The notes under the pieces: model-generated
The model's database searches: none
Told to the model about the DNA's origin: nothing
The model's input: the letters and a program-made list of their open reading frames with translations, nothing else
Position numbers and translations under genes: made by a program
From: Silvanigrella paludirubra
GTDB taxonomy: Bacteria; Bdellovibrionota_B; Oligoflexia; Silvanigrellales; Silvanigrellaceae
NCBI RefSeq assembly: GCF_009208775.1
Contig: NZ_WFLM01000002.1
Span: 682,001-746,000 of the forward strand
Direction of reading: 5' to 3'
DNA: 64,000 bases
Part shown: positions 1-64,000 of the stretch, one piece after another
Numbering within the stretch: position 1 is the stretch's first letter
Layout: every line of letters starts with the position of its first letter

Positions 1-1554
1 TCATTTAAAGATAAAAAGTATACGCCAAATTTACAAAATAAAATTGAAAGCACTTTGAAATTTATTGTTGAATTGCATTTAATTAATAATAAAAATAAAT
101 TATTTACTTCTTCTTATCGCTCAAATTTGAATACCATTGAAAATTCGCAAGATGACCATGTAAAAAATCTTGTAGAATCGTATCAGGTTATAAAACAAAT
201 GAACACGTTTGTTACAAAATACCAGTTATCTCAAATTGCTCAAACAATTTTTCCATTTGTGTATTCAAAAATTAACCACAATTTTCAAACATTAAAAGGA
301 AAATTAGTTGGCGCTGGTCTCTATGCAGGAACAACCTCAAATTTTAACTGGTGGAATGGAGAAAGTCCTGCAGCCCAAAGATATTTTGCTGTTTCAACCG
401 AAGCTGAATTGTCAGAATATCTTCAAAAACAAAAAGGAATTATTTTAAAAATATACAATGACCAAGTCTCTCCTCTCATGACAATACATGAAGAATTAAA
501 TTTATCCTTTAAAGACTCTTCCGAAATTGAAAGTAGAGAATTTTGGAAACGTATTAAAATTGATTTAATTGAAAAATCGGAAGTTGGTTCTATTTCATCC
601 TTAAATGATTTTATATTAAACTCATTAAATAAAACAGTTACAGAAACTTGTTATAAATATTTAAAATCAATTCAAATAAATCGCCGTAATGATGAAGATT
701 ATTTTGATGTAATTAAGTATAATCTTGCCAATAAATTTGGAAACAGATGCCAATCTTTATATTATGAAAGAAGCATAATTGAATACAATTTAATCTCTAA
801 AATGTTTAATCAAAAGTTATCAAACAAATTTCCTTTTATTGAAACAAATAAAATTTCACAGATGGGACAATATGCTTTATTAGATGATGTGAAGTCATTT
901 ATGCAAAGTTATTTAGTTTTTGCAAAATCATATTTAAGCTTTTTGAAAGAATATTACCCAAGTTTCTTTAAACCAGAATATAAAGACTTTATTCAAAAAA
1001 CGAATAAGTTTTATTCCTTTATGGCTTCTGGCAAAGACTCCGATGGTAAAATTAAATTTCCTGTAGAATTTTTCTTTCGTGCAGATAGACAAAATGAAAT
1101 CAATGGGAATAAAATTTTAAATTGGAAATTAGAATGTGGAGCTGAAAAATTTGGATCAAACCATGGAACACAAGAAGAAGCCCGTTTTAAATGGACATTT
1201 GGTGACCCATGTAAGCTTTCATTCAAAATTTCAAAGTCTAAAACAAGCAAGGTAACAAATAGCGATATTCAAAATATTGTCTCCGATGAAAATAACCCAT
1301 GGGGAATGCTTGCTTTAATTATGAGATATCGTGATTGCAAAGACGGATGCGATAATTCAAACAAATTAAAAATGAATTTAATTAACTCAAACGGTGAAAA
1401 CGCAATTTTATTTAATTTCAATTATAAATTATTTAAAAATAACAGTTTAAATGAACAAATTGCAATTCCAAAATTCCCAGTTTTTGCACCAGAAGTAAAA
1501 GACCAATCAAGTCGGGTTTCACAAGATGAAAGTTCAGAGTTACCAGATATTTAA
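1..1554 (+). CDS. tssM: TssM (IcmF-like) C-terminal part, cut by the left window edge
   Basis: The reading frame is open from base 1, so this is the 3' part of a longer gene; the first in-frame start-like codon (TTG at 55) is probably internal. TssM is the inner-membrane protein that spans the periplasm in the T6SS membrane complex. The visible 517 codons look like its periplasmic C-terminal region: a long helical stretch with a GAGLYAGTTSNFNWWNG segment, then a beta-rich end with a KWTFGDP element and NNPWGMLALI, matching the family's W-P-G and G-P-W-A-L-F motifs near the C-terminus. The call rests on these motifs and on tssB-tssC following directly. The N-terminal membrane and NTPase-like parts are outside the window, so it cannot be said whether the whole gene is intact. 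Confidence 0.75.
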   Translation, partial: SFKDKKYTPNLQNKIESTLKFIVELHLINNKNKLFTSSYRSNLNTIENSQDDHVKNLVESYQVIKQMNTFVTKYQLSQIAQTIFPFVYSKINHNFQTLKGKLVGAGLYAGTTSNFNWWNGESPAAQRYFAVSTEAELSEYLQKQKGIILKIYNDQVSPLMTIHEELNLSFKDSSEIESREFWKRIKIDLIEKSEVGSISSLNDFILNSLNKTVTETCYKYLKSIQINRRNDEDYFDVIKYNLANKFGNRCQSLYYERSIIEYNLISKMFNQKLSNKFPFIETNKISQMGQYALLDDVKSFMQSYLVFAKSYLSFLKEYYPSFFKPEYKDFIQKTNKFYSFMASGKDSDGKIKFPVEFFFRADRQNEINGNKILNWKLECGAEKFGSNHGTQEEARFKWTFGDPCKLSFKISKSKTSKVTNSDIQNIVSDENNPWGMLALIMRYRDCKDGCDNSNKLKMNLINSNGENAILFNFNYKLFKNNSLNEQIAIPKFPVFAPEVKDQSSRVSQDESSELPDI

Positions 1555-1656
1555 GGAATATATATTTTAGAGTTTGGAGGATTAAACATGAAAGTTTAAT
1601 TATCAATCAATTTTTTAATTGTTACAGGGAAGTGTAAAACATAAAAGGAGACATAA

Positions 1657-2190
1657 ATGTCAGCATTAAGTATTCAACATAAGTTAAAAAAAGTAAGACC
1701 ACCTAGAGTTCAAATTACATATGATCTTCATGCAGAAGGCGGCTTAAAACCTAAGGATCTTCCTTTTGTAATTGGCCTTATTTCAAACTTATCTGGTCAT
1801 AAAAACAAAAAACCTCAAAAAATAAAACAATGTCAATTTTTGACTGTTGAAAAAGAAAACTATAATTCAACTATGCAAAAAATTGCACCAGAAGTTTCAT
1901 TTACAGTAGAAAATACACTTGAAAAAAATGGCTCAAATTTAGCTGTTAATTTAAAAATGGAAAGCATGGCTGATTTTACTCCTGGTAAAATTGCAGAAAA
2001 TCATCCTACTCTTTCAAAACTTTTAGAAGTAAGAAAAAAATTAATTGACCTTCAGTCTAAAGTAGACAGCAATGAATCTCTTGAAGTGATTTTGAAAAAG
2101 TTAATGGATAATAAAGGAGCTCTAAAAAAATTAGCGGCTGCTCCTGAAAAACCAAATTCACAACCTGAAGAAACTAATTCTAATAATTAA
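1657..2190 (+). CDS. tssB: TssB, small sheath subunit of the T6SS
   Basis: TssB (VipA) pairs with TssC to build the contractile cytoplasmic sheath that drives the T6SS needle. The 177 residues show the family pattern: an N-terminal strand region with RPPRVQITYDL, then GLKPKDLPFVIGLISNLSG (family form: LPFVVGVLADLSG), and a central VSFTVENTL segment. The tail is extended and rich in Ala, Glu, Pro and Asn, slightly longer than the usual 160-170 residues. A clear AAAGGAG sits just before the ATG. The 102 bases upstream hold no other gene except a three-codon ATG-AAA-GTT-TAA with its own good ribosome site. tssC follows 23 bases later, as in most T6SS loci. Confidence 0.93.
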   Translation: MSALSIQHKLKKVRPPRVQITYDLHAEGGLKPKDLPFVIGLISNLSGHKNKKPQKIKQCQFLTVEKENYNSTMQKIAPEVSFTVENTLEKNGSNLAVNLKMESMADFTPGKIAENHPTLSKLLEVRKKLIDLQSKVDSNESLEVILKKLMDNKGALKKLAAAPEKPNSQPEETNSNN

Positions 2191-2213
2191 AAGAAGAAAA
2201 AGAAGGGATAAAC

Positions 2214-3707
2214 ATGAACGCACAAGCAAGATACCAGGAAGTAATGGAAGCTGATTTATCATTTTTAGATATGAAAGATTTTGATATCAGTGAAAAAATT
2301 CTTGAAGTAACACACAGCGATATTGATGATCAGCAAAAAGAAAACTTCAAAAAAATGTTGCAAGTATTTGCAGAAGAAGTTGTTCAAGAAAAATTAAATA
2401 CAAAAAATGATTTTAATAAAATGATCAATGAAAGAATTTCTGAAATTGATGAATTATTAACAGAACAAATTAACAAAATTATTCACCATGCTGAATTTCA
2501 AAAATTAGAAGCAAGCTGGCGTGGTCTAGAAATGCTAATCAATAATTTAGAACCAGATGATAAATTAAAAATTCGCGTTCTTGATGCAACAAAAGATGAC
2601 ATTCTTTTAGACCACCGCACCGCTCCTGACTGGGACCAAAGTGGACTTTTTAAATTAGTTTACGAAAGCGAATACGGTACTTTTGGTGGTGAACCATTTG
2701 GAATGTTAGTAGGTGATTACTATTGCTCACGTAGTCAAACAGACATTGAATTTTTAAGAGCTGTTTCTTTAGTTGCCTCTGCTGCTCACGTTCCTTTTAT
2801 TTCAGCTGCAGGTTCTAAACTTTTTGACATGGATTCCTTTACCGATTTAAGCAAACCAAAAAGCTTAGAGCGCATGTTTAATTCTGTAGATTATGCAAAC
2901 TGGAATACATTCCGTTCTAAAGAAGAATCTAAATATGTTTGTTTAGCTATGCCAAGCGTTATCATGCGTAATGAATATTCTGATGATGGCATTCCTGTTA
3001 AAGAATTTAAATTTGTAGAAGATTTAAATGAAAAAGACCACGAAAAATTCTTATGGGGTAATGCTGCATTCTATTTAGCAGACAGAATTGGACAATCCTA
3101 TCGTCAATTCGGTTGGTTCCAAAATATCCGCGGCGTTGAAAATGGCGGAACCGTTGATGGCCTCCCTATTTACCTATTTACAGATGAAGAAGGGAACAGA
3201 GTTCAAAAAAATCCTGTGGAAGTAACAATTACTGACCGTCGTGAAAAAGAATTAGATGACCTTGGTTTCTTAAGCCTTGTTTATAAACGTGGTACAGACC
3301 AAGCCGTATTTTTTGGCTCCAAGACAATTCATAAATTGAAGGAGTATGACAATGATCTAGCCAATGCAAATGCATCATTAACTATACAAATGCCATACAT
3401 AATGGCTATATCTCGCTTTGCTCATTATTTAAAGAGTATTATGCGTGATAAAATTGGAAGTTTTTCAACACCAGAAGGTGTTTCCGCTTATTTAAACAAT
3501 TGGATTTCCCGTTACGTTATTTTATCTGATACTGCTTCCGACTGGGTAAAAAGCGCATTTCCTCTACGTGAAGCACGTATTGACGTCTCAACCGTTCCTG
3601 GCAAGCCTGGTGTTTACAGCGCAGTAATGTACTTAAGGCCACACTTCTATTTAAACGAATTAACAATTTCAATGCGTTTAGTTAGCGAGTTACCAGCAGG
3701 TAAATAA
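2214..3707 (+). CDS. tssC: TssC, large sheath subunit of the T6SS
   Basis: TssC (VipB) is the large subunit of the contractile sheath and polymerises with TssB around the Hcp tube. The length (497 residues) is normal. Diagnostic stretches include EFQKLEASWRGLEMLI near residues 95-110, FGMLVGDYYCS, EFLRAVSLVASAAHVPFISAA, and the FLWGNAAFYLADRI/SYRQFGWFQNIRG region. The C-terminal part has LGFLSLVYKRGTDQAVFFGSKT and MAISRFAHYLKSIMRDKIGSF, all typical of the family. A ribosome site (AAGGGATAAAC) precedes the ATG. It is the best-conserved gene of the cluster and fixes the identity of its more divergent neighbours. Confidence 0.96.
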   Translation: MNAQARYQEVMEADLSFLDMKDFDISEKILEVTHSDIDDQQKENFKKMLQVFAEEVVQEKLNTKNDFNKMINERISEIDELLTEQINKIIHHAEFQKLEASWRGLEMLINNLEPDDKLKIRVLDATKDDILLDHRTAPDWDQSGLFKLVYESEYGTFGGEPFGMLVGDYYCSRSQTDIEFLRAVSLVASAAHVPFISAAGSKLFDMDSFTDLSKPKSLERMFNSVDYANWNTFRSKEESKYVCLAMPSVIMRNEYSDDGIPVKEFKFVEDLNEKDHEKFLWGNAAFYLADRIGQSYRQFGWFQNIRGVENGGTVDGLPIYLFTDEEGNRVQKNPVEVTITDRREKELDDLGFLSLVYKRGTDQAVFFGSKTIHKLKEYDNDLANANASLTIQMPYIMAISRFAHYLKSIMRDKIGSFSTPEGVSAYLNNWISRYVILSDTASDWVKSAFPLREARIDVSTVPGKPGVYSAVMYLRPHFYLNELTISMRLVSELPAGK

Positions 3708-3747
3708 CTTTTTTTTAAAACAACTCATAATATGATGGAGTATAATT

Positions 3748-4323
3748 ATGACAGATACATTAGTAGCACCAGTTCCAAAGTCACAAACTAAGTTAGCGAT
3801 TTCTTTCTTTGACTATGATCCTAAAAATGCAGCTCACCCAGAGTTGCCTGCTTACTTATTAATTCAAGAACTCAACGGCGAATTTATGCCAGAGTCTACA
3901 ATTAATACATCTTTAAAAGAAAGAACATTCAAAAACTATCCAGTAAATGTGGAAATCACTCTTTCTTCTCCAGAAGGAGCAGAAATTGAAGATATTTATG
4001 CTCAGCTTGAACAATCTAAGCTAAAATCTGCAAAAATTCTTGAGTACGTAGAAGACCAAGATCGTTCTCCACTTTATGTTAAGCATGGTGCTTACCTAGA
4101 CATTCACGTTAAACTTGCTCTTCCTGTTCTAGCAGCAGACGGCAAAAAAACTCTAAAAATCATTATCAGCAATGCTACTGGTTATGTTGGAGTTAAATAT
4201 GCTGCGAAAAACCAAGTTCAAGGCAATCCTGTTATTCTTGATCCACAACTTATTACTTACGAAGATCTTAAAAATATCAAGGTAACACTTGGTTCTTATA
4301 AAGATTTTGCTTTAAAAGCTTAA
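3748..4323 (+). CDS. putative Hcp (TssD)-position tube protein, divergent
   Basis: The 191-residue product sits between tssC and tssE, where canonical loci encode Hcp, the protein that stacks into the inner tube. It is soluble, has no signal peptide, and is beta-rich with alternating hydrophobic strands (LAISFFDYD, VNVEITLSS, LDIHVKLALPVL, KTLKIIISNATGYVGVKYA). The usual Hcp signatures (PGIxGES near the N-terminus, the H-x-x-E-I-x-I-x-S-F-x-W strand) are not visible. The call therefore rests on position, size and predicted fold type only. A GATGGAG ribosome site lies before the ATG. Codon use is less AT-skewed than in neighbouring genes, as expected for a highly expressed structural protein. 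It could instead be a lineage-specific sheath or tube accessory. Confidence 0.45.
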   Translation: MTDTLVAPVPKSQTKLAISFFDYDPKNAAHPELPAYLLIQELNGEFMPESTINTSLKERTFKNYPVNVEITLSSPEGAEIEDIYAQLEQSKLKSAKILEYVEDQDRSPLYVKHGAYLDIHVKLALPVLAADGKKTLKIIISNATGYVGVKYAAKNQVQGNPVILDPQLITYEDLKNIKVTLGSYKDFALKA

Positions 4324-4351
4324 TTTAAAGTAATTAAAAAGGAGTTTTATT

Positions 4352-4744
4352 ATGATGCGTTTGGTAGAAGAAAATTATTCATTTAAAGATATTCATTATT
4401 CTGTAAAACATAATATAGATTATATATTAAATACACGGAATACATTATCGGTTGATGAATTTTTAACCCTATCAAGGCATCATATAAACTCCTCTAATTT
4501 TGGTTTACCAAATATCAATCGCCTCACTTTAGCGAATGAAAGTGATAAAGAAAATTTATGCCTCTGCATTAAAAAGGCTTTAAATTTTTTTGAACCCCGT
4601 TTCTTTAATTTAGAAGTAACTTTCCAAAACTATAATAAGTACAAACGTATTGCCCAAATTTGTGCAAGTGGAAAAATAGATTCTGAAAATGCGACTATTA
4701 ATTTATTTTTACATGTCTCCGTTTGGAAATTCAATTGTGAGTAA
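4352..4744 (+). CDS. tssE: TssE, gp25-like baseplate wedge protein
   Basis: TssE is the T4 gp25 homologue that links the baseplate wedge to the first sheath ring. The 130-residue product shows the family order: an N-terminal helix region with VKHNIDYILNTRNTLSV (family: I-x-x-x-L-x-x-L-L-N-T-R), SNFGLPNI (family: Y-G-L-P-D), then a helix ending in FFEPRFFNLEVTF, the FEPR motif of gp25 proteins. The C-terminal strands are short, as is usual. AAGGAG lies 9 bases before a doubled ATG-ATG; either ATG could be used. tssA follows after 8 bases, so the two are probably co-transcribed. Confidence 0.82.
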   Translation: MMRLVEENYSFKDIHYSVKHNIDYILNTRNTLSVDEFLTLSRHHINSSNFGLPNINRLTLANESDKENLCLCIKKALNFFEPRFFNLEVTFQNYNKYKRIAQICASGKIDSENATINLFLHVSVWKFNCE

Positions 4745-4752
4745 AATAACAT

Positions 4753-5889
4753 ATGTTTGATAATAATATTGAAAATTTTTTAAAACCAATTGATTCTCAA
4801 ATGCCATGTGGAATCGATCTCAATGTATCCGATAAATTGCGCGAGCTGCGTGATCTTCGCATTGAACTTCAACAGAACGAAACAGAAAATAATAGCGAAT
4901 GGAATTACAAAAAAAAAGGAGCAACTTATTTAACCTTAATAGAAATGTGTGAAAATATTTTAAAAAGCGTTTCAAAAGACCTTATGGTCTGTAATTATTA
5001 TATTGAAGCCCTTTTTAAAACATATTCTATTCAAGGTATGTTACATGGATTAAAGGTATATAATGCTCTATGTGACACTTACTGGGAAAATATTTATCCA
5101 GAATTGTCTACAGAAGATTACGATCTTCGTGCTATGCCTTTTAAACTCTTGCAAACGGGTCTTTATAAATTATCATCTAGTTACTTATTATGTGAAGATA
5201 AAGAAGAAAAAATATTACTTACACATTTTATTGATGAAACAAATTCGACAAAATTAAGCATATTAAAAAATAAAATTGAAAATTATTTATCTAAAATCCC
5301 AAAGTCAGAATTGGAAAATAAAGTCAATTTATTTCAAGAAATTTTAGAATGCTTAGAAAAAACAAATGATTATTTAGAACTCATTCCTGTTGACGACATT
5401 GACATTTTTTTATGTCATAAATATCTTAAAAAGACTTTAAAATTATATCAAAATTCTTTAGACAAACAGAATGATCTTTTAACTGCAGCGAAAGCAAATT
5501 CAGAACAAGTTGTTAGTAATACAAATTTAAATCAAGAAGTAAAACAAACAGATAATGCATTTAATATTATCAATCAAATGACTCCAAAAGAGTCCCATTT
5601 TCTTTCTCTTCTAAATTCAGAAACAACGCCAACTTCATATTCTACATTAAGTCAAGAAAACTTATATGAAATTCAAATTAAATCAAGAGAAGACGCTTAT
5701 AAAATGATCGAAAAATCGATTCAATTTTTATTAAAACAAGATCCTCAATCTCTTATCCCTAATATGATTCAAAAAAACTTAAGCTATAGAAATCTCCCCA
5801 TTCATAAAGTTTTCCAAGAACTAGAAGAAATTTGTAACGGCAAAAATTCTTTTGTTAGACTTTTTGAAAATGCGGAGAATGGAAATTGA
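4753..5889 (+). CDS. tssA: TssA, T6SS assembly cap/baseplate protein
   Basis: TssA proteins prime baseplate docking and tube-sheath growth. The N-terminal ImpA-type domain is clear: LKPIDSQMPCGIDLNVSD (family: L-x-P-I-x-x-x-x-P-x-G-x-D-L) near residues 10-27, then a W-N-Y-K-K block, SKDLMVCNYYIEALFKTYSIQG, and LHGLKVYNALCDTYWENIYP, ending with the conserved R-x-x-P-F-x-L-L. After a polar linker (roughly 250-295) comes a C-terminal helical part (SREDAYKMIEKSIQFLLKQDPQSLIP) resembling the VasJ-type C-terminus of short TssA proteins. No strong ribosome site is visible. The stop codon overlaps the TTG start of the next gene (TTGA), suggesting translational coupling to the putative effector. Confidence 0.85.
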   Translation: MFDNNIENFLKPIDSQMPCGIDLNVSDKLRELRDLRIELQQNETENNSEWNYKKKGATYLTLIEMCENILKSVSKDLMVCNYYIEALFKTYSIQGMLHGLKVYNALCDTYWENIYPELSTEDYDLRAMPFKLLQTGLYKLSSSYLLCEDKEEKILLTHFIDETNSTKLSILKNKIENYLSKIPKSELENKVNLFQEILECLEKTNDYLELIPVDDIDIFLCHKYLKKTLKLYQNSLDKQNDLLTAAKANSEQVVSNTNLNQEVKQTDNAFNIINQMTPKESHFLSLLNSETTPTSYSTLSQENLYEIQIKSREDAYKMIEKSIQFLLKQDPQSLIPNMIQKNLSYRNLPIHKVFQELEEICNGKNSFVRLFENAENGN

Positions 5890-7418
5890 TTGAGAGTATA
5901 AAAAGATATAGACAAAACAGAGATTCCATAAATTCGGCAAATTTTGATATCAAAATTCACCAAACATCGGAAGGTGAGTCTATTGATAGCATTATTGACG
6001 AAATTTATCCTGAAATTATTTTATCAAAGCAAGCCCAAATTTTAAAATCATCTATTCAAATCATGAATAAATATAATAGAGATTTAGATAGATTTGCATT
6101 TTTTTTACCTAATAATAAATTAAAAGAAAATATCTGGCTTATTTTACCAGACGAAAATTCTTTTCTTTATGAATTGATCTTTTTTCATGATACCATAAAT
6201 ACTTCTTTAATTATTGAAACTGCAAATATTATCAATAATCATTTTGAAAACTTATTTAATGATGATCATATTTTTTTAACTTTTAAACAAATGATTGAAA
6301 AATTAGGAATCGTAAACACTAATGCAATCATTGAAACGAGTCTTTCTTATAATAGCTTAAAAGATGACATTTGGTTTAATCAATTTATTGATGAACTCTC
6401 AGAAAATTTTGAAAAATTAGAAAATTTCATTTCAAAATACTCTCCTCCAGTGAAGGCGAATCAAGAAAATTTAATTAACGTTAATAGCAATAGCAAAGAA
6501 GCAAATACTCAGGCTTCAAAGATAATTGAAGAAATTAAAAATGAATATTCGGCAAATGTCGTCAGGGGTCTTAGAGAAGGATTAACCGCAGAGATAGGTT
6601 CACGAAAAGAAAAACTTTATACTGCAATAAAAGAATTAGACTCTAGCATTAGAGAATATTCAAAAGAATTTCAAAGCGAAAAACAAAAATACAATTCCAT
6701 AAAAAAAGGAACTCAAAATGTTAGTAAAATGCATAGCAATCGGTTACAACTTGCGGCATTAAAAGTTAAAATAATGCATAAAAACTTACAAAACATTGTT
6801 GGAGAAAATACTCTCAATAAAATTCATAAATACAGTTTATCTAATGAAAATAAAAAACTTAAAGGCATTTCAAAAATTAAAACAAATTTAAAAAAAGCTG
6901 CTTTTAAAGATTTAAATGGAATTAATAATACGAATAAAATTTTAAAAAATATACGTAAAAACGGACCTCCAAAAACTTTTACAATTTCAATTAGCTCTAT
7001 TTCTGCAAATTTAACATCCTTAAAATATTTAAAATTTTTAGATAAAGTCTTCCTTATTACAAATCTTGCCGATCGAATAGACAATGTAGACTCAGCTTAT
7101 AAAATTAGCAAAAGAGCGGGTGAAGAAAAATTATTTGAAGAAACTTGTGGTTTTGGGGCATATTGGGTTGGAGGAACCTTGGGAGGAAAAATGGGAGCTA
7201 TAACAGGAGCTGCTATTGGAGCTAAATTAGGATTTTTATTAGGCCCACCAGGAATAATTATTGGCTTTTTTGCTGGAGGTATTATTGGGAGTGTTGCCTT
7301 TAGTATATTAGCTGACTATGAGGCAAAAAAAAGGTGCTCATATATTTATAATTATGTAAATCCTGACAAAAATAATTCCTTAAAAATATTGGAGCCATTA
7401 TATGTTGAAATCAAATGA
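5886..7418 (+). CDS. putative T6SS effector: LysM-like start, coiled coil, glycine-zipper membrane end
   Basis: The family is not recognised. Residues 20-90 resemble a LysM-like module (SEGESIDSIIDEIYPEI ... NIWLILPDE). Residues about 215-300 are charged and coiled-coil-like, and about 300-360 are very Lys-rich. Residues 421-484 form a glycine zipper with GxxxG spacing (GGTLGGKMGAITGAAIG, GPPGIIIGFFAGGIIGS) flanked by two Cys, as in pore-forming or membrane-inserting toxins. It is translationally coupled to tssA (TTG start in a TTGA overlap, GGAG about 9 bases upstream), and its last 17 bases overlap the first of six related membrane-protein genes. By analogy with pore-forming T6SS effectors paired with polytopic immunity proteins, I infer a membrane-acting effector with the downstream genes as immunity. 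A structural role is the alternative. Confidence 0.55.
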   Translation: MIESIKRYRQNRDSINSANFDIKIHQTSEGESIDSIIDEIYPEIILSKQAQILKSSIQIMNKYNRDLDRFAFFLPNNKLKENIWLILPDENSFLYELIFFHDTINTSLIIETANIINNHFENLFNDDHIFLTFKQMIEKLGIVNTNAIIETSLSYNSLKDDIWFNQFIDELSENFEKLENFISKYSPPVKANQENLINVNSNSKEANTQASKIIEEIKNEYSANVVRGLREGLTAEIGSRKEKLYTAIKELDSSIREYSKEFQSEKQKYNSIKKGTQNVSKMHSNRLQLAALKVKIMHKNLQNIVGENTLNKIHKYSLSNENKKLKGISKIKTNLKKAAFKDLNGINNTNKILKNIRKNGPPKTFTISISSISANLTSLKYLKFLDKVFLITNLADRIDNVDSAYKISKRAGEEKLFEETCGFGAYWVGGTLGGKMGAITGAAIGAKLGFLLGPPGIIIGFFAGGIIGSVAFSILADYEAKKRCSYIYNYVNPDKNNSLKILEPLYVEIK

Positions 7419-8220
7419 ATTAATTATTTTATTTCATTGTTTTGGCTATTCAATTTTAATAATAACACTATCACTAATTGCTTTTAAAGTTATAAAAGAC
7501 ATAGAAAAAAGATACAACACAAAATTAGGAAATTTATTTTATATAAAAAGCTCTTTATTTTTTGGAGCTAAATATTTAGATGTAGGAGATTATATAACAT
7601 ATTTATATTTAGTAAAAATTGGACTTTTAAAGTTTAAAGAACCAAAGTATTTAATCCCTCTACTTTACAGATTAAGCTATGAAATCAAACATGAATCAAA
7701 ATTTAATATTTTTACATGTGTATTATTTTCAATAACACTTAGATCTTTAATCATAGTAGCATTTTTTACTGGATTTAAAACTGGTCTTTTTCAGGAATTA
7801 TACATTGATTTCACAAATTCACTAAATCCATTTATATTTTTAATAATCAAAATATCTTTAATTTTATTATTAATTCATTTAATTGTTACTCCAATAATTA
7901 AATTTAAAGTTATTAAAAACTTAGAATTAAATTATCAAATTATTATTAATAAAATACCCACAAGAACAAGCATGATATGTCTAGATATTAGCAAATATAT
8001 TATACATAAGTTTTTTGAGGAAAATAAAATTTTTAAAAGAAATTTTTATTTAGATGACCTTATTTTATCCAAAACATCTTATTCAACTAAAAATGAAACT
8101 AAATTCAATATATATATATGTGCAATACACTGTTATAGTTTTATAATATTTTTATTATTAATCTCTTTATCTGTTATATTTTTATTTATTTGTTTTATAT
8201 TTTTTATGGATAATAAGTAA
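7402..8220 (+). CDS. membrane protein 1 of a six-copy tandem family, likely immunity protein
   Basis: No known family is recognised. The 272 residues are two related halves: each begins with a membrane helix running into K-x-K-V-I-K-x-I-E-x-x-Y-N, continues with a soluble segment containing D-V-x-x-Y-I and IFK/LKF-type residues, and ends in a Y-x-x-K-x-E-x-K-F-N-I box leading into the next membrane segment. Membrane stretches lie near residues 8-28, 105-130, 140-170 and 235-268. The ATG lies inside the last codons of the putative effector gene (17-base overlap), the tightest possible coupling. By position this is the cognate immunity gene; that is inference. It is the most diverged of the six copies, especially in the second half. 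Confidence 0.6.
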   Translation: MLKSNELIILFHCFGYSILIITLSLIAFKVIKDIEKRYNTKLGNLFYIKSSLFFGAKYLDVGDYITYLYLVKIGLLKFKEPKYLIPLLYRLSYEIKHESKFNIFTCVLFSITLRSLIIVAFFTGFKTGLFQELYIDFTNSLNPFIFLIIKISLILLLIHLIVTPIIKFKVIKNLELNYQIIINKIPTRTSMICLDISKYIIHKFFEENKIFKRNFYLDDLILSKTSYSTKNETKFNIYICAIHCYSFIIFLLLISLSVIFLFICFIFFMDNK

Positions 8221-8272
8221 AAATATACAACTTTTGCAAAAAAAGATTTATATTTATAATACTTTATTACAT

Positions 8273-8302
8273 CTGGAACCTTTATATGTTATCATCAATT
8301 GA
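8273..8302 (+). repeat. vestigial effector 3' end at membrane-protein copy 2
   Basis: Read in the frame that the effector uses at 7377-7418, these ten codons spell LEPLYVIIN-stop, matching the effector's final LEPLYVEIK-stop. The stop codon ends 17 bases after the first base of the downstream ATG, exactly as at the real effector end. The 20 or so bases upstream also resemble the effector (ATATTTATAAT). Confidence 0.7.
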
Positions 8303-9105
8303 CATAGTAGTTTTGTTTTATTTTCTACTTTCTTCATTTATAATTTGTATTTTTTCAGTTATCCTAATCCGAATAAAAGTGATAAAAGATATTGAAGAAA
8401 GATACTTTACTAAATTAAGTAATCCATTATTTAGTAATTCTTCTTTTGCCAAATGCTTTGATGTCGCTGATTATATATTTTATTTATATTTAGTAGAGTT
8501 AAATATAAGAAAGTTCAGATATCCGGTAATAATTATTCCATTGCTATATAAATTAAAATATGATCTAAGAGATGAATCTAAATTAAATATTTTTATTTGT
8601 ATTATATATTACTTCTCAAATAAAATTACGATTTTTTTATTTATTTTATTTGGATTTACTACTGGAGGTATCCAAGAAATGTATGTATTATTCACTAGCT
8701 CACTAGATTACACTAATAAATACATATTTAATACTTCTATCGGATTTTTATTAGTTTATTTAATATTAACAATTATTATCAAATTTAAAATATTTAAAGA
8801 AATTGAAAATAAATATAATGTTAAAATAGAAAATAATTTTAATTTTCTTTTTTTTAAATATTTTGATGTTTCAAACTACATCAAAGACCTTTTTTTATTT
8901 GAAAAAAAAATATTCAAGATTAAAATGAGTAATTATATAATTAAACCTAAGCTTTCTGAATTTCCATACTCAGTAAAAACAGAAAGTAAGTTTAACATAT
9001 ATTTCCATTATTCATTCATATAGCGGAAAATTATTTGCAATTTTTTTATTAATATTTATTATAGGATTAACATTTGATTTTGTTTTAGTTTTTGGTGATA
9101 AATAA
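8286..9105 (+). pseudogene. membrane protein 2 of the tandem family, frameshifted near the end
   Basis: The frame opens like its neighbours (245 codons) but stops early, at a TAG ending at 9023. Aligned with copy 3, the sequence around 8994-9020 lacks two bases. In the shifted frame it continues with the family's last membrane segment and ends in LTFDFVLVFGDK, identical to copy 3, at 9105. The second half of the protein, including the NYIIKPKLSEFPYSVK box, is nearly identical to copy 3, so the duplication is recent. The product would lose its final membrane helix. A sequencing error in the short AT-rich stretch cannot be excluded. Confidence 0.7.
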
Positions 9106-9318
9106 CTCACAAGATATATTTTCTATTTCTACTTGTAAATAAAAAACTATATAAAAAAAATAATTGAGTTTTAAATTACCATTTTAAAATTAAAATTATT
9201 TAGTTAAAATATGAAACCAAATTAGATTTTTAATAATAATTAAAGCAATAAGAAATAAACTAATTATTATAAATATTTACTTACTAATTTATTCATTAAA
9301 AATGATTGGAACCATTAT
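9106..9318 (+). repeat. intergenic direct repeat, copy A (between membrane proteins 2 and 3)
   Basis: This spacer is closely similar along most of its length to 10141-10347. Both start CTCACAAGATATATTTTCTA, share AAATTACCATTTTAAAA and GAAACCAAATTAGATTTTTA, and end with AATTTATTCATTAAAAAT before the GGAACC-TATATG start region. It shows that the gene plus its spacer was duplicated as one unit. No open reading frame of note lies in it. Confidence 0.85.
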
Positions 9319-9335
9319 ATGTCATTGTCAATTGA
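9306..9335 (+). repeat. vestigial effector 3' end at membrane-protein copy 3
   Basis: In the effector's frame these codons read LEPLYVIVN-stop, against LEPLYVEIK-stop in the intact effector. The stop again ends 17 bases after the A of the membrane-protein ATG. An in-frame stop lies immediately upstream, so only the tail remains. Confidence 0.7.
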
Positions 9336-10140
9336 TATCGTATTATGCTTTTACTTTCTTTTTGCTTCCTTTATAATTTTTATTATTTCATTTTTCTTAA
9401 TTCAATTAAAAGTAATTAAAAATATTGAAAAAAGATACAATACTAAATTAGATTACCCGTTATTTATAAAATCATCTTTATCCAAAAGCTCTAATGTTGC
9501 AGATTATATATTATATTTATATTTAATAAAATTAAATATTTTAAAATATAAAGAACCAGTAATAATTAAACCATTATTACACCATTTAAATTATGATTTA
9601 AAGGATGAAACGAAAATAAATATAATAATATGTCTTATATTTTACATTTCAACAAAGACTTTGATATTATTATTTATTTCTATTGGATTACTCACAGGAG
9701 TTTTCCAAGAAATGTACGTATTATTTACCAGCTCAATGGAATATACAAATAAATGCTTATTTAATACTTCTATGGGATTTTTATTAGTTTATTTATTATT
9801 AACACCTTTTATAAAATTTAAAATACTTAAATCAATTGAAACAAAATATAATGTTAAAATAGAAAATAATCTTAATTTTCTTCTTTTTAAATATTTCGAT
9901 GTTTCAAACTACATAAAAGACCTTTTTTTATATGAAAAAAAAATATTCAAGATCAAAATGAGTAATTACTTAATAAAACCAAAACTTTCTGAATTTCCAT
10001 ATACAATTAAATCAGAAAGTAATATAAACATATTTATTTCTATTATTCATGCATATAGCTTAAAATTATTTATAATACTTTCATTTATATTTATTATAGG
10101 ATTAACATTTGATTTCGTTTTAGTTTTTGGTGATAAATAA
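9319..10140 (+). CDS. membrane protein 3 of the tandem family
   Basis: An intact 273-residue copy with the two-half layout of the family: KVIKNIEKRYNTKLDYP in the first half and KILKSIETKYNVKIENN in the second, each followed by a D-V-x-x-Y-I element and a Y-x-x-K-x-E box. Membrane stretches lie near residues 8-28, 102-125, 145-165 and 238-262. It is the closest relative of the frameshifted copy 2; the last 130 residues are almost the same. If the family is an immunity family, this copy would protect against a sister effector not present here. The ATG sits in the conserved TTGGAACC-N5-TATATG context rather than behind a standard ribosome site. Confidence 0.6.
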   Translation: MSLSIDIVLCFYFLFASFIIFIISFFLIQLKVIKNIEKRYNTKLDYPLFIKSSLSKSSNVADYILYLYLIKLNILKYKEPVIIKPLLHHLNYDLKDETKINIIICLIFYISTKTLILLFISIGLLTGVFQEMYVLFTSSMEYTNKCLFNTSMGFLLVYLLLTPFIKFKILKSIETKYNVKIENNLNFLLFKYFDVSNYIKDLFLYEKKIFKIKMSNYLIKPKLSEFPYTIKSESNINIFISIIHAYSLKLFIILSFIFIIGLTFDFVLVFGDK

Positions 10141-10347
10141 CTCACAAGATATATTTTCTATTTTTTGTTTTAAATAAAAAGTTAATTGATTTTTAAATTA
10201 CCATTTTAAAATTATTTAGCTAAAATTTGAAACCAAATTAGATTTTTAATCATAAAAAAATTTTAATCATGAAAGTAAAAACAAATAAGCTAATTATTAT
10301 AAATATTTACTTACTAATTTATTCATTAAAAATATTGGAACCTTTAT
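10141..10347 (+). repeat. intergenic direct repeat, copy B (between membrane proteins 3 and 4)
   Basis: This is the second copy of the spacer seen at 9106-9318, with small insertions and deletions and a few substitutions. Its 3' end is the better preserved of the two with respect to the effector: TTCATTAAAAATATTGGAACC against the effector's TTCCTTAAAAATATTGGAGCC. Confidence 0.85.
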
Positions 10348-10364
10348 ATGTTAACATCAACTGA
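10323..10364 (+). repeat. vestigial effector 3' end at membrane-protein copy 4, longest remnant
   Basis: Fourteen codons in the effector frame read SLKILEPLYVNIN-stop, against SLKILEPLYVEIK-stop at the end of the intact effector (7377-7418). Codon for codon this is the best preserved tail. The stop ends 17 bases after the first base of the ATG at 10348. Confidence 0.75.
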
Positions 10365-11184
10365 ATTCAAAGTAAATTTGTATTGTATAGGCTTTATACT
10401 ACCTTTACTTATAATTTCATTATTTTTAATTAGATTTAAAATTATAAATAATATTGAAAAAAGATACAATATAAAACTTGGGAAACCTTTATTCATTCCA
10501 GCTCAGTTTGCTGCTTTAGCAAAATGTTTTAATGTAGCTGATTATATAACATATTTGTATCTTATAAAAATAGGCCTTTTAAAATTTAGAGAACGTATAT
10601 ATAATAAGCCTCTATTATATGAAATAAATTACACTTTAAAAGATGAATCAAAATTCAATATAATGGTTTGCATACTATTTTCAATTACTCATAGAATTAA
10701 TATTGCAGCTTTTATTTTTTTAGCTTACATAACAGGTACAATTCAAGAAGCTTATTTATTATTCATTAAATCCCTTTATTTTACAAATTTTATTTTGCTT
10801 TATATTTCACTTTCTTTTTTATTAATCTATCTAATAATTACTCCTATAATAAAAATTAAAATTTTAAAAAAATTAGAGTCAGAATATAATATAATAATTA
10901 AAAACAGTTTTAATTTTATTTACAACAGATACTTTTATGTTTCAAACCATATTAAAGATCTTTACTTATCTGAAAAAAATATTTTTAAGTTAAAGAAAGG
11001 AAATTATATATTAAAATCTGAACTTACAGAAATCCAATATTCAATAAAAAACGAAAGTAAATTCAATATTTACATTTGCATAATACACAGTTACAGCGTT
11101 AGATTATTTGCTATATTTATATTTATATTTATATTTGCTATAAGTGTTACTCTTGATATAGCTTATATTTTTGGTGACAAATAA
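10348..11184 (+). CDS. membrane protein 4 of the tandem family
   Basis: Intact, 278 residues. It has the family's two halves: KIINNIEKRYNIKLGKP then FNVADYITYLYLIKIGLLKF in the first, KILKKLESEYNIIIKNS then FYVSNHIKDLYLSEKNIFKL in the second, each followed by the K-x-E-S-K-F-N-I box. The membrane segments are placed as in the other copies. The first half is closest to copy 6 (shared TYLYLIKIG/ERK-type block and TGTIQEAYLLFIKS). The gene ends in FGDK-stop followed by CTCAC, the same junction as copies 2, 3 and 6. Copy 5 starts 21 bases later, so copies 4 and 5 are the most tightly spaced pair. Confidence 0.6.
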   Translation: MLTSTEFKVNLYCIGFILPLLIISLFLIRFKIINNIEKRYNIKLGKPLFIPAQFAALAKCFNVADYITYLYLIKIGLLKFRERIYNKPLLYEINYTLKDESKFNIMVCILFSITHRINIAAFIFLAYITGTIQEAYLLFIKSLYFTNFILLYISLSFLLIYLIITPIIKIKILKKLESEYNIIIKNSFNFIYNRYFYVSNHIKDLYLSEKNIFKLKKGNYILKSELTEIQYSIKNESKFNIYICIIHSYSVRLFAIFIFIFIFAISVTLDIAYIFGDK

Positions 11185-11205
11185 CTCACCTTTAGGATTG
11201 ATTGT

Positions 11206-12048
11206 ATGTCAATATGGATTAAATTAGATATAATTGATTACATAATAGTAATATCTATTATATTATTTTTAATAACATTACCTTTAATGCATTTCAAAGT
11301 AATTAAAAATATTGAAGATAAATATAATTCCAAAATTGGAAATTCATTTTATGGTGGATTTAAATATTTAAACATTTCAAATTATGTAATTTTCTTGTTA
11401 ATTGTTAAAAAAGGTTTCATTAAGCATAGAGAGCCATTAATACAAAAACCATTAATTTTAAAGCCATTAATTTTAAAGCCATTACTATATAAATTAAATT
11501 ACAAAATTGATAATGAATCTAAATTTAACATTATAATATGCATTTTATTTTCATTATCATCATTTATTTTTTTAATTGGTATCTTAATTAACTCATACCT
11601 TATAGGAGATTTAAAAAAAGATTTCATTGAATTTAAGAATTCAATGAATTTAATTAGCTTAATATTTTTATATATTTCAATATTTTTTTTCACAGTTCAT
11701 TTATCAATAACTCCTATTATAAAATTTAAAATACTTAAAGAAATTGAATTAAAATACAAAGTAATTATTAAAAATAGCCATTCTTTTTTGTATACTAAAT
11801 ATTTTGATGTTTCAAACTATATCAAAGACCTTTTTTATGCAGAAAAAAATATTTTTAAATTAAAAAAAAACAATTATATAATGAAACCAAATCTTTCTGA
11901 ATTCCCATATTCAATTAAAAATGAGAGTAAATTTAATATTCAAATCTGTTTCATTCATGCTTATAGTTTAAAATTATTTGGAATTTTTATTGCTTTATCT
12001 CTAATTGGATTATCTTTGGACTTTATATCACTATTTGGAAATAAATAA
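11206..12048 (+). CDS. membrane protein 5 of the tandem family, with internal KPLIL repeat
   Basis: Intact, 280 residues. The second half (YFDVSNYIKDLFYAEKNIFKL, NLSEFPYSIKNESKFNI) fits the family closely. The first half is more diverged and carries a short tandem duplication, EPLIQKPLILKPLILKPLLY, encoded by a 15-base unit repeated near 11440-11490; the other copies have a single KPLLY-type element. Its start region is also different: ATG follows AGGATTGATTGT, and only a trace of the vestigial effector tail is left (LYVNMD-stop in the other frame, with the stop again ending 17 bases after the A of ATG). Strand slippage at the 15-base repeat could vary this protein between strains. Confidence 0.6.
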   Translation: MSIWIKLDIIDYIIVISIILFLITLPLMHFKVIKNIEDKYNSKIGNSFYGGFKYLNISNYVIFLLIVKKGFIKHREPLIQKPLILKPLILKPLLYKLNYKIDNESKFNIIICILFSLSSFIFLIGILINSYLIGDLKKDFIEFKNSMNLISLIFLYISIFFFTVHLSITPIIKFKILKEIELKYKVIIKNSHSFLYTKYFDVSNYIKDLFYAEKNIFKLKKNNYIMKPNLSEFPYSIKNESKFNIQICFIHAYSLKLFGIFIALSLIGLSLDFISLFGNK

Positions 12049-12081
12049 CAATATTTATTCTTGATTTATAATTAATAAATA

Positions 12082-12111
12082 TTGGAACCACTATATGTTA
12101 ACGTCAACTAA
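12082..12111 (+). repeat. vestigial effector 3' end at membrane-protein copy 6
   Basis: The codons read LEPLYVNVN-stop in the effector frame. The stop (TAA) ends 17 bases after the A of the ATG at 12095, as in the other copies. An in-frame stop is found a few codons upstream. Confidence 0.7.
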
Positions 12112-12922
12112 ATTAATTATAAGTTTATATTCCATTAGTTTTATTCTTCCAATCTGCATTATATCATTATTACTAGTTAGATATAAAGTCATAAAAAATA
12201 TTGAAAAAAGATACCACACTATACTTGATACCCCATTATTTATAAGTGCTTCATTTTCGATCGGAGCTAGAAGTTTTAATGTTTCTGACTATATAACATA
12301 TTTATTCTTAGTAAAAATAGGATTTTTAAAATTTAAAGAACGAAAATTAATTAAACCAATACTTTATGAAATAAATTACACTTTAAATGATGAATCAAAA
12401 TTTAATATTATAATTTGCATATTATTTTCAATAACACATAGAATTATTTTTATTATTTTTATTTTTATAGCATATATCACGGGAGTGATTCAGGAAGGAT
12501 ATTTATTATTCACTAAATCCTCAAAAGACACAATTCTACTTATATTTAATATTTCAATAACATTTTTATTAATTCACTTATTTCTAACTCCCATCATTAA
12601 GTTCAAGGTTCTTAAAAAAATAGAATTAGAATATAATGTCAGGATAGATAAAAGTTTGAATATTTTTTACAATAAATATTTTGATGTTTCAAATTATATT
12701 AAAGATCTTTTTTTAGCCGAAAAAAAGATCTTTAAATTAAAAAATAATTATGTTATGAAACCAAATCTCTCAGATTTTCCGTATTGTATAAAAAATGAAA
12801 GTAATTTAAATATATACATTTGCATAATACACGCTTATAGCATTAAATTATTTGCTTTATTTATATTTATATTTGCTATTGGATTTACTCTTGATATAGC
12901 ATCTGTTTTTGTTGATAAATAA
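12095..12922 (+). CDS. membrane protein 6 of the tandem family, last of the array
   Basis: Intact, 275 residues with the family's two halves (KVIKNIEKRYHTILDTP / FNVSDYITYLFLVKIGFLKF, then KVLKKIELEYNVRIDKS / FDVSNYIKDLFLAEKKIFKL). The N-terminal half resembles copy 4. Its end (FVDK-stop, CTCAC) is followed within a few bases by the repeat at 12929-12997, so the array stops where decayed, repeat-bearing DNA begins. If the array grew by unequal crossing over or by displacement of older effector-immunity pairs, this end would be the oldest; that is inference. Confidence 0.6.
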   Translation: MLTSTKLIISLYSISFILPICIISLLLVRYKVIKNIEKRYHTILDTPLFISASFSIGARSFNVSDYITYLFLVKIGFLKFKERKLIKPILYEINYTLNDESKFNIIICILFSITHRIIFIIFIFIAYITGVIQEGYLLFTKSSKDTILLIFNISITFLLIHLFLTPIIKFKVLKKIELEYNVRIDKSLNIFYNKYFDVSNYIKDLFLAEKKIFKLKNNYVMKPNLSDFPYCIKNESNLNIYICIIHAYSIKLFALFIFIFAIGFTLDIASVFVDK

Positions 12923-12928
12923 CTCACG

Positions 12929-12997
12929 TGCTTTGTGCCCCATTTGAAGTTGACACATGATTAATTTGAATTTTAATACTGTATTGGGTTCATCATT
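12929..12997 (-). repeat. inverted repeat element, left copy
   Basis: This stretch (TGCTTTGTGCCCCATTTGAA at its left end) is the inverted, roughly 85% matching counterpart of 14504-14571. The shared core includes GTTGACACATGATTAAT and GAATTTTAATACTGTATT. Read on the minus strand both copies give a similar peptide (NDE-x-NTVLKF-x-LIMCQL), so they derive from one sequence. The two copies frame the toxin-antitoxin region. The CCCCATTTGA-GTTGACAC end loosely recalls ends of IS3/IS481-type elements, but no transposase remains, so the origin is open. Confidence 0.6.
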
Positions 12998-13726
12998 TCC
13001 ATCTGTAAAATATTTTCCTTGAGAAATTCTATACAGCAATAAACCTGCCATTTTTTCAATCGGTAAATGATAATATTAAGCAGAGATATCAAACATAAAG
13101 ATGCCACCGAGGCAAGATTTTAATCCATATATATCATGTATGTTATGTATTTATATTTAATTATTCTTTATTTGCTCAAATCAATCCTTGAAATATTATT
13201 TTTTTAAGTGATGGATAAATAATTCTATTATTATTTTTAAATGAATTTCTATTAAAATTTTCCTGCTACTTTTTTACTTAATTTTTCATTCCACAACCTA
13301 CCCATTAGTAAAGAATGTTCTTCCATAATTTTATCATTTTCATCTTCGCTTGCTTTTTTAACATTTAGCGTAAGAACGGGTTTTTTTAGCCATTGCCCTA
13401 ATGCTTGATTTAATTATAGTGAAAACATAATTCTATATTTTTTTTAATATTTTCATATATTTGTTGTGCTAAATAAGGATCTAAATTAAACGATCTTTTA
13501 ATAATACTCATAGCTTTCCTCGTTATATTTTTTTCTTCAGCCTTTTTTAGTTTAAAGAGTTAATGTAATTTTTTACATAAAAAAAACTTTTACCTTCAAA
13601 TCCATTTAATACTTGTCTGCAGATAAAAAACAAACCAGGCAGTCAACTAATTAATAATAATGATATAAAATAAAAACCCTATAAAATAGGATATTTTAAT
13701 TGAGACTAAAGGGGTAAAGTTTTTTT
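12998..13726. other. decayed intergenic stretch between the array and the toxin-antitoxin pair
   Basis: About 730 bases without an intact gene. Apart from the broken antitoxin-like gene listed separately (13252-13511), the minus strand around 13000-13130 reads as short coding-like fragments separated by a stop (for example MAGLLLYRISQGKYFTDGND joined to the repeat, preceded by a frame ending in GGIFMFDIS). I cannot assign them to a family. The last 150 bases before 13727 are AT-rich and presumably hold the toxin promoter. Confidence 0.5.
13252..13511 (-). pseudogene. broken antitoxin-like gene
   Basis: An ATG at 13511 with a good GAGGAAA ribosome site opens MSIIKRSFNLDPYLAQQIYEN, which stops after 33 codons. 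In another frame the protein continues with NQALGQWLKKP and runs to a stop at 13252 (about 50 codons, ending in LWNEKLSKKVAGKF). Joined, they make a protein of about 85 residues of the type seen in small ribbon-helix-helix antitoxins. The length of 260 bases confirms that a frameshift is needed. No partner toxin is visible next to it. Confidence 0.45.
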
Positions 13727-14020
13727 ATGGTAAATTACGTTTATCGACAAATTAAACAAGCATTTTCAAAGAATCAAGCTCAATTAATAGTAGGAAAAAT
13801 CGAAAAAGAATTACGTGATGATCCAGAGGCTGGAGATTTAATAGAAGGGACTTATGGCTTGAGAAAGCTTCGAGTTTCTGATGGAAGTAAAGGGAAAAGT
13901 GGAGGGTTACGAGTTCTTTATTTGGATATTAAATTGATAGAACGAATTTATATCATCGCTTTTTTTCCAAAAAATGTGAAAGAAAATTTAACAAAATCTG
14001 AAAGAAATTTTCTTGCTTAA
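13727..14020 (+). CDS. RelE/HigB-like toxin
   Basis: The 97-residue product fits the RelE/HigB toxin superfamily, mRNA-cleaving partners in type II toxin-antitoxin pairs. The recognisable core is GDLIEGTYGLRKLRV followed by SKGKSGGLRVLYLDI and IYIIAFFPKNVKENLT, matching the family pattern GdxIxGTGGLRKxR...GKSGGxRVxY...YxKNxKxdLT. The expected basic residues in the core are present, so the toxin looks intact. An AAAGGGGTAAAG lies upstream of the ATG. The antitoxin gene follows 31 bases later (toxin first, as in higBA order). The pair sits between two inverted repeat copies, consistent with acquisition as a mobile module. Confidence 0.8.
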   Translation: MVNYVYRQIKQAFSKNQAQLIVGKIEKELRDDPEAGDLIEGTYGLRKLRVSDGSKGKSGGLRVLYLDIKLIERIYIIAFFPKNVKENLTKSERNFLA

Positions 14021-14051
14021 GTAGTTTTAAATATTAAAAGTGAGGCTGAAA

Positions 14052-14342
14052 ATGAAAAAACAAAAAAGAAAAAATGAATATTTTGATGAAATTTTGTCCG
14101 CTCTAAACGAGGCTTTAGAGCATGCAAAAGGAAATAAAAAGCTAAAAATGACAAGTGTAAAAATTCATCCTGTGCAGGATATGACTGCAAAAGAAATAAG
14201 TAAATTAAGAGAAAAGCTATCCTTTTCTCAAGCTATTTTTGCAGAGTTTTTAGGAGTATCTAAAAAAACAGTTGAAGCATGGGAATACGGTAAGAGCCAT
14301 CCCAATGGAGCGGCTTTACGTCTATTAAATTATACTAGTTAA
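14052..14342 (+). CDS. HTH antitoxin (HigA/XRE-like), partner of the upstream toxin
   Basis: The ATG at 14052 is chosen because GAGG lies 7 bases upstream; a GTG at 14040 in the same frame is less likely. The 96-residue product has a flexible N-terminal part that would bind the toxin and a C-terminal helix-turn-helix: ISKLREKLSFSQAIFAEFLGVSKKTVEAWEYG, with the typical Q-x-x-F-A-x-x-L-G-V-S-x-x-T-V-x-x-W-E spacing of XRE domains, ending in P-N-G-A-A-L-R-L-L. Such antitoxins neutralise the toxin and repress their own operon. Confidence 0.82.
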   Translation: MKKQKRKNEYFDEILSALNEALEHAKGNKKLKMTSVKIHPVQDMTAKEISKLREKLSFSQAIFAEFLGVSKKTVEAWEYGKSHPNGAALRLLNYTS

Positions 14343-14477
14343 GATCCTCAATATTTTGAAGAAAAAGTAATTAAAAAAAATGAAATAGCATAGCTTTTGT
14401 ATCAAATTTTTAAGCAGGGTGTATTCCGATAAAAGATGTAATCTTTTTAAGTCGAATGCTACTTGAAAAATCGAATT

Positions 14478-14571
14478 TGCTTTGGACCCAATTCCGGGCT
14501 TGCAATGATGAGTTTAATACAGTATTAAAATTCACATTAATCATGTGTCAACTCAAATGGGGTCCAAAGCA
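14478..14571 (+). repeat. inverted repeat element, right copy, with its own terminal inverted repeats
   Basis: This 94-base unit starts TGCTTTGGACCC and ends GGGTCCAAAGCA, a perfect 12-base terminal inverted repeat, like a very short MITE. Its inner part (14504-14571) matches 12929-12997 in inverted orientation. The left copy lacks the second terminus. It lies directly downstream of a minus-strand membrane-protein gene, on the 3' side of that gene, and may mark an insertion or recombination border. Confidence 0.6.
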
Positions 14572-14844
14572 TTATATAAATACAAGAGATATCCAGAAAG
14601 AGTAATATAAAAGTATAATAATATATATAAACTTATTTCTTCTAGATTTAAATAATAAGTAAAAACTAATCGGTATTACAAAAAGCCACCAAATAAATTC
14701 AATACTTGATGAATATTGAAATTCGTTATAAAAATTATTTTTTTGATTCCTATTTTCAATATATCTAGCAATTAAAAACACTAAAAAATAGGATAGAAAA
14801 TTGAATAAAACAAAATAAATTAATTTAAAAGTTGGTTTTTTCAA
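14572..14844 (-). CDS. small membrane protein downstream of the Tae4 operon
   Basis: Unknown 90-residue protein with about three hydrophobic segments (residues 7-25, 47-62 and 70-90) and short charged loops (RYIENRNQKNNF, KSRRNK). It begins 39 bases after the end of the larger membrane protein and is the last gene of the run vgrG-PAAR-tae4. The ATG follows AAGGAATAAATTG, an acceptable ribosome site. It may belong to the same immunity function as its larger neighbour or be an unrelated small gene; the sequence does not decide this. The final codons abut the right copy of the inverted repeat, so the 3' end could have been altered by that insertion. Confidence 0.4.
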   Translation of the reverse strand: MKKPTFKLIYFVLFNFLSYFLVFLIARYIENRNQKNNFYNEFQYSSSIEFIWWLFVIPISFYLLFKSRRNKFIYIIILLYYSFWISLVFI

Positions 14845-14883
14845 TTTATTCCTTATAAATTAGAAGTAAATATCTTTAAATAA

Positions 14884-15786
14884 TTACTTTTTTAAAGTTA
14901 ATTTTAATAATACATAAATAAGATATGGTATAATTATCAATATATTAAAATATATTAAAAATCTATCATAAGAAATTAATGATAAATAATTTCTTATGAT
15001 TAAAAATAAACTTGTAAATATGAATACAAGAGACAAATACAACAGAATTCTAAATATTTTTAATTTATTTTTGATTATAAAAAAACTAACACATGCAGGA
15101 ATTGAGGTAAGCAGACTAAAAAAATAATAAGGAATCAAATAATCACTTTGATTATTTTTTAAAACAATATTTTTCTCTAAAAATATAAAACTTTTATTAT
15201 ATTCACTCAGCCATCCTATTACTAAGCAAATAAAAATATATATCATATGCCCCAGAACAGGATATTTCATATATGAAAGAATAGATTTTAATTTCATAAA
15301 TATATAAATGTTAAAATTACATTGCTTTATAGAAATTAAATTATAATTAATTAATACATAATAGGATAATTTTGTTAGAAAAATACTAAAAATTGGTAAA
15401 ATCAATAAAACAAAAATTAATTCTAATATTAGATAATTATTTTGAAATAACATTAAGCGATATAAAATCATTTCTTTTAATATTAAATACAATAATATTA
15501 ATAATATACTATTAAATAAGGATAAATATATTTTTAATAAAAAATATTTGCAATTTATTTTATAAAAATCATTATCCATAATAAAAGAACCATAAAAAAC
15601 GAAAAAATATTTTATGTAATAATAATATTCAAAAATCTCAATATTTTTAACAAAGCCAAATTGATAATCACTTGAGTACATTTTATTTATTTCATTATCA
15701 AAAATAAATAAATAAATACAAAATGAAATATTTACAAATATGTATATTAAAAATGATTTTAACTTCACCATTAAAGATTTATACAT
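14884..15786 (-). CDS. polytopic membrane protein directly after tae4, candidate immunity
   Basis: Unknown protein of 300 residues with roughly eight hydrophobic segments and no soluble domain of note. It starts immediately after the tae4 stop codon (TAA followed by ATG), so the two are co-translated. In T6SS loci the gene in this place usually encodes the cognate immunity protein. For Tae4 that is normally the small periplasmic Tai4 (about 120 residues with a signal peptide), which is not seen here. Either this membrane protein takes that role in an unusual way or it serves another purpose. The extreme Ile, Leu, Tyr and Lys content and very low GC suggest weak constraint or recent transfer. 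Confidence 0.45.
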   Translation of the reverse strand: MYKSLMVKLKSFLIYIFVNISFCIYLFIFDNEINKMYSSDYQFGFVKNIEIFEYYYYIKYFFVFYGSFIMDNDFYKINCKYFLLKIYLSLFNSILLILLYLILKEMILYRLMLFQNNYLILELIFVLLILPIFSIFLTKLSYYVLINYNLISIKQCNFNIYIFMKLKSILSYMKYPVLGHMIYIFICLVIGWLSEYNKSFIFLEKNIVLKNNQSDYLIPYYFFSLLTSIPACVSFFIIKNKLKIFRILLYLSLVFIFTSLFLIIRNYLSLISYDRFLIYFNILIIIPYLIYVLLKLTLKK

Positions 15787-16497
15787 TTAATTCATTTCCC
15801 AAAACCAAACTTCTTTATTTTTGCTATATCTTGTGACTCCAGTAAAAGGAATAAAACCTAAAAACTCATGCATAATCATAGATGATGCTGTTAGTTTGTC
15901 TTTGTTCCAAAGGTCAATATGATCACCACTTCTATTTTGATCGCTCTCATTTGATCTCATCCAGAAATCTTTTATAAATATTATTCCCGTTTTTCCATCT
16001 ATTTCATCCTTAAAATTTTTACTTTTTTCTTTAATCTCTGCCAATAAAGGTTTCATCTTTTTTTTATTTTTTTCATTTTCATTTTTAATTTTAATTTTCT
16101 CATTTTCATTTTTAATTTTCTCATTTTCTTTATCTATTGTTTCTTGAGTTTTAAAATCTTGACATGTTATTATATTACCAAAAGGTTTTAAATATCTTAA
16201 CCAATTTGCCATTTCTTCAGCACCTCTAGCAAATCCGTGCTTACATTTCATTCCTTTAAAAGATGCCATATTTACTTCACTTTTTTTAAAGCAATAATGC
16301 ATATTTATTGCACATTGGTTATCATATAAATATAAACCTTTAGAATTTTTTTCATCGCATGCTTTTTTTATTCCATTTATATTTGGATGATTATTCCATA
16401 AATCTTCAAATTTTGGAATAAATATTTTTACAGTTACATTTGTATTTTTTTTGCTATTTGTTTTGGTTTTTATTGGTTTATTGTTATTTTTAGGCAT
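15787..16497 (-). CDS. tae4: Tae4-type peptidoglycan amidase, T6SS effector
   Basis: Tae4 effectors are delivered into the periplasm of rivals and cut the D-Glu to mDAP bond of peptidoglycan stems. The 236-residue product shows the family's elements in order: IPKFEDLWNNHPN (about 28-40), YDNQCAINMHYCF with the catalytic Cys, a C-x-H-G-F-A-R-G-A-E-E-M-A-N-W-L helix, then GKTGIIFIKDFW, SGDHIDLWNKDKLT with the catalytic His, and EVWFWEM at the C-terminus. An unusual insertion of about 35 residues made almost wholly of Lys, Glu and Asn lies between the halves (about 120-160). There is no signal peptide, as expected for a needle-delivered effector. It starts 5 bases after the PAAR stop, so it is probably delivered by that PAAR and VgrG. 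Confidence 0.85.
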   Translation of the reverse strand: MPKNNNKPIKTKTNSKKNTNVTVKIFIPKFEDLWNNHPNINGIKKACDEKNSKGLYLYDNQCAINMHYCFKKSEVNMASFKGMKCKHGFARGAEEMANWLRYLKPFGNIITCQDFKTQETIDKENEKIKNENEKIKIKNENEKNKKKMKPLLAEIKEKSKNFKDEIDGKTGIIFIKDFWMRSNESDQNRSGDHIDLWNKDKLTASSMIMHEFLGFIPFTGVTRYSKNKEVWFWEMN

Positions 16498-16502
16498 TTT
16501 TA

Positions 16503-17015
16503 TTATTTCCTATGTCTTGCTAAAGCTTCATCGCCCCAATACAGTTCTATTTCTTCTTCATCATTCGTTCTAATTTTTCTTGTTTTCCCATCATCATTTG
16601 TTCTGCCAAATAATTTTTTCCCATCAGGGTAAATAACCAAGTAAGGCAACTCTTTAATAGGTAAACCTTCATTATCAAGCGCTGTAAATTGCTCATCATA
16701 TACTTTAAATTCAAGTTCACTTTTAAAAAGACTTGGCTCCTCTGTAATAGAAAATTTTTCTAAAGCATTTTGACCAACTAAAGTGCAACCACAGCCTACT
16801 TTATGACCATGAAGCGCAATAGGGAGACCATTTAATTTTATATTTGGATAACCTTCAATTATTTCTGTGGAACCATGCAAAGGAATAGGGCAAGAGACTT
16901 TATCTCCAAGAGTTGCTACAGGAAAGCCATTAAATTTTATATTTATTTGATTTGTTTTAACAACACTACCACCACTACTAAGTGGATCTCCTAAAACAAT
17001 TATAGATTTTTTCAT
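16503..17015 (-). CDS. PAAR spike-tip protein with C-terminal extension
   Basis: PAAR proteins cap the VgrG spike and carry effectors. Residues 1-85 show the PAAR repeat pattern: LGDPLSSGGSVV, then FNGFPVATLGDKVSCPIPLHG, LNGLPIALHGHKVGCGCTLVG, with the His and Cys residues that bind zinc at the tip (C42/H46-type and H70/C74/C76-type, approximate numbering). From about residue 95 a second beta-rich domain follows (FKVYDEQFTALDNEGLPIKELPY ... YPDGKKLFGRTNDDGKTRKI), the extension often seen on PAAR proteins that bridge to a cargo effector. GAGAGGTAAG precedes the ATG. Its place between vgrG and tae4 fits a role in loading Tae4. Confidence 0.87.
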   Translation of the reverse strand: MKKSIIVLGDPLSSGGSVVKTNQINIKFNGFPVATLGDKVSCPIPLHGSTEIIEGYPNIKLNGLPIALHGHKVGCGCTLVGQNALEKFSITEEPSLFKSELEFKVYDEQFTALDNEGLPIKELPYLVIYPDGKKLFGRTNDDGKTRKIRTNDEEEIELYWGDEALARHRK

Positions 17016-17026
17016 TCTTACCTCTC

Positions 17027-19219
17027 TTATTCTATTTCAATTTTACTACTTGCAGAATTTATATTCATCTTTTTACATTTTATAGAAACAAGGCCACTGC
17101 TTTCTATTTTAACTTGTGCAGAACCAACCGTTATTATAACTTCTTTTTGTGAGTTTAATGAAATTTTATCCTGAGCTTCAGTTACCACCTCTTTTTCTGA
17201 TTTAATTTTAATATTTTCTATTGCATCTAATAAATATTCTTTATCTGTTTTAAATTCAATGTTTTTTTCGGCTTCAAAACTCATTTTATTTTCTGTTATA
17301 AAATCCATATGCTCTTTAGATTCATGAAGCATATTTTTCTTAGATATAAATTCCATTTGCTCTTTGGATTCATGAAGCATATTCTTTTCAGTTTTACATT
17401 CCATTTGCTCTTTGGAGGTAGATAGCATATTTTTATCTGTAATAAACTCCATTTGAAGTTTAGACTTAGATAACATATTTTCTGAAGTTCTCATAGTCAT
17501 TGTTAATTTAGACTGAGTTAAATGATCTCCAAAAGAACGAATGCGCATATGTTTCGCTGCTGCTATATTAACCGTAGCTGTTTTATGATCCATTTCTAAA
17601 AAATTATTTTTTTTATTTTCAGAAGGTTGATCATATAAAGCAAGAATATGTTGCTTTTTTAAATTACTTATAGGAGCTGGTCTTTTTTCATTATATAAAC
17701 CACCAATAACAACTGGTAAATCTGGATCTCCGTCTTCAAATGCAACCAATACTTCTTCACCACCTCTAGGTATTGCAAAAAATCCATAACTTTTATTTGC
17801 CCAAGGACTCATGTATCGCGCATAAATATATTCTGCTTTATCGGAATACTTATCATATTGCCAAGGCAATTGAACTTTTATAAAATAATTTTCATCTAAA
17901 TTTAATTCGTATTCTTCTCCATAAACTTTCGCAGTTATAGTTCCATCAATATAATTCCTATTGTATTTATGCGAAACATTATGTTGTACATCTTTATGAT
18001 GAAGAATAATATTGGTCTCATAATGAAATTCATCTCCACCTACATACATAAAAACAAAAGTATAAGATTGAACTCTATAATCTTTTATTTCATTTAAATG
18101 TGATGTTAATGGCTTTTTTTGACTCGAATTATAATTGGCACTTATCATTGAACCAATATGGATTTTTAATGAACTAGAAATAGCGGAAATATTTTTTAAA
18201 TTAGAATTTACTTTTTTTTCTAAAGAAGTAGTTTTATTTTCTAAAAATTTGACAGAAGAAGCTTTTTCTTTATATTTTTTAGCACCTTCAAATCCTAATC
18301 TTTGTTTTACTTTTAGCAAATGATCTCCAGATTTTTTTTCACTCTCCTTTTTCATTACTTTTCCAAAATTTCTATGATCAGAATCAAAAGAATCTATTTC
18401 TATAGGAGCGCCTGAGTATACAAAATTTATATTTGTTATTCTTTCTTTTCTAAATGCGAGGGCTTCTTTTAATGGATTATCTTCTGATTTGATTAAATTT
18501 TGAGAATTATCTTCAATATCTAAAGCTATTTTTCTATATTTTGATTCACTTATTAATGTATTTATTAAATTTACATCATTTAAAATATGAAATATTTGTT
18601 CGCCTTTTTCATAAGTAAAAATAAAATCCCAATCTTCTTCATCAATAAGCCGCAATATAAAATCCCAGTCACTTTCTCCATTTTGAATACAATTTATTCT
18701 AATAGTATCTTTTTCTGGTGAAAATTTAAATTTGACATTAAACTTAATAAATGACATTTTTTCAAAATCAGAAAATACATCTTTAATAATATCTTCAACT
18801 TTTTTATCAATATACACTCGATAATTGTTACTTTTTTGTAAAAACCATGGTAATGGATTTGCATAAAATGTGAATTTCTTTTTATCTGAATAATAATCTT
18901 CTAACTTTGTTTGGCTTACAAAAGAAGAATATTCTCTAATTGGAATTCCTAGTGAATTAAAGATTTCTATATGAACCTTAGAGAAATAAAAAAATGAGGA
19001 AGATTTCTCTAAATCAAACGAAAGTTTTGTACATATTTCATGAATTTGCATAGGATCCAGAATAAACTGTAACTCCATTTCTGTTAAGGAGCTGATTTCA
19101 TCAAATACAAGAAATTGGGAAAGTCCTGTTTCTAAAATTTTTTTATCATTTTTATAAAAGGTAGCTATTAATGTATAACCAGTTTTGTTTTTGACATAAG
19201 AAAATATATCTTGTTTCAT
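17027..19219 (-). CDS. vgrG: VgrG (TssI) spike protein
   Basis: VgrG trimers form the puncturing spike of the T6SS. The 730 residues have the expected layout: an N-terminal gp27-like region (about 1-330) with the DWDFILRLIDEEDWDFIFTY element (family: ExDFxxRLLExEGxxYxF), a gp5-like OB fold (about 420-520) with FIKVQLPWQYDK, ARYMSPWANKSYGFFAIPRGGEEVLVAF and DPDLPVVIGGLYNEKRPAP, and a beta-helix needle. An extra low-complexity stretch sits at about 280-360. The needle contains eight 16-residue repeats (see separate entry) and ends in short strands without a toxic extension. AGGA precedes the ATG. It lies in one run with TssF-like genes upstream and PAAR-tae4 downstream. Confidence 0.93.
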   Translation of the reverse strand: MKQDIFSYVKNKTGYTLIATFYKNDKKILETGLSQFLVFDEISSLTEMELQFILDPMQIHEICTKLSFDLEKSSSFFYFSKVHIEIFNSLGIPIREYSSFVSQTKLEDYYSDKKKFTFYANPLPWFLQKSNNYRVYIDKKVEDIIKDVFSDFEKMSFIKFNVKFKFSPEKDTIRINCIQNGESDWDFILRLIDEEDWDFIFTYEKGEQIFHILNDVNLINTLISESKYRKIALDIEDNSQNLIKSEDNPLKEALAFRKERITNINFVYSGAPIEIDSFDSDHRNFGKVMKKESEKKSGDHLLKVKQRLGFEGAKKYKEKASSVKFLENKTTSLEKKVNSNLKNISAISSSLKIHIGSMISANYNSSQKKPLTSHLNEIKDYRVQSYTFVFMYVGGDEFHYETNIILHHKDVQHNVSHKYNRNYIDGTITAKVYGEEYELNLDENYFIKVQLPWQYDKYSDKAEYIYARYMSPWANKSYGFFAIPRGGEEVLVAFEDGDPDLPVVIGGLYNEKRPAPISNLKKQHILALYDQPSENKKNNFLEMDHKTATVNIAAAKHMRIRSFGDHLTQSKLTMTMRTSENMLSKSKLQMEFITDKNMLSTSKEQMECKTEKNMLHESKEQMEFISKKNMLHESKEHMDFITENKMSFEAEKNIEFKTDKEYLLDAIENIKIKSEKEVVTEAQDKISLNSQKEVIITVGSAQVKIESSGLVSIKCKKMNINSASSKIEIE
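17144..17527 (-). repeat. eight tandem 16-codon repeats in the VgrG needle
   Basis: Residues 565-692 divide into eight units of 16, for example NMLSTSKEQMECKTEK and NMLHESKEQMEFISKK. Positions 2-3, 10 and 12 are mostly hydrophobic and positions 6-8 are polar. The middle units are nearly identical at DNA level (48-base period). Sixteen is twice the 8-residue period of gp5/VgrG beta-helices, so the block probably makes the needle shaft, and copy number could change its length. Confidence 0.8.
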
Positions 19220-19237
19220 TTTAATTCCTATAATATT

Positions 19238-20857
19238 TTAGTTTCTTCTTATAATATGCCTGTAATCTTTATCATTTATACTAGTCATTAGTGATTCCAT
19301 ATATCTATCATAAAAAAAGTATTTCTTATCTGGCATTTTTGTTAATAAAAAGTCAGAATAAAAATCAAGTTCTGTGTTAATTACTTCAACTTTTAATGTC
19401 CAATTTTGTTCCATTATATTATTTATATAAGTATAAAATAAATTTTTATTATTAAAAAATAAATGTTCTAAACTTTTAAAATATTGAATTAGTAACTTCA
19501 ATGGTTTTATTTTTTTTCCGATAAAATAATTCATATTATATAAGTATTGAAAAAAAAGAGGATTAGATAAAGCTTCACTATAAAAAATGTGGTCACTCGA
19601 AGAATTTAAAATTTTCCCAAAAGACGTACTTAAAGAATTTAAGACCGTTATATTTTTTTGTAATAATTTTTCATTATTTATAAACAAATTTGTACATATT
19701 GCAGTTTGCTCAAACCTTATATCATTTTTAATATGAAAAGTGTTATATTTAATTTTATGCTCAATATTAAATGGTAATTCAAAATCGAATGATATATATT
19801 TTGAAATATTGCCGAAACTTGATGGATCTATTTTTTTCTCTGTTTTATTATCTATAAATTTTATATCAGAAACAGAAATTACACCATTTGTTTTTAAATC
19901 TGCTATTTCTATTTCTCCTTCAGTTTCTGAATTTAAAATTTTCCAAGGTAAAGTTTGTTTATATATATTATAAAACACAAAACAATTTGTTTTTATAAAA
20001 TTTCTTAAATTTTTAAAATTAGAATATCCACTTCCTAAAAGAGGAATTTTTAATTTAAATTCATTTATCATTAAAATTTTAAATTTGGACAGATCAATAT
20101 CAATATAAAGCATATTTTTTAAATTATTTAAAATATCTCTTGTATTTTCAAGCTTATTCTTTGACTCAAAAAATATATATTTTTTTTCTGAAAAATTAAA
20201 ATTTAAAGAAAGAATATCTTTACTTATTTTATATTCTTCTTCTTCATTTTGAAAAATAATTTCTTTATGAAAAAGATCTCTATCAAATAAATAACCAATT
20301 AAACTAACCATCTCTTCAGGATCATCAGATTGAAGATATACTCTTAGTTTTGCATTAAAATCGTAATCTTCAAATTCAAGCATATTTTTAAATTCAATAT
20401 TTAAAAAACATTCTCGATCTCCAGCGACAAAATAACTATTAATAGCTTTAAAGGGAGAAAGCTCTTGTTTACCAAGAGTACTTAATTTTAATGATTGTTC
20501 ATCAATCTGACATTCACAAGTAATATATTCTTTTTCATCAAACTCTTCCTGAATGGAGTAAAACTCTTCAAAATTATCAAATTCAACAATGTAAGAGGGA
20601 ATTTCTGGAATATACCATTCTGGAAAAATGGGTTCCATAAAATTTCGAACTTGGTTTGCAATAATGCTTTGCATTTTAGAATGGGTTAGTGTTAAAAAGA
20701 AAGAACAAGATTCTACAAGTTTTTCTGTCTCATTATCTAATAAACCAGCATGTGAGAGTCCAAAGTGAGGTTTTAGCTCGGGATGCTCATTTGTCATTTT
20801 GTTTAATTCATGTCTTAGTTCAAATATTTTTTGTGATAAAAAGTTTTCAAAATTCAT
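19238..20857 (-). CDS. TssF-like baseplate protein, second paralogue
   Basis: TssF is the wedge subunit (two copies per wedge) that holds TssG and TssK in the T6SS baseplate. This 539-residue protein shows the family's start in degenerate form: an N-terminal helix with ELRHELNKMTNEHPELKPHFG (family: ExRxLAxEFAxxxPxLAxxLG), LLDNETEKLVESCSFFLTLTHSKM, then P-I-F-P-E-W-Y-I-P-E-I-P-S (family: YPHxLRPxPS). It shares with the gene at 21513 the block YIDIDLSKFKI ... IPLL ... NFIKTNCFVFYNIYK, corresponding to the family's NC-P-V-x-N-L-F element. The start ATG overlaps the stop of the 218-residue gene (ATGA). The C-terminal third is strongly diverged. It is less certain than its paralogue. Confidence 0.55.
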   Translation of the reverse strand: MNFENFLSQKIFELRHELNKMTNEHPELKPHFGLSHAGLLDNETEKLVESCSFFLTLTHSKMQSIIANQVRNFMEPIFPEWYIPEIPSYIVEFDNFEEFYSIQEEFDEKEYITCECQIDEQSLKLSTLGKQELSPFKAINSYFVAGDRECFLNIEFKNMLEFEDYDFNAKLRVYLQSDDPEEMVSLIGYLFDRDLFHKEIIFQNEEEEYKISKDILSLNFNFSEKKYIFFESKNKLENTRDILNNLKNMLYIDIDLSKFKILMINEFKLKIPLLGSGYSNFKNLRNFIKTNCFVFYNIYKQTLPWKILNSETEGEIEIADLKTNGVISVSDIKFIDNKTEKKIDPSSFGNISKYISFDFELPFNIEHKIKYNTFHIKNDIRFEQTAICTNLFINNEKLLQKNITVLNSLSTSFGKILNSSSDHIFYSEALSNPLFFQYLYNMNYFIGKKIKPLKLLIQYFKSLEHLFFNNKNLFYTYINNIMEQNWTLKVEVINTELDFYSDFLLTKMPDKKYFFYDRYMESLMTSINDKDYRHIIRRN

Positions 20858-21510
20858 ATAATTTTAGAGCCTTTAAAATATTTTTCAATTTGTTCATTAT
20901 CCATATTTTTTATGTACGTAACATCACCATCAAAAATGTCGAAAGCATAATATAAAGTAAATTCTTTAGTAGCTGGAAAAATTTTTAGAGCTAAAGAATG
21001 TTCTTTTCTAAATTTTTCAACAATGGGGATATATTTTGAATTTATTTTTAAATAAACAGCATATTTTATACCATTAACCTCATGTTTTTTTCCTAATAAG
21101 GTTTTATATTTTGCAACACCTATTTCATTGTTCTTTATTAAAGCATAGTAAGGACAGTTTTCATCTAAAATAATATCTGTATAAGCATTTACATATTGTC
21201 CAAAATATTCAATAAAATAATTCATTATATTTTGTTTGTTTAATAATATTTTTTTATCTTTTTCAAAATTTAAAACACCTTCGTTTAATATTTTATTATT
21301 ATATTCTTCAATTTCATAGAGTTTTTTATAAAATATTTTTATAAATTTAGACAATACTTCTTTTTGCTTTTCATCTAGCTCCCTAAATTTATCATAATAA
21401 ATTTCAGGAAAGACAACTTTAAAGGAGCCTGCAACATTTTTTTGAGCATCTGGATAAAAAACAACAGAACTATGAAGCATTCTTTCAATTTCTTTAATAA
21501 TATTTTGCAT
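20854..21510 (-). CDS. unknown protein between the two TssF-like genes
   Basis: A 218-residue soluble protein with no family that I recognise. It lacks a signal peptide and membrane segments. The first half is helical and charged (FRELDEKQKEVLSKFIKIFYKKLYEIEEYNNKIL); the second half alternates strands (EVNGIKYAVYLKINSKYIPIVEKF, LALKIFPATKEFTLYYAFDIFDGDVTYI). It overlaps the downstream TssF-like gene by 4 bases and starts 2 bases after the upstream one, so the three are co-translated. In canonical loci TssG (about 330 residues) lies beside TssF, and no other TssG candidate is in the window. A shortened, diverged TssG is therefore possible, though the sequence alone does not show it. Confidence 0.45.
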   Translation of the reverse strand: MQNIIKEIERMLHSSVVFYPDAQKNVAGSFKVVFPEIYYDKFRELDEKQKEVLSKFIKIFYKKLYEIEEYNNKILNEGVLNFEKDKKILLNKQNIMNYFIEYFGQYVNAYTDIILDENCPYYALIKNNEIGVAKYKTLLGKKHEVNGIKYAVYLKINSKYIPIVEKFRKEHSLALKIFPATKEFTLYYAFDIFDGDVTYIKNMDNEQIEKYFKGSKII

Positions 21511-21512
21511 AA

Positions 21513-23141
21513 TTAATTCTTTATTTTAATTTTGTGTTGAAAACCAGAATAAGAAACTTTTTTTAAAAATTCGTCTATAAAATGAATCATTAAACTCACC
21601 CCTCCAAATTTATAAATTTGCTTGTTTATTTTAATGTCAACTTCATATCTATTTGTTAATATTGTTTTATAAATTTGTAAGTCATATTTTTTGATATTTT
21701 TTTCATTATGAATTAAAACCTGTTCAATTATTTTAGGCATAATTCCTTTATAATTTGAAGAAGTGCTTGAAAATTTTTCTAAAATATCAAAAAATTTCTT
21801 TATATAAAATTTTGAGTTCATAATAGCTTCATTCATTTGAAATATATCATTATAAAAAAATTCATTGCTAAAATTTTCAAAATGAAAAGTTGTTTTACTT
21901 GCTGAAGTAATATTTTCAAATTTAAGAGAGGAATCATTTTTTATACTAAATTTTGAATATAGAGGAATGGAATGAACTTCTGTCAAATTAGAGCATTTAA
22001 AATAAGGAACAACAATCGTATCATTGGCGAATGCTGTTTTAATTTTTAAATAATATATGATATCTAGCTTTTTGTCTTGAACGATATATTTTTTATGTAT
22101 TTTATAATCTATACCTTCTTTCATTTCGACATCATTATGGTTTCTATCAAAAAACTGGATATGATCTATACCAATAAATTTCTTTTTGGAACCTCTATCT
22201 AAAGTAAAATATCCTTTTTTCCCTTTTTTAAAAAAAAGCGGATCACCTTGTTTTCGAAATACATTTTTTACAGGAAAACAATTTAAATGCGCAAAATGAT
22301 TTAGATCTTGAAATTCAGGGAGCGTTTTGCTCAAAGGGATTTCTATTGTTAGTGTTTCATTTGCTTTTAAATTCATTTTAAACATAGATAAATCAATATC
22401 AATAAATGAATAATTGTTTAAATAATTCACAAATTGGTGAATATAAAAAGAATAATTATTATTTTTATGAATAGATAAATCAAATATATTAGAAAAGGAA
22501 TATTTCAAAATATTTCTATCTTCACTTGATTCATAAGTTTTGTCTATATATGTTATTTTAATTTTTTTTTGGGTCAGAAGCAGTTCATCTAAAAATCTAT
22601 AAAAGTAACTAAATTTATTACAATCAAAGTATATTTTTAATAAATTTAAATTTTCAATATCCGCTAATGCTTTAACTTCTAAGAAAGCAGAAAAATTTTT
22701 ACCATTTTTATCGAAATAGGAATTAACAATTTCTATAGGTTGCAATACTATGGGTAAATTATTACAAAATATTTTATTATCAACAGAACTTTCATTTAAG
22801 TAAAATAAGGTATTTTCATTTAATGTATTTGTTTTGAAAAGGCCATTATTAGGATGCACAGCTTTTAAGACAAAAGAAGAAGTAAGAGGCTGAAACCATT
22901 CTTCTAAATAATTGCTAAGATTGCTATTTTTTTGAACTTCTGCCTTTGCTATAAAATTTGTTTCAATTTGCGCAAGCATGTAAGCATAACACTCTTTAAA
23001 CCTATCTGTTTCTGGATCATTCAATGCATTTAGGTCAGAAAATAAAGCGGGAAATAAACTTGGATTATTTAATGTAATTTCATGAATTTTAGTAGTAAAG
23101 ACTTCTAACGTGTGAGATAATTTTTTTTGATTAATATTCAT
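21513..23141 (-). CDS. tssF: TssF-like baseplate protein, first paralogue
   Basis: The 542-residue protein has the better TssF features of the two paralogues. The N-terminal part has NNPSLFPALFSDLNALNDPETDRFKECYAYMLAQIETNF (family: P-x-L-A-x-x-L ... DPxVERLLEGFAFLxA). The middle has FIDIDLSMFKMN, LNHFAHLNCFPVKNVFRKQGDPL (family: NCTPVxNLFxxxxxPI) and GIDHIQFF. The C-terminus has NRYEVDIKINKQIYKFGGVSLMIHFIDEFL, like the family's G-x-E-V-x-L ... F-x-G-x-x-x-F-L-F-x-x-V-L-x-x-F-F. It heads the minus-strand run TssF1 - unknown - TssF2 - VgrG - PAAR - Tae4. The 198 bases upstream presumably contain the promoter and also the end of sdhA. Confidence 0.65.
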   Translation of the reverse strand: MNINQKKLSHTLEVFTTKIHEITLNNPSLFPALFSDLNALNDPETDRFKECYAYMLAQIETNFIAKAEVQKNSNLSNYLEEWFQPLTSSFVLKAVHPNNGLFKTNTLNENTLFYLNESSVDNKIFCNNLPIVLQPIEIVNSYFDKNGKNFSAFLEVKALADIENLNLLKIYFDCNKFSYFYRFLDELLLTQKKIKITYIDKTYESSEDRNILKYSFSNIFDLSIHKNNNYSFYIHQFVNYLNNYSFIDIDLSMFKMNLKANETLTIEIPLSKTLPEFQDLNHFAHLNCFPVKNVFRKQGDPLFFKKGKKGYFTLDRGSKKKFIGIDHIQFFDRNHNDVEMKEGIDYKIHKKYIVQDKKLDIIYYLKIKTAFANDTIVVPYFKCSNLTEVHSIPLYSKFSIKNDSSLKFENITSASKTTFHFENFSNEFFYNDIFQMNEAIMNSKFYIKKFFDILEKFSSTSSNYKGIMPKIIEQVLIHNEKNIKKYDLQIYKTILTNRYEVDIKINKQIYKFGGVSLMIHFIDEFLKKVSYSGFQHKIKIKN

Positions 23142-23295
23142 AACATATTCTTTTAAATTGAACTAAATAGAAAAGATATTCATAAAAATTTATGAATATT
23201 TCAAAACTTGAAATTTATATTCTGGTATTTAAATTTTTACAAATTATTTTTATTATTAAATAGTTAACTATAAAATTATTTTTTCTGTTCTTATA

Positions 23296-23322
23296 TCTGA
23301 AAAATATGTATTATTTTTCAGA
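23296..23322 (-). terminator. hairpin downstream of sdhA
   Basis: TCTGAAAAATA and TATTTTTCAGA form a perfect 11-base stem with a 5-base loop, 17 bases after the sdhA stop on the minus strand. The following bases are AT-rich but have no clean T run, so intrinsic termination is likely but not certain. Confidence 0.5.
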
Positions 23323-23339
23323 TAAAAAATAATTCTTTT

Positions 23340-25250
23340 TTAACGGTAATCTCTTTGAGTTGGCTTGCAGTATTCATATTCCAAAGGTTCTATTAGCCTT
23401 TCTGGTACTTTATTTTCTTCTGTAAATTTCCAACATGCAATATGGCTAAAGTCTTTGTCATTACGTTGCGGATCGCCGTTTGAAGTTTGATATTCATCTC
23501 TTAAATGGCTGCCGCAGGATTCTTCGCGCGCAAGGGCATCTCGGCACATAAGCTCTGCAAGTTCAATGTAATCGGAAACACGCAAAGCTTTTTCCAATTC
23601 TTGATTTAATGTATTAGCATCCGTTGGGATTTTTAAATGACTCCAAAACTCTTCTTTAATTTTTGGAATTTCATTTAAAGTGAATTGCAACTTTTCTTTA
23701 TTTCTAGACATAGAACAAGCATTCCACATTAATTTACCAAGCTTGTCATGTATGGTATCTGCTAATACATTTCCATTTATTTTTATTAATTTTTGAATTT
23801 TTTGTTTATTGCTTTCAATAGAATCTGAAAATTCTACCTTATTATTTTGAAGTGTATGCAAATGAGTATTTGCTAAATAATTACCTAGTGTACTTGGTAA
23901 AATAAAGTAACCATCTACCAGACCTTGTAAAAGAGCATTTGCACCTAAACGATTGGCACCATGTTCACTAAAGTTTGCTTCTCCTAATACAAATAGACCA
24001 GGGATATTAGACATTAAATTATAATCAACCCAAAGACCTCCCATTGTATAATGAATGGCAGGATAAATTTTCATAGGAGAATGATAAGGATTATCTCCCA
24101 CTATCTTTTCATACATTTGAAATAAGTTACCGTACTTTTCTTCTAAAAATTTATTTCCTTGGCTTGCTACTTTATCTTTAAAATCTAAGTAAACAGCAAG
24201 TCCCGAGCTTCCTACACCATAACCTTCATCACATACTTTTTTAACTGCGCGAGAAGCAACATCACGGGGTACTAAATTTCCAAAATTTGGGTAACAGCGT
24301 TCTAAAAAATAATCTCTATCTTCTTCATGAATTTCATTAGGAAGTCTTGTTTCATTTTTTAGTTTTGGAACCCAAATTCGTCCATCATTTCTTAGAGATT
24401 CTGACATGAGTGTTAACTTAGATTGCTCTGAACCCGCAATAGGAATACATGTAGGATGTATTTGAGTGAAACACGGATTTGCAAAACCCGCTCCTCTTTT
24501 ATAAGCGCGCCAAATTGCGGTTGCATTTGAAGGTTTAGCATTTGTAGAAAGATAATATAAATTTGCATAACCACCTGTTGCTAAAACAACAGCATCTGCA
24601 GAATACGATTCTATTGCTCCTGTTAAAAGATCGCGAACAACAATACCGCGCGCTTTTCCTTCCACAACAATAAGATCGATCATTTCTTTGCGGGAATGCA
24701 TTCTAATATTTTTTTCTGTTACTTGACGCATCATTCCTTGATAAGCACCAAGTAATAACTGCTGACCAGTTTGACCTTTTGCATAAAACGTTCTTTCAAC
24801 TTGTGTGCCACCAAAAGATCGATTGTCTAATAATCCGCCATATTCTCGTGCAAAAGGAACACCAACAGCGACACAATGATCAATAACTTTATTTGAAAGT
24901 TCTGCTAACCGATAAACACCAGCCTCCCGAGCGCGATAATCCCCACCTTTTACCGTATCGTAAAAAAATCGGTAGGTGGAATCTCCATCATTTTTATAAT
25001 TTTTACATGCATTAATTCCACCTTGTGCTGCAATAGAATGAGCTCTTCTTGGAGTATCTTGTAGACAAAATGCGTCCACTTTATAACCAGCTTCTGCTAA
25101 AGTAGCTGCTGCCGAAGCACCCCCTAATCCAGTGCCAACAACAATCACAGAAAATTTTTTTCGATTGGCCGGATTGATTAATTTACTTTCAAAAACATGT
25201 TTTTTCCATTTATCTTCTATAGGACCACTTGGTACATTATTTTTAAGCAT
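23340..25250 (-). CDS. sdhA: succinate dehydrogenase / fumarate reductase flavoprotein subunit
   Basis: This subunit oxidises succinate to fumarate (or the reverse) using covalent FAD. The 636 residues show the dinucleotide fold [19 protein letters not shown] (about 36-54), the flavin-attachment region [13 protein letters not shown], the substrate-site HPTCIP and SLRNDGRIW, and the [45 protein letters not shown] block. The style is that of the B. subtilis/Bacteroides-type enzyme ([20 protein letters not shown]). The reading frame is intact. Unusually, neither the iron-sulfur subunit (sdhB) nor the membrane anchor (sdhC) is next to it; it stands alone between T6SS genes and lipoprotein genes. 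A Fur-box-like site lies 126 bases upstream. Confidence 0.93.
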
Positions 25251-25768
25251 TTTGTAAATTCCTATTTCATTTTAAATGTTTGAAAAAATTTTTATAATTT
25301 TTTAATAATTAAGCTATGCAAATAGATTCAAAATGAATCACCATTATTTTAATACATAAGTAATGCATTTTTTGCAATAATGATAATGATTTTCAATATA
25401 TAAAGTATTTTAACACTTAATCCAGAAAAAAAATGCGCTAAATAAATGCGATTTTAATTATTATATGGATTTAGAATTAAAATAATATCTAAAAAATATT
25501 TATTACATATTGTGAATTTAGTTTTTTAGATATTATTTATTCAAAACTTATTCATTAAAATAAATATTAAATAAAGTTTGTAAATATTAAATTTTATACT
25601 AAATTAATAAAACGTTGAAAATATTGTAACAATAAAGCAATATAATAAGACGATTACATATAAAATAGATATTCAGCCTAAACTTGATCATTTTTTAAAC
25701 AAATGAAAGAGGTAAGCTGAAATTAAAATTTTACTTTAATTATATTACATAATCACTTGAGGGATAAA
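25251..25768. other. AT-rich divergent intergenic region between sdhA and the lipoprotein genes
   Basis: About 520 bases with no open frame of interest. It must hold the promoters for sdhA (minus) and for the lipoprotein pair (plus). The only distinct element seen is the Fur-box-like sequence. The rest is simple A/T-rich sequence with many short repeats of AATATT type. Confidence 0.5.
25376..25394. promoter_or_regulatory. Fur-box-like site upstream of sdhA
   Basis: AATAATGATAATGATTTTC matches 16 of 19 positions of the classical Fur consensus GATAATGATAATCATTATC, including the uninterrupted 11-base ATAATGATAAT. It is 126 bases upstream of the sdhA start in a region without genes. Control of the iron-requiring succinate dehydrogenase by iron status is common in bacteria. 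In such AT-rich DNA a chance match is possible. Confidence 0.4.
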
Positions 25769-26281
25769 ATGTCTTTTAAAAAAATAGGAGTGTGTTCAAT
25801 TGTTGCATTTGCCTTTATTGGCTGCGGCACTTCTCAAAAAGAAGGAAAAAATAAAAATAATAAAGTACAAATGACCAGTTTTAATATGTCTTCAAAAGGA
25901 AGTGCTAACAATATAAAAATAAATAATATACCAATTTTTATAAAAATACATTGTGCAGAAGCAGATTATACAAAAGATGATATAGAAATTAACTATGAAA
26001 AAAGTAATTTTGAAATTCCGAATAAAGGATCTTGTGATATTACTTTGAAAAAGTTTACAATATCTAATGACATCCATTATGATCTCGTAGAGGAGAAAGT
26101 TTTATTTAAAACAGAAGCAAATCCTAATCCTAAGGAAAGAGCAAATATTAAAATTAATACTACAGAAAATCTTTTATACAAAAATAAATTAAATAATTAT
26201 TCTGCATTTTTATCTTCAGAAATAAAAAACAATCTGATAATCATTCATATATCTGAATTCAGGGGAATAAAGCCAAATTAA
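25769..26281 (+). CDS. lipoprotein of unknown function (short paralogue)
   Basis: The ATG at 25769 is chosen because GAGGGAT lies just upstream. A lipoprotein signal peptide is clear: a short basic start, VCSIVAFAFIGC as hydrophobic core and lipobox, with Cys at residue 19. The mature part (about 150 residues) is Lys/Asn-rich with two further Cys (IHCAEADY, GSCDITL) spaced as a likely disulfide pair and a beta-rich pattern. It ends in LIIIHISEFRGIKPN. The next gene shares this plan: CG-x-S-K/Q-EGKNK after the lipobox, x-IP/LPV-x-I-x-C, and S/N-C-D-I. It does not resemble TssJ, the usual T6SS lipoprotein. Function unknown. Confidence 0.75.
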   Translation: MSFKKIGVCSIVAFAFIGCGTSQKEGKNKNNKVQMTSFNMSSKGSANNIKINNIPIFIKIHCAEADYTKDDIEINYEKSNFEIPNKGSCDITLKKFTISNDIHYDLVEEKVLFKTEANPNPKERANIKINTTENLLYKNKLNNYSAFLSSEIKNNLIIIHISEFRGIKPN

Positions 26282-26363
26282 TTAATGATAACGATAATTT
26301 GTATTTACTATTAAAAAAGATAAGATTTTAATTTAACTTAAATAACATGGAGAAATAGATAGA

Positions 26364-27623
26364 ATGAATCAATTAATAAAATTTGGAATTTATGGAATCA
26401 CTTCACTAGCATTTATCAGCTGCGGTGTTTCTAAAATGGAAGGTAAAAACAAACAAAAAAATGGCGATCAATATAATGGAAAAATGCTTAAAATTAATTT
26501 TTCAGCAAATCAAAATATAGATAGTGTAAAAGTTCCAAATTTACCTGTTTCTTTAGATATAAATTGCCCTGATACAAATTATAAAAATGACAAAATAGAA
26601 TTAAAATTAGATGAGAGCAGTCCAAATAATACAATTGAATTGCCTGCAAAATCTAACTGTGACATTATTATAAATAGATTTATACATGGTGAAAATACTT
26701 ATGAAATTTCAAAAGCTGATAAAACTGGATATATTATTAAATCCTCTGTAGATAAAGATCAAAAGGTGAATTTAACTTTTCCTGGTGAAAAATTGTTTGT
26801 AGCAAATGAGGATAATAAAAATAAAAAATCATCTTCTATATATTTAGCAGCAACACAAATTAAAATTAATAATGTTCCTTCTATTAAAATATTTATTTCT
26901 AAATATTCTGGAATAGCAACAGCAAGTATTTCTGATGCAGATACTTCATCATACGCCATATCAACTAGTCTTCCAAAAGAAGTAGATATCACAGATTTAA
27001 AATTTGACATTGTAAGAAGATTTTTAAACGGATTTAGCGAATTTACACTAGTATTAAATAAAGATAAATTAAATGATAAAAGATGGTTTGAAAATTGTAA
27101 GTATGTAAAAAATACAAAAGATGCAATTATTATTTCTGAAAGTTCCAATATTGATGGAATTAAAAAAGCATATGAAGGTGGAACTAAATGCTCAAATCTT
27201 AATGATATTATAAATACAGAAGGAAATTGGAACAGTAATATTGATTATGAACATTTTTTTATTTTTGCATCTGAACTAGAAGGGGGACAAAAAATTCCTC
27301 GCTTATCTGTTATTCCAATACTCTCAAGAAATGAAATTGAAATTATATATTTAGAAAAAGATCTAAAAATAAATGAACTTTTAATGGAAGATATGTCAAA
27401 GAGGTTGAAAAATTATAATGTACCTAATGCCATAGATGCCAATATTGCTTTATTAAAATTTGATTTAAATAAAGTTAATGAATTTATTGCTCGTTTTGAA
27501 AAATTTAATCTTTTAAATAAATGCAAAGAATCGAAACTAATAGAATGCCAAAATCTCAATCAAAAATTTGATATTTTAAAGTCAAAAAAAGTTAATTTAG
27601 AATCTGAATTAAATAAACATTAA
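26364..27623 (+). CDS. lipoprotein of unknown function (long paralogue)
   Basis: A 419-residue lipoprotein (core GIYGITSLAFISC, Cys at residue 20) whose first roughly 160 residues are homologous to the upstream lipoprotein: CGVSKMEGKNK, PNLPVSLDINCPDTNYKNDKIEL, SNCDIIINRF and IKIFISKYSGIA correspond to similar strings there. The remaining 250 residues are an added domain with an internal Cys pair (ENCKYVKN, GTKCSNLND), a YEHFFIFASELEGGQKIPRL stretch, and a C-terminal coiled coil with CKESKLIECQNLN. The gene has a TGGAGAAA ribosome site and lies 82 bases after its paralogue, suggesting tandem duplication followed by growth of one copy. It ends 40 bases from convergent tssK. Confidence 0.72.
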   Translation: MNQLIKFGIYGITSLAFISCGVSKMEGKNKQKNGDQYNGKMLKINFSANQNIDSVKVPNLPVSLDINCPDTNYKNDKIELKLDESSPNNTIELPAKSNCDIIINRFIHGENTYEISKADKTGYIIKSSVDKDQKVNLTFPGEKLFVANEDNKNKKSSSIYLAATQIKINNVPSIKIFISKYSGIATASISDADTSSYAISTSLPKEVDITDLKFDIVRRFLNGFSEFTLVLNKDKLNDKRWFENCKYVKNTKDAIIISESSNIDGIKKAYEGGTKCSNLNDIINTEGNWNSNIDYEHFFIFASELEGGQKIPRLSVIPILSRNEIEIIYLEKDLKINELLMEDMSKRLKNYNVPNAIDANIALLKFDLNKVNEFIARFEKFNLLNKCKESKLIECQNLNQKFDILKSKKVNLESELNKH

Positions 27624-27663
27624 TAGGCATTTAAAATTAAGGTATGTAATTAAAAACCAAAAC

Positions 27664-28983
27664 TCACTTACCCTTCATTTCCCAATAAAGAACAATGGCA
27701 TCGGGTTCAAATAAATTATACTTCGAGCTGCTTTGGGAAATGACAAGTGTGTTGTCATTTAAAGCCTGATCTGGTGCAAGTTTTACGTTAAAAAATAAGT
27801 ATTCATTTTTTAAATTAATTTCAATATCCGCATGCTCATGTTTTCGTTCATAACCTAAACTTCGTTTTTCAATCATAAAATGATATTCATTTTTTTCACA
27901 AATAAGAGAAGCATGAAGCCATTCCATTAATTGAGCATCTGAAACTCGTGCAGGTTTTTTAAGGGCAATTTTGTAAATTGAGGAGCTTTGTTTAGGAAGC
28001 TTTAAATAATACAAATTATCTTTTTTGGTAAATAAATATAACTTATATTTTTCTGAAATTTCTTTATTTAAAATTTCATTCATGAAATCCATAATTGAAG
28101 TAAAATATTCTTCAATATTTAAATATTTAAACTCAGGCAATTTAGGTAGATTAATATTTGGGTTAATTGAAATAACATTTGCAAATATTTTATTCAAAAT
28201 TAAATAAAAATCTTTTGGTAAAATTTGATCTTCATTTAAAACCTGTTCCATCATGTTTAATGAATTTGATAGATGCTTAATTTTTATAAAATGGTCATGG
28301 TATTTTTTTGGATTAAGCTCACTTTTATTATCTTCAATATCTTTTTTGATCATTAAAAATTTATTATTGATAAGTTCCATTGAACTTTCTAATTTTGCAA
28401 TAATTTTTTGATCGGATTTTATATTAAATACAGGAGGCTTGTAATCATCTAATTCCAAGCCATTTTTACTTAATTTTAATTTAGCTATTGGCAAAAATCC
28501 ACAATTAGAGGGAGTGGTATTTGCAACAACAAGATTGATATTTTTTTCTATCGTATAAATACTATTTTCTGAATTTATACATTCTCTAATAAAGTGCTTT
28601 TGATTTGGTGATTGATATTCTAAATTACCAGAAATAAGATTATAATCATTAATTGTGATAAAAATATAAGCGCCATCATTTTCTAATGGATCTAAAGTTT
28701 TTATATCTATTGAGTAAAATAAAAGGTTTGTTGCTTTATGGTAATATTCGGAGCCGTTTGAAAAAATACATTCAATTTCAGAGATTTTAAAAATACCTTT
28801 TCTTTGAGCATTTTTGTCAATTTCAAATTTAATAATTCCAAAGTTTTCTGGTTTTAATAAGTTATAACGCATTTCATTTAAAAGTTCAGATTGTTTAAAT
28901 AATTTAAATACAGATTTTTCAGTAATTGTATCGGAGTTTTCTATTTTTATAAGTTTTGGTAAAGATAAAGTATTTGCTATCAT
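27664..28983 (-). CDS. tssK: TssK, T6SS baseplate-membrane complex connector
   Basis: TssK trimers link the TssF/TssG wedges to the membrane complex. The start at 28983 (MIANTLSLPKL) is preferred to an ATG 10 codons upstream because AAAGGAAA lies just before it. The 439 residues fit the family length. The shoulder domain includes GIFKISEIECIFSNGSEYY (family: G-x-x-x-I-x-x-x-x-x-x-x-P-D-G), and CGFLPIAKLKLSKNGLELDDYKPP is the family's L-P-I-A-x-L ... Y-I-P-P motif. A long helical stalk follows, then a beta C-terminal head (EWLHASLICEKNEYHFMIEKR). The family's W-x-x-G-x-x-x-x-P-Q-H-F-Q start is not preserved. It lies in a minus-strand pair with the large gene upstream. Confidence 0.75.
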   Translation of the reverse strand: MIANTLSLPKLIKIENSDTITEKSVFKLFKQSELLNEMRYNLLKPENFGIIKFEIDKNAQRKGIFKISEIECIFSNGSEYYHKATNLLFYSIDIKTLDPLENDGAYIFITINDYNLISGNLEYQSPNQKHFIRECINSENSIYTIEKNINLVVANTTPSNCGFLPIAKLKLSKNGLELDDYKPPVFNIKSDQKIIAKLESSMELINNKFLMIKKDIEDNKSELNPKKYHDHFIKIKHLSNSLNMMEQVLNEDQILPKDFYLILNKIFANVISINPNINLPKLPEFKYLNIEEYFTSIMDFMNEILNKEISEKYKLYLFTKKDNLYYLKLPKQSSSIYKIALKKPARVSDAQLMEWLHASLICEKNEYHFMIEKRSLGYERKHEHADIEINLKNEYLFFNVKLAPDQALNDNTLVISQSSSKYNLFEPDAIVLYWEMKGK

Positions 28984-29092
28984 ATCTGTTTCCTTTAGTA
29001 ATAATAGATACAAATCTAATATAAATTAAGACTTGTAACTTTATTATCATTTAGCATTTTTTAAAAAATAAAGAAAAGAGATTAGAAAAAAA

Positions 29093-32000
29093 TTAAAGCA
29101 CGCCCATTTTTAGTTGAAAACGCCCAGGATCAAATTCAAATTTAGGTTCTTGAACTTGAACATCTATATAAGAAGTTGTTTCATCTATATCCATTTTAAT
29201 TTGAATTAAATTTTTAATAAGTAAATTCAAACGCTCCAGCTCTTCTTCAGGATTTTTTAACCAATCTATTGAATAAATTTTTTCAATATTCCATCCATTT
29301 TCTATTAGCTTTTTGTCCCTCATATCAATTTTGTCGCCAAAGTGTTGAGAGGAATGCATAATACACTCGTCGCATTCGATACCTAGTACAAAATAATTTT
29401 CGCGATAAGGATGAAGAACAACTAGATCGAGATAGATGTTATTATGGCCAAACATTTCTATAACATTATAGCCCAAGTTTGTTAACTTTGTTTTTACAAA
29501 TTGTGAGAACTCACTAGGCTTATAGCCATCTAATGCATTTTTTGGCTTAAAAGATTTTATAATATTTAAAGCTTTTTCATAGTTTTTTTCCGACAAAGAT
29601 TTTGTAAACTTTAAAAATCTTCCTAAAATGCACATATTATAATTTTCTGTATAATATTTATCGTTTGTTTCCATTAAATACAAAGGTATAGTATTTATTA
29701 CAATTAATTTATTTTTAACAGAAGAAATTAAGTTATTTATTAATATATTCGAATTATTATCACGGTATATTTTTAAAGTTTCAGAATAATCAATTTTATT
29801 TTGGAAAAAGATAGATCCTGTTGAAAATAAAACAGTATCAAATTTTTCATTTCCAATACTTTTTATATCTTTTATTACAATTTTTGTTTCTAAATCAAAG
29901 TTTTCTTTTCCATAAAGACGAGACACTAGCAAATTCCATTTTTGATTTTGTTTTAACTTCATATTTAAAATTTCTTTGTAAAACAAAGACTGTTCAATAC
30001 TTGTAGTAATAATTGCATATGATTTTATTGGAAACAAGTTTATTTCATTTAAGAGAGTCTCTAAAACAAAATCAGATTCATAAAAACTTTCATTTTTAAT
30101 AGATATATTTTTTATTGTATTTAAATCATAAAATTCAATTTCACTTCCTGATAAAAACTTATAAGGAGATGGGATTATTTTTAATTCACCTAAATAAAAT
30201 GCATAATTAGCAAATGAAAGTAAAGACTCATTAAATTCACCTGTAGCATTTTTAAATATTGTAGAAGAAGATTTTTTTTCTATGTAATATTTTATATCTT
30301 TACTTTGATAGTTAAGATCTTTACTCATATTATATAAGATTAATGAGCCTAAATTATTATTATTATTTTTTATCATTAATAATTTTTTAGACCTGTAAAT
30401 CGAAGGTATAATTCGATCCAAATTTAACTTAGAGTCATCGTCAATAATTAACAAATCAAACATTTCATTTGCTAAAGGAATGAGGTTACTTACATCCTTT
30501 GGATTTAATAACCAACAAGATTTCATTTTTAAAAACAATTGAATTTCATCGGGCAAAAGTTTAGGAGAAGATTCTTCAGTTAGTTTTTTAATTAAATTAT
30601 GATATAGCTTATGATCTTTAACATTTTTAAAGTTTTCATTCGTCTTATAATTAAAATAATCATTTAAATTAAATTTCACATATTCATCTATCTCATTTAG
30701 ATCTGAAAATAAAGAACGAATGGTTTCACGTCCATAATTTTTAATGGCTGGATTATAAGACAAAAGATCACTAAACCAACCTAAAATTACAGTAGAATAA
30801 ACAATATCTTTCCATTTAGATTTATGGTGTGACAAAGATTCTATGATGTCGATATCCAAATTTACTAAATTATATTTATCTTGTAAATTACAAACAATTT
30901 TATTATATTGATGCATAAAGTCTATATCATCAATTCTATCAATCATAACATTTATAAAACTCAACTTTTTTTCAGTAGAATTTAATTGTATTTTATCAAG
31001 CTGTATATAATTAGATAATTTATTCCATTCTTTATTTATATTTTGATCACATTCTTCAATTTGATTAATAGTTTCTGAAATTTCTTTGATTAATTGAATT
31101 ACATTTTTATAACTATAGAATGACTGAATTGCTTCTTGATAATGCTTTTCAGTTAATGTTTGTTTTGCGTCTTTAAAAAGATCATAAATATTTTCAATGT
31201 CTATTTGAATTTTGTAAATATAATTAATAATATATTCATGATTATTACTTTCTAAATAAATATTACATCTTATTTTTGATACAATATGCATTAATTCTTC
31301 AAAACAATCTATATATTTTAAATAATGTTCAAATTGCTTATTAGTTCCATCCCACTTTAAGCAAAGCTTTTTAATTAAAGCTCTATTCACCCAATATTTT
31401 TTAGTAAAATATTTTGAAAAGCTATTTTCATTTTTAATATATTCTTCTAAGTCTTTAATTAATTTAGGAGCAGTACCTTCTTTTATAGATTGATAACCTA
31501 ATTTATAATCTTCCATATCAATTAATATTCTTTGCATATTGATAGAGATAGATTTTAAATTATCAATATAAATAATTTGATTTTCCCATAAATTCTTATA
31601 GTCGTATGAAATATCTAATTTACCAGAATTTCTAGACATAAAAATTGAGTATTGATTTAAATTTTCTTCTAACTGATTTTGAATTACATGTTGATTTATT
31701 TTATATTGTAAGTAATTCTTTTTGCCTTTTAAATTATGAATATTATTTTTTATATTAATTAATTCATCAAATAATATTTTATTTTTTAAAGTGACTTCTA
31801 ACTTATATTTCCAAGGGCTATCTAAATTATTATTTAATCTTATATAAAAATACTGTATTCCATTAATTTCTTCTAAAATATTAGATAATTTCTCCCATTC
31901 AATAAAACCGAATTTTTGATAAATATTTGAGTCATATAAATCTTTATTTGCTAGAAATGTTTTGTGTATAATTTCTAAATTTGTTAAACCACTCTTTAAA

Positions 32001-33268
32001 TGCTTTTCCTGCAATATTTTAATATATTCATTTATATCAAATCTTACTTGATTTATTTTATGCAAATTATTTTTAAAATTATTTTCACTAAAATCAATAT
32101 TTTCAAAACTTTTAAAATTAAATATCTGATCATAAATTTCATATTTATTGCTATTTAATGATTTTGGAAGTTTAGCAATTTTATTAAATATACCTTTAGA
32201 CTCCAATTCCGATCTAATATATTCAAATATTTTATTATTTTCAGAAACAAACAAAACACTTTTATTTGTTATTGTGTATTTCACCATTATATTTAATATT
32301 GAATTATATTTTTCTACACCAGTAGGAAAAGAAGCTATTACAGATTCATTATTATCTATTTGTTCCAATAAATTCTGTGTATAAGAATCAAATTTATATG
32401 GAAATAAGCTAAATTTATCTTTTTGACTTTCATAATTTAAAAATTCAAAATCTTCTTTAGTTTTAATTGTAAATAATTTTGAAATCAAATTATTATTATC
32501 TAAATTTTTAATTATATTATTATAATCTTTATATAATGTTAAATTATCATTCTCCATAAAATCAATAAACATAAAATCATAAATTAAAAATTGATTTAAA
32601 TTATTATCTTCTTGACTGTTAATATCATACTTGTACTTTAAAAACTGAACATCAATATTATGGTTGGTTAAATTTTCAACCAAATAGTGCAGAGCATAAT
32701 TAGCAGAAGAAAATTCCTTTTCTTTTTCCAAATTAATATTAAAAAAATGCTCAAGATAATAAACTAAAATTTCGTTTAATAAGAAAGTTTTACTTTGAAA
32801 TTTTATATAAAACTTATTTTCTTTATTTCTCTTTAAATAAATTGGTATTTTAAATACAGGCGCATTTGTTACATTAAATTGACTTTTCCAGGACAAAAAA
32901 GGTCCTAATAAATAAAGACAAGGAGCATCAAATTCATGTTCATAGTTATCACTTATGTAATTGAACTTTTTTAATTTTTGATATAATGCAGAGCTTATCA
33001 AACTTTCATTTTCTTGTATTGATATATAGACATTTAAATCTAGTTTTTGTGAATTAAATAGAAGATCAAACTCTTTAGAACTCCATCTTAATATTTGATT
33101 TGAAGTAGGATCACTTGAAATACCAGATCCACCCATAGATTCTTCAAAAGATAAATTAATCGTAGTTTCGTCATTAGTCTTAAAAAATATTGACTTATTT
33201 TTAAGCGTAAATCCCTCTAAGGAATCTCTACTTTTTAAAAGCTGTCTTTTTAATTGAATATTATTCAT
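29093..33268 (-). CDS. large DUF4011/SF1-helicase-like protein with ruined ATPase motifs and a Vsr-like nuclease end
   Basis: This 1391-residue protein follows the DUF4011-helicase-nuclease plan. Residues about 110-180 (LYLLGPFLSWKSQF ... APVFKIPIYLKRN) match the N-terminal DUF4011 part. At about 300-350 the SF1 motif I position reads ESVIASFPTGVEKYNSILNI, lacking the G-K-T/S, and motif Ia is SVLFVSENNKIF. Motif II is FDLLIIDDDSK, and the late motifs (KFDTVLFSTGS, NNLISSVKN) lack the usual T-R-A-R. The last 130 residues (YLDLVVLHP, VLGIECDECIMHSS, DMRDKKLIENGWNIEKIYSIDWL) retain the D, E-x-D, H and R-D residues of MTES_1575/Vsr-like nucleases. A long coiled helical insert fills the middle. 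It precedes tssK by 109 bases. Related architectures are known among phage-defence proteins. Confidence 0.7.
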   Translation of the reverse strand: MNNIQLKRQLLKSRDSLEGFTLKNKSIFFKTNDETTINLSFEESMGGSGISSDPTSNQILRWSSKEFDLLFNSQKLDLNVYISIQENESLISSALYQKLKKFNYISDNYEHEFDAPCLYLLGPFLSWKSQFNVTNAPVFKIPIYLKRNKENKFYIKFQSKTFLLNEILVYYLEHFFNINLEKEKEFSSANYALHYLVENLTNHNIDVQFLKYKYDINSQEDNNLNQFLIYDFMFIDFMENDNLTLYKDYNNIIKNLDNNNLISKLFTIKTKEDFEFLNYESQKDKFSLFPYKFDSYTQNLLEQIDNNESVIASFPTGVEKYNSILNIMVKYTITNKSVLFVSENNKIFEYIRSELESKGIFNKIAKLPKSLNSNKYEIYDQIFNFKSFENIDFSENNFKNNLHKINQVRFDINEYIKILQEKHLKSGLTNLEIIHKTFLANKDLYDSNIYQKFGFIEWEKLSNILEEINGIQYFYIRLNNNLDSPWKYKLEVTLKNKILFDELINIKNNIHNLKGKKNYLQYKINQHVIQNQLEENLNQYSIFMSRNSGKLDISYDYKNLWENQIIYIDNLKSISINMQRILIDMEDYKLGYQSIKEGTAPKLIKDLEEYIKNENSFSKYFTKKYWVNRALIKKLCLKWDGTNKQFEHYLKYIDCFEELMHIVSKIRCNIYLESNNHEYIINYIYKIQIDIENIYDLFKDAKQTLTEKHYQEAIQSFYSYKNVIQLIKEISETINQIEECDQNINKEWNKLSNYIQLDKIQLNSTEKKLSFINVMIDRIDDIDFMHQYNKIVCNLQDKYNLVNLDIDIIESLSHHKSKWKDIVYSTVILGWFSDLLSYNPAIKNYGRETIRSLFSDLNEIDEYVKFNLNDYFNYKTNENFKNVKDHKLYHNLIKKLTEESSPKLLPDEIQLFLKMKSCWLLNPKDVSNLIPLANEMFDLLIIDDDSKLNLDRIIPSIYRSKKLLMIKNNNNNLGSLILYNMSKDLNYQSKDIKYYIEKKSSSTIFKNATGEFNESLLSFANYAFYLGELKIIPSPYKFLSGSEIEFYDLNTIKNISIKNESFYESDFVLETLLNEINLFPIKSYAIITTSIEQSLFYKEILNMKLKQNQKWNLLVSRLYGKENFDLETKIVIKDIKSIGNEKFDTVLFSTGSIFFQNKIDYSETLKIYRDNNSNILINNLISSVKNKLIVINTIPLYLMETNDKYYTENYNMCILGRFLKFTKSLSEKNYEKALNIIKSFKPKNALDGYKPSEFSQFVKTKLTNLGYNVIEMFGHNNIYLDLVVLHPYRENYFVLGIECDECIMHSSQHFGDKIDMRDKKLIENGWNIEKIYSIDWLKNPEEELERLNLLIKNLIQIKMDIDETTSYIDVQVQEPKFEFDPGRFQLKMGVL

Positions 33269-33392
33269 GATCTTCTCTTATTTAGCAAGACATTATAAAG
33301 TAACCACTTTTATAATGAAGTTGCTTTTTAGATTTTTTTTTTACTTCTTACAATCAACTGACATTTATATTTATAAAATGAACCAGAAATAC

Positions 33393-33435
33393 AAAAAAAA
33401 TAGATTAACATCTAATCCGATTAGAAGTTAATCTA
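33393..33435 (-). terminator. strong rho-independent terminator downstream of asnA
   Basis: TAGATTAACATCTAAT and ATTAGAAGTTAATCTA form a 16-base stem (one mismatch) with a 3-base loop. On the minus strand it is followed at once by eight T residues, the classic form. It lies about 100 bases after the asnA stop and 125 bases before the start of the large helicase-like gene. Confidence 0.8.
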
Positions 33436-33463
33436 TATATAATAATTATATCTTTATTTTTAC

Positions 33464-33489
33464 AAGATATTTTTTTAAAAAAATATCTT
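33464..33489. repeat. 26-base perfect palindrome after asnA
   Basis: AAGATATTTTTTT followed by AAAAAAATATCTT is a perfect palindrome. Half of it is repeated as AAAGATATTTTTT at about 33509-33521, so two alternative hairpins can form. Together with the terminator at 33393 this makes a doubly protected 3' end for asnA. Confidence 0.6.
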
Positions 33490-33533
33490 TTCAGGTTATT
33501 TTACTCAAAAAGATATTTTTTGTGGCAATACAT

Positions 33534-34532
33534 TTAAAAAACAGAAGCTTGTACTTGTGAAATATGACGTTTATTCAATAAGAACATAGCAAGTCTGGAT
33601 TGCCCAATTCCGCCACCTAAAGATAGAGGTAATTCTCCCTTTTCTAACATGGAGTGAAATAAAAATTGCAATCTTGATTCTTGTCCCGTTAGAGACAGTT
33701 GTTTTAATAATGCGTCCCTATCAACACGAATTCCCATAGAAGATAATTCAAAAGAAAACTCTAATTGTGGATGCCAAACTAATATATCACCATTTAATCC
33801 TTTAAATTTTTCTGATGTTTCTGTTGTCCAATCATCGTAATCAGGTGCTCTACCATCATGTGGTTGGCCATTTTTAAGTTTCCCACCAATACCAATTAAA
33901 AAAACAGCTCCGTGCTTTTTACAAATTTCCCTTTCTCGATCATAAGGGCTTAAATGTGGATAAAGATCTAATAATTCTTCAGAATGAATAAAGGTAATTT
34001 TTTCTGGTAAAATAGGTCTAAAGTCAGAAAATTTTTCTGAAAGTTCCATTTCAGTTTCTTTAATAGATTTATATATTTTTTCGACCGTTTCTTTTAAAAA
34101 CGATAAATTTCTTTGCTCTTTACTTATCGTAATTTCCCAATCCCATTGATCTACGTAAGCTGAATGAGTGGGATCAATTTTATCGGAAGGACGAATTGCT
34201 CTCATATCAGTATATAAACCTTCTCCAACTGGAAAATCATATATTTTAAGCATCATTCTTTTCCACTTAGCTAATGATTGAACAACTTCTATTGTCTTTA
34301 ATTCACTATATTCTGGAATTTTAAATGATACTGGGCTCTCTATTCCATTTAAATCATCATTTATTCCTGTTCCTTTTTCGACAAATAGTGGAGCAGAAAC
34401 TTTTAATAAAGATAAGGAGTCTGAAAGTTTTTGGGGAAAAAAAGTTTTCACAAAATGAATTTGTTTTTCAACTTTTTTTAACTCACTAGCTGAAACAACT
34501 TGTGATTCACAAGATAATACACATATAGACAT
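33534..34532 (-). CDS. asnA: aspartate-ammonia ligase (asparagine synthetase A)
   Basis: AsnA makes asparagine from aspartate, ammonia and ATP. The start at 34532 (MSICVLSCESQ) is supported by GAGGTG five bases upstream and gives 332 residues, close to the E. coli enzyme (330). Class II aminoacyl-tRNA-synthetase-like motifs are present: SAPLFVEKGTGINDDLNG, AKWKRMMLKIYDFPVGEGLYTDMRAIRP, HSAYVDQWDWEITI and, near the end, LPLSLGGGIGQSRLAMFLLNKRHISQVQASVF. It has no visible partner gene (no asnC-type regulator) and is followed by a strong terminator, so it is probably transcribed alone. Confidence 0.96.
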   Translation of the reverse strand: MSICVLSCESQVVSASELKKVEKQIHFVKTFFPQKLSDSLSLLKVSAPLFVEKGTGINDDLNGIESPVSFKIPEYSELKTIEVVQSLAKWKRMMLKIYDFPVGEGLYTDMRAIRPSDKIDPTHSAYVDQWDWEITISKEQRNLSFLKETVEKIYKSIKETEMELSEKFSDFRPILPEKITFIHSEELLDLYPHLSPYDREREICKKHGAVFLIGIGGKLKNGQPHDGRAPDYDDWTTETSEKFKGLNGDILVWHPQLEFSFELSSMGIRVDRDALLKQLSLTGQESRLQFLFHSMLEKGELPLSLGGGIGQSRLAMFLLNKRHISQVQASVF

Positions 34533-34657
34533 AATACACCTCAAATTATGATTTGTTGTTGGTACATAAGTACAGAAAGAATAAGTAAACATATGTCTAG
34601 AATTAGTTTATTTAAAAATCTGTAAATAAATTTTAATTATGAAATTTTTATTTTGAA

Positions 34658-34792
34658 TTAATTATTATTATTTGGATTGATATTATTAGAATTGCAATTA
34701 TTAGAGGAGGTATAAATAGAAGAAGATATTGAAATAGAAACACAACATGGTGTTTCATAAACTTTCTTAGTAATAAAAATACCTGTTTTCAT
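34658..34792 (-). CDS. tiny Cys/Ser/Asn-rich peptide, possible peptide precursor
   Basis: An ATG at 34792 with AAAGGTG seven bases upstream opens a 44-residue frame. The first 15 residues (MKTGIFITKKVYETP) are basic and leader-like. The rest is a low-complexity core: CCVSISISSSIYTSS, then a Cys in an Asn/Ser run ending NNNN-stop. Three Cys and about nine Ser/Thr in a short tail after a P-C-C junction recall precursors of ribosomally made modified peptides, but no modification enzyme is nearby. A longer frame starts at 34852 without a good ribosome site. It may also be a chance frame; nothing else lies in the 359 bases between asnA and the kinase gene. Confidence 0.35.
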   Translation of the reverse strand: MKTGIFITKKVYETPCCVSISISSSIYTSSNNCNSNNINPNNNN

Positions 34793-34891
34793 TGCAACAC
34801 ACCTTTTTTTAGTGTTAATTTTACCTGTAACAGAACAATAGTAATTGATCAAAATATTACTGTCAATTATTTTTTTAAATTAACAAATAAT

Positions 34892-36685
34892 TTATTTTTC
34901 TATTGTTTTAAATTTCATTGAAAATTTTGTAAATTCCGATTGAAGGTCTAAGCTTAAAACGCCATGATTCCTTTCAACAAATTGATATGATTGAGTTAAT
35001 CCGAGACCCGTTTTTTTAAAATCTTTCGTAGTATAGAATGGTTCAAATATACTCGCCCTCTTATCTAGTGGAATGCCTTCTCCATTATCCATTACAGAAA
35101 GTGTAATGTAATTGTCATCTTCATTTTTTAGAGAAATCTTTATCCAAGGGTTTTCTATATTGTCTGTTGCTTCAATAGAATTATGGATCAAATTCACTAA
35201 TGCTTTGTATATTTCTTCTTTTTTTACATTTACAAACTTTTCATTTTCTTCAAGCTCAATTGAATAAGGAATATTTAATGACTTTAATTCATACTGACAA
35301 AATTTTATGGCCATATCAATAATTTCAGAAAGCTTACAATCAATCTTAATTAACTCTACTCCTTGTAGAGATAATCCTTGTAACTTCGAAACAATTTTTG
35401 TAATTTTTAAAGTCTTTTTTTTCATTTCTTGAATTTTGCTCATTGATTTTTCAAAATTAACTTTTTCAAATGAGTCTTGATGACCTAAAAAAGAATCAAT
35501 ACATAATAAAATATATGTTAATGGATTATTTATTTCATGAGCGATTGCTCCAGCAATCCTAGCTAAACTTTTTGTATTATTATTAACAAAAAGTTCATAT
35601 TGCTTATGCCTATCATAAGTCTCATCAATTAGTGCGCCTATATACCCAGTAAACTCATTTTTTTCATTATATCTTACAATTCCATTAACTTTAAACCATT
35701 TAAATTCCCCAGATTTTGTGACTGAAACTACTTCAATATTTTTATAGGAATTTTTTTTACTCATTATTGCTCTAAATTGAATTTTTAATTCATTAGGAGC
35801 ATTTTTTGCGAAAAGATCATCTATTTTTTTTAGTTTAATTTCATCTTTTTTATATCCAAGTTTTTCATATATATTATTAGAAATAAAAACAATCTCGCCA
35901 AATTGATTTGTTTGCCAAAAACAATCAAATGTAACTTCAAGCAATTCTTTAAATTTAGATTCTAAAATCAATGATTCTTTTTTTATTTTAACTTTATCCA
36001 ATAATATTTTTTCAAATTTTTTGTTTATTAAAAATATAATTATATAAATTTCTGTTAAAAAAGAGAATAACACAATAATTCCTATAGTTAAATTTATTTT
36101 ATTTAGATAAAAATAACTGAACAAATAAGAGCAAATAAAAATCGTGGTTAATATTTTTGGGACTAAATACAAATTTAATTTGTATAATTTTGAAGTCAAA
36201 GAATAAATAAATCCTATTAAGATAATACTAAAGTATGATATTATTAAAATAGGTGATAAGTAAATTGAATATTTATAGTTATAAAAATTTAATATTAAAA
36301 CAAAAACTGGAAATATAATATAATAATAAAAAACATTACTCATTTTTTTACTATGATTTTTTGTATTCATTTTTTTGTTCAAAAATAATGTTGAACAAAT
36401 TACAAAAAAAGATAAAGACATTGAAAAACTAAATTTTTTAAGCAAATCTATTTCAAACCATAAATATTTATCACCAACTCCAGTAATTGTAATTACAAAA
36501 AATAAAATTGAAAATATGTAAATAAAAGAAAAGAAATAAAATTTATTTTTTAAATAAAGAAACAAGTTTAAAGAATAAAATAATAGAGAAATTAAAATTC
36601 CACTAAACACTAATACAGCTAAGTCTATCAACGTTAGCTGATTGGTATAAGGAATTATTATACTCATATCTTTTATCTCAAACAT
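34892..36685 (-). CDS. membrane-bound PAS sensor histidine kinase
   Basis: A 597-residue sensor kinase of the NtrB-like HisKA type. About seven hydrophobic helices fill residues 15-225 (7TM-type sensor part). A PAS domain follows at about 245-365 (FKELLEVTFDCFWQTNQFGEIVFIS ... GYIGALIDETYDRHKQ). The H-box is GAIAHEINNPLTYILL (phosphoacceptor His in the HEINNP motif). The catalytic domain shows the N-box LVNLIHNSIEA, DNGEGIPLDKRASIFEPFYTTK and KTGLGLTQSYQFV. All catalytic boxes look intact. It is divergent from the receiver-kinase gene at 36854, 168 bases away; the two may form one phosphorelay. The first ligand-sensing part is of no known type. Confidence 0.88.
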   Translation of the reverse strand: MFEIKDMSIIIPYTNQLTLIDLAVLVFSGILISLLFYSLNLFLYLKNKFYFFSFIYIFSILFFVITITGVGDKYLWFEIDLLKKFSFSMSLSFFVICSTLFLNKKMNTKNHSKKMSNVFYYYIIFPVFVLILNFYNYKYSIYLSPILIISYFSIILIGFIYSLTSKLYKLNLYLVPKILTTIFICSYLFSYFYLNKINLTIGIIVLFSFLTEIYIIIFLINKKFEKILLDKVKIKKESLILESKFKELLEVTFDCFWQTNQFGEIVFISNNIYEKLGYKKDEIKLKKIDDLFAKNAPNELKIQFRAIMSKKNSYKNIEVVSVTKSGEFKWFKVNGIVRYNEKNEFTGYIGALIDETYDRHKQYELFVNNNTKSLARIAGAIAHEINNPLTYILLCIDSFLGHQDSFEKVNFEKSMSKIQEMKKKTLKITKIVSKLQGLSLQGVELIKIDCKLSEIIDMAIKFCQYELKSLNIPYSIELEENEKFVNVKKEEIYKALVNLIHNSIEATDNIENPWIKISLKNEDDNYITLSVMDNGEGIPLDKRASIFEPFYTTKDFKKTGLGLTQSYQFVERNHGVLSLDLQSEFTKFSMKFKTIEK

Positions 36686-36853
36686 TTAAAATTTTTCTAC
36701 CTCTCTTTCAGAGCTATCCTATTGTTTCGTAAGTATTTTAATTTTCTTTATATTTTTTTTCCAAAATTAGCCTTTAAATTTTCAATTTATTTCCGATAGT
36801 ATCTAAGAATTTATGTTTTTAAAGTTCTTTATTTTTAAATACTTGGGAGTAGT

Positions 36854-37966
36854 ATGCCGTCCGTATTAATTGTTGACGACGAACCTATGATTCTTAAATT
36901 TTTATCCTTTAAATACCAAAAAGAAGGATATGAGACTTTAACTGCAAATAATGGTAAAGATGCGCTAGTCATTTGTAAACAAAATTCACCAGATGTCATC
37001 ATTACAGATATGAAAATGCCAGAATCCACTGGAATGCAGTTCTTGGAAGATTTAAAAAACTTTAGCAATTATAATCCCATTATTGTTTGCATGACTGCCT
37101 ATGCTGATTTAACCTTACAAGATGCCTATGAAATGGGTGGTTATGCTTTATTTAACAAACCCTTTTTAGTTTCTGATATTTTAGGAGCTACTAGAAAATT
37201 TTTAAAAGATAAAGAAATTCACTTAGAGCAAAAAGCAGAAGATACAAATCTTGTTCCAAATGAACAAGTTGCCCTTATTTCTGAGCTTTCTGCTGGAATC
37301 ATACATAATATAAATAATCATATTGCTTATATATCTGGATCCTCTTATTTATTAAAAAAACACCTCGAAGAAGAATTAATTAACAATCCAGAAGATGAAG
37401 CAATGAGAAGTTCATTAAAGTATGCGGATAAAATTCAATCTCATTCAGAAATGATATCTAAAATTATTAAAAGCATAAAAATGCTTGCATATCCTAATAA
37501 CTTGCAATTAAAAAATGAAAAATATAAACTTTTACCAATTTTAGAAAATACTAAATTTTTAATGGAAGACACATTAAAAATAAATGATATCAGATTAAAT
37601 ATCAATTGCGATGAAAATATAGAAGTAATTTCTTCACCTGAGCTATTAATACAGGTATTTATTAATTTAATAAAAAACTCTTATGAATCTATTATATCAA
37701 AAAATTTGAGCGAAAGATGGATAAATATTGAGAGTAAAATTAATAATAATAAATTAGAAATATCAATAACAGATAGTGGTAAAGGGATTGATAAAGAAAT
37801 AATACCTAGACTTATGCAACCATACTATACTACAAAATATAGAGAAAAAGGAATTGGACTGGGATTAAGTATTTCTAAAAGATTAGTAGAATTTCATAAT
37901 GGCTCCATTCGTTTTGATGAAACATCAGAAAATACAAAGTTTGTTATTTCATTCAATGCAGAATGA
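36854..37966 (+). CDS. response-regulator receiver fused to a histidine-kinase-like module
   Basis: Residues 1-120 are a complete receiver: LIVDDEP acidic pair, phosphoacceptor Asp in VIITDMKMPESTG, Thr in VCMTAYAD, Lys in LFNKPF. After a linker, residues about 140-370 form a kinase module with LSAGIIHNINNHIAYISGS in the H-box position, the N-box VFINLIKNSYESI, DSGKGIDKEIIPRLMQPYYTTK and KGIGLGLSISKRL. The residue after the His is Asn rather than the usual Glu/Asp, which may impair autokinase or phosphatase activity. GGGAG lies before the ATG. There is no membrane segment, so it acts in the cytoplasm, perhaps with the divergent PAS kinase. Its last 73 bases overlap the 3' end of the converging gene. 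Confidence 0.88.
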   Translation: MPSVLIVDDEPMILKFLSFKYQKEGYETLTANNGKDALVICKQNSPDVIITDMKMPESTGMQFLEDLKNFSNYNPIIVCMTAYADLTLQDAYEMGGYALFNKPFLVSDILGATRKFLKDKEIHLEQKAEDTNLVPNEQVALISELSAGIIHNINNHIAYISGSSYLLKKHLEEELINNPEDEAMRSSLKYADKIQSHSEMISKIIKSIKMLAYPNNLQLKNEKYKLLPILENTKFLMEDTLKINDIRLNINCDENIEVISSPELLIQVFINLIKNSYESIISKNLSERWINIESKINNNKLEISITDSGKGIDKEIIPRLMQPYYTTKYREKGIGLGLSISKRLVEFHNGSIRFDETSENTKFVISFNAE

Positions 37967-38859
37967 TTATTATAAACTTCATTTTTCCAATACCAATATC
38001 CAATAACGAGAGATTTTAAACGCTGAATCCATTGATAAACAATTTCAATTTCTTCTTTATTTGAATAATTTTTTAGTTCATATTCATATTCATTTATTTT
38101 TTCAATTTCTTTGTTATGAGAAATTATTAAATAATTTAGGTTTTCACTAATACTTAAATTAATATTCTCTTCTTTTAATAAGTAAAATATAGAATTTATC
38201 AAAATATTTATTTTATTTATTGAAGATCTCATTTTACAATATAAATCTAAGTTTTTAAAGTTTTCAGATAATTCATTATCTAAAAGCAACTCAACAAAAT
38301 CAATGAAAGGATCAAAACTTGAAATAAAATTTTTACTTAAAATTGAGTTATTTTCTAAATTATTTAAGATCTCTAATTTATTTAAACTTTCTTTATTTAA
38401 TATATAATTATAATTTTTTATATTTAATTTAAAATTTTGAAACCAATTTAAACTTGAATATTTTTTTAAATCCATAATAAATTGATTAAATTTATCAACT
38501 AAACTATTTTCTTCATATTCGTTTGAGTTTGTTTCATTTAATATATTTAAAATTTCTATTTGAAAATAAGTATCAAGGTCTTTTAATTTTTCGTTAAAAA
38601 TAATATAAAAACTAGCAAATTTAGAAAAACATTTTAAATATTTATAAGAACAATTTGGAAATATATATGATGATAATATCCAAGGTGATAAAGCAATTAA
38701 CTTTTGATTAACATTCTTATCATCATTAAATTTAATATTTTCGACCCATTCTAAGTTCTCATTTGACAAGGCATCCATATAAGAATTTATAGTAAAAGAA
38801 AACGGTATTTTAATATTTTCATCTATTTTCTTAAAAAGAGAAGTTGATTTAGTTTTCAT
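37894..38859 (-). CDS. terpene-synthase-like protein with degenerate metal motifs (tentative)
   Basis: A 321-residue all-helical soluble protein. Its layout recalls bacterial class I terpene synthases: an IPF...W start, then ILSSYIFPNCSYKYLKCFSKFASFYIIFNEKLKD in the place of the first helix pair and the DDxxD/E motif, a YCKMRSSI element (family: Y-x-x-x-R-x-x-T/S), and SHNKEIEKINEYEYEL in the place of the NSE motif, of which only the first Asn and last Glu remain. The end IVYQWIQRLKSLVIGYWYWKNEVY resembles the closing W...RY helix. If correct, metal binding is largely lost. It is the last gene of the operon with mmt and acs and overlaps the opposite-strand kinase gene by 73 bases. An unrelated helical family remains possible. 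Confidence 0.35.
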   Translation of the reverse strand: MKTKSTSLFKKIDENIKIPFSFTINSYMDALSNENLEWVENIKFNDDKNVNQKLIALSPWILSSYIFPNCSYKYLKCFSKFASFYIIFNEKLKDLDTYFQIEILNILNETNSNEYEENSLVDKFNQFIMDLKKYSSLNWFQNFKLNIKNYNYILNKESLNKLEILNNLENNSILSKNFISSFDPFIDFVELLLDNELSENFKNLDLYCKMRSSINKINILINSIFYLLKEENINLSISENLNYLIISHNKEIEKINEYEYELKNYSNKEEIEIVYQWIQRLKSLVIGYWYWKNEVYNNHSALNEITNFVFSDVSSKRMEPL

Positions 38860-38885
38860 TTTATTTCTCTTTATTTTTTTGCCTT

Positions 38886-40856
38886 TTAATCCTCATCTTT
38901 TTCTCTGAGTTTTTCTAACACAGAAAAATCTTCTAAAGTAGTCGTATCTCCTTTAATTACTCCCGTAGTCGCCAATTCTCTTAAAAGCCTTCTCATAATT
39001 TTACCACTCCGTGTTTTTGGTAAGGCTTCCGTAAAGCGAATATCATCAGGTCTAGCTAAAGTTCCAATTTCTTTTACAATAAACTTTGAAATATCTTCTT
39101 TCAAATGAGAATTTACTTTTTCTGATTTTTTTAAAGTAATAAAAGCAACAATTCCTTGTCCTTTAATGGGATCGGGTCTTCCTACTACCGCGCATTCCGC
39201 AATACTAGGATGGTGAACAGCAGCACTTTCTATTTCCATTGTACCAAGTCGATGTCCACTTACATTAATGACATCATCAACTCTTCCCATTATCCAAAAA
39301 TAACCTTCTTTATCTTGATGAGCCCCATCTCCAGTAAAGTAATGGCCTTCAATTTCTTTCCAATATGTTTTTTTATAACGATCATGATCACCATATATGG
39401 TTCTAGCCATATATGGCCAAGGATTTTTTATGCATAAATAACCGCCCTCGTTCCCTTTTGCTTTTGTACCATCTTTTTTTAAGATAACAGGCTCTATTCC
39501 AAAAAAAGGATTTGTTGCGCTACCAGGTTTTGTTGCCATTATTCCAGGAAAAGGAGCTATCATGGCTGCTCCTGTTTCTGTTTGCCACCAAGTATCTACG
39601 ATAGGACACTTTTTCTTACCAATGACTTCATTATACCAAATCCAGGCTTCAGGATTTATAGGCTCACCAACCGTTCCAAGTAGTCTTAAACTAGATAAAT
39701 CATGTTTTAATGGGTATTCATTTCCAAGTCGTATAAAGGAACGAATAGCCGTTGGCGCTGTATATAACGTTGTTACTTTATGATCTGATATCATTTTCCA
39801 AAATCTATCTGGCTCTGGAAAAGTAGGAGCTCCTTCATACATGAATACGGTTGCTCCATTGCTCAGAGGCCCATAAACAACGTAACTATGTCCTGTTATC
39901 CATCCCACATCTGCAGTACACCAATAAATATCTGTTTCTTTAATATCAAATAAATATTTTGTTGTTACGGTAGCTCCTAATAAATAACCCGCTGTTGTAT
40001 GAAGTAATCCTTTTGGTTTGCCTGTTGTTCCGCTTGTATATAAAATAAATAAAGGATGCTCAGATGACAAAGGAATTGCTTCACATACTTTTGCTTGTTT
40101 AGCAGAATACTCATGCCACCATAAATCTCGTCCTGTTTTCATATTTACTTTTTCAGAAGTTCTTTTAACAACAATTACATTTTTTATTGTGGAGGTTTCT
40201 AAAAGCGCTTCATCAGCCATTTCTTTCATTTTAACTACACTGCCTTTGCGAAATCCTCCATCAGCTGTAAATAAAATTTTACAACCTGAGTCTTGAATTC
40301 GATCTCTTAATGAATTGCTACTAAATCCACCAAATACAACAGTGTGAACAACACCAATTCTTGTACAAGCTAGCATTGCTATCATTGCTTCAGGAATTAA
40401 AGGCATATATATAGCCGCTTTATCTCCAGCTACTAATCCCAAACTTTTTAACATATTTGCACATATCATGACTTCCGAATAAAGCTGCTGATAAGTATAT
40501 GTCTTAACGTCTCCTGGTTCTCCTTCCCAAATAAGTGCTGCTTTATTTTTTCTATCCGAATTTACATGTCTATCTAAACAATTATAAGAAATATTTAAAG
40601 TAGCACCAATAAACCATTCCGCTTTATAATCTTTCCATTTAAATACGCTTCGCCATTTTTTAAAAAAAACAAGATGAGTTGCAGCCATTTTTTCCCAGAA
40701 TTTTTTTGGATCTTTAATTGAACTATTATACATTCTTTTATATGTATTATAATCTTTTAAAATATAATTTTCTGAAAATTTTTTATTTGGTAAAAATTTT
40801 CTATTTTCTTTTAATAAAGAATCAATTGAAACTTCTGCTAACTCATTATTTGCCAT
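38886..40856 (-). CDS. acs: acetyl-CoA synthetase
   Basis: Acs activates acetate with ATP and CoA. The start at 40856 shares its first base with the stop of the upstream gene (TAATG) and gives 656 residues (E. coli: 652). ANL-family motifs are complete: LFILYTSGTTGKPKGLLHTTAGY (P-loop-like), WWQTETGAAM, GDGAHQDKEGYFWIMGRVDDVINVSGHRLGT, and the C-terminal LPKTRSGKIMRRLLR with the catalytic Lys that is often regulated by acetylation. The N-terminal FWEKMAATHLVFFKKWRSVF and WFIGATLNISYNCLDRH are typical. Its tight coupling to methionine S-methyltransferase is unusual; the reason is not evident from the sequence. Confidence 0.96.
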   Translation of the reverse strand: MANNELAEVSIDSLLKENRKFLPNKKFSENYILKDYNTYKRMYNSSIKDPKKFWEKMAATHLVFFKKWRSVFKWKDYKAEWFIGATLNISYNCLDRHVNSDRKNKAALIWEGEPGDVKTYTYQQLYSEVMICANMLKSLGLVAGDKAAIYMPLIPEAMIAMLACTRIGVVHTVVFGGFSSNSLRDRIQDSGCKILFTADGGFRKGSVVKMKEMADEALLETSTIKNVIVVKRTSEKVNMKTGRDLWWHEYSAKQAKVCEAIPLSSEHPLFILYTSGTTGKPKGLLHTTAGYLLGATVTTKYLFDIKETDIYWCTADVGWITGHSYVVYGPLSNGATVFMYEGAPTFPEPDRFWKMISDHKVTTLYTAPTAIRSFIRLGNEYPLKHDLSSLRLLGTVGEPINPEAWIWYNEVIGKKKCPIVDTWWQTETGAAMIAPFPGIMATKPGSATNPFFGIEPVILKKDGTKAKGNEGGYLCIKNPWPYMARTIYGDHDRYKKTYWKEIEGHYFTGDGAHQDKEGYFWIMGRVDDVINVSGHRLGTMEIESAAVHHPSIAECAVVGRPDPIKGQGIVAFITLKKSEKVNSHLKEDISKFIVKEIGTLARPDDIRFTEALPKTRSGKIMRRLLRELATTGVIKGDTTTLEDFSVLEKLREKDED

Positions 40857-43800
40857 TATGCACCCCGACTTACGGTATTCCAAAATAGTTTTAATTTTTC
40901 TAAAGCACTTTCAAATTCTTTTTCAGATACAGACAATACAAAACGTGAATAATCTTGAATACCAGTCCATTCAGAACTATTAATTAAGAGTCCCGTTTTA
41001 TAAAATAAAACCTCATGAATATTTTTACCATCAATAACTACATTAATTTCTTCATTATTTTTTTTGATTGTGATTTTCTTACCAATTAATTTTGTGGGCT
41101 TGGCTATAATAAATAAACCACCTTTAGAATCTAAAGGTTCCCAACCACAAATTGATAAAATATGACTTAATTTTTCAAAACGTTCTTGAAGAAATTCTTT
41201 TTGCTCGTTGTAATGATTTATCACATCATTATTTTGAGAATTTATTACTGAATAGATTTTTCTAGCTGCATATCGCATTGTATTTGGAATATAGTTATTA
41301 ATTCCTCTTTCCATTGCGCTTTGTAATTGTTGATTTTCTGAATAGCCAAAACCAATTCTTAGACCACCTGAGGAAAGCTCTTTAGATAAACCTCCAAGTA
41401 ATATAAATTTTAACTTTGAAGAATAGTTTTTTATAATTGATGAAATATCATATGTTTCATCAGATTTATGAAACTCTAGTTCAGAAAAAATAGTATCTAA
41501 AATTAAAACAGCATCATGTTTTTCAGCAACTTTAAAAATATCAATAAATTCTTGTTTTGAATATTTTGCTCCTGTCGGATTAACAATAGGCAAGTTTAAA
41601 TAAATCCATACTTTTTTCTTTTGTTTTGATAAAATATCATTTAATTTTGTTGCTTGAATTTTAAATTGCTGATCAATAGTTGTTTTAAGTGATAAAACTT
41701 CAGAGCCAAAGAAAAGAGCTGTTGCTTCAAAATATCCATAATTTCCAGAAGGAATTAAGATAGGATTTTTATTTAATGAACAATATTCTGAAATTCCTGC
41801 AAATAAAGAAGAAACACCATTTGCTAAAAATATATCTTTATTTTGAATTGATTTAAATCCAAATCGTTTACTTAATGTATGAGCAATTTCACTTTCAGGA
41901 TTATTTTCAGAATTTGAAATATTTTGTCTAACAAAACTTTCAAAAATAGCTGCTTTTACAAAATTTGGACTTGGAAAAGTATTTTCTCCATAATCTAATC
42001 TTACAACATTACTATCTATTACATGGTGAGAATTTTTTATTGCTGGGTGTTCAAATGCCTTTGCACAGTCTTTTGATAGCCCAGTAAATTTATTTAAAAA
42101 GCTAGAATCTTCTGTTATAGGTAATCTTAAAGATTGTGATGAACTTCTTTTATTATTTTTTACATGAAAACTTAATAAATCAAATAAAATAGTATTATAA
42201 AATTCTTGAAGAACCACTGAAGTTCTACTATATGTAAGTTCTGCGGCATTACATATTGCACTTAAAAAAGAATCATTTTCACTCAATAAAAAAGTAACTT
42301 CAACATCTGAGTACAATCTATTATGAATAAAACTACATATTAAACTTACATGCCTTGGTAATTGCTGGTCAGATAAATATTCAAAAATACCATTGCCTTT
42401 GGGATAACTTGAAAGATCAAAACCATTGCTAAAATCTATAATTAATCTTGTGCCATATTTTTCAGTTGTATCTATAAGTCTTTTAATTGAATCTTGGCCT
42501 TTAATCTCAAAATCACTCAAAGAGCACAATACAAATTCTGGAGATATTGTCGAAACAAGTTTACAAACCAATTCACATTGTTTTGGAGATTCAATCACAA
42601 ATATATTATCATTATTTTGGGAAATATCTGCTTGTAACCATTCTGCAGGAAGGTCTTTACACAATTCTTTATCAACAATAGCTTTATGAATATCATAAAT
42701 TGAAAAAATATTTTTTATAACTGCAACTCTTGATGGAGCAATCAAAACACTTTTTGCTGTTATTGGAACTCTCCAATACGTTCTAAAATATTCAGCAATA
42801 TTTCTTCTAAATGAATTTTCTCCTCTAATATCTTCATAATCAAAAGCAGAAAAAGAATTTAATTTTTCTGATAATCGTGATAAAAAAGACAGCTTTTCTT
42901 CTACTAAAGATCTATCATTAAAAGTAAGATCAAGACCACTTCGAGCATCAGAATATTCATCTTTTTTTAATAGACGTAAAACTTTTTTCATTTTAAGACT
43001 ATCACGCATTTCAGCATCTAAAACTTGTAAGGAATGAAAAATTCTTCCGCCATTTTGTGCATATGCATAAGCTGTACGTGCAGAAATAGAATCCGAGGAA
43101 TTGGCACCCATATAAAATTCAAAACGATAAGCAGAATTTCTTTCAATTTCAACTAAAGGTTTTATTTCTGTATCAAAAGCCTGTTCTATTTTTGTTTGCC
43201 AAACAGTTGTTACTTTAAAACCACGCCTTGTTAATAATCTATCTAAAACAGCTTTACCTGGTCTTCCTCCTAAATTTAATATTATTTTTCCTGACGATTT
43301 CATAACTTCAATTGATTCTTCAACAGCACGAGCAATTAAACCCAAACCAAACTGGTCTTCAATGTAACCTTGTTTAGAACAGTAGTTACTTAATGCATAT
43401 AAGGATTCATCTGTAACTGATTCAGGTAATATGTTTGGAATTAAACTAGAGTCAGGTGCTAAAACTTGAGGAATACAACCTATTACTTTATCTAATTTTA
43501 TTTGATTCGTAATACAATATTCTAAAAGATCGGAATGATGAAATTGAACTCTTTCTAATATTGACTTACCTTCTGAATCTATATAAGCCTGTCCTGAATT
43601 ATCAAGAGCATTTAAAAATAAGTTAATACGTGCACAAATAATTGCTTTCGGATTTATGTCGAGACCATATATTTGCTGAGGAGCTCCTCTTTTTGCTAAT
43701 GCAATACTTATCCATCCATTTCCACAACCAAGTTCTGCAAGAACACGATGATGAAATTCGGAAGAAGGGTATCTTGCCAATCCTTCAAAAAAAGTAAATG

Positions 43801-44122
43801 ACCAATCTTCAGGAGTGAAAATACTTGGCAATTGCAAAAGTAACAACGTATTTGGACTTGATTCATCTCCATCAGTAATTAATTTATCAATCGAAAAATG
43901 ATATTTAAGAACAGCATCATGTCCAGATTCTAAATTTAAAAAATGTTGGTAAAGTTCCGTTAAAGCACAACGAGCCTTGACTCTTGTTGAAGGATCTTCT
44001 AAATATTTTAAAATTTCTTTTAAATTTTCGAATGTTTGATTAGTAGATTTTTTACAGCTACTGAGGAATGCATTTAAATCAAAATTCCATGCATTTTTTT
44101 TACCCTCTTTTTCAGATTTCAT
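40856..44122 (-). CDS. mmt: methionine S-methyltransferase, plant-like two-domain form
   Basis: This enzyme transfers a methyl group from S-adenosylmethionine to methionine, giving S-methylmethionine. The 1088 residues equal the size of plant MMT and follow its two-part design. The N-terminal methyltransferase has HHRVLAELGCGNGWISIALAKRG (motif I, about 126-145), IYGLDINPKAIICARINLFLNAL, VQFHHSDLLEYC, VIGCIPQVL, YCSKQGYIEDQFGLGLIARAVEE, ILNLGGRPGKAVLDRLL and VTTVWQTKIEQAFDTEI, all nearly as in the plant enzyme. The C-terminal half is a class I aminotransferase-like domain (IFLANGVSSLFAGISEY, LNLPIVNPTGAKYS, LLGGLSKELSSGGLRIGFG) with a Lys in the usual PLP position. It overlaps the small membrane-protein gene by 4 bases and acs by 1-3 bases. 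Confidence 0.9.
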   Translation of the reverse strand: MKSEKEGKKNAWNFDLNAFLSSCKKSTNQTFENLKEILKYLEDPSTRVKARCALTELYQHFLNLESGHDAVLKYHFSIDKLITDGDESSPNTLLLLQLPSIFTPEDWSFTFFEGLARYPSSEFHHRVLAELGCGNGWISIALAKRGAPQQIYGLDINPKAIICARINLFLNALDNSGQAYIDSEGKSILERVQFHHSDLLEYCITNQIKLDKVIGCIPQVLAPDSSLIPNILPESVTDESLYALSNYCSKQGYIEDQFGLGLIARAVEESIEVMKSSGKIILNLGGRPGKAVLDRLLTRRGFKVTTVWQTKIEQAFDTEIKPLVEIERNSAYRFEFYMGANSSDSISARTAYAYAQNGGRIFHSLQVLDAEMRDSLKMKKVLRLLKKDEYSDARSGLDLTFNDRSLVEEKLSFLSRLSEKLNSFSAFDYEDIRGENSFRRNIAEYFRTYWRVPITAKSVLIAPSRVAVIKNIFSIYDIHKAIVDKELCKDLPAEWLQADISQNNDNIFVIESPKQCELVCKLVSTISPEFVLCSLSDFEIKGQDSIKRLIDTTEKYGTRLIIDFSNGFDLSSYPKGNGIFEYLSDQQLPRHVSLICSFIHNRLYSDVEVTFLLSENDSFLSAICNAAELTYSRTSVVLQEFYNTILFDLLSFHVKNNKRSSSQSLRLPITEDSSFLNKFTGLSKDCAKAFEHPAIKNSHHVIDSNVVRLDYGENTFPSPNFVKAAIFESFVRQNISNSENNPESEIAHTLSKRFGFKSIQNKDIFLANGVSSLFAGISEYCSLNKNPILIPSGNYGYFEATALFFGSEVLSLKTTIDQQFKIQATKLNDILSKQKKKVWIYLNLPIVNPTGAKYSKQEFIDIFKVAEKHDAVLILDTIFSELEFHKSDETYDISSIIKNYSSKLKFILLGGLSKELSSGGLRIGFGYSENQQLQSAMERGINNYIPNTMRYAARKIYSVINSQNNDVINHYNEQKEFLQERFEKLSHILSICGWEPLDSKGGLFIIAKPTKLIGKKITIKKNNEEINVVIDGKNIHEVLFYKTGLLINSSEWTGIQDYSRFVLSVSEKEFESALEKLKLFWNTVSRGA

Positions 44123-44427
44123 AAACTTTTCCTGTTAACTTTTTCTTCTAAATGTTTACCAATAATGGTTGCTAAAAAAACAGGTGGAAATAGAACAATT
44201 ATCATAGGCAAAATAGCTCCACCTGCTATAAAATAAAATAACCGCCTTGTCATTGATGTTTCAATTGTAGGGCTTGAAAAACCTACTGGTAAATATTTAT
44301 CTATTTTAATAAATAAAGACTGAACAATAGCTCCACTTAATACCCAATAAAATACAATTGCAAAGGAATAAAGTTCTAAAGGAAGATTAAGTTGCATTAA
44401 AGAATCAATTGAAAAAAGCATACTCAA
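44119..44427 (-). CDS. small membrane protein heading the mmt-acs operon
   Basis: A 102-residue protein of unknown family with two or three hydrophobic segments (about 16-42 and 63-92) and a basic C-terminus (GKHLEEKVNRKSL). Its stop overlaps the mmt start by 4 bases (ATGA), so it is translated together with methionine S-methyltransferase. An AGGTTATTATTGAG stretch precedes the ATG. It has no recognisable transporter signature. Its place as first gene suggests a small partner or regulator at the membrane for the pathway, which is only inference. The 237 bases upstream hold the divergent promoters for this operon and the outer-membrane protein gene. Confidence 0.6.
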   Translation of the reverse strand: MSMLFSIDSLMQLNLPLELYSFAIVFYWVLSGAIVQSLFIKIDKYLPVGFSSPTIETSMTRRLFYFIAGGAILPMIIVLFPPVFLATIIGKHLEEKVNRKSL

Positions 44428-44664
44428 TAATAACCTCCATGTTAAGCCCGAATATACATTTATATTGTTATGCCATAGAGTAGCAATATTATCAAATTAT
44501 CGCAACTAAACTGAATAAGGTAAGTTTTAAAATTTTTATTAAATATGAAATCAAAATTGTGACTAATAAAAAATATCTGTATAACTTTAATTTGGTAAAG
44601 CCTTACTAAAGGAATTTGGTAAAACGAATACTTTTAGTTTTTGAATTTAATCAATGAGGATATT

Positions 44665-45687
44665 ATGAAAATATTGAGAGTCCCAAATTATTTATCTTTA
44701 ACTATCATGATAAGTTCTTTACATTTAAATATATTTGCACAAAGTGATGGAAGACCTGAATATAAATCTCAAAAAGATTATTCCGAAGGAATTAGTCCTT
44801 TTTTAAATGCCCAAGCACGATCACTTTCCGCTCAAAGATTAACACCCTCTTCATATCCAGATGAAGCTGAAATTTTTTGCGGTTATGAGCAATGCGTTTT
44901 TGGATTAACAAGAGGACTTGTTATCGGAGGTGACGTATTTGGAATGGCTTATTCTCCACTTAGACAGTATTTTGATCCTAATTGGGTTGGTGGAAATATT
45001 TATATCATAGATGCCTTCGGTGGTTTTCAAATTCTTAGAGATGTTGATAATAAAATTTATATGAATGCACAAATTGGATATAGAAGAATTAATTACGATT
45101 ATAATGGAATTAATTTAAATAGCCAAGGAATAACAACAAAAGTAAATTACTCACAAGTAATTACTCCCATTTATACACAAGGAATTTCATTTTCTGGTTT
45201 TTTTGCAGGAAATGCAACAACAAATGATCAACAAGATATAAGTAAAGATGCTCAAAATCACGGTAATTTTTCTAATTACGCTAGTTACTTTTACAGAGTT
45301 TCACAAAAATATCCTACCTATCAAGTTTCCTTACCAGCTAATATTGAATTTGCAAATTGGTCTGCACAGCAAACAGGCTTAAGTTCCCCAATTAGAACCT
45401 ATGCACATTTAGAACCATTTTATATCCAAAATAATTTAAATTTTAATTATAATAATGTCTCTTTACAAAAAACGGAACAAAATTTTGGTATAAGGATTGC
45501 CGCAACGGGATCATATGAATCTTCTGAAGGTACAAAAACAGGAAGATTTAGTTTACTTAGTAGTATTGGGTTTGATTTTGCAACAAGCACAATATCTACG
45601 ACACAATCAGGTAACGCGGATGTTGATATTCCTGCGAGAAGATGGCTGTCACCTTATATCAATCTTGCTGGTAGCTGGCAATTTTAA
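44665..45687 (+). CDS. exported protein, probable outer-membrane beta-barrel
   Basis: The ATG at 44665 is chosen because GAGGATATT lies directly upstream. A signal peptide is visible (MKILRVPNYLSLTIMISSLHLNIFAQ, cleavage probably after FAQ). The mature 315 residues are rich in aromatic and small polar residues, with amphipathic strand-like stretches (NIYIIDAFGGFQIL, KIYMNAQIGYRRINYDY, FGIRIAATGSYES, RFSLLSSIGFDF) and end in YINLAGSWQF. A C-terminal Phe after alternating hydrophobic residues is the usual barrel signal. One Cys pair (IFCGYEQCVFG) lies near the start. No porin or transporter family is recognised. Confidence 0.7.
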   Translation: MKILRVPNYLSLTIMISSLHLNIFAQSDGRPEYKSQKDYSEGISPFLNAQARSLSAQRLTPSSYPDEAEIFCGYEQCVFGLTRGLVIGGDVFGMAYSPLRQYFDPNWVGGNIYIIDAFGGFQILRDVDNKIYMNAQIGYRRINYDYNGINLNSQGITTKVNYSQVITPIYTQGISFSGFFAGNATTNDQQDISKDAQNHGNFSNYASYFYRVSQKYPTYQVSLPANIEFANWSAQQTGLSSPIRTYAHLEPFYIQNNLNFNYNNVSLQKTEQNFGIRIAATGSYESSEGTKTGRFSLLSSIGFDFATSTISTTQSGNADVDIPARRWLSPYINLAGSWQF

Positions 45688-45726
45688 TAAGAAACGTCCA
45701 AATGCTTGAAAGAATATTAGCAATAT

Positions 45727-45815
45727 GACAACCTTGTATATTACGACATTGCGCAAATCTAAGGAAAACCGCTTTCGGAAAACCAACTTATGCAAAGGTT
45801 GTTTTTTAGGCTAAA
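45727..45815 (+). other. structured intergenic sequence before the fatty acyl-CoA reductase gene
   Basis: This stretch has an imperfect long stem (ACAACCTTG with CAAAGGTTGT), a direct repeat GGAAAACC and an inner CCG-CTTT-CGG hairpin. The right arm is followed by TTTTTT, so it could be a terminator of the outer-membrane protein gene with a large insert, or a small RNA or leader. GC is locally higher than in the flanks. No match to a known riboswitch is evident. Confidence 0.3.
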
Positions 45816-45838
45816 GTGTACAAGAAAGGGTACCATAT

Positions 45839-47329
45839 ATGACAATTTCTAATCTCTCCATTCATAACTCATTTGAAGGTAAAACAATTTTAATTATTGG
45901 AGGGAGTGGATTTATTAGCAAGGTCTGGATCTCTATGCTACTAGAATATATTCCTAAAATAAAAAAAGTTTATGTTCTTATTCGTCCAGATAAAGGTAAA
46001 AATGCTTTTACCCGCTTTGATGAAATATATTCTAACTCTCCTGTTTTTAAAAACTTGCATCAAATTTATGGAAACAGTCTTTCTAAAGTTAAAAAACTTG
46101 AAGTTGTTTCTGGAAATATCTGCTCCGAATATCTTGGCTTAAATAAACAAATTGAAGAAAAATTATGCAATGAACTTGATCTTGTTGTTAACTTTGCCGC
46201 TGATTTAAGATTTATTGCCCCTTTAGATCAAATGCTAAAAACGAATTCTGAAAGCACATTAAAAATTGCTGACTTTATATTATCTACAAAACATGCAAAA
46301 CTTTTACATATATCTACTTGTTATGTAGCAGGAATGGCAGATGGTATTGTGTCTGAGCAAATATTAAAAGACGTTTCTCCTAACGGAACAAAATTTTCCG
46401 CAGAAGATGAATTAAAAGGCGGTTTACAAGAATCACTTGGAGCACGCTCACGCAATGCAAATGATAGAGAACTCATCAAAATAGGTGCTATCCGTGCTGA
46501 AAGATTAGGTTGGCCAAATACATATACTTATTCAAAAGCCCTAGGAGAATCTTTATTATCTAAAAAACTTCCTGAAAATAGATTATGTATATTTAGACCA
46601 AGCATAGTAGAATCTGCTGAAAAATATCCTTTTCCTGGTTGGAATGAAGATTTTAATGGAACAGCCCCTTTTATACAAATGCTAAGCTCAAGATATAGAC
46701 TACTTGTTGCAAAACCAAATCATAATTTAGATATAATACCTGTAGATTATGTTGCAAAAGGATTAACTATTGCTGCATCTGCATTATTAATAAATAAACA
46801 TGCGCAAGTTTACCAAAGTTCAACTTCCTCTGTAAATCCACTTTCCGTCGAACATGCATCTTATTTTGTTTTTAATTTCTTTAAAAAAGATGCTCAAAAA
46901 TCATTAAGTCACATGTTACTTCCTAATCCAAGACCAAAATTCATTACACCAAAGCATATTTTATCAGGCTCTAGTATTACAAAATATGAAAAGTCAGTAT
47001 CCTTTGTTTTTGATTTAATTAAACTTGATAAAAATTCTGCAAGATTAATATCTAAAATGGGGATTGAAAAAGTAATTACTACAATTAAAAGAAAAGCAAG
47101 AACAATTGATACAATTATGAAAGTATATAAACCATTTATCTATGATTATAATTATACTTTTAAGTCTGATAATTTACTAAATCATAAAGTTGTAGAAGAA
47201 GAATTTTCATACACACCTACTGATATTAAATGGGATAAGTATTGGAATGAAATTCATATTCCAGGATTAAAACAATGGTGCTTACCGCAATTAAAGGCAT
47301 TAACAAGTGGTAAAAAAAATGCCCCATAA
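45839..47329 (+). CDS. fatty acyl-CoA reductase (alcohol-forming type)
   Basis: The 496-residue protein has the domain plan of FAR-type reductases, which turn fatty acyl-CoA into fatty alcohol with NADPH. The N-terminal extended short-chain-reductase fold starts with KTILIIGGSGFISKVWISMLLEY (family: VLVTGATGFLGKxLxEKLL), then KVYVLIRPDKGKNAFTRFDE, LDLVVNFAADLRF, LLHISTCYVAG, and the catalytic Tyr and Lys in TYTYSKALGESLL, followed by RPSIVESA and LDIIPVDYVAKGL. The C-terminal part (about 380-496) is the sterile-domain region. The first glycine motif is GGSGFIS, slightly unusual. It starts the group of lipid genes that runs to 52684; a role in ether-lipid supply is proposed, and wax-alcohol formation is the alternative. 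Confidence 0.82.
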   Translation: MTISNLSIHNSFEGKTILIIGGSGFISKVWISMLLEYIPKIKKVYVLIRPDKGKNAFTRFDEIYSNSPVFKNLHQIYGNSLSKVKKLEVVSGNICSEYLGLNKQIEEKLCNELDLVVNFAADLRFIAPLDQMLKTNSESTLKIADFILSTKHAKLLHISTCYVAGMADGIVSEQILKDVSPNGTKFSAEDELKGGLQESLGARSRNANDRELIKIGAIRAERLGWPNTYTYSKALGESLLSKKLPENRLCIFRPSIVESAEKYPFPGWNEDFNGTAPFIQMLSSRYRLLVAKPNHNLDIIPVDYVAKGLTIAASALLINKHAQVYQSSTSSVNPLSVEHASYFVFNFFKKDAQKSLSHMLLPNPRPKFITPKHILSGSSITKYEKSVSFVFDLIKLDKNSARLISKMGIEKVITTIKRKARTIDTIMKVYKPFIYDYNYTFKSDNLLNHKVVEEEFSYTPTDIKWDKYWNEIHIPGLKQWCLPQLKALTSGKKNAP

Positions 47330-47342
47330 AATAACTAAATTG

Positions 47343-49049
47343 TTAAGAGTTTTTTTGTAATTTCCATTGTTTCCATGTTCCTTTATAGCCATTATTGTAA
47401 TCTTTAGAAAATTTGTAAAATTCTTTTAAAAATTCGAGTCTATTTAAAGATAGGCTTGAATTTCTGGATCTTTTAACATCTAATAAGTTATAATTTGGCT
47501 TAACATCAGATTGTCTCTGAATAATATCATTGAACGAAACTAAATGTGCATTAAATAACATATCAAACATAGCAAGAAATGTTGTTGTACGACCCTTTCC
47601 TCCCCTGCAATGAAAATGAAGCCAAGTATCTTCTTTTAAAGTTTTAACAAATGATAAAAATTCATCTACATCTTCATCTGATGGCATGGAATGATCTGTA
47701 ACTGTCAAACGAAAATAACCAATTTGATTTTTACTGGCCAATTCATCTTCTCGAGATATTTCATTGATTTCCAACTTAATTAAATCATTAAAATTAAAGT
47801 TTTCGTTTTTATAGTTTTTAGAAGTAGGAATGGCAATATAATCTTGAAACAAAAGCTCATTCAATCTAACAGATTCATCTATCAAAATATTATTTTTAGA
47901 TTTACCAATATTCGCCCAATTAAAAGGAGCCGTCCATGTCACAGGATTTCCATTAATAAAACCATGAGACTCTTGTCTTAAATCAACTAATATAAGATTT
48001 TTAGACGTATTTTGAATAATCCAGTTTAATTGATTTTCTGAAAACTGAGCACTTCCAGATGCTTTTAATTTATTTAAACCTTTTATATTATTTTTAGATA
48101 CTTTTTCAATCATTTGCATTGTTCTAAAATTCTTTAATTCACCTTTTTCATTAATGCTATCTATAACTAAAGTTGGTTCTTTATTATTTTGGTTTGTATA
48201 ACCAGGTAAATGAATTGCACTTGATAATTTACAAATGTTTTCTTTTTTTCCATTATTTAAATTCACAAAATAAAGTATTTTATTTTTATAAAAATTATAT
48301 ACTTTTCTATCTGTATATTTATCTAATTTTTTATAATTTCTAAAATAATCAGCCCAATAAAACTCCCCATAATTACCAAAAGTTGATAATGAAGAATCAA
48401 AACAAAATTTAGATTTATCGTCTTCAATATAGGCTACAAGCGATCTATATGGATCGTTTGTTAATTCTAAAAATTTAGTTGGTAATTTATTTGAAGACTT
48501 AATAATTCCTTTATCTTTTAAATAAACATTATTATTTGCAATCATTGTATTCCAAAAAACATTCTTATCTAATTTAGGATCATCTAACATAAAATTATTT
48601 TCAACTTTTACAAGAATAGTAAAGTTTATTGATTTCTCATTTGCTATTCTTTCGACTAATTTCACTCTATGATGGCCGTCTGTAAGAAAAAATCCAGACT
48701 CAGCCTTTGGACCAATCACAACATTCAAAGGCTTAGAGCACAAAAGCTCCTGCAATGAACTCGTGTTATTTCGAAATTTTTCGCTTAATTTTATTACATA
48801 ATCTTGCCCATAATTAAATTGAGTTGGCTTTAGATCTAGCAAATTAAGCGAACATATTTGATTTTCAGGAGTATTATTGCTGCATTTTGGGTAATTGATT
48901 TCAGTTTTAGTTGTTGGGTTGATACATTTGCTTTGAATATAATATGAAAAAATCTCTTTATCAGAGACACTTGACTTACAACTTACAAATATTATTACAA
49001 TAACAAAAAAAACACAATTTTTAAAGTATTTCTTTAAATATTTAAACAT
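47343..49049 (-). CDS. lipoprotein with ParB-like domain fused to a phytase-type PTP
   Basis: The signal peptide ends in a lipobox (IIFVSC, Cys 24), so the protein is lipid-anchored. Residues about 70-140 resemble a ParB/Srx-like fold: LKPTQFNYGQDYVIKL, then GFFLTDGHHRVKLVERIA with the DGHHR motif at 124-128. The C-terminal half (about 340-568) is a cysteine-phosphatase domain of the inositol-phosphatase (cysteine phytase) type: FRTMQM, LILVDLRQESHGFINGNPVTW, YFRLTVTDHSMPSDEDVDEF and the P-loop WLHFHCRGGKGRTTTFLAMFDM with nucleophile Cys 481. It would act on inositol phosphates or phosphoproteins outside the cytoplasm. It lies opposite in strand to the lipid genes, 13 bases from the converging reductase. 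Confidence 0.78.
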   Translation of the reverse strand: MFKYLKKYFKNCVFFVIVIIFVSCKSSVSDKEIFSYYIQSKCINPTTKTEINYPKCSNNTPENQICSLNLLDLKPTQFNYGQDYVIKLSEKFRNNTSSLQELLCSKPLNVVIGPKAESGFFLTDGHHRVKLVERIANEKSINFTILVKVENNFMLDDPKLDKNVFWNTMIANNNVYLKDKGIIKSSNKLPTKFLELTNDPYRSLVAYIEDDKSKFCFDSSLSTFGNYGEFYWADYFRNYKKLDKYTDRKVYNFYKNKILYFVNLNNGKKENICKLSSAIHLPGYTNQNNKEPTLVIDSINEKGELKNFRTMQMIEKVSKNNIKGLNKLKASGSAQFSENQLNWIIQNTSKNLILVDLRQESHGFINGNPVTWTAPFNWANIGKSKNNILIDESVRLNELLFQDYIAIPTSKNYKNENFNFNDLIKLEINEISREDELASKNQIGYFRLTVTDHSMPSDEDVDEFLSFVKTLKEDTWLHFHCRGGKGRTTTFLAMFDMLFNAHLVSFNDIIQRQSDVKPNYNLLDVKRSRNSSLSLNRLEFLKEFYKFSKDYNNGYKGTWKQWKLQKNS

Positions 49050-49308
49050 TTACATTTACCTCTTACAGCCAAACACCAAGTATTTAATATATACCAAAAA
49101 CATAATAAATAAACAATGAATTCATAATTTTTGTAAATAAAAAAATAAAATAATAACAACAAGTATTAATTTTTTTGGATATCAAATTGATACTTATAAA
49201 AATTTTTGGATCAATAAAGCTAAATTAAATTTTCAATTTCTAGTATTTACTCATTTTAACGATTCAAATATCATAAATGATACGAAAAAGAGGGAGGGTC
49301 TTAAAAAT

Positions 49309-50184
49309 ATGCTTGATCAAGAGAATGCAAAAATAACTTCAGAAGTCATTGGTATAAAAGAAAAGAAAAAAAATAAAAGTTCCATATTCGTAAATTATAC
49401 CAACCAACGACTTCTTTTTCAAAGAACGTTTAGTTTTCTAGTTTTAATACCGTTTTGTTATACAATTATTTTTATATTTAAGTTTATTATGGGCTATAAA
49501 ATAGAAAATATTAAAAGCATTCGCAATCAATTTAAATCGATTCTTAAAAATAAAAAACCATTAGTTATTTGTGCAAATCATCTTACATTTATTGATTCAT
49601 GTTTAATTATTTGGGCATTAGCACCAAATTATTGGTATCAATTTAATTATAAATATTTTTCTTGGAACTTACCTGCAGGAGATTTTTTTGGTAAAAAATG
49701 GTATTATAGAGTCATTGCTTTTTTAGCTAAATGTATTTTCATACACAGAGATGCTTCTGCAAGTCATCATAATGAAATTTTAAACATATGTAAAAATCTC
49801 TTACTAAAAGGAGAAATCATAACTATTTTTCCAGAAGGAAAAAGAAGTCGGACAGGAAGATTTGAGGAAACTCAAATGACTTATGGAGTTGGAAAAATCA
49901 TTCAAAATATTCCTAATTGCAGGGTTCTTTGTATTTATGTTAGAGGCGATAAACAAGAAACCTATTCCAACTATCCACTTAAAAATTCATCCTTTTATAT
50001 TTCCATGAATCTTGTTACTCCTAAAACTGAATTATCTGGGCGCGAAGGATGCTCTGAGATTGTTCATCAAATTGCAAGTGTTATTAAAACTCAAGAAAAT
50101 GATTATTTTTTTGAAAGAAAAGCTGGAGTAATTGAAAGACATGAAAATATCGGAAATAATCAAATCGAAACCAAAAATAATTGA
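49309..50184 (+). CDS. 1-acyl-glycerol-3-phosphate acyltransferase-like (PlsC family)
   Basis: A 291-residue membrane-associated acyltransferase. One hydrophobic helix lies at about 42-66. The catalytic motif is ICANHLTFIDSCLI (H-x4-D), block II is close to FIHRDAS, and block III is TIFPEGKRSRTGR. It would acylate the second position of a lyso- or alkyl-glycerol phosphate, or DHAP itself. AGGGAGGGTC lies a little upstream of the ATG. The last 44 bases overlap the start of the reductase gene. Together with the neighbouring fatty acyl-CoA reductase, SDR and alkyl-DHAP synthase it completes an ether-lipid set; on its own it could serve ordinary phospholipid synthesis. Confidence 0.85.
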   Translation: MLDQENAKITSEVIGIKEKKKNKSSIFVNYTNQRLLFQRTFSFLVLIPFCYTIIFIFKFIMGYKIENIKSIRNQFKSILKNKKPLVICANHLTFIDSCLIIWALAPNYWYQFNYKYFSWNLPAGDFFGKKWYYRVIAFLAKCIFIHRDASASHHNEILNICKNLLLKGEIITIFPEGKRSRTGRFEETQMTYGVGKIIQNIPNCRVLCIYVRGDKQETYSNYPLKNSSFYISMNLVTPKTELSGREGCSEIVHQIASVIKTQENDYFFERKAGVIERHENIGNNQIETKNN

Positions 50185-51001
50185 AACCGAGAAAAAACCA
50201 ATTGCCTTAGTTACGGGAGCATCAAGTGGAATTGGTTATTCCTTTACTTGTCTTTTAGCAAGTAAAGGTTATGACGTGATCGCAATAGCAAGAGACCATC
50301 AACGTCTTTATGAATTAGAAAATAAATTATTAACTAAATTTAATGCAAAAATTTATGTTCTTCCTTTAGATTTATCAATAAATAATTCGGTTGATAAAAT
50401 AGCTGAATTTTTAAAAAAAGAAAATTTAATGGTTGATGTTTTAATTAATAATGCTGGATTTGGAGTTCACGGAGCTTTTCACGAAACAGAACTTCAAAAA
50501 GAATTAAATATGGTAAATTTACAAATACAATCTACCCTTTCTTTAACAAAGTTAGTTTTACCATATATGCAAGAAAGACGCTCTGGTTTTATACTAAATG
50601 TAGGTTCAGTGTATTCATTTAGCCCAGTACCATTCCAATCCGTTTATGGCGGATGTAAATCATTTTTACTTTCATTTGGAACATCTCTAGCTCATGAAAA
50701 TAAAAAGTACAAAATTAACGTAACAACTCTTTGCCCTGGCATTACACAAACAGAATTTAGAATTCGCTCTAATATAGGTAAAAATATAAATTCAATTAAG
50801 CATAAAAAAACCTCTGGCATGAGTGCAGATCTTGTAGCTGAACAAGGCTATAAAGCGCTCATGAGAGGTGATTTAATATGTATTCCTGGATTAACTAATC
50901 GTATTTTCGTTCAAATTGCGACTCACTTGCCCACTTCTCTTTTTAGCTCTGCTCTTACTTTGGTGAACAGCTTCAGGGGCGTCAATTCCAAAAACTCCTA
51001 A
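50141..51001 (+). CDS. short-chain dehydrogenase/reductase, candidate acyl/alkyl-DHAP reductase
   Basis: Classical SDR fold: ALVTGASSGIGYSFTCLLASKG (cofactor motif), VLINNAGFGVHGAF (NNAG), ILNVGS with the catalytic Ser, and VYGGCKSFLLSFG with catalytic Tyr and Lys, then LCPGITQTEF. The ATG at 50141 is preferred; a TTG at 50132 is also possible. It is translationally coupled to the PlsC-like gene and converges on alkyl-DHAP synthase, with a 111-base tail-to-tail overlap. In ether-lipid synthesis an SDR of this broad type (DHRS7B in mammals) reduces alkyl-DHAP; the assignment here comes from context. The residue lengths and motifs are otherwise those of general DltE-like reductases. Confidence 0.8.
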   Translation: MKISEIIKSKPKIIETEKKPIALVTGASSGIGYSFTCLLASKGYDVIAIARDHQRLYELENKLLTKFNAKIYVLPLDLSINNSVDKIAEFLKKENLMVDVLINNAGFGVHGAFHETELQKELNMVNLQIQSTLSLTKLVLPYMQERRSGFILNVGSVYSFSPVPFQSVYGGCKSFLLSFGTSLAHENKKYKINVTTLCPGITQTEFRIRSNIGKNINSIKHKKTSGMSADLVAEQGYKALMRGDLICIPGLTNRIFVQIATHLPTSLFSSALTLVNSFRGVNSKNS

Positions 51002-52684
51002 TCTCATTTCTTCTTCAACTGGTAATACTTTTCCAGGATTACAAATATTTTTAGGATCTAAAACATCTTTTACTGCCTTTAATGCTTTTAATCCTGTAGC
51101 TGAAACTTCTGTTTCCATCCATGGAGAGTGTTCATAACCAACCGCATGATGATGCGTTAATGTTGCTCCATTCTTTAGAAAAGTATCTGTGATTAGTTTT
51201 TTGTAACCATAATACTGTTCCATTTCTTTATTAGGATTTTGTTTTGTTGCATAAGTAAAATATAAACAAGCTCCTGTATGATATGTATGAGATATATGGC
51301 ATCCAATATAACCCGTTCCTGTTCCGTTATCTTCTTCAGCAAAACGTTTTTTCATTTCTTCAATTGTTTTATGATAAACGTTCAATAGTTTTGACCATAC
51401 AGCAGCTGTTTCAGCAACATCAACCATAACTGCATAATCCATCATATAATCACGCAAGTAGGGAATATTAAATTTATCTTTTGACCATGTTTTACCAACA
51501 CTTTTCCCTAATGAAAAGGCTCTATGTTTCTTTAATATTTTAACAGCTTCCTGACTAATAACTTGAGTATTTTTTAAATCACCTTCAAAACCAACAATCA
51601 TGATACAAGGCTTTTGATACCCTGTAGCTAATAGAAATTTTTTTACTTGCTTTTGAATGAGTGCTTCAAATCCTTTTTTAGGAGATTTCATATTAAAAGC
51701 CAATTGAGATTCAAATTCATCTTGTAAACGAATCATGCTTGGAATCCAATTTTTATCAATGCACTCTTTAATTGCTTCCACCCCTTTTTCAAAAGAAGGA
51801 AACAAAAAGCCACGATAATCTTTAACTTCAGGTGATTTATGAATTCTCATTGTTGCTTCAGTAATAACACCAAGTATTCCTTCCGAGCCAACAATAAATC
51901 GATTTAAATCGGGACCTGCACTTGAAGCTGGTGTTGTTCTTGTAATAACGGTTCCAGTAGGTGTTACCATTTTTAAAGAAACAAGCATGTCTTCTATTTT
52001 TCCGTAAGCATCGGATTGCATACCTGCAGAACGTGTTGCAAGCCAACCCCCCAAAGTAGAAAATTCAAATGAATCTGGATAATGTCCTAAAGACCAACCT
52101 TTTTCACATAATTGACTTTCTAAAATAGGACCTAATGCGCCAGCTTGAATTATGGCAGTCTGAGACTGTGTATCAATTGAAATTACTTTGTCCATTTGCT
52201 TCATGTCTAAAGAAACAATACAACGCATTCCTTTTGCAGTCATAGTTTGATCACGAGGATCGACTCCACCAACAATATTTGTCCCTCCACCAAATGGAAT
52301 GACGCACACATTATGAGCTTGAGCAGATTTCATAATAAATTCGACATCGTCATGAGTATGGGGATAAATAATGATATCTGGAGCTTTTTTTATAATACCT
52401 TTACGAGCATAAAAAAGATCTGCATAAGATTTTCCATATGCGTGCTCTAATCTTTCGTCGTCTGAAGTATAAATTTGATTTGCTTCTAGTTTACTTGTTA
52501 TTTCAGATAAAAATTCTTGATTTATATTTGCTTCAGGAAGGATCACTTGCTCTCTTGAAACAGGCTCAGATATTTTATTTTTATCTTGTAACGCTAAAAT
52601 GTTGCATACCCAAGACCATAAATTTGGTTTATCTTCCATTGGAAATGTTTTTTGAGGATCACCCCAACCCCACCACTTCATCAT
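50891..52684 (-). CDS. agps: alkyldihydroxyacetonephosphate synthase (AGPS-like)
   Basis: AGPS replaces the acyl chain of acyl-DHAP by a fatty alcohol, the step that forms the ether bond. The start at 52684 (MMKWWGWGDP) follows GGAGA. The 597 residues show the family's opening KWWGWGDPQ, FAD-binding PCMH domain (IPFGGGTNIVGGVD, LGHYPDSFEFSTLGGWLATRSAGMQSDAYGKIEDMLV, GSEGILGVITEATMRI) and the C-terminal active-site region: GYIGCHISHTYHTGACLYFTYA with the key Tyr, and THHHAVGYEHSPWM with the His triad. The C-terminal end differs from the mammalian form and overlaps the opposite SDR gene. It is more like AGPS than like D-lactate or glycolate oxidases, which lack the WWGWG start and HHH motif. 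Confidence 0.92.
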   Translation of the reverse strand: MMKWWGWGDPQKTFPMEDKPNLWSWVCNILALQDKNKISEPVSREQVILPEANINQEFLSEITSKLEANQIYTSDDERLEHAYGKSYADLFYARKGIIKKAPDIIIYPHTHDDVEFIMKSAQAHNVCVIPFGGGTNIVGGVDPRDQTMTAKGMRCIVSLDMKQMDKVISIDTQSQTAIIQAGALGPILESQLCEKGWSLGHYPDSFEFSTLGGWLATRSAGMQSDAYGKIEDMLVSLKMVTPTGTVITRTTPASSAGPDLNRFIVGSEGILGVITEATMRIHKSPEVKDYRGFLFPSFEKGVEAIKECIDKNWIPSMIRLQDEFESQLAFNMKSPKKGFEALIQKQVKKFLLATGYQKPCIMIVGFEGDLKNTQVISQEAVKILKKHRAFSLGKSVGKTWSKDKFNIPYLRDYMMDYAVMVDVAETAAVWSKLLNVYHKTIEEMKKRFAEEDNGTGTGYIGCHISHTYHTGACLYFTYATKQNPNKEMEQYYGYKKLITDTFLKNGATLTHHHAVGYEHSPWMETEVSATGLKALKAVKDVLDPKNICNPGKVLPVEEEMRLGVFGIDAPEAVHQSKSRAKKRSGQVSRNLNENTIS

Positions 52685-52784
52685 AAAATGTATCTCCATT
52701 TATTTATAGATTCAGACTAATAAAGTTGACTGTAAAAAATCGCAAATTAATCAAAAAAAGTCAACCGAGTATATTAAATTGTAT

Positions 52785-53960
52785 TTATTGTGCAGGCATT
52801 AATTCAATTTCTTGAATTTTTTTAATTGCTTTTTGATTATTAGGATCTAATGTAAGAATATATTCACATAATTTTTTTGATTTTTCAAATTCTTTCATTT
52901 CAAAAAAACAAAGTGCTTTATTAAATAAAACTTTTGTATCAGATGGGTATGCTTTTATTGCTGAATTATAATAGCGAAGAGCTTCTTCATATTTATTTAA
53001 ATCTTTTAAGCAAATACCCATTAAATTTATCAAACTTCGATTATTAGGATCTTGAATTAAAGCTTTTTCAAAATACAATGAAGCTTTTTCTAACTTTTTT
53101 TGATAAAATAATGTTCTGCCATATTGCTCGTATATATTTGTATAAACAACACCACCAGAAGTTGCTGTTTCCAAAAAACCTTCTGCTTCTTTAAATCTTT
53201 GTTGCTCAATTAGTAAATTTGTTATTTTTTCATACCTTAATGGATTATTTGGACTTAAAGAAACAGCCTGTTTAAAAAACTTTATTGCTTCTTCTATTTT
53301 ATTCATCGCCATATATATTCGACCCATTTCATCAAAAGATTGAACATATAATCCATTTTTTTCGATCGCTTGTTTACATAAATTTTCTGCTTTTACATAA
53401 TTTTTTAATGCGCGATAACATGTTGCCAATCCTATTCTTGCACGACAAGAATTAGGAGATTTTCTTAAAAGCCCTTCATATTTTATTAAGGCAATACTTA
53501 TTTCCCCTTTTTTTAAATATGATTTTGCCTCTTGAAAATAGGATTCAATATTATTTGGATCATTATAATTATACATACAACTTGGAATTTTTTGAGCCAA
53601 AGACTGAAATGAAAACGGTTTTTTTAAAAATCCATCAATTTCGTATTCTGCTAATAAAGCAATATCTTCTCTTGTAGCATTGCTACTTATCATTAAAAAT
53701 GCAGTACGATTTATATCACTCGCATCACGAATTTCTTTTAATAATTCTATTCCATTAATAACCGGCATTTCTAGTTCACAAATAACAAAATTAATACTTT
53801 TAGTTCTTAAATTTTCTAATGCAATCATTGAAGATGGAGCTTGACTCACAAATTTAAAACCAAGTGATTTTAACCCTGCAGCCATTACGTTACGAAAAGA
53901 ATCACTTTCATCTATTATAAGAAATGATAAATCGTCAGGAAGCTCAAGTACTAGAGACAT
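52785..53960 (-). CDS. receiver domain-TPR protein with Glu at the phosphoacceptor site
   Basis: Residues 1-125 form a receiver (LIIDESDSFRNVMAAGL, SSNATREDI, GFLKKPFSF with the conserved Lys), but the phosphoacceptor position reads VICELEMPVING, with Glu where Asp is expected. The rest (about 140-385) is at least six TPR units (for example ARIGLATCYRALKNYVKAENL, AMNKIEEAIKFFKQAVSLSPNNP, YEEALRYYNSAIKAYPSD). This suits a permanently 'on' or phosphorylation-independent adaptor that docks partner proteins. It has no output DNA-binding or enzyme domain. A PilZ gene lies 20 bases upstream on the same strand, hinting at a shared signalling role, perhaps with cyclic di-GMP. Confidence 0.88.
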   Translation of the reverse strand: MSLVLELPDDLSFLIIDESDSFRNVMAAGLKSLGFKFVSQAPSSMIALENLRTKSINFVICELEMPVINGIELLKEIRDASDINRTAFLMISSNATREDIALLAEYEIDGFLKKPFSFQSLAQKIPSCMYNYNDPNNIESYFQEAKSYLKKGEISIALIKYEGLLRKSPNSCRARIGLATCYRALKNYVKAENLCKQAIEKNGLYVQSFDEMGRIYMAMNKIEEAIKFFKQAVSLSPNNPLRYEKITNLLIEQQRFKEAEGFLETATSGGVVYTNIYEQYGRTLFYQKKLEKASLYFEKALIQDPNNRSLINLMGICLKDLNKYEEALRYYNSAIKAYPSDTKVLFNKALCFFEMKEFEKSKKLCEYILTLDPNNQKAIKKIQEIELMPAQ

Positions 53961-53980
53961 AATTAAAAATCTCCTACTTT

Positions 53981-54358
53981 TTAATAATCATTTTCATTTA
54001 TTTTTTTAAAACTATTTACAATGATTTTAATATAATTATCAATACTTTCTGTGTTTTTATAAAAAACCGAACCAATTATTAATGTTTCTAGATCAATTCT
54101 TTTGCAGATTGAATTTATAATAATTTTATCATTTATTTCAATATCAAATAATTTTGGATCAATAATTAATAAAAAATTATCATCAACATCAATTTTAAAT
54201 TTTCCACTTTCCAAACGAACAGAAAAACCATTTAACGAAACATCAAGTAAAGTGCATTCACAAGTTCCTATATTCCCTTTTTTTTGGATAATAACAGGAA
54301 TACTACTTTTATATCTCTCAAATTGACGTTTTTCATCATTATTATCAGATAAGCTCAT
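53981..54358 (-). CDS. PilZ-domain protein, likely cyclic di-GMP receptor
   Basis: The 125-residue product is a stand-alone PilZ domain. The two ligand motifs are present: RQFERYKS in the R-x-x-x-R position and DVSLNGFSV in the D/N-x-S-x-x-G position, separated by the expected beta strands (IPVIIQKKGNIGTCECTLL). Such proteins bind cyclic di-GMP and pass the signal to partners. The start has GGAGATTTTATG context. It is co-directional with the receiver-TPR gene and 20 bases from it. The C-terminal part (SIDNYIKIIVNSFKKINENDY) is a helix. Confidence 0.85.
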   Translation of the reverse strand: MSLSDNNDEKRQFERYKSSIPVIIQKKGNIGTCECTLLDVSLNGFSVRLESGKFKIDVDDNFLLIIDPKLFDIEINDKIIINSICKRIDLETLIIGSVFYKNTESIDNYIKIIVNSFKKINENDY

Positions 54359-54426
54359 AAAATCTCCAATAAGGAAAATTTATTTGTTCAAACTTTATTT
54401 TGAAATCATAATATCATTATCATACG

Positions 54427-54465
54427 AAAAAAAGGAGAGCAGTGTAAGCTCTCCTTTTTATTTTT
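54427..54465. terminator. bidirectional rho-independent terminator between nusG and the PilZ gene
   Basis: AAAAAGGAGAGC and GCTCTCCTTTTT form a perfect 12-base stem with a 7-base loop. T runs follow on either strand, so it ends nusG transcripts on the minus strand and could work from the other side too. Confidence 0.9.
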
Positions 54466-54494
54466 ATAACAAAATTTATTTGTTACCTTTGGAA

Positions 54495-55115
54495 TTATTC
54501 TCCGTCTTTTAATTTTTCAACTTTGTTGAACTCTAACTCAACAGGTGTTGCACGACCAAAAACAGAAATAAGTAAACGAAGTTTCATTTTATCAGCTTTA
54601 ACTTCATCAATATCACCAACAAAGTTTGTAAACGGACCTTCAATCACTTTTACTTTTTCACCCTTTTCAAAGGCTGTAAGTGGTTTAGAAGGTGCTGCTT
54701 TTGTTGCTTCTGCTGCACGATTGAAAATACGACTAATTTCTTCATCTGGCACTGGTTTAGGATCTTGATTTGCAGCTGAACCAATAAAAGAAGAGATTTT
54801 TGGAGTATCTTTTACACAACCAAATGTTGCTTTATGATTTGGATCCATTTGCACAAACAAATATCCAGGCATCATTTTTTGCTCTACCTTTTTCTTTTTT
54901 CCACCTTCATCAATTTTTTCAACCGTCATTGTTGGAATTAAAATTTGGCCAAAATGATCTGTCATTTTTAGCTTTTTAATGCGTTCTTCAAGAGTTGCTT
55001 TTGCCTTTTTTTCCATTCCGGATTGAGTTAAAACAGCATACCATTTGAATCTTTCATGTGTAAAAGAAGTTGGTTTTACTGAAGTTTCATGTTCACTTAC
55101 TTTTGGATCTACCAT
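54495..55115 (-). CDS. nusG: transcription termination/antitermination factor NusG
   Basis: NusG binds RNA polymerase and links it to Rho or the ribosome. The 206-residue product has the NGN domain (FKWYAVLTQSGMEKKAKATLEERIKK ... MMPGYLFVQMD ... PKISSFIGS) and the KOW domain (FEKGEKVKVIEGPFTNFVGDIDEVKADKMKLRLLISVFGRATPVELEF). The order secE-nusG is the standard bacterial arrangement. A Lys/Glu-rich 'IDEGGKKKKVEQK' insertion, commonly present in the family in other forms, precedes the M-P-G-Y-L motif. A strong terminator follows, so the usual rplK-rplA genes are not downstream here, which is uncommon. Confidence 0.96.
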   Translation of the reverse strand: MVDPKVSEHETSVKPTSFTHERFKWYAVLTQSGMEKKAKATLEERIKKLKMTDHFGQILIPTMTVEKIDEGGKKKKVEQKMMPGYLFVQMDPNHKATFGCVKDTPKISSFIGSAANQDPKPVPDEEISRIFNRAAEATKAAPSKPLTAFEKGEKVKVIEGPFTNFVGDIDEVKADKMKLRLLISVFGRATPVELEFNKVEKLKDGE

Positions 55116-55151
55116 AAAATTATGTTCCTTGATTTTGATAATAATTTTAAA

Positions 55152-55568
55152 TTAAGCTGCTGTGCTCATAATTAGATTAATCACTTTTAAAAATACCATA
55201 TCTGCAAAAAACAAAACGATGGAAGAAACAATTACAAGTGCAATAACTATGGCTGTTGTTTTTTGAGCTTCTTTAAATGTAGGCCATGCCACTCGAGATA
55301 GCTCATCTCCAACATCTACAATGAATTCTTTGAGTTTACTATGTATTATTAAACCAGCTGTAAGTGCTAAAGTAAGAACCGTAGCTATCACAATACTTAC
55401 AATATGAAAGTTGCTATTTTGGATACTAAAAACGCTGGATACATCTTGAGGAAAATAATTTTTCCCTAAAAATCCCCACAAAGAATAAAATATATACCAA
55501 AAATAAGCGGCTATGATTCCATAAAAAAGAGCAGCATAACGATAAGCTATCTGAGAAACTTCATTCAT
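55152..55568 (-). CDS. secE: preprotein translocase subunit SecE
   Basis: SecE stabilises SecY in the inner-membrane protein channel. The start at 55568 (MNEVSQIAYRY) is chosen since AGGAG lies 11 bases upstream; an ATG 11 codons earlier has no such site. The 138 residues have three membrane helices (about 15-35, 55-75 and 105-130) as in enterobacterial SecE, and the diagnostic DELSRVAWPTFKEAQKTTAIVIALVIV. nusG starts 36 bases downstream. Neither tRNA-Trp nor tuf, frequent neighbours, is seen upstream. Confidence 0.94.
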   Translation of the reverse strand: MNEVSQIAYRYAALFYGIIAAYFWYIFYSLWGFLGKNYFPQDVSSVFSIQNSNFHIVSIVIATVLTLALTAGLIIHSKLKEFIVDVGDELSRVAWPTFKEAQKTTAIVIALVIVSSIVLFFADMVFLKVINLIMSTAA

Positions 55569-55661
55569 TTGGTTTTTATCTCCTATTGGGCCTATGCCCA
55601 AACTTATGTCAAGCGCCCTATAAATGCTAAAGAGCTAACACGGTTCTATTAACATGGGCAA

Positions 55662-55699
55662 GGCAAAATAAACAAAATGCCCCCTTTCAATTAGGGGCA
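55662..55699 (-). terminator. terminator downstream of pgeF
   Basis: TGCCCC and GGGGCA form a 6-base GC-rich stem around a 10-base loop, followed on the minus strand by ATTTTGTTTATTTTGC. It separates the rlmB-pgeF pair from secE-nusG. Confidence 0.65.
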
Positions 55700-55701
55700 A
55701 A

Positions 55702-56643
55702 TTAAATGAGATTCCTAGGAATAGAAGGAAAACTCAAGTGAGTCCATTGTCGATGGCTCGCATTCGTCTTTTTATGACTTGCCTCGCGAAAACTAAAAAG
55801 GGCTGGATGACTATAAGTATTTTCTCTCAAAATCTCAATGTTCTCATGAGGAATCCCAGAAAGAAAACATTCAAGAGCAGCTAATAGCTGCAAATCTGGA
55901 AATATTTTACAAGGAATATAAATAGATTGCTGATTTTTTATGAGAAGATCATTAATAACAAGCGAAAGCTCAGGATCCTGATTTAAATTTATTAATTTAT
56001 TGTATAAATCCTGAAATTGGGACTGGTTAGAGTATTTCGAAAATAAATTATTTCCATGCTTTAAAAGAGCTTCATTTACCTCTTGCCCACATTCATAAGA
56101 TACACCAAAAATAGCGGGAGCGATGTGTACTTTTAAACCAGTTAATAATTCAGAAGCACTTATGCCAAGCAATTTAGTTTCATTTTTAAGTTTTTCTATT
56201 GTATTTTGTAAGATACCAGAAGAATACCCTCGCCAACCTGCGTGACTAATAGCGCCAGCAAAGTACTCTTTATTTTCAAAACTAAAAACAACTGCAAGAC
56301 AATCGGCTGTGCGTAATCCTAAATGTTGTTTGCCTTGAAAAATAGAAGAAAGATTTGAAAAAGGGGCAACAATAAATTGAGCATCTGCCTCGGGAGAGTT
56401 TTCAGACGCTCTTGCAATTATATTGCTATGAAATGCTTTCACCGTAAAAGATTTAGATAATTGTTCATTTAATGAATAAGTAACAGAACTTTTTAAACCA
56501 TTTAATGGAATAGATTCTTTTTCTAATAAGGAAGAAAAAGGATCAAAATTTAAAGAAAATTTTTCCAAAGAAATACTTTGCAAAAAACTTTTAGGAATAA
56601 AAAATGGATATTCCGTTTCATTTAAATGAGACAATAACCTCAT
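55702..56643 (-). CDS. pgeF: peptidoglycan editing factor PgeF / laccase-domain (YfiH) protein
   Basis: This family carries a multicopper-oxidase-like fold and removes mis-incorporated residues from peptidoglycan precursors. The 313 residues include the conserved metal-site motifs: GLRTADCLAVVFS, AISHAGWRGYSSGIL and, later, HIAPAIFGVSYECGQEV. The N-terminal 80 residues are longer than in E. coli PgeF. It starts 12 bases after rlmB ends and both are on the minus strand, so they are likely co-transcribed. The former name 'polyphenol oxidase' rests on in vitro activity. Confidence 0.88.
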   Translation of the reverse strand: MRLLSHLNETEYPFFIPKSFLQSISLEKFSLNFDPFSSLLEKESIPLNGLKSSVTYSLNEQLSKSFTVKAFHSNIIARASENSPEADAQFIVAPFSNLSSIFQGKQHLGLRTADCLAVVFSFENKEYFAGAISHAGWRGYSSGILQNTIEKLKNETKLLGISASELLTGLKVHIAPAIFGVSYECGQEVNEALLKHGNNLFSKYSNQSQFQDLYNKLINLNQDPELSLVINDLLIKNQQSIYIPCKIFPDLQLLAALECFLSGIPHENIEILRENTYSHPALFSFREASHKKTNASHRQWTHLSFPSIPRNLI

Positions 56644-56655
56644 AAGAAAAACCTC

Positions 56656-57897
56656 TTATTTTGAAAGAGCATGAATCATAATTCCAGCAGCAACACTTAC
56701 ATTTAATGAATCTACTGTTCCTTGGCCGCCAGGTATTTGAACAACATAATCACAATTTTTTAACACTTCGTTACGCAGACCTTTTCCTTCGTTCCCCATA
56801 ACAGCAACCCATGCTCTGTCTTTCGGAACTGTATTTAAAGCGACTGCATTTTCAGCCAAAGCAGCCCCTGCTATCCAAGCGCCGGCTTCTTTTAATTGCT
56901 GTAAAGTTCTATTAATATTTACGGCTGGAATCAAAGAAATAGAAAATGCTCCGCCTGCTGAAGTTTTTAATACCAATGAAGAAATATCTGCTTGTCTATC
57001 AGTACCGTAAACAACAAATTTTACACCAAAAAAAGCAGCACTACGAATAATAGCACCAAAATTACGTGGATCTTGAATTTGATCCAATACAATTCCAACA
57101 CAACCATGCTCTGAATTTTCGTTCGCCGCTTTTACATGATTAATTGCTTCTACAATATTTTGAATAGGATACTCAGGAACTTTCAAACAAATACGTTGGT
57201 GATTTAATTCTTCGGATGCATCCGCTAAAGGCCATGTTTCTTCTGCGGAATCATGAGGAACAATTTTAATTCCTAAAAGTTTTGCAGATTCAACAGAAGG
57301 CTTTAATTGAGAAGGTGCTTTGTGAGATTTATCTACAATGATGTGAAGACCATATTTGGAACTATCAATATCTTTCGATTGTTGATGAAGATTTTCTAAG
57401 AATGCTTCAACCGTTCTGCGGCCCCAAATAAAGATTTCTTTTGGCATTCCCTTTTTTGCTCTAAGAGGGGAAGAAAAATCTTTTCTTTCCAATTTTTGCG
57501 GTCTTTCATTCATAACGCGATTGCGTTCTGGAGAAGAGGTATAATCTCTTTTTTCAGGACGTGGTGCTCTACTGTCGGTTGAAAATCTATCCGATCTTGG
57601 CGATCTTCTATCTGATGAATTTCTGTCAGGACGTGGTGCTCTGCTGTCTGTTGAAAATCTGTCCGATCTAGGAGCTCTGCTGTCAGATGAGTTTCTATCT
57701 GATCTAGGCGCTCTGCTGTCAGATGAGTTTCTTTCTGATCTAGGAGCTCTGCTATCGGATGAGTTTTTGTCTGATCTTGGCGCTCTGCTGTCGGATGAGT
57801 TTCTATCCGATCTTGAATTTCCCTTTTTATCAAACTTCCCTGTTTTTGAAGATGACTTTGACCTTGAAGGGGAGCCTTCTCTTTTTTTATAAACCAT
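56656..57897 (-). CDS. rlmB: 23S rRNA 2'-O-methyltransferase of the TrmH/RlmB family with a repetitive basic tail
   Basis: RlmB methylates G2251 of 23S rRNA. The catalytic part begins near residue 150: KEIFIWGRRTVEAFLENL (substrate-binding domain start), then the SpoU knot motifs GIVLDQIQDPRNFGAIIRSAAFFGV, VAVMGNEGKGLRNEVLKNCDYVVQIPG and SLNVSVAAGIMIHAL. The fold looks intact. What is odd is the N-terminal 150 residues, almost wholly Ser, Arg, Asp, Lys and Pro, with seven 12-residue repeats (separate entry), not present in E. coli RlmB. Such tails are known from DEAD-box helicases and rRNA enzymes as RNA-binding extensions. The exact G2251 specificity is assumed from the best family fit. Confidence 0.85.
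   Translation of the reverse strand: MVYKKREGSPSRSKSSSKTGKFDKKGNSRSDRNSSDSRAPRSDKNSSDSRAPRSERNSSDSRAPRSDRNSSDSRAPRSDRFSTDSRAPRPDRNSSDRRSPRSDRFSTDSRAPRPEKRDYTSSPERNRVMNERPQKLERKDFSSPLRAKKGMPKEIFIWGRRTVEAFLENLHQQSKDIDSSKYGLHIIVDKSHKAPSQLKPSVESAKLLGIKIVPHDSAEETWPLADASEELNHQRICLKVPEYPIQNIVEAINHVKAANENSEHGCVGIVLDQIQDPRNFGAIIRSAAFFGVKFVVYGTDRQADISSLVLKTSAGGAFSISLIPAVNINRTLQQLKEAGAWIAGAALAENAVALNTVPKDRAWVAVMGNEGKGLRNEVLKNCDYVVQIPGGQGTVDSLNVSVAAGIMIHALSK
57562..57813 (-). repeat. seven tandem 36-base repeats in the rlmB 5' end
   Basis: Residues 29-112 consist of seven 12-residue units of the form RSDRNSSDSRAP with small changes (RFSTDSRAP in two, RPDRNSSDRRSP in one). The DNA period is 36 bases, so copy number may vary by slippage without losing frame. 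Confidence 0.9.
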
Positions 57898-58261
57898 AAT
57901 AATGTTTCTCTCTTCCTAATAAAAACGTGATATCAAGACACAGAAAATCTATGCCATACAAAACAACAAATTCAAAGCAAACTTTATATCTAGAATTTAT
58001 GAAATTATTTAAAGTAAATGAAACAAAAATAACTCATTTTTTAAGGATTACTCTACCGATTTCATTCTATGTTTTCCTTGATTTTATGACGGAAAGTTAT
58101 CTTAAAATTTTTTATTTATCTGAATACAAAAACAGGACATTTATAAGATTTAAATTATTATTCAATAATTATAGGGGTTAACATTTTTTATACTTTCTAC
58201 TTGCGCTATCTTTAGGCTTATGCTAGCTACAGGGTTCCTGTGATTTGAGAGGATTTTAAAC
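57898..58261. other. intergenic region between rlmB and rpmH
   Basis: About 360 bases between divergent genes. A frame of 84 codons on the plus strand (57927-58181, GTG start) lacks a ribosome site and a recognisable product, so I leave it out. The 3' part must hold the rpmH promoter; a GAGAGGA ribosome site lies just before 58262. dnaA, which often lies upstream of rpmH, is absent. Confidence 0.5.
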
Positions 58262-58414
58262 ATGAGTAAAAGAACATTTCAACCTAGTAATAAAGTTCGT
58301 AAACGCAAGCATGGATTTCGTGCACGCATGGCAACTAAAAATGGCCGCAACGTTATCAAACGTCGCCGTACAAAAGGCCGTACTAAATTAGCTGCTACAG
58401 TTTACGTTAAGTAA
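58262..58414 (+). CDS. rpmH: 50S ribosomal protein L34
   Basis: The 50-residue product is an L34: [26 protein letters not shown]-type opening with the conserved T-F/Y-Q-P-S and HGFRARM motifs, a very basic middle ([15 protein letters not shown]) and the end LAATVYVK. The family is usually 44-46 residues; the few extra residues are at the C-terminus. GAGAGGATTTTAAAC precedes the ATG and a classical terminator lies 19 bases downstream. rnpA, the normal next gene, is not found here; folK follows instead. Confidence 0.96.
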
Positions 58415-58432
58415 CCAACTGTAATTATAACG

Positions 58433-58462
58433 AAAAGGCGCATTCTATGCGCCTTTTTTTTT
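58433..58462 (+). terminator. rho-independent terminator after rpmH
   Basis: AAAAGGCGCA and TGCGCCTTTT form a 10-base stem with a 5-base loop, followed by further T residues. An ATG lies within the right arm, which argues against that ATG as start of the following gene. Confidence 0.92.
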
Positions 58463-58494
58463 GTAAAAGCCCAAAAATGCAACCATTTAAAAAT

Positions 58495-58980
58495 ATGTAT
58501 AAATATATTCTGGCATTTGGCTCAAATGTTGGAGATAGACAAAAAAACCTACACAAGTCCTTAATATTGCTAAATAAACACATAATGATTACAAAACAAT
58601 CGACCTGGAAAGAAACAAAACCCCTTTCTCATCCAGAATACGACACAAGCGATCACGAAAATTACGTTAATTTTATCTGCGAAGCTGAAACTCATTATAA
58701 TCCATTAGAACTATATTGTATTATATCAGAAATAGAAGATGCCATCGGACACCCTAGAGAACGACGCTGGATGCCAAGATCTTTAGATATAGATATTCTA
58801 TTATGTGCTGAATTTGAAAATAAACCCTTTTCTGAATGCAAGCCTTATCATTACTCAGAAGAACCAAATTTTTTTGTGCCTCACAGAGACTATTTTAATA
58901 GATCATTTTGGAGAGACATGGTTGAAGATGAGTTTAAAATTCCGAAAGAACAAATCTTGAAACACTTTAAATTTTATTAA
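58495..58980 (+). CDS. folK: 6-hydroxymethyl-dihydropterin pyrophosphokinase (FolK)
   Basis: HPPK makes the pyrophosphate intermediate in folate synthesis. Of three in-frame ATGs (58447, 58477, 58495), the last is chosen since it gives MYKYILAFGSNVGDRQKNL, the usual beginning of the family, and the first lies in the rpmH terminator; no ribosome site distinguishes the last two. The 161 residues contain the G-S-N-x-G-D-R motif and the catalytic HPRERRWMPRSLDIDIL. The part after about residue 105 (CKPYHYSEEPNFFVPHRDYFNRSFW) is normal in placement (P-H-x-x). No folP or folB is adjacent. Confidence 0.88.
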   Translation: MYKYILAFGSNVGDRQKNLHKSLILLNKHIMITKQSTWKETKPLSHPEYDTSDHENYVNFICEAETHYNPLELYCIISEIEDAIGHPRERRWMPRSLDIDILLCAEFENKPFSECKPYHYSEEPNFFVPHRDYFNRSFWRDMVEDEFKIPKEQILKHFKFY

Positions 58981-59091
58981 TAACAAATACTTCTTAAATT
59001 ACTTTTCAATTTTTTAATTTCAGATATGTTCATTCTTTGTTATTTTGTTGAGGGAAAAGCTACTATCCCTAAAAAACGGAAAAGGTATGCT

Positions 59092-60066
59092 ATGAGTTTT
59101 TTACAGTCAGATAATCGAAAAAAAGTTATATTTCTAGGAACTCCTCAAGTTGCTGCACTGGCATTAAAAATCATTTTACAATACGAACACTTTTTAAAAG
59201 TTATTTTGGTTGTAAGCCAACCACCTGCACGTTCAAGTAGAAATGGAAGCGAAACTCCTTCCCCTGTGCACACACTCGCACTTGAAAGAGGAATTCCCGT
59301 TTTTACACCTCAATCAGCAAAAAACCCTGAATTTTTATCTGACTTAAAAGAACTAAAGCCTGACTTATGCATTACAGCAGCTTATGGAAATTATTTACCA
59401 AAAGAATTTTTAGACATTCCCATTTTTGGAACTTTAAATATTCATCCAAGTCTTTTACCACTCTATAGAGGAGCCGCACCTGTTCAACGCTGTATCGAAA
59501 ATGGTGATGAAAAAACAGGTGTGTCTATTCTTTTCTCAGTTGCCGCTATGGACGCTGGTCCTATTTTAGCCCAAGAAGAATTTTCTTTAAATGATCAAAT
59601 AAAATCGCCTGAATTATTAGAAAATTTATTTGAAAAAGGAGCTAAATTACTAGTAAAAGCTCTTCCAAATTATTTTGCAGGACTAAGCAAACCTATTGAA
59701 CAAGATCATACGCAAGCCACAAAAGCAGATAAAATTAAACCTGAAGAAAGCTATTTAGATTTTTCTAAACCTGCTTCTACACTTCATAATAAGGTTAGAG
59801 CTTTTTCAGGTTGGCCAGGAACAAAATCAATCTTTTTATTAAATAATGATAAAATAGAAATTAAAATAATTACAACAAAAGTGTCACAAAATAATCTTGG
59901 TTTAAAAATTGGTGATTTGTTATTTACACAAAATACATTAAGTGTATGCTGTGGGGATGATCAACTACTTGATATACTGGAATTGCAACTACCTGGCAAA
60001 AAAGCAGTGTCAGCAAAAGATTTTCAAAATGGAGTAAAAGGGAAGCTATTTAAGCTAAATAGCTAA
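59092..60066 (+). CDS. fmt: methionyl-tRNA formyltransferase
   Basis: Fmt formylates initiator Met-tRNA with 10-formyl-THF. The start at 59092 (MSFLQSDNRKKVIFLGTPQ) is preferred because AAAAGG lies upstream and the length (324) matches the family; an upstream frame to 59026 is probably leader. The core has VIFLGTPQVAALALKIIL, VSQPPARSSRNGSETPSPVHTLALERGIPVF, DLCITAAYGNYLPKEFLDIPIFGTLNIHPSLLPLYRGAAPVQRCIENGDEKTGVSI in the standard order (catalytic N-I-H-P-S-L-L-P-x-x-R-G), then DKIKPEESYLDFSKPA and VRAFSGWPG. def, its common partner, is not seen. Confidence 0.95.
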   Translation: MSFLQSDNRKKVIFLGTPQVAALALKIILQYEHFLKVILVVSQPPARSSRNGSETPSPVHTLALERGIPVFTPQSAKNPEFLSDLKELKPDLCITAAYGNYLPKEFLDIPIFGTLNIHPSLLPLYRGAAPVQRCIENGDEKTGVSILFSVAAMDAGPILAQEEFSLNDQIKSPELLENLFEKGAKLLVKALPNYFAGLSKPIEQDHTQATKADKIKPEESYLDFSKPASTLHNKVRAFSGWPGTKSIFLLNNDKIEIKIITTKVSQNNLGLKIGDLLFTQNTLSVCCGDDQLLDILELQLPGKKAVSAKDFQNGVKGKLFKLNS

Positions 60067-60110
60067 AATCAAAGAAGTCTCTTCATTTGAAGTATTTGTT
60101 TTTTGGTGTA

Positions 60111-60179
60111 TGAGAAACGTTAGAGGTTTTAGTTTCTCAGAGGAATAGCGGCGATTTAGCTTGCGAGTAAGTGCTAAAT
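60111..60179 (+). other. two short hairpins in the leader after fmt
   Basis: TGAGAAAC/GTTTCTCA (8-base stem, 13-base loop) and ATTTAGC/GCTAAAT (7-base stem, 12-base loop) follow each other in the 146 bases between fmt and the next gene. They may be part of an RNA leader or mark the fmt 3' end; neither has a T run of terminator type. Confidence 0.3.
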
Positions 60180-60212
60180 TGACTATTTCGAAAAATCAAA
60201 AGGAAAAGAGCA

Positions 60213-60773
60213 ATGGATAGCAAATTGAGTTCCTTAATTAGCAATTTAAAAAATATCAACTCTGAAAAAATTGTTGATACTTTGAAAAAAAATCAAGAAA
60301 ATCTGAATCCAAAAGCAATGATCGGACTTGCTAAAAAAGCAGTAGATCAAGCTCGTTCTTTCTCTAAAGAAGAAATTCAATTTCTTCTTGGAAAAGTTAA
60401 TGATGTTGGACATAAAACTAGCACTGAAATTGAAAAAAGCATCTCTAAATTAGTAAACAAACTTCTAGAAGGACAACCTGCAGAAGTTGCAACAAATGAA
60501 GTTCGTAACGAAATTATAAGTATACTTGTTGAACATAATAGCGGAAAAAATTTACTACCTATTGTTAAATATGTAAACTCAGTTGTTGTTAGCAATGCCC
60601 CAACAAATATAGAATCGTTTAAAAACTTTAGAAAAAATATTGCACAAACATTAATTTCAGACGCAAAAAAAAGAATATCTGATAGAAATATTATAGATGC
60701 TCAAGTTGTATCTGAACATCCTGAAAAAAAACATAATAAAAAAGATCGCCACAAAGCGCGTGAGACAAATTAA
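60213..60773 (+). CDS. helical cytoplasmic protein of unknown function
   Basis: A 186-residue protein, all helical and charged, with no membrane segment and no recognised family. The first 100 residues are amphipathic (LSSLISNLKNINSEKIVDTLKKNQ, FSKEEIQFLLGKVNDVGHKTSTEIEKSI), reminiscent of phasin-like or apolipoprotein-like helices. The end is a basic, likely disordered tail (EHPEKKHNKKDRHKARETN). AAAAGGAAAAGAG lies upstream of the ATG. It precedes scpB by 14 bases and could be co-transcribed with it. There is no scpA in this position. Confidence 0.65.
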   Translation: MDSKLSSLISNLKNINSEKIVDTLKKNQENLNPKAMIGLAKKAVDQARSFSKEEIQFLLGKVNDVGHKTSTEIEKSISKLVNKLLEGQPAEVATNEVRNEIISILVEHNSGKNLLPIVKYVNSVVVSNAPTNIESFKNFRKNIAQTLISDAKKRISDRNIIDAQVVSEHPEKKHNKKDRHKARETN

Positions 60774-60787
60774 TTTAATAGGTGATT

Positions 60788-61468
60788 ATGGAAGATTCAA
60801 AAACAAATTCTCTTCAAAATTCGGATGAATCAAATATTTCCAATAAGTCTGCGTTTGATTTATTAAAATCTAAGGTTGAAGCCATTTTATTTGTAGCTGA
60901 TACACCTTTAGAAGCCGGAGATATTCGAAACTGGATTGGTGAAGTATCTCTTTCTGATATTCGAATGGCTATAAGAGCATTGGCATTTGAATATGAAGAC
61001 AGGGCATTTGAAATTTTTGAAAATGGAAATAAATACCAAATCAGAACACGTATCGAACATATTGGTTTAATTAAAAAACAATATGCTGGTAAAGCACGTT
61101 CTTTAAGTAAAAATGCTTTAGAAACTTTAGCAATTATTGCATATAGACAGCCTATTACTCGTGCACAAATAAATGCACTTAGACAAGTAGATAGTTCATC
61201 TATTGTTCAAACGTTAAAAGAAAAAGAACTCATTTATGCTTCTGGAACAAGAAAAGAAGTTGGTAATCCACTAGAATATAAAACCTCTCAAAAGTTTTTA
61301 GAAGTTTTCGGACTTTCAAGTTTAAGTGAATTACCAAGCTTAAGATCATTACAAATGAATATAGATGATCAGAAAAAAGCAGTGCTTGCCCTAAACTCTA
61401 TTGAAGAGCAACAAGAAGACAATACTAGTGCTTCTGATATTGGATATTCATCACAAGAAGAGTCATAA
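60788..61468 (+). CDS. scpB: segregation and condensation protein B
   Basis: ScpB with ScpA and SMC forms the bacterial condensin that organises the chromosome. The ATG at 60788 follows AGGTG at 5 bases; a GTG at 60782 is also in frame. The 226 residues hold two winged-helix domains: VEAILFVADTPLEAGDIRNWIG near residues 30-50, FEIFENGNKYQIRTRIEH, then ARSLSKNALETLAIIAYRQPITRAQINALRQVDSSSIVQTLKEKELI, all close to family consensus (LSxAALETLAIIAYxQPITRxEIExIRGV). A Gln/Asp/Ser-rich tail follows. scpA is not in the window. Confidence 0.93.
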   Translation: MEDSKTNSLQNSDESNISNKSAFDLLKSKVEAILFVADTPLEAGDIRNWIGEVSLSDIRMAIRALAFEYEDRAFEIFENGNKYQIRTRIEHIGLIKKQYAGKARSLSKNALETLAIIAYRQPITRAQINALRQVDSSSIVQTLKEKELIYASGTRKEVGNPLEYKTSQKFLEVFGLSSLSELPSLRSLQMNIDDQKKAVLALNSIEEQQEDNTSASDIGYSSQEES

Positions 61469-61587
61469 AAAAAGACATAAATTAAATTCTCGTCTTAACA
61501 GAAGTAAAATCTGCTGGTATTATTTCTTGCACGAACATCTCTCGTATTTAATTGAGTTTGATGTGATATGGATTTTGGAGGTAATTT

Positions 61588-62424
61588 ATGAGTTTTTTTA
61601 ATAGTTTAGGGCGTTTTTTCTCCAGTGTATTTGGTCTTGCTGAAGGAAAAACCCAACGTATGACAGATAAAATGGTAACATCAAATGCAGACGCCATTCG
61701 CTCTCAATTCCGAAAAACAAAAGAAGATTGGAGCAAAGATTATCAAGAAATGCGTGAAGCCGTTGCAGAACTTATTCGAATTCGCGAAATGAAATCAGAT
61801 GAAGTTAAAAAAATTTCAAAAGAAAGCGAAGAACTTCAACAAAAAATGGCCGGAGCTATTGAACTTTACAAAAAAAATCCGGATGAAAGATACAAGTCAG
61901 CTTATGCACAACTTGCAGATAAATCCGAAAAAAATGAGCAAAGAGTAAAAGAACTTGAGGCTGAAATAGATGAACAGCAACAAGCAATCGAACGTTACAA
62001 GGTTAGATTACTTGAATTACAAACTCAAATTGACTCTTTAAATAAAGAAGAAGCAGAAACTGTTGCCGATATTATTAGTTCCCAAAAAATAAAAGAATTA
62101 AACGATCGTCTTTCAGGATTATCAGTTGACTCTTCTTCTAAAAATCTTGAAGCAATTCGCAATGCAAGACAAAAATCAAAAGCTGTTGCTAAACTTTCAA
62201 CAGAATTAACTGGTGCAGAAAAAACAGATCTTGATAAAGAATTACAAATGGCTGGATCAAGATCCAAACATTTATCTGCATTTGACAATGCAATATCTGA
62301 TAATAAAGTAGCAATAAAAAATGATCCTTTTGCCTCATTACCAAAAGCAAATTCAAACTCAAATTTATCTAATAAAGACACTGTAGATGCTGAATTAGCA
62401 AATTTAAAATCAGGAATAAATTAA
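61588..62424 (+). CDS. PspA/IM30-family membrane-remodelling protein
   Basis: PspA/Vipp1 proteins are bacterial ESCRT-III relatives that bind and protect membranes. The 278 residues begin with a short amphipathic helix (MSFFNSLGRFFSSVFGLAEG) and continue as a long coiled coil (about 50-180: EELQQKMAGAIELYKKNP, VKELEAEIDEQQQAIERYKVRLLELQTQI), followed by a helix and a disordered Ser/Asn tail (about 235-278). This hairpin of helices fits the family, although identity is low and PspB/C partners are missing. TTTGGAGG lies just before the ATG. Its last base is shared with the next gene's start (TAATG), indicating coupled translation. Confidence 0.7.
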   Translation: MSFFNSLGRFFSSVFGLAEGKTQRMTDKMVTSNADAIRSQFRKTKEDWSKDYQEMREAVAELIRIREMKSDEVKKISKESEELQQKMAGAIELYKKNPDERYKSAYAQLADKSEKNEQRVKELEAEIDEQQQAIERYKVRLLELQTQIDSLNKEEAETVADIISSQKIKELNDRLSGLSVDSSSKNLEAIRNARQKSKAVAKLSTELTGAEKTDLDKELQMAGSRSKHLSAFDNAISDNKVAIKNDPFASLPKANSNSNLSNKDTVDAELANLKSGIN

Positions 62425-63242
62425 TGATAAAACTTGTTGATGGCGAAGAATTTTCTATCATAGCAAAAAATAATATTTGCTTTGTTACGTTAAATAGCGC
62501 AACAACAAAAAATGCAATAAGTTTAAGAATGTCTTCAATTATGCAAAGTATTACTATTGAAGAAAATGGGAATCCTAGCCTTTTTGAGAAATTTATAAAC
62601 GAGCAAAACTGTCTTTTAATTGTCGTCAAATCGGATGTAGAGGGTATTTTTTCAAGCGGAGGGAATCTTTCTGAATTAGAAAAAAATGAACCTGAAGCTT
62701 GTAAATACTATTCCTCATCTATCAAAGCATTTTGTAAACTCCTTCATTCAACAAATGCCCCTTCTGTTACGTTACTTTCAGGTCCTTCTTTTGGAGGAGG
62801 AGTCGAATTCGCCCTTGCGACAGATTACCGATGGGGTATAGGAAAATCTTATGATTTTCATTTTACTCAAACAAAATTTGGAATACCTACTGGCTGGGGC
62901 GGAATGTTACGTTTAACCGAACTTTGTCCTCAGCTAAGTCCTCGCAAGGTTTCTTCTATAATTTTAGGTAAATTAAAATTTGATAATTCACAATTATTAA
63001 ATTTAGGTTTAGTAGATAAAGAATTTAACACTAAAAAAGCTTGTCAAACTGCATTAGATGAATGGGTTCATCATATTTTAGACTGCCCAAAATATCTAAT
63101 TGAAGAGTTAATGAATAGAAAAAATATTGAAAATCTAACCGATCTAGAAGAATATGACACCCATATTTTTAATAAATATTTTCTAAAAGATGAGCACAAA
63201 ATAAGAATTCATAAATTTTTATCGAGTAAAAAGAAAAAATGA
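62424..63242 (+). CDS. enoyl-CoA hydratase/isomerase family protein
   Basis: The crotonase fold is visible over 272 residues: NICFVTLNSATTKNAISLRM at the start, SSGGNLSELEK with the oxyanion-hole pattern (family: F-S-x-G-x-D), then APSVTLLSGPSFGGGVEFALATDYRWG (family: K-P-V-I-A-A-x-x-G-x-A-x-G-G-G-x-E-L-A-L-A-C-D) and GIPTGWGGMLRL. The first catalytic Glu is present in GVEFALA; the second (family: P-E-x-x-x-G) appears as P-T-G-W-G-G, so the exact hydratase chemistry is unsure. Substrate unknown. It is coupled to the PspA-like gene in front and overlaps the lipoprotein gene behind by 4 bases. Confidence 0.85.
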   Translation: MIKLVDGEEFSIIAKNNICFVTLNSATTKNAISLRMSSIMQSITIEENGNPSLFEKFINEQNCLLIVVKSDVEGIFSSGGNLSELEKNEPEACKYYSSSIKAFCKLLHSTNAPSVTLLSGPSFGGGVEFALATDYRWGIGKSYDFHFTQTKFGIPTGWGGMLRLTELCPQLSPRKVSSIILGKLKFDNSQLLNLGLVDKEFNTKKACQTALDEWVHHILDCPKYLIEELMNRKNIENLTDLEEYDTHIFNKYFLKDEHKIRIHKFLSSKKKK

Positions 63243-63439
63243 TTCAATTTAAAAAAATCTTTATAGTATTATTTTTATCTCTATTTTTCATGAGCTGTGG
63301 TTATAAAGCAGCTCCAGAGCCCTTTTTTGCGACCTCTCCCAGTTATATAGATCAAGAAGTATCTAGAAGAAAAGCGGAAAAAAAATTGACCTCTGAAAAT
63401 AAAGAAAAAAAGACAGATAAAAAAGAAGATAATAAATAG
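63239..63439 (+). CDS. small LptM-like lipoprotein
   Basis: A 66-residue lipoprotein with a short signal (IFIVLFLSLFFMSC) and Cys 20 in the lipobox, followed by GYKAAPEPFF, close to the C-G-x-K-G-P-x-x-x-P pattern of LptM (YifL), a small helper of the LptD outer-membrane assembly. The remainder is a Lys/Glu-rich linker (SRRKAEKKL...). It overlaps the previous gene by 4 bases (ATGA), so it is produced together with it. LptM identity is plausible, since the family is mostly recognised by this short motif. Confidence 0.65.
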   Translation: MIQFKKIFIVLFLSLFFMSCGYKAAPEPFFATSPSYIDQEVSRRKAEKKLTSENKEKKTDKKEDNK

Positions 63440-63483
63440 AAATTTATTTTTTATTTGGTGACACGTAAATTTATAACAATAGA

Positions 63484-64000
63484 TTAAATCTTTTTCCAAG
63501 ATCTAAACGTCAAATAAACTAAAACAAAAAATGGGATTATTAGACTCAAAAAATCAAAATATTTACTTAACAAACATGTTACTATAACTCCACTCCAAAA
63601 ATGAGCTTGTACAAATAAATGATGTTTTAAAACATTTTTTTTGGATTTAAATTGTTTTGGATTTATTATTGTTTGAGCTAATTCTGACAAAAGAGATACA
63701 TAATTTCCTGTCATTGCTGCTGTTGAAATTGCTATAGGATGACCACTTTTAATATTGTAATTTTGAATATAGCTTGAAAACGAAGCAATAGAAACAACAA
63801 TTAATGCCCATATATTAGCTTCTTTTAAATGTCCTAACTTATACAAAATATGAGCACTTACCATAAATAAAAAATAAAAAATGCACTTTGTAAAAAATGC
63901 ATGAAAAAGTTCTTTTTGAGGTTGAAGATGCTTTGATTTTGAATATATTTGTTTATAGATTTGATGAGATAGGACAAAAAAAACGAAAACAATAACAATT
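63484..64000 (-). CDS. DUF1275 (YoaK)-like membrane protein, cut by the right window edge
   Basis: The frame is open from the right edge and ends at 63484; an internal Met at 63864 is not likely to be the true start since coding-like sequence (IVIVFVFFVLSHQIYKQIY ...) continues upstream. The visible part carries three to four hydrophobic segments and a block resembling the DUF1275 signature, VSIASFSSYIQNYNIKSGHPIAISTAAMTGNYVSLL (family: A-x-x-x-G-x-Q-N ... T-x-x-x-T-G-x-x-x-x-L). The 5' part lies outside. Function unknown. It is convergent with the LptM-like gene, 44 bases away, with no clear terminator. Confidence 0.6.
   Translation of the reverse strand, partial: IVIVFVFFVLSHQIYKQIYSKSKHLQPQKELFHAFFTKCIFYFLFMVSAHILYKLGHLKEANIWALIVVSIASFSSYIQNYNIKSGHPIAISTAAMTGNYVSLLSELAQTIINPKQFKSKKNVLKHHLFVQAHFWSGVIVTCLLSKYFDFLSLIIPFFVLVYLTFRSWKKI

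Follow-up and report, generated by a model that had tools for sequence, protein, structure and literature searches.

Two diverged TssF paralogues flank a probable reduced TssG in a second T6SS of Silvanigrella paludirubra

The 64,000-nt stretch of Silvanigrella paludirubra DNA analyzed here (the window) contains the wedge genes of a complete second T6SS, T6SS-2, in which two diverged TssF genes enclose a short gene, X, that most likely encodes a strongly reduced TssG. Known from its genes and from single-chain models, the T6SS-2 wedge is probably a heteromeric A:B:X assembly, with the pairing of TssF-A with TssF-B inferred. The three genes lie on the minus strand with complete reading frames at 19238–23141, in the order TssF-A (21513–23141, 542 aa), X (20854–21510, 218 aa) and TssF-B (19238–20857, 539 aa). 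The original prediction of two diverged TssF-like genes around a third one was thus borne out, as both outer genes match TssF profiles. Its coupled overlaps apply to the X/TssF-B junction (4 nt, ATGA), whereas TssF-A and X are in near-contact with a 2-nt gap. The same A–X–B order recurs in two further genomes with 33–50% identity, and all three genes show dN < dS and unbroken frames in these three diverged genomes; the conserved order and the constraint in the substitution patterns argue that the trio is not a chance arrangement. Among the genus genomes, A and B were never seen separated as intact genes. Even in G005, where the trio lies away from the remaining T6SS-2 genes, adjacency and order are kept. 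The latter genome also has a TssF-A copy reduced to a lone fragment.

The outer two genes each encode a diverged TssF. As single sequences they match the families weakly: E-values for NCBIfam TIGR03359 were 7e-6 (A) and 8e-7 (B), both below the curated cut-off, and those for the Pfam TssF family were 1.3e-3 (A) and 5e-7 (B), with the Pfam cut-off passed by TssF-B of the window and by both TssF-A and TssF-B of G005. Profile-profile comparison with the standard TssF of the genus, the check that had been proposed for them, gave clear matches for A (E = 9e-19) and B (E = 2.4e-14), and the two profiles matched each other across 508 columns (E = 6.5e-21). The AlphaFold (AF2) model of TssF-B (pLDDT 79.6) aligned over its whole length with the cryo-EM structure of TssF from E. 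coli (EAEC; 6N38_H, E = 8e-17, TM 0.65) and retained all three TssF domains. The expected TssF fold was therefore recovered in a comparison that covers B, with A assigned from sequence profiles. Of the motifs noted as shared, the D-x-E-T and N-C stretches are common across the TssF family, whereas the exact IDIDLS-x-FK match between A and B is absent in the other two genomes. In the tree, A (100/99) and B (100/100) each form a clade, and together they form a single one (95/94; 95/91 with outgroups). This grouping indicates that the TssF copies arose within this lineage and were retained; both paralogues are older than the split of the three genomes. B is the more diverged paralogue (33–38% identity between genomes, compared to 40–47% for A) and has lost a glycine stretch near the C-terminus that is kept in A and in the TssF of T6SS-1.

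The middle gene had been described as unknown, far shorter than TssG but located where TssG belongs. Its position and length stand, and its profile matches the TssG of T6SS-1 (E = 2.5e-6), with a score reached by none of 100 shuffles. A combined profile of X and T6SS-1 TssG matched canonical TssG better than all 100 shuffles, though at E = 0.014, and the alignment of X with TssG is collinear. The profile match and the shuffled controls led us to reject the view of X as an unrelated protein. X itself had no match reaching the cut-off in Pfam or NCBIfam, nor is the T6SS-1 TssG that links it to the family recognized by either library. Queried with the TssG alignment, the PDB sequences gave no match, nor did the X model, which is of low confidence (pLDDT 64), retrieve any TssG from the PDB. 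Relative to TssG, TssK-binding loop 1 is shortened by ∼11 columns and the first plug residue region is missing; the canonical loop 2 motif is visible neither in X nor in T6SS-1 TssG. These alignments make a strongly shortened TssG the most likely identity of X, and T6SS-2 offers no other TssG candidate.

The three genes supply the wedge of a complete second T6SS. On the plus strand, the window contains the C-terminal part of TssM (1–1554; the gene starts upstream of the window, at G000:C3:679703), TssB (1657–2190; PF05591, E = 3e-45), TssC (2214–3707; PF05943, E = 3e-118; 87–93% identical to counterparts found only in G002 and G005), Hcp, the tube protein (3748–4323; no Pfam match, placed between TssC and TssE and 80–85% identical to its counterparts in G002 and G005), TssE (4352–4744; TIGR03357, E = 1e-14) and TssA (4753–5889; TIGR03363, E = 4e-36). 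The VgrG spike (17027–19219, minus; TIGR03361, E = 1e-42), which follows TssF-B in all three genomes, and a PAAR tip protein (16503–17015, minus; PF05488, E = 1e-20) complete a core set of TssJ-K-L-M-B-C-Hcp-E-A, wedge trio, VgrG and PAAR, in which the assignment of Hcp, TssJ and TssM relies solely on gene position and on resemblance to T6SS-1 or to G002 and G005. No ClpV gene was found within the T6SS-2 cluster. In G002, T6SS-2 forms one continuous operon (J-214aa-K-L-M-B-C-Hcp-E-A-TssF-A-X-TssF-B-VgrG-PAAR). We rejected the alternative of an orphan module that depends on T6SS-1 for its other parts, as the full T6SS-2 was found beside the trio and in G002. The source genome also carries a separate, complete T6SS-1 with a normal tssF/tssG pair. 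The original prediction had counted a full-length tssG and a single tssF elsewhere against itself; the pair exists, but it belongs to this other system and so does not refute the two-TssF wedge. Both T6SS-1 and T6SS-3 of the genus retain single copies of TssF, TssG and TssK.

T6SS-2 also has a second, orphan TssK (27664–29013, minus; PF05936, E = 6e-21), whose gene does not adjoin the other T6SS-2 genes. The orphan TssKs, present only in the three T6SS-2 genomes, form their own clade (93/96) inside the T6SS-2 TssK clade (100/100). An N-terminal W-x-EGM-x-L-x-P-x-HFQQ stretch is kept with small changes in the TssKs of T6SS-1, T6SS-3 and the outgroups, reduced in the T6SS-2 operon TssKs and absent in the orphan TssKs. 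Phylogeny and motif loss thus classify the product as a TssK paralogue rather than a canonical TssK. The two subunits of which the canonical wedge holds several copies per TssG, TssF and TssK, are thus both duplicated and diverged in T6SS-2. The T6SS-2 sheath, A–X–B and the orphan TssK occur together in exactly three of the eight genus genomes (G000, G002 and G005) and are jointly absent from the other five, including the close sisters G003 and G006; three genomes are too few for co-variation analysis.

In the canonical EAEC wedge (PDB 6N38; TssK6-TssF2-TssG1), the product of a single tssF gene forms a 2:1 complex with TssG (PMC6300606), a published rule with which the earlier description of two identical TssF chains per TssG agrees. 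The three chains are held together by a bundle of three helices and by C-terminal domains arranged as a triangle, and two TssK trimers are anchored by TssG. T6SS-2 uses the same protein families, with the full TssF fold in B and X aligning in order with TssG, but differs in having two diverged TssF genes, two diverged TssKs and a probable TssG shortened to about 216 aa that lacks part of TssK-binding loop 1. In T6SS-2, TssF was duplicated within the lineage and the copies diverged into TssF-A and TssF-B. In the heteromeric reading, each would occupy one of the two TssF positions, so that a 1:1:1 A:B:X heterotrimer with X as cut-down TssG would replace the 2:1 TssF:TssG complex. TssK was duplicated too, and both T6SS-2 TssKs are altered in the N-terminal stretch that grips TssG in the known structure, so the two TssK trimer sites might likewise each be tied to a different protein. 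More tentatively, the whole wedge could be asymmetric, with each subunit that the standard wedge uses in two positions replaced by two specialised paralogues in fixed places (TssF-A and TssF-B, operon and orphan TssK) and TssG reduced because its pairing role was partly taken over; T6SSs would then have moved away from a self-pairing TssF at least twice independently, a departure that is the norm among extracellular injection systems as well.

Canonical TssF self-pairs (PMC6300606), and the two TssKs could be divided between A-type and B-type baseplates. A and B might thus build alternative homodimeric wedges, A–A and B–B, on the common X, giving two kinds of baseplate for different conditions or spikes. 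This is unlikely, as a single X within one tightly linked A–X–B–VgrG set serves both, A and B do not occur apart as intact genes, and fusions in the Geobacter order that tie one TssF to TssG beside a second TssF favor mixed wedges. It is quite improbable that only one TssF, presumably A, is the wedge protein and that B, a derivative of TssF, acts as an adaptor to the VgrG-PAAR spike encoded downstream or in another accessory role: the constant position of vgrG and PAAR directly after B, its greater divergence and its lost glycine stretch would fit such a role, but the B model keeps all TssF domains and the neighborhood is not special, since in T6SS-3, too, vgrG comes immediately after the standard wedge genes.

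Decay of T6SS-2, with a redundant TssF, an eroding TssG and functionless paralogy, could account for the shortened X, for the isolated TssF-A fragment in G005 and for wedge proteins (about 30–50% identity across the T6SS-2 genomes) far less conserved than the sheath (84–93%). We consider it very improbable, given intact wedge genes under constraint in three diverged genomes, a strongly conserved sheath and tube, and paralogues that predate the split of these genomes.

The proposed heteromeric wedge has a parallel in the Geobacter order, where T6SSs likewise combine two diverged TssFs with one TssG but differ in a full-size TssG fused to the second TssF. Nine genomes (L096, L098–L105) carry this TssG-TssF′ fusion without interruption and with each of its halves strong, and six of them have a separate TssF beside it. 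The tree rejected a single origin of these and the Silvanigrellales double TssFs, placing the Geobacter-order duplication as an independent one. TssF and TssG of one wedge are also physically linked in E. coli CFT073, by a natural TssF-TssG fusion; this is one fused protein, and the parts of the study considered here mention no second TssF (Brunet 2015, PMC4604203). In EAEC, one engineered fusion in the TssF-TssG order was functional, whereas the inverted TssG-TssF fusion was not (PMC4604203). In AlgoCIS, two different proteins, Alg11 and Alg12, supply three distinct segments of the wedge core bundle (PMC8894135). We propose a similar wedge from two different proteins for T6SS-2, which is known from its genes; AlgoCIS differs in having a gp7-like part fused to a gp6-like part and no TssJLM, whereas T6SS-2, a T6SS anchored in the membrane, keeps its genes separate. 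With TssK, TssL, TssM and unfused genes, T6SS-2 does not class as an extracellular contractile injection system.

In a T6SS wedge, two copies of one protein must occupy two different environments. Two TssF paralogues open each position to genetics (hub, sheath and inter-wedge contacts, TssK placement), which a single tssF cannot. Our data suggest that T6SS-2 represents a move towards built-in asymmetry, at which the unrelated Geobacter-type bacteria arrived separately via gene fusion. The independent fusion in the Geobacter order suggests that T6SSs have repeatedly evolved heteromeric wedges, and it brings T6SSs nearer to extracellular injection systems, which follow the same logic.

Scans of genome contig and viral contig collections yielded no TssF-A homologues, and neither TssF-A nor T6SS-3 TssG had a match among plasmids. 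The open-access literature searched yielded no paper describing a duplicated TssF. Among 398 Pseudomonadota genomes (87 with TssF) there were no tandem TssFs, the sole exception being one broken fragment 10 kb from a TssF; this survey would overlook second copies that match no better than the window's TssF-A. The carriers of T6SS-2 are a group of freshwater bacteria. Next to the PAAR gene, the window encodes a Tae4-type amidase effector (15787–16497, minus; PF14113, E = 3e-16) and a 300-aa membrane protein (14884–15786, minus; no family match), whose position makes it a possible immunity partner of the effector.

Three neighbouring genes on the minus strand of the window encode TssF-A (A, 21513–23141), a 218-residue protein (X, 20854–21510) and TssF-B (B, 19238–20857), with a gap of 2 nt between the A and X genes and an overlap of 4 nt between those of X and B. 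As single sequences, A and B matched TIGR03359 weakly (7e-6 and 8e-7, respectively). By comparing profiles built from three orthologues each with the genus's standard TssF, we obtained matches of 9e-19 for A and 2.4e-14 for B, and the two profiles matched each other at 6.5e-21 over almost their full length. For the fold comparison, B was modelled with AlphaFold (pLDDT 79.6), and the best PDB match of this model was 6N38_H, the E. coli TssF from the cryo-EM wedge (E = 8e-17, TM 0.65, full length). A is thus a TssF by profiles, and B by profiles and model.

X had no match in the family library and is most likely a reduced TssG, judging from profile comparison and position. It matched the TssG of T6SS-1, the standard system of this genome, with E = 2.5e-6, and against seven of these sequences (TssG1, called TssG from their position immediately behind tssF in every T6SS-1) it scored 43.9, compared with 23 for the best of 100 column shuffles. 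Profile comparison with T6SS-1 TssF gave no match. Together, X and TssG1 aligned collinearly with canonical TssG (loci with TIGR03347 matches of 1e-78 to 1e-102, plus the TssG of T6SS-3, a third system in some relatives), with a score of 25.4 versus a shuffled best of 16.1 and an E-value of only 0.014. Relative to TssG1, X lacks ∼30 N-terminal residues and ∼11 columns in TssK-binding loop 1. Its structural model (pLDDT 64) was too poor for use and had no PDB match.

The trio is part of a complete second system, T6SS-2. In this 3.9-Mb genome, a run of J, a gene for a 222-aa secreted protein, K, L, M, B, C, Hcp, E and A starts at position 676477 of the contig (C3), enters the window and ends at window position 5889; a probable effector and a membrane-protein array follow, and then the wedge-spike module on the opposite strand. 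In the relative G002, the whole T6SS-2 forms a single-strand run (J-214aa-K-L-M-B-C-Hcp-E-A-TssF-A-X-TssF-B-VgrG-PAAR), and in G005 the A-X-B-VgrG-PAAR module lies on a separate contig from the remaining T6SS-2 genes. In G005, the N-terminal region of TssF-A is also present as a solitary 165-aa copy (L032:9221–9718; G005:C3:245221–245718). The original prediction, a wedge with two diverged TssFs, was to be abandoned if a tssG and a single tssF existed elsewhere. Literally, such a pair does exist, but it sits in another machine, T6SS-1 (C3:188219–205397, with one TssF, TssG and TssK each). T6SS-3 (L073 and L076, in G002 and G003) likewise has a single TssF, a recognised TssG and a single TssK. 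Within 5886–12922, the probable T6SS-2 effector comes first (510 aa, without a family match but with a hydrophobic stretch rich in glycine); behind it lie six related tandem membrane proteins of ∼245–280 aa, probably an immunity array. Between the T6SS-2 halves, a small gene pair (13727–14342) resembles HigB/HigA toxin-antitoxin by sequence appearance.

The published wedge contains a pseudo-threefold trimer of two TssF chains with a single TssG, which serves as the anchor for two trimers of TssK (PMC6300606). In T6SS-2, A, B and X would make up the core bundle at 1:1:1. The same core bundle is made in AlgoCIS from Alg11 and Alg12 (Alg11 domain I with Alg12 domains I and IV; PMC8894135). PMC4604203 describes a TssF-TssG fusion that occurs naturally (CFT073) as well as engineered ones; in open-access papers we found no pair of TssF paralogues within one wedge. 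Less probably, A and B, both TssFs with one X between them, build two alternative homodimeric wedges. It is also unlikely that B is a spike adaptor: its gene is followed on the minus strand by those for VgrG and PAAR (and then by genes for a Tae4-type amidase and for a membrane protein), but its model matches TssF over the full length. A decaying duplicate is a further unlikely reading, as no wedge gene of T6SS-2 is disrupted and dN is 0.4–0.7 versus near-saturated dS of 1.1–2.3. The trio was found in three genomes only.

These three genomes (G000, the source genome, G002 and G005) were also the only ones with a T6SS-2-type TssC (≥87% identical) and an extra orphan TssK. All three features are missing from G003 and G006, by tree branch lengths close sisters of G002 and G005, respectively. 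The TssKs of the T6SS-2 operons and the orphans formed one clade (100/100), within which the orphans grouped at 93/96, a grouping made less certain by long branches. In the known structure, TssK grips TssG with the region of its N-terminal W-EGM-L-P-HFQQ stretch (PMC6300606). This stretch is kept in the TssKs of T6SS-1, T6SS-3 and the outgroup, has partly gone from those of the T6SS-2 operons and is absent from the orphans. Given the paralogues, the clade and this stretch, T6SS-2 has diverged duplicates of both TssF and TssK, the two subunits of which the known wedge holds multiple copies for each TssG. The two TssKs may even fill the two trimer sites separately, which we suggest only tentatively. 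In G000 and G002, the orphan tssK adjoins a gene (29093–33268 in the window) for a protein of 1391 aa that resembles ProA, an anti-phage protein, and carries an MTES_1575 nuclease domain.

In the TssF tree, A and B each formed a well-supported clade and together one clade beside the genus T6SS-1 TssF. Our TssF survey of 395 Desulfobacterota genomes also turned up tandem TssFs, arranged as TssF followed by a fusion of TssG with a second TssF (TssF′). Among 398 Pseudomonadota genomes, no tandem TssFs were seen. Both halves of the G612 fusion exceeded the curated cut-offs (TssG 1e-85, TssF 3e-140), its two TssFs being 37% identical. Of 12 loci read from the taxonomic order concerned (here termed the Geobacter order, after a Geobacter genome that falls within it, G058 with locus L086), nine had an uninterrupted TssG-TssF′ frame of 920–1082 aa (L096, L098–L105), immediately preceded in six by a separate TssF (L096, at 8732–13224, and L098–L102). 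One in-frame TAG interrupts the fusion at L097:353–3157 (minus strand), L106:2059–5274 is a single 1071-aa frame that runs through TssF and TssG and stops within a second TssF, of which it holds only the start, and in L107 TssF alone is visible. All six fusions checked against NCBIfam passed both cut-offs, and the order-level survey gave further candidates at contig ends, beyond the 12 loci. We found no description of these loci in the open-access papers searched. The Geobacter-order copies formed a clade of their own (100/100) that excluded A and B and split into F (99/99) and F′ (100/99); the double TssF therefore has at least two independent origins.

Elsewhere in the window, 40856–44122 encodes a 1088-aa protein with a methyltransferase and an aminotransferase domain within a single frame, and 47343–49049 a lipoprotein-like protein with a ParB-like nuclease domain and a phytase/tyrosine-phosphatase domain, possibly an exported effector.
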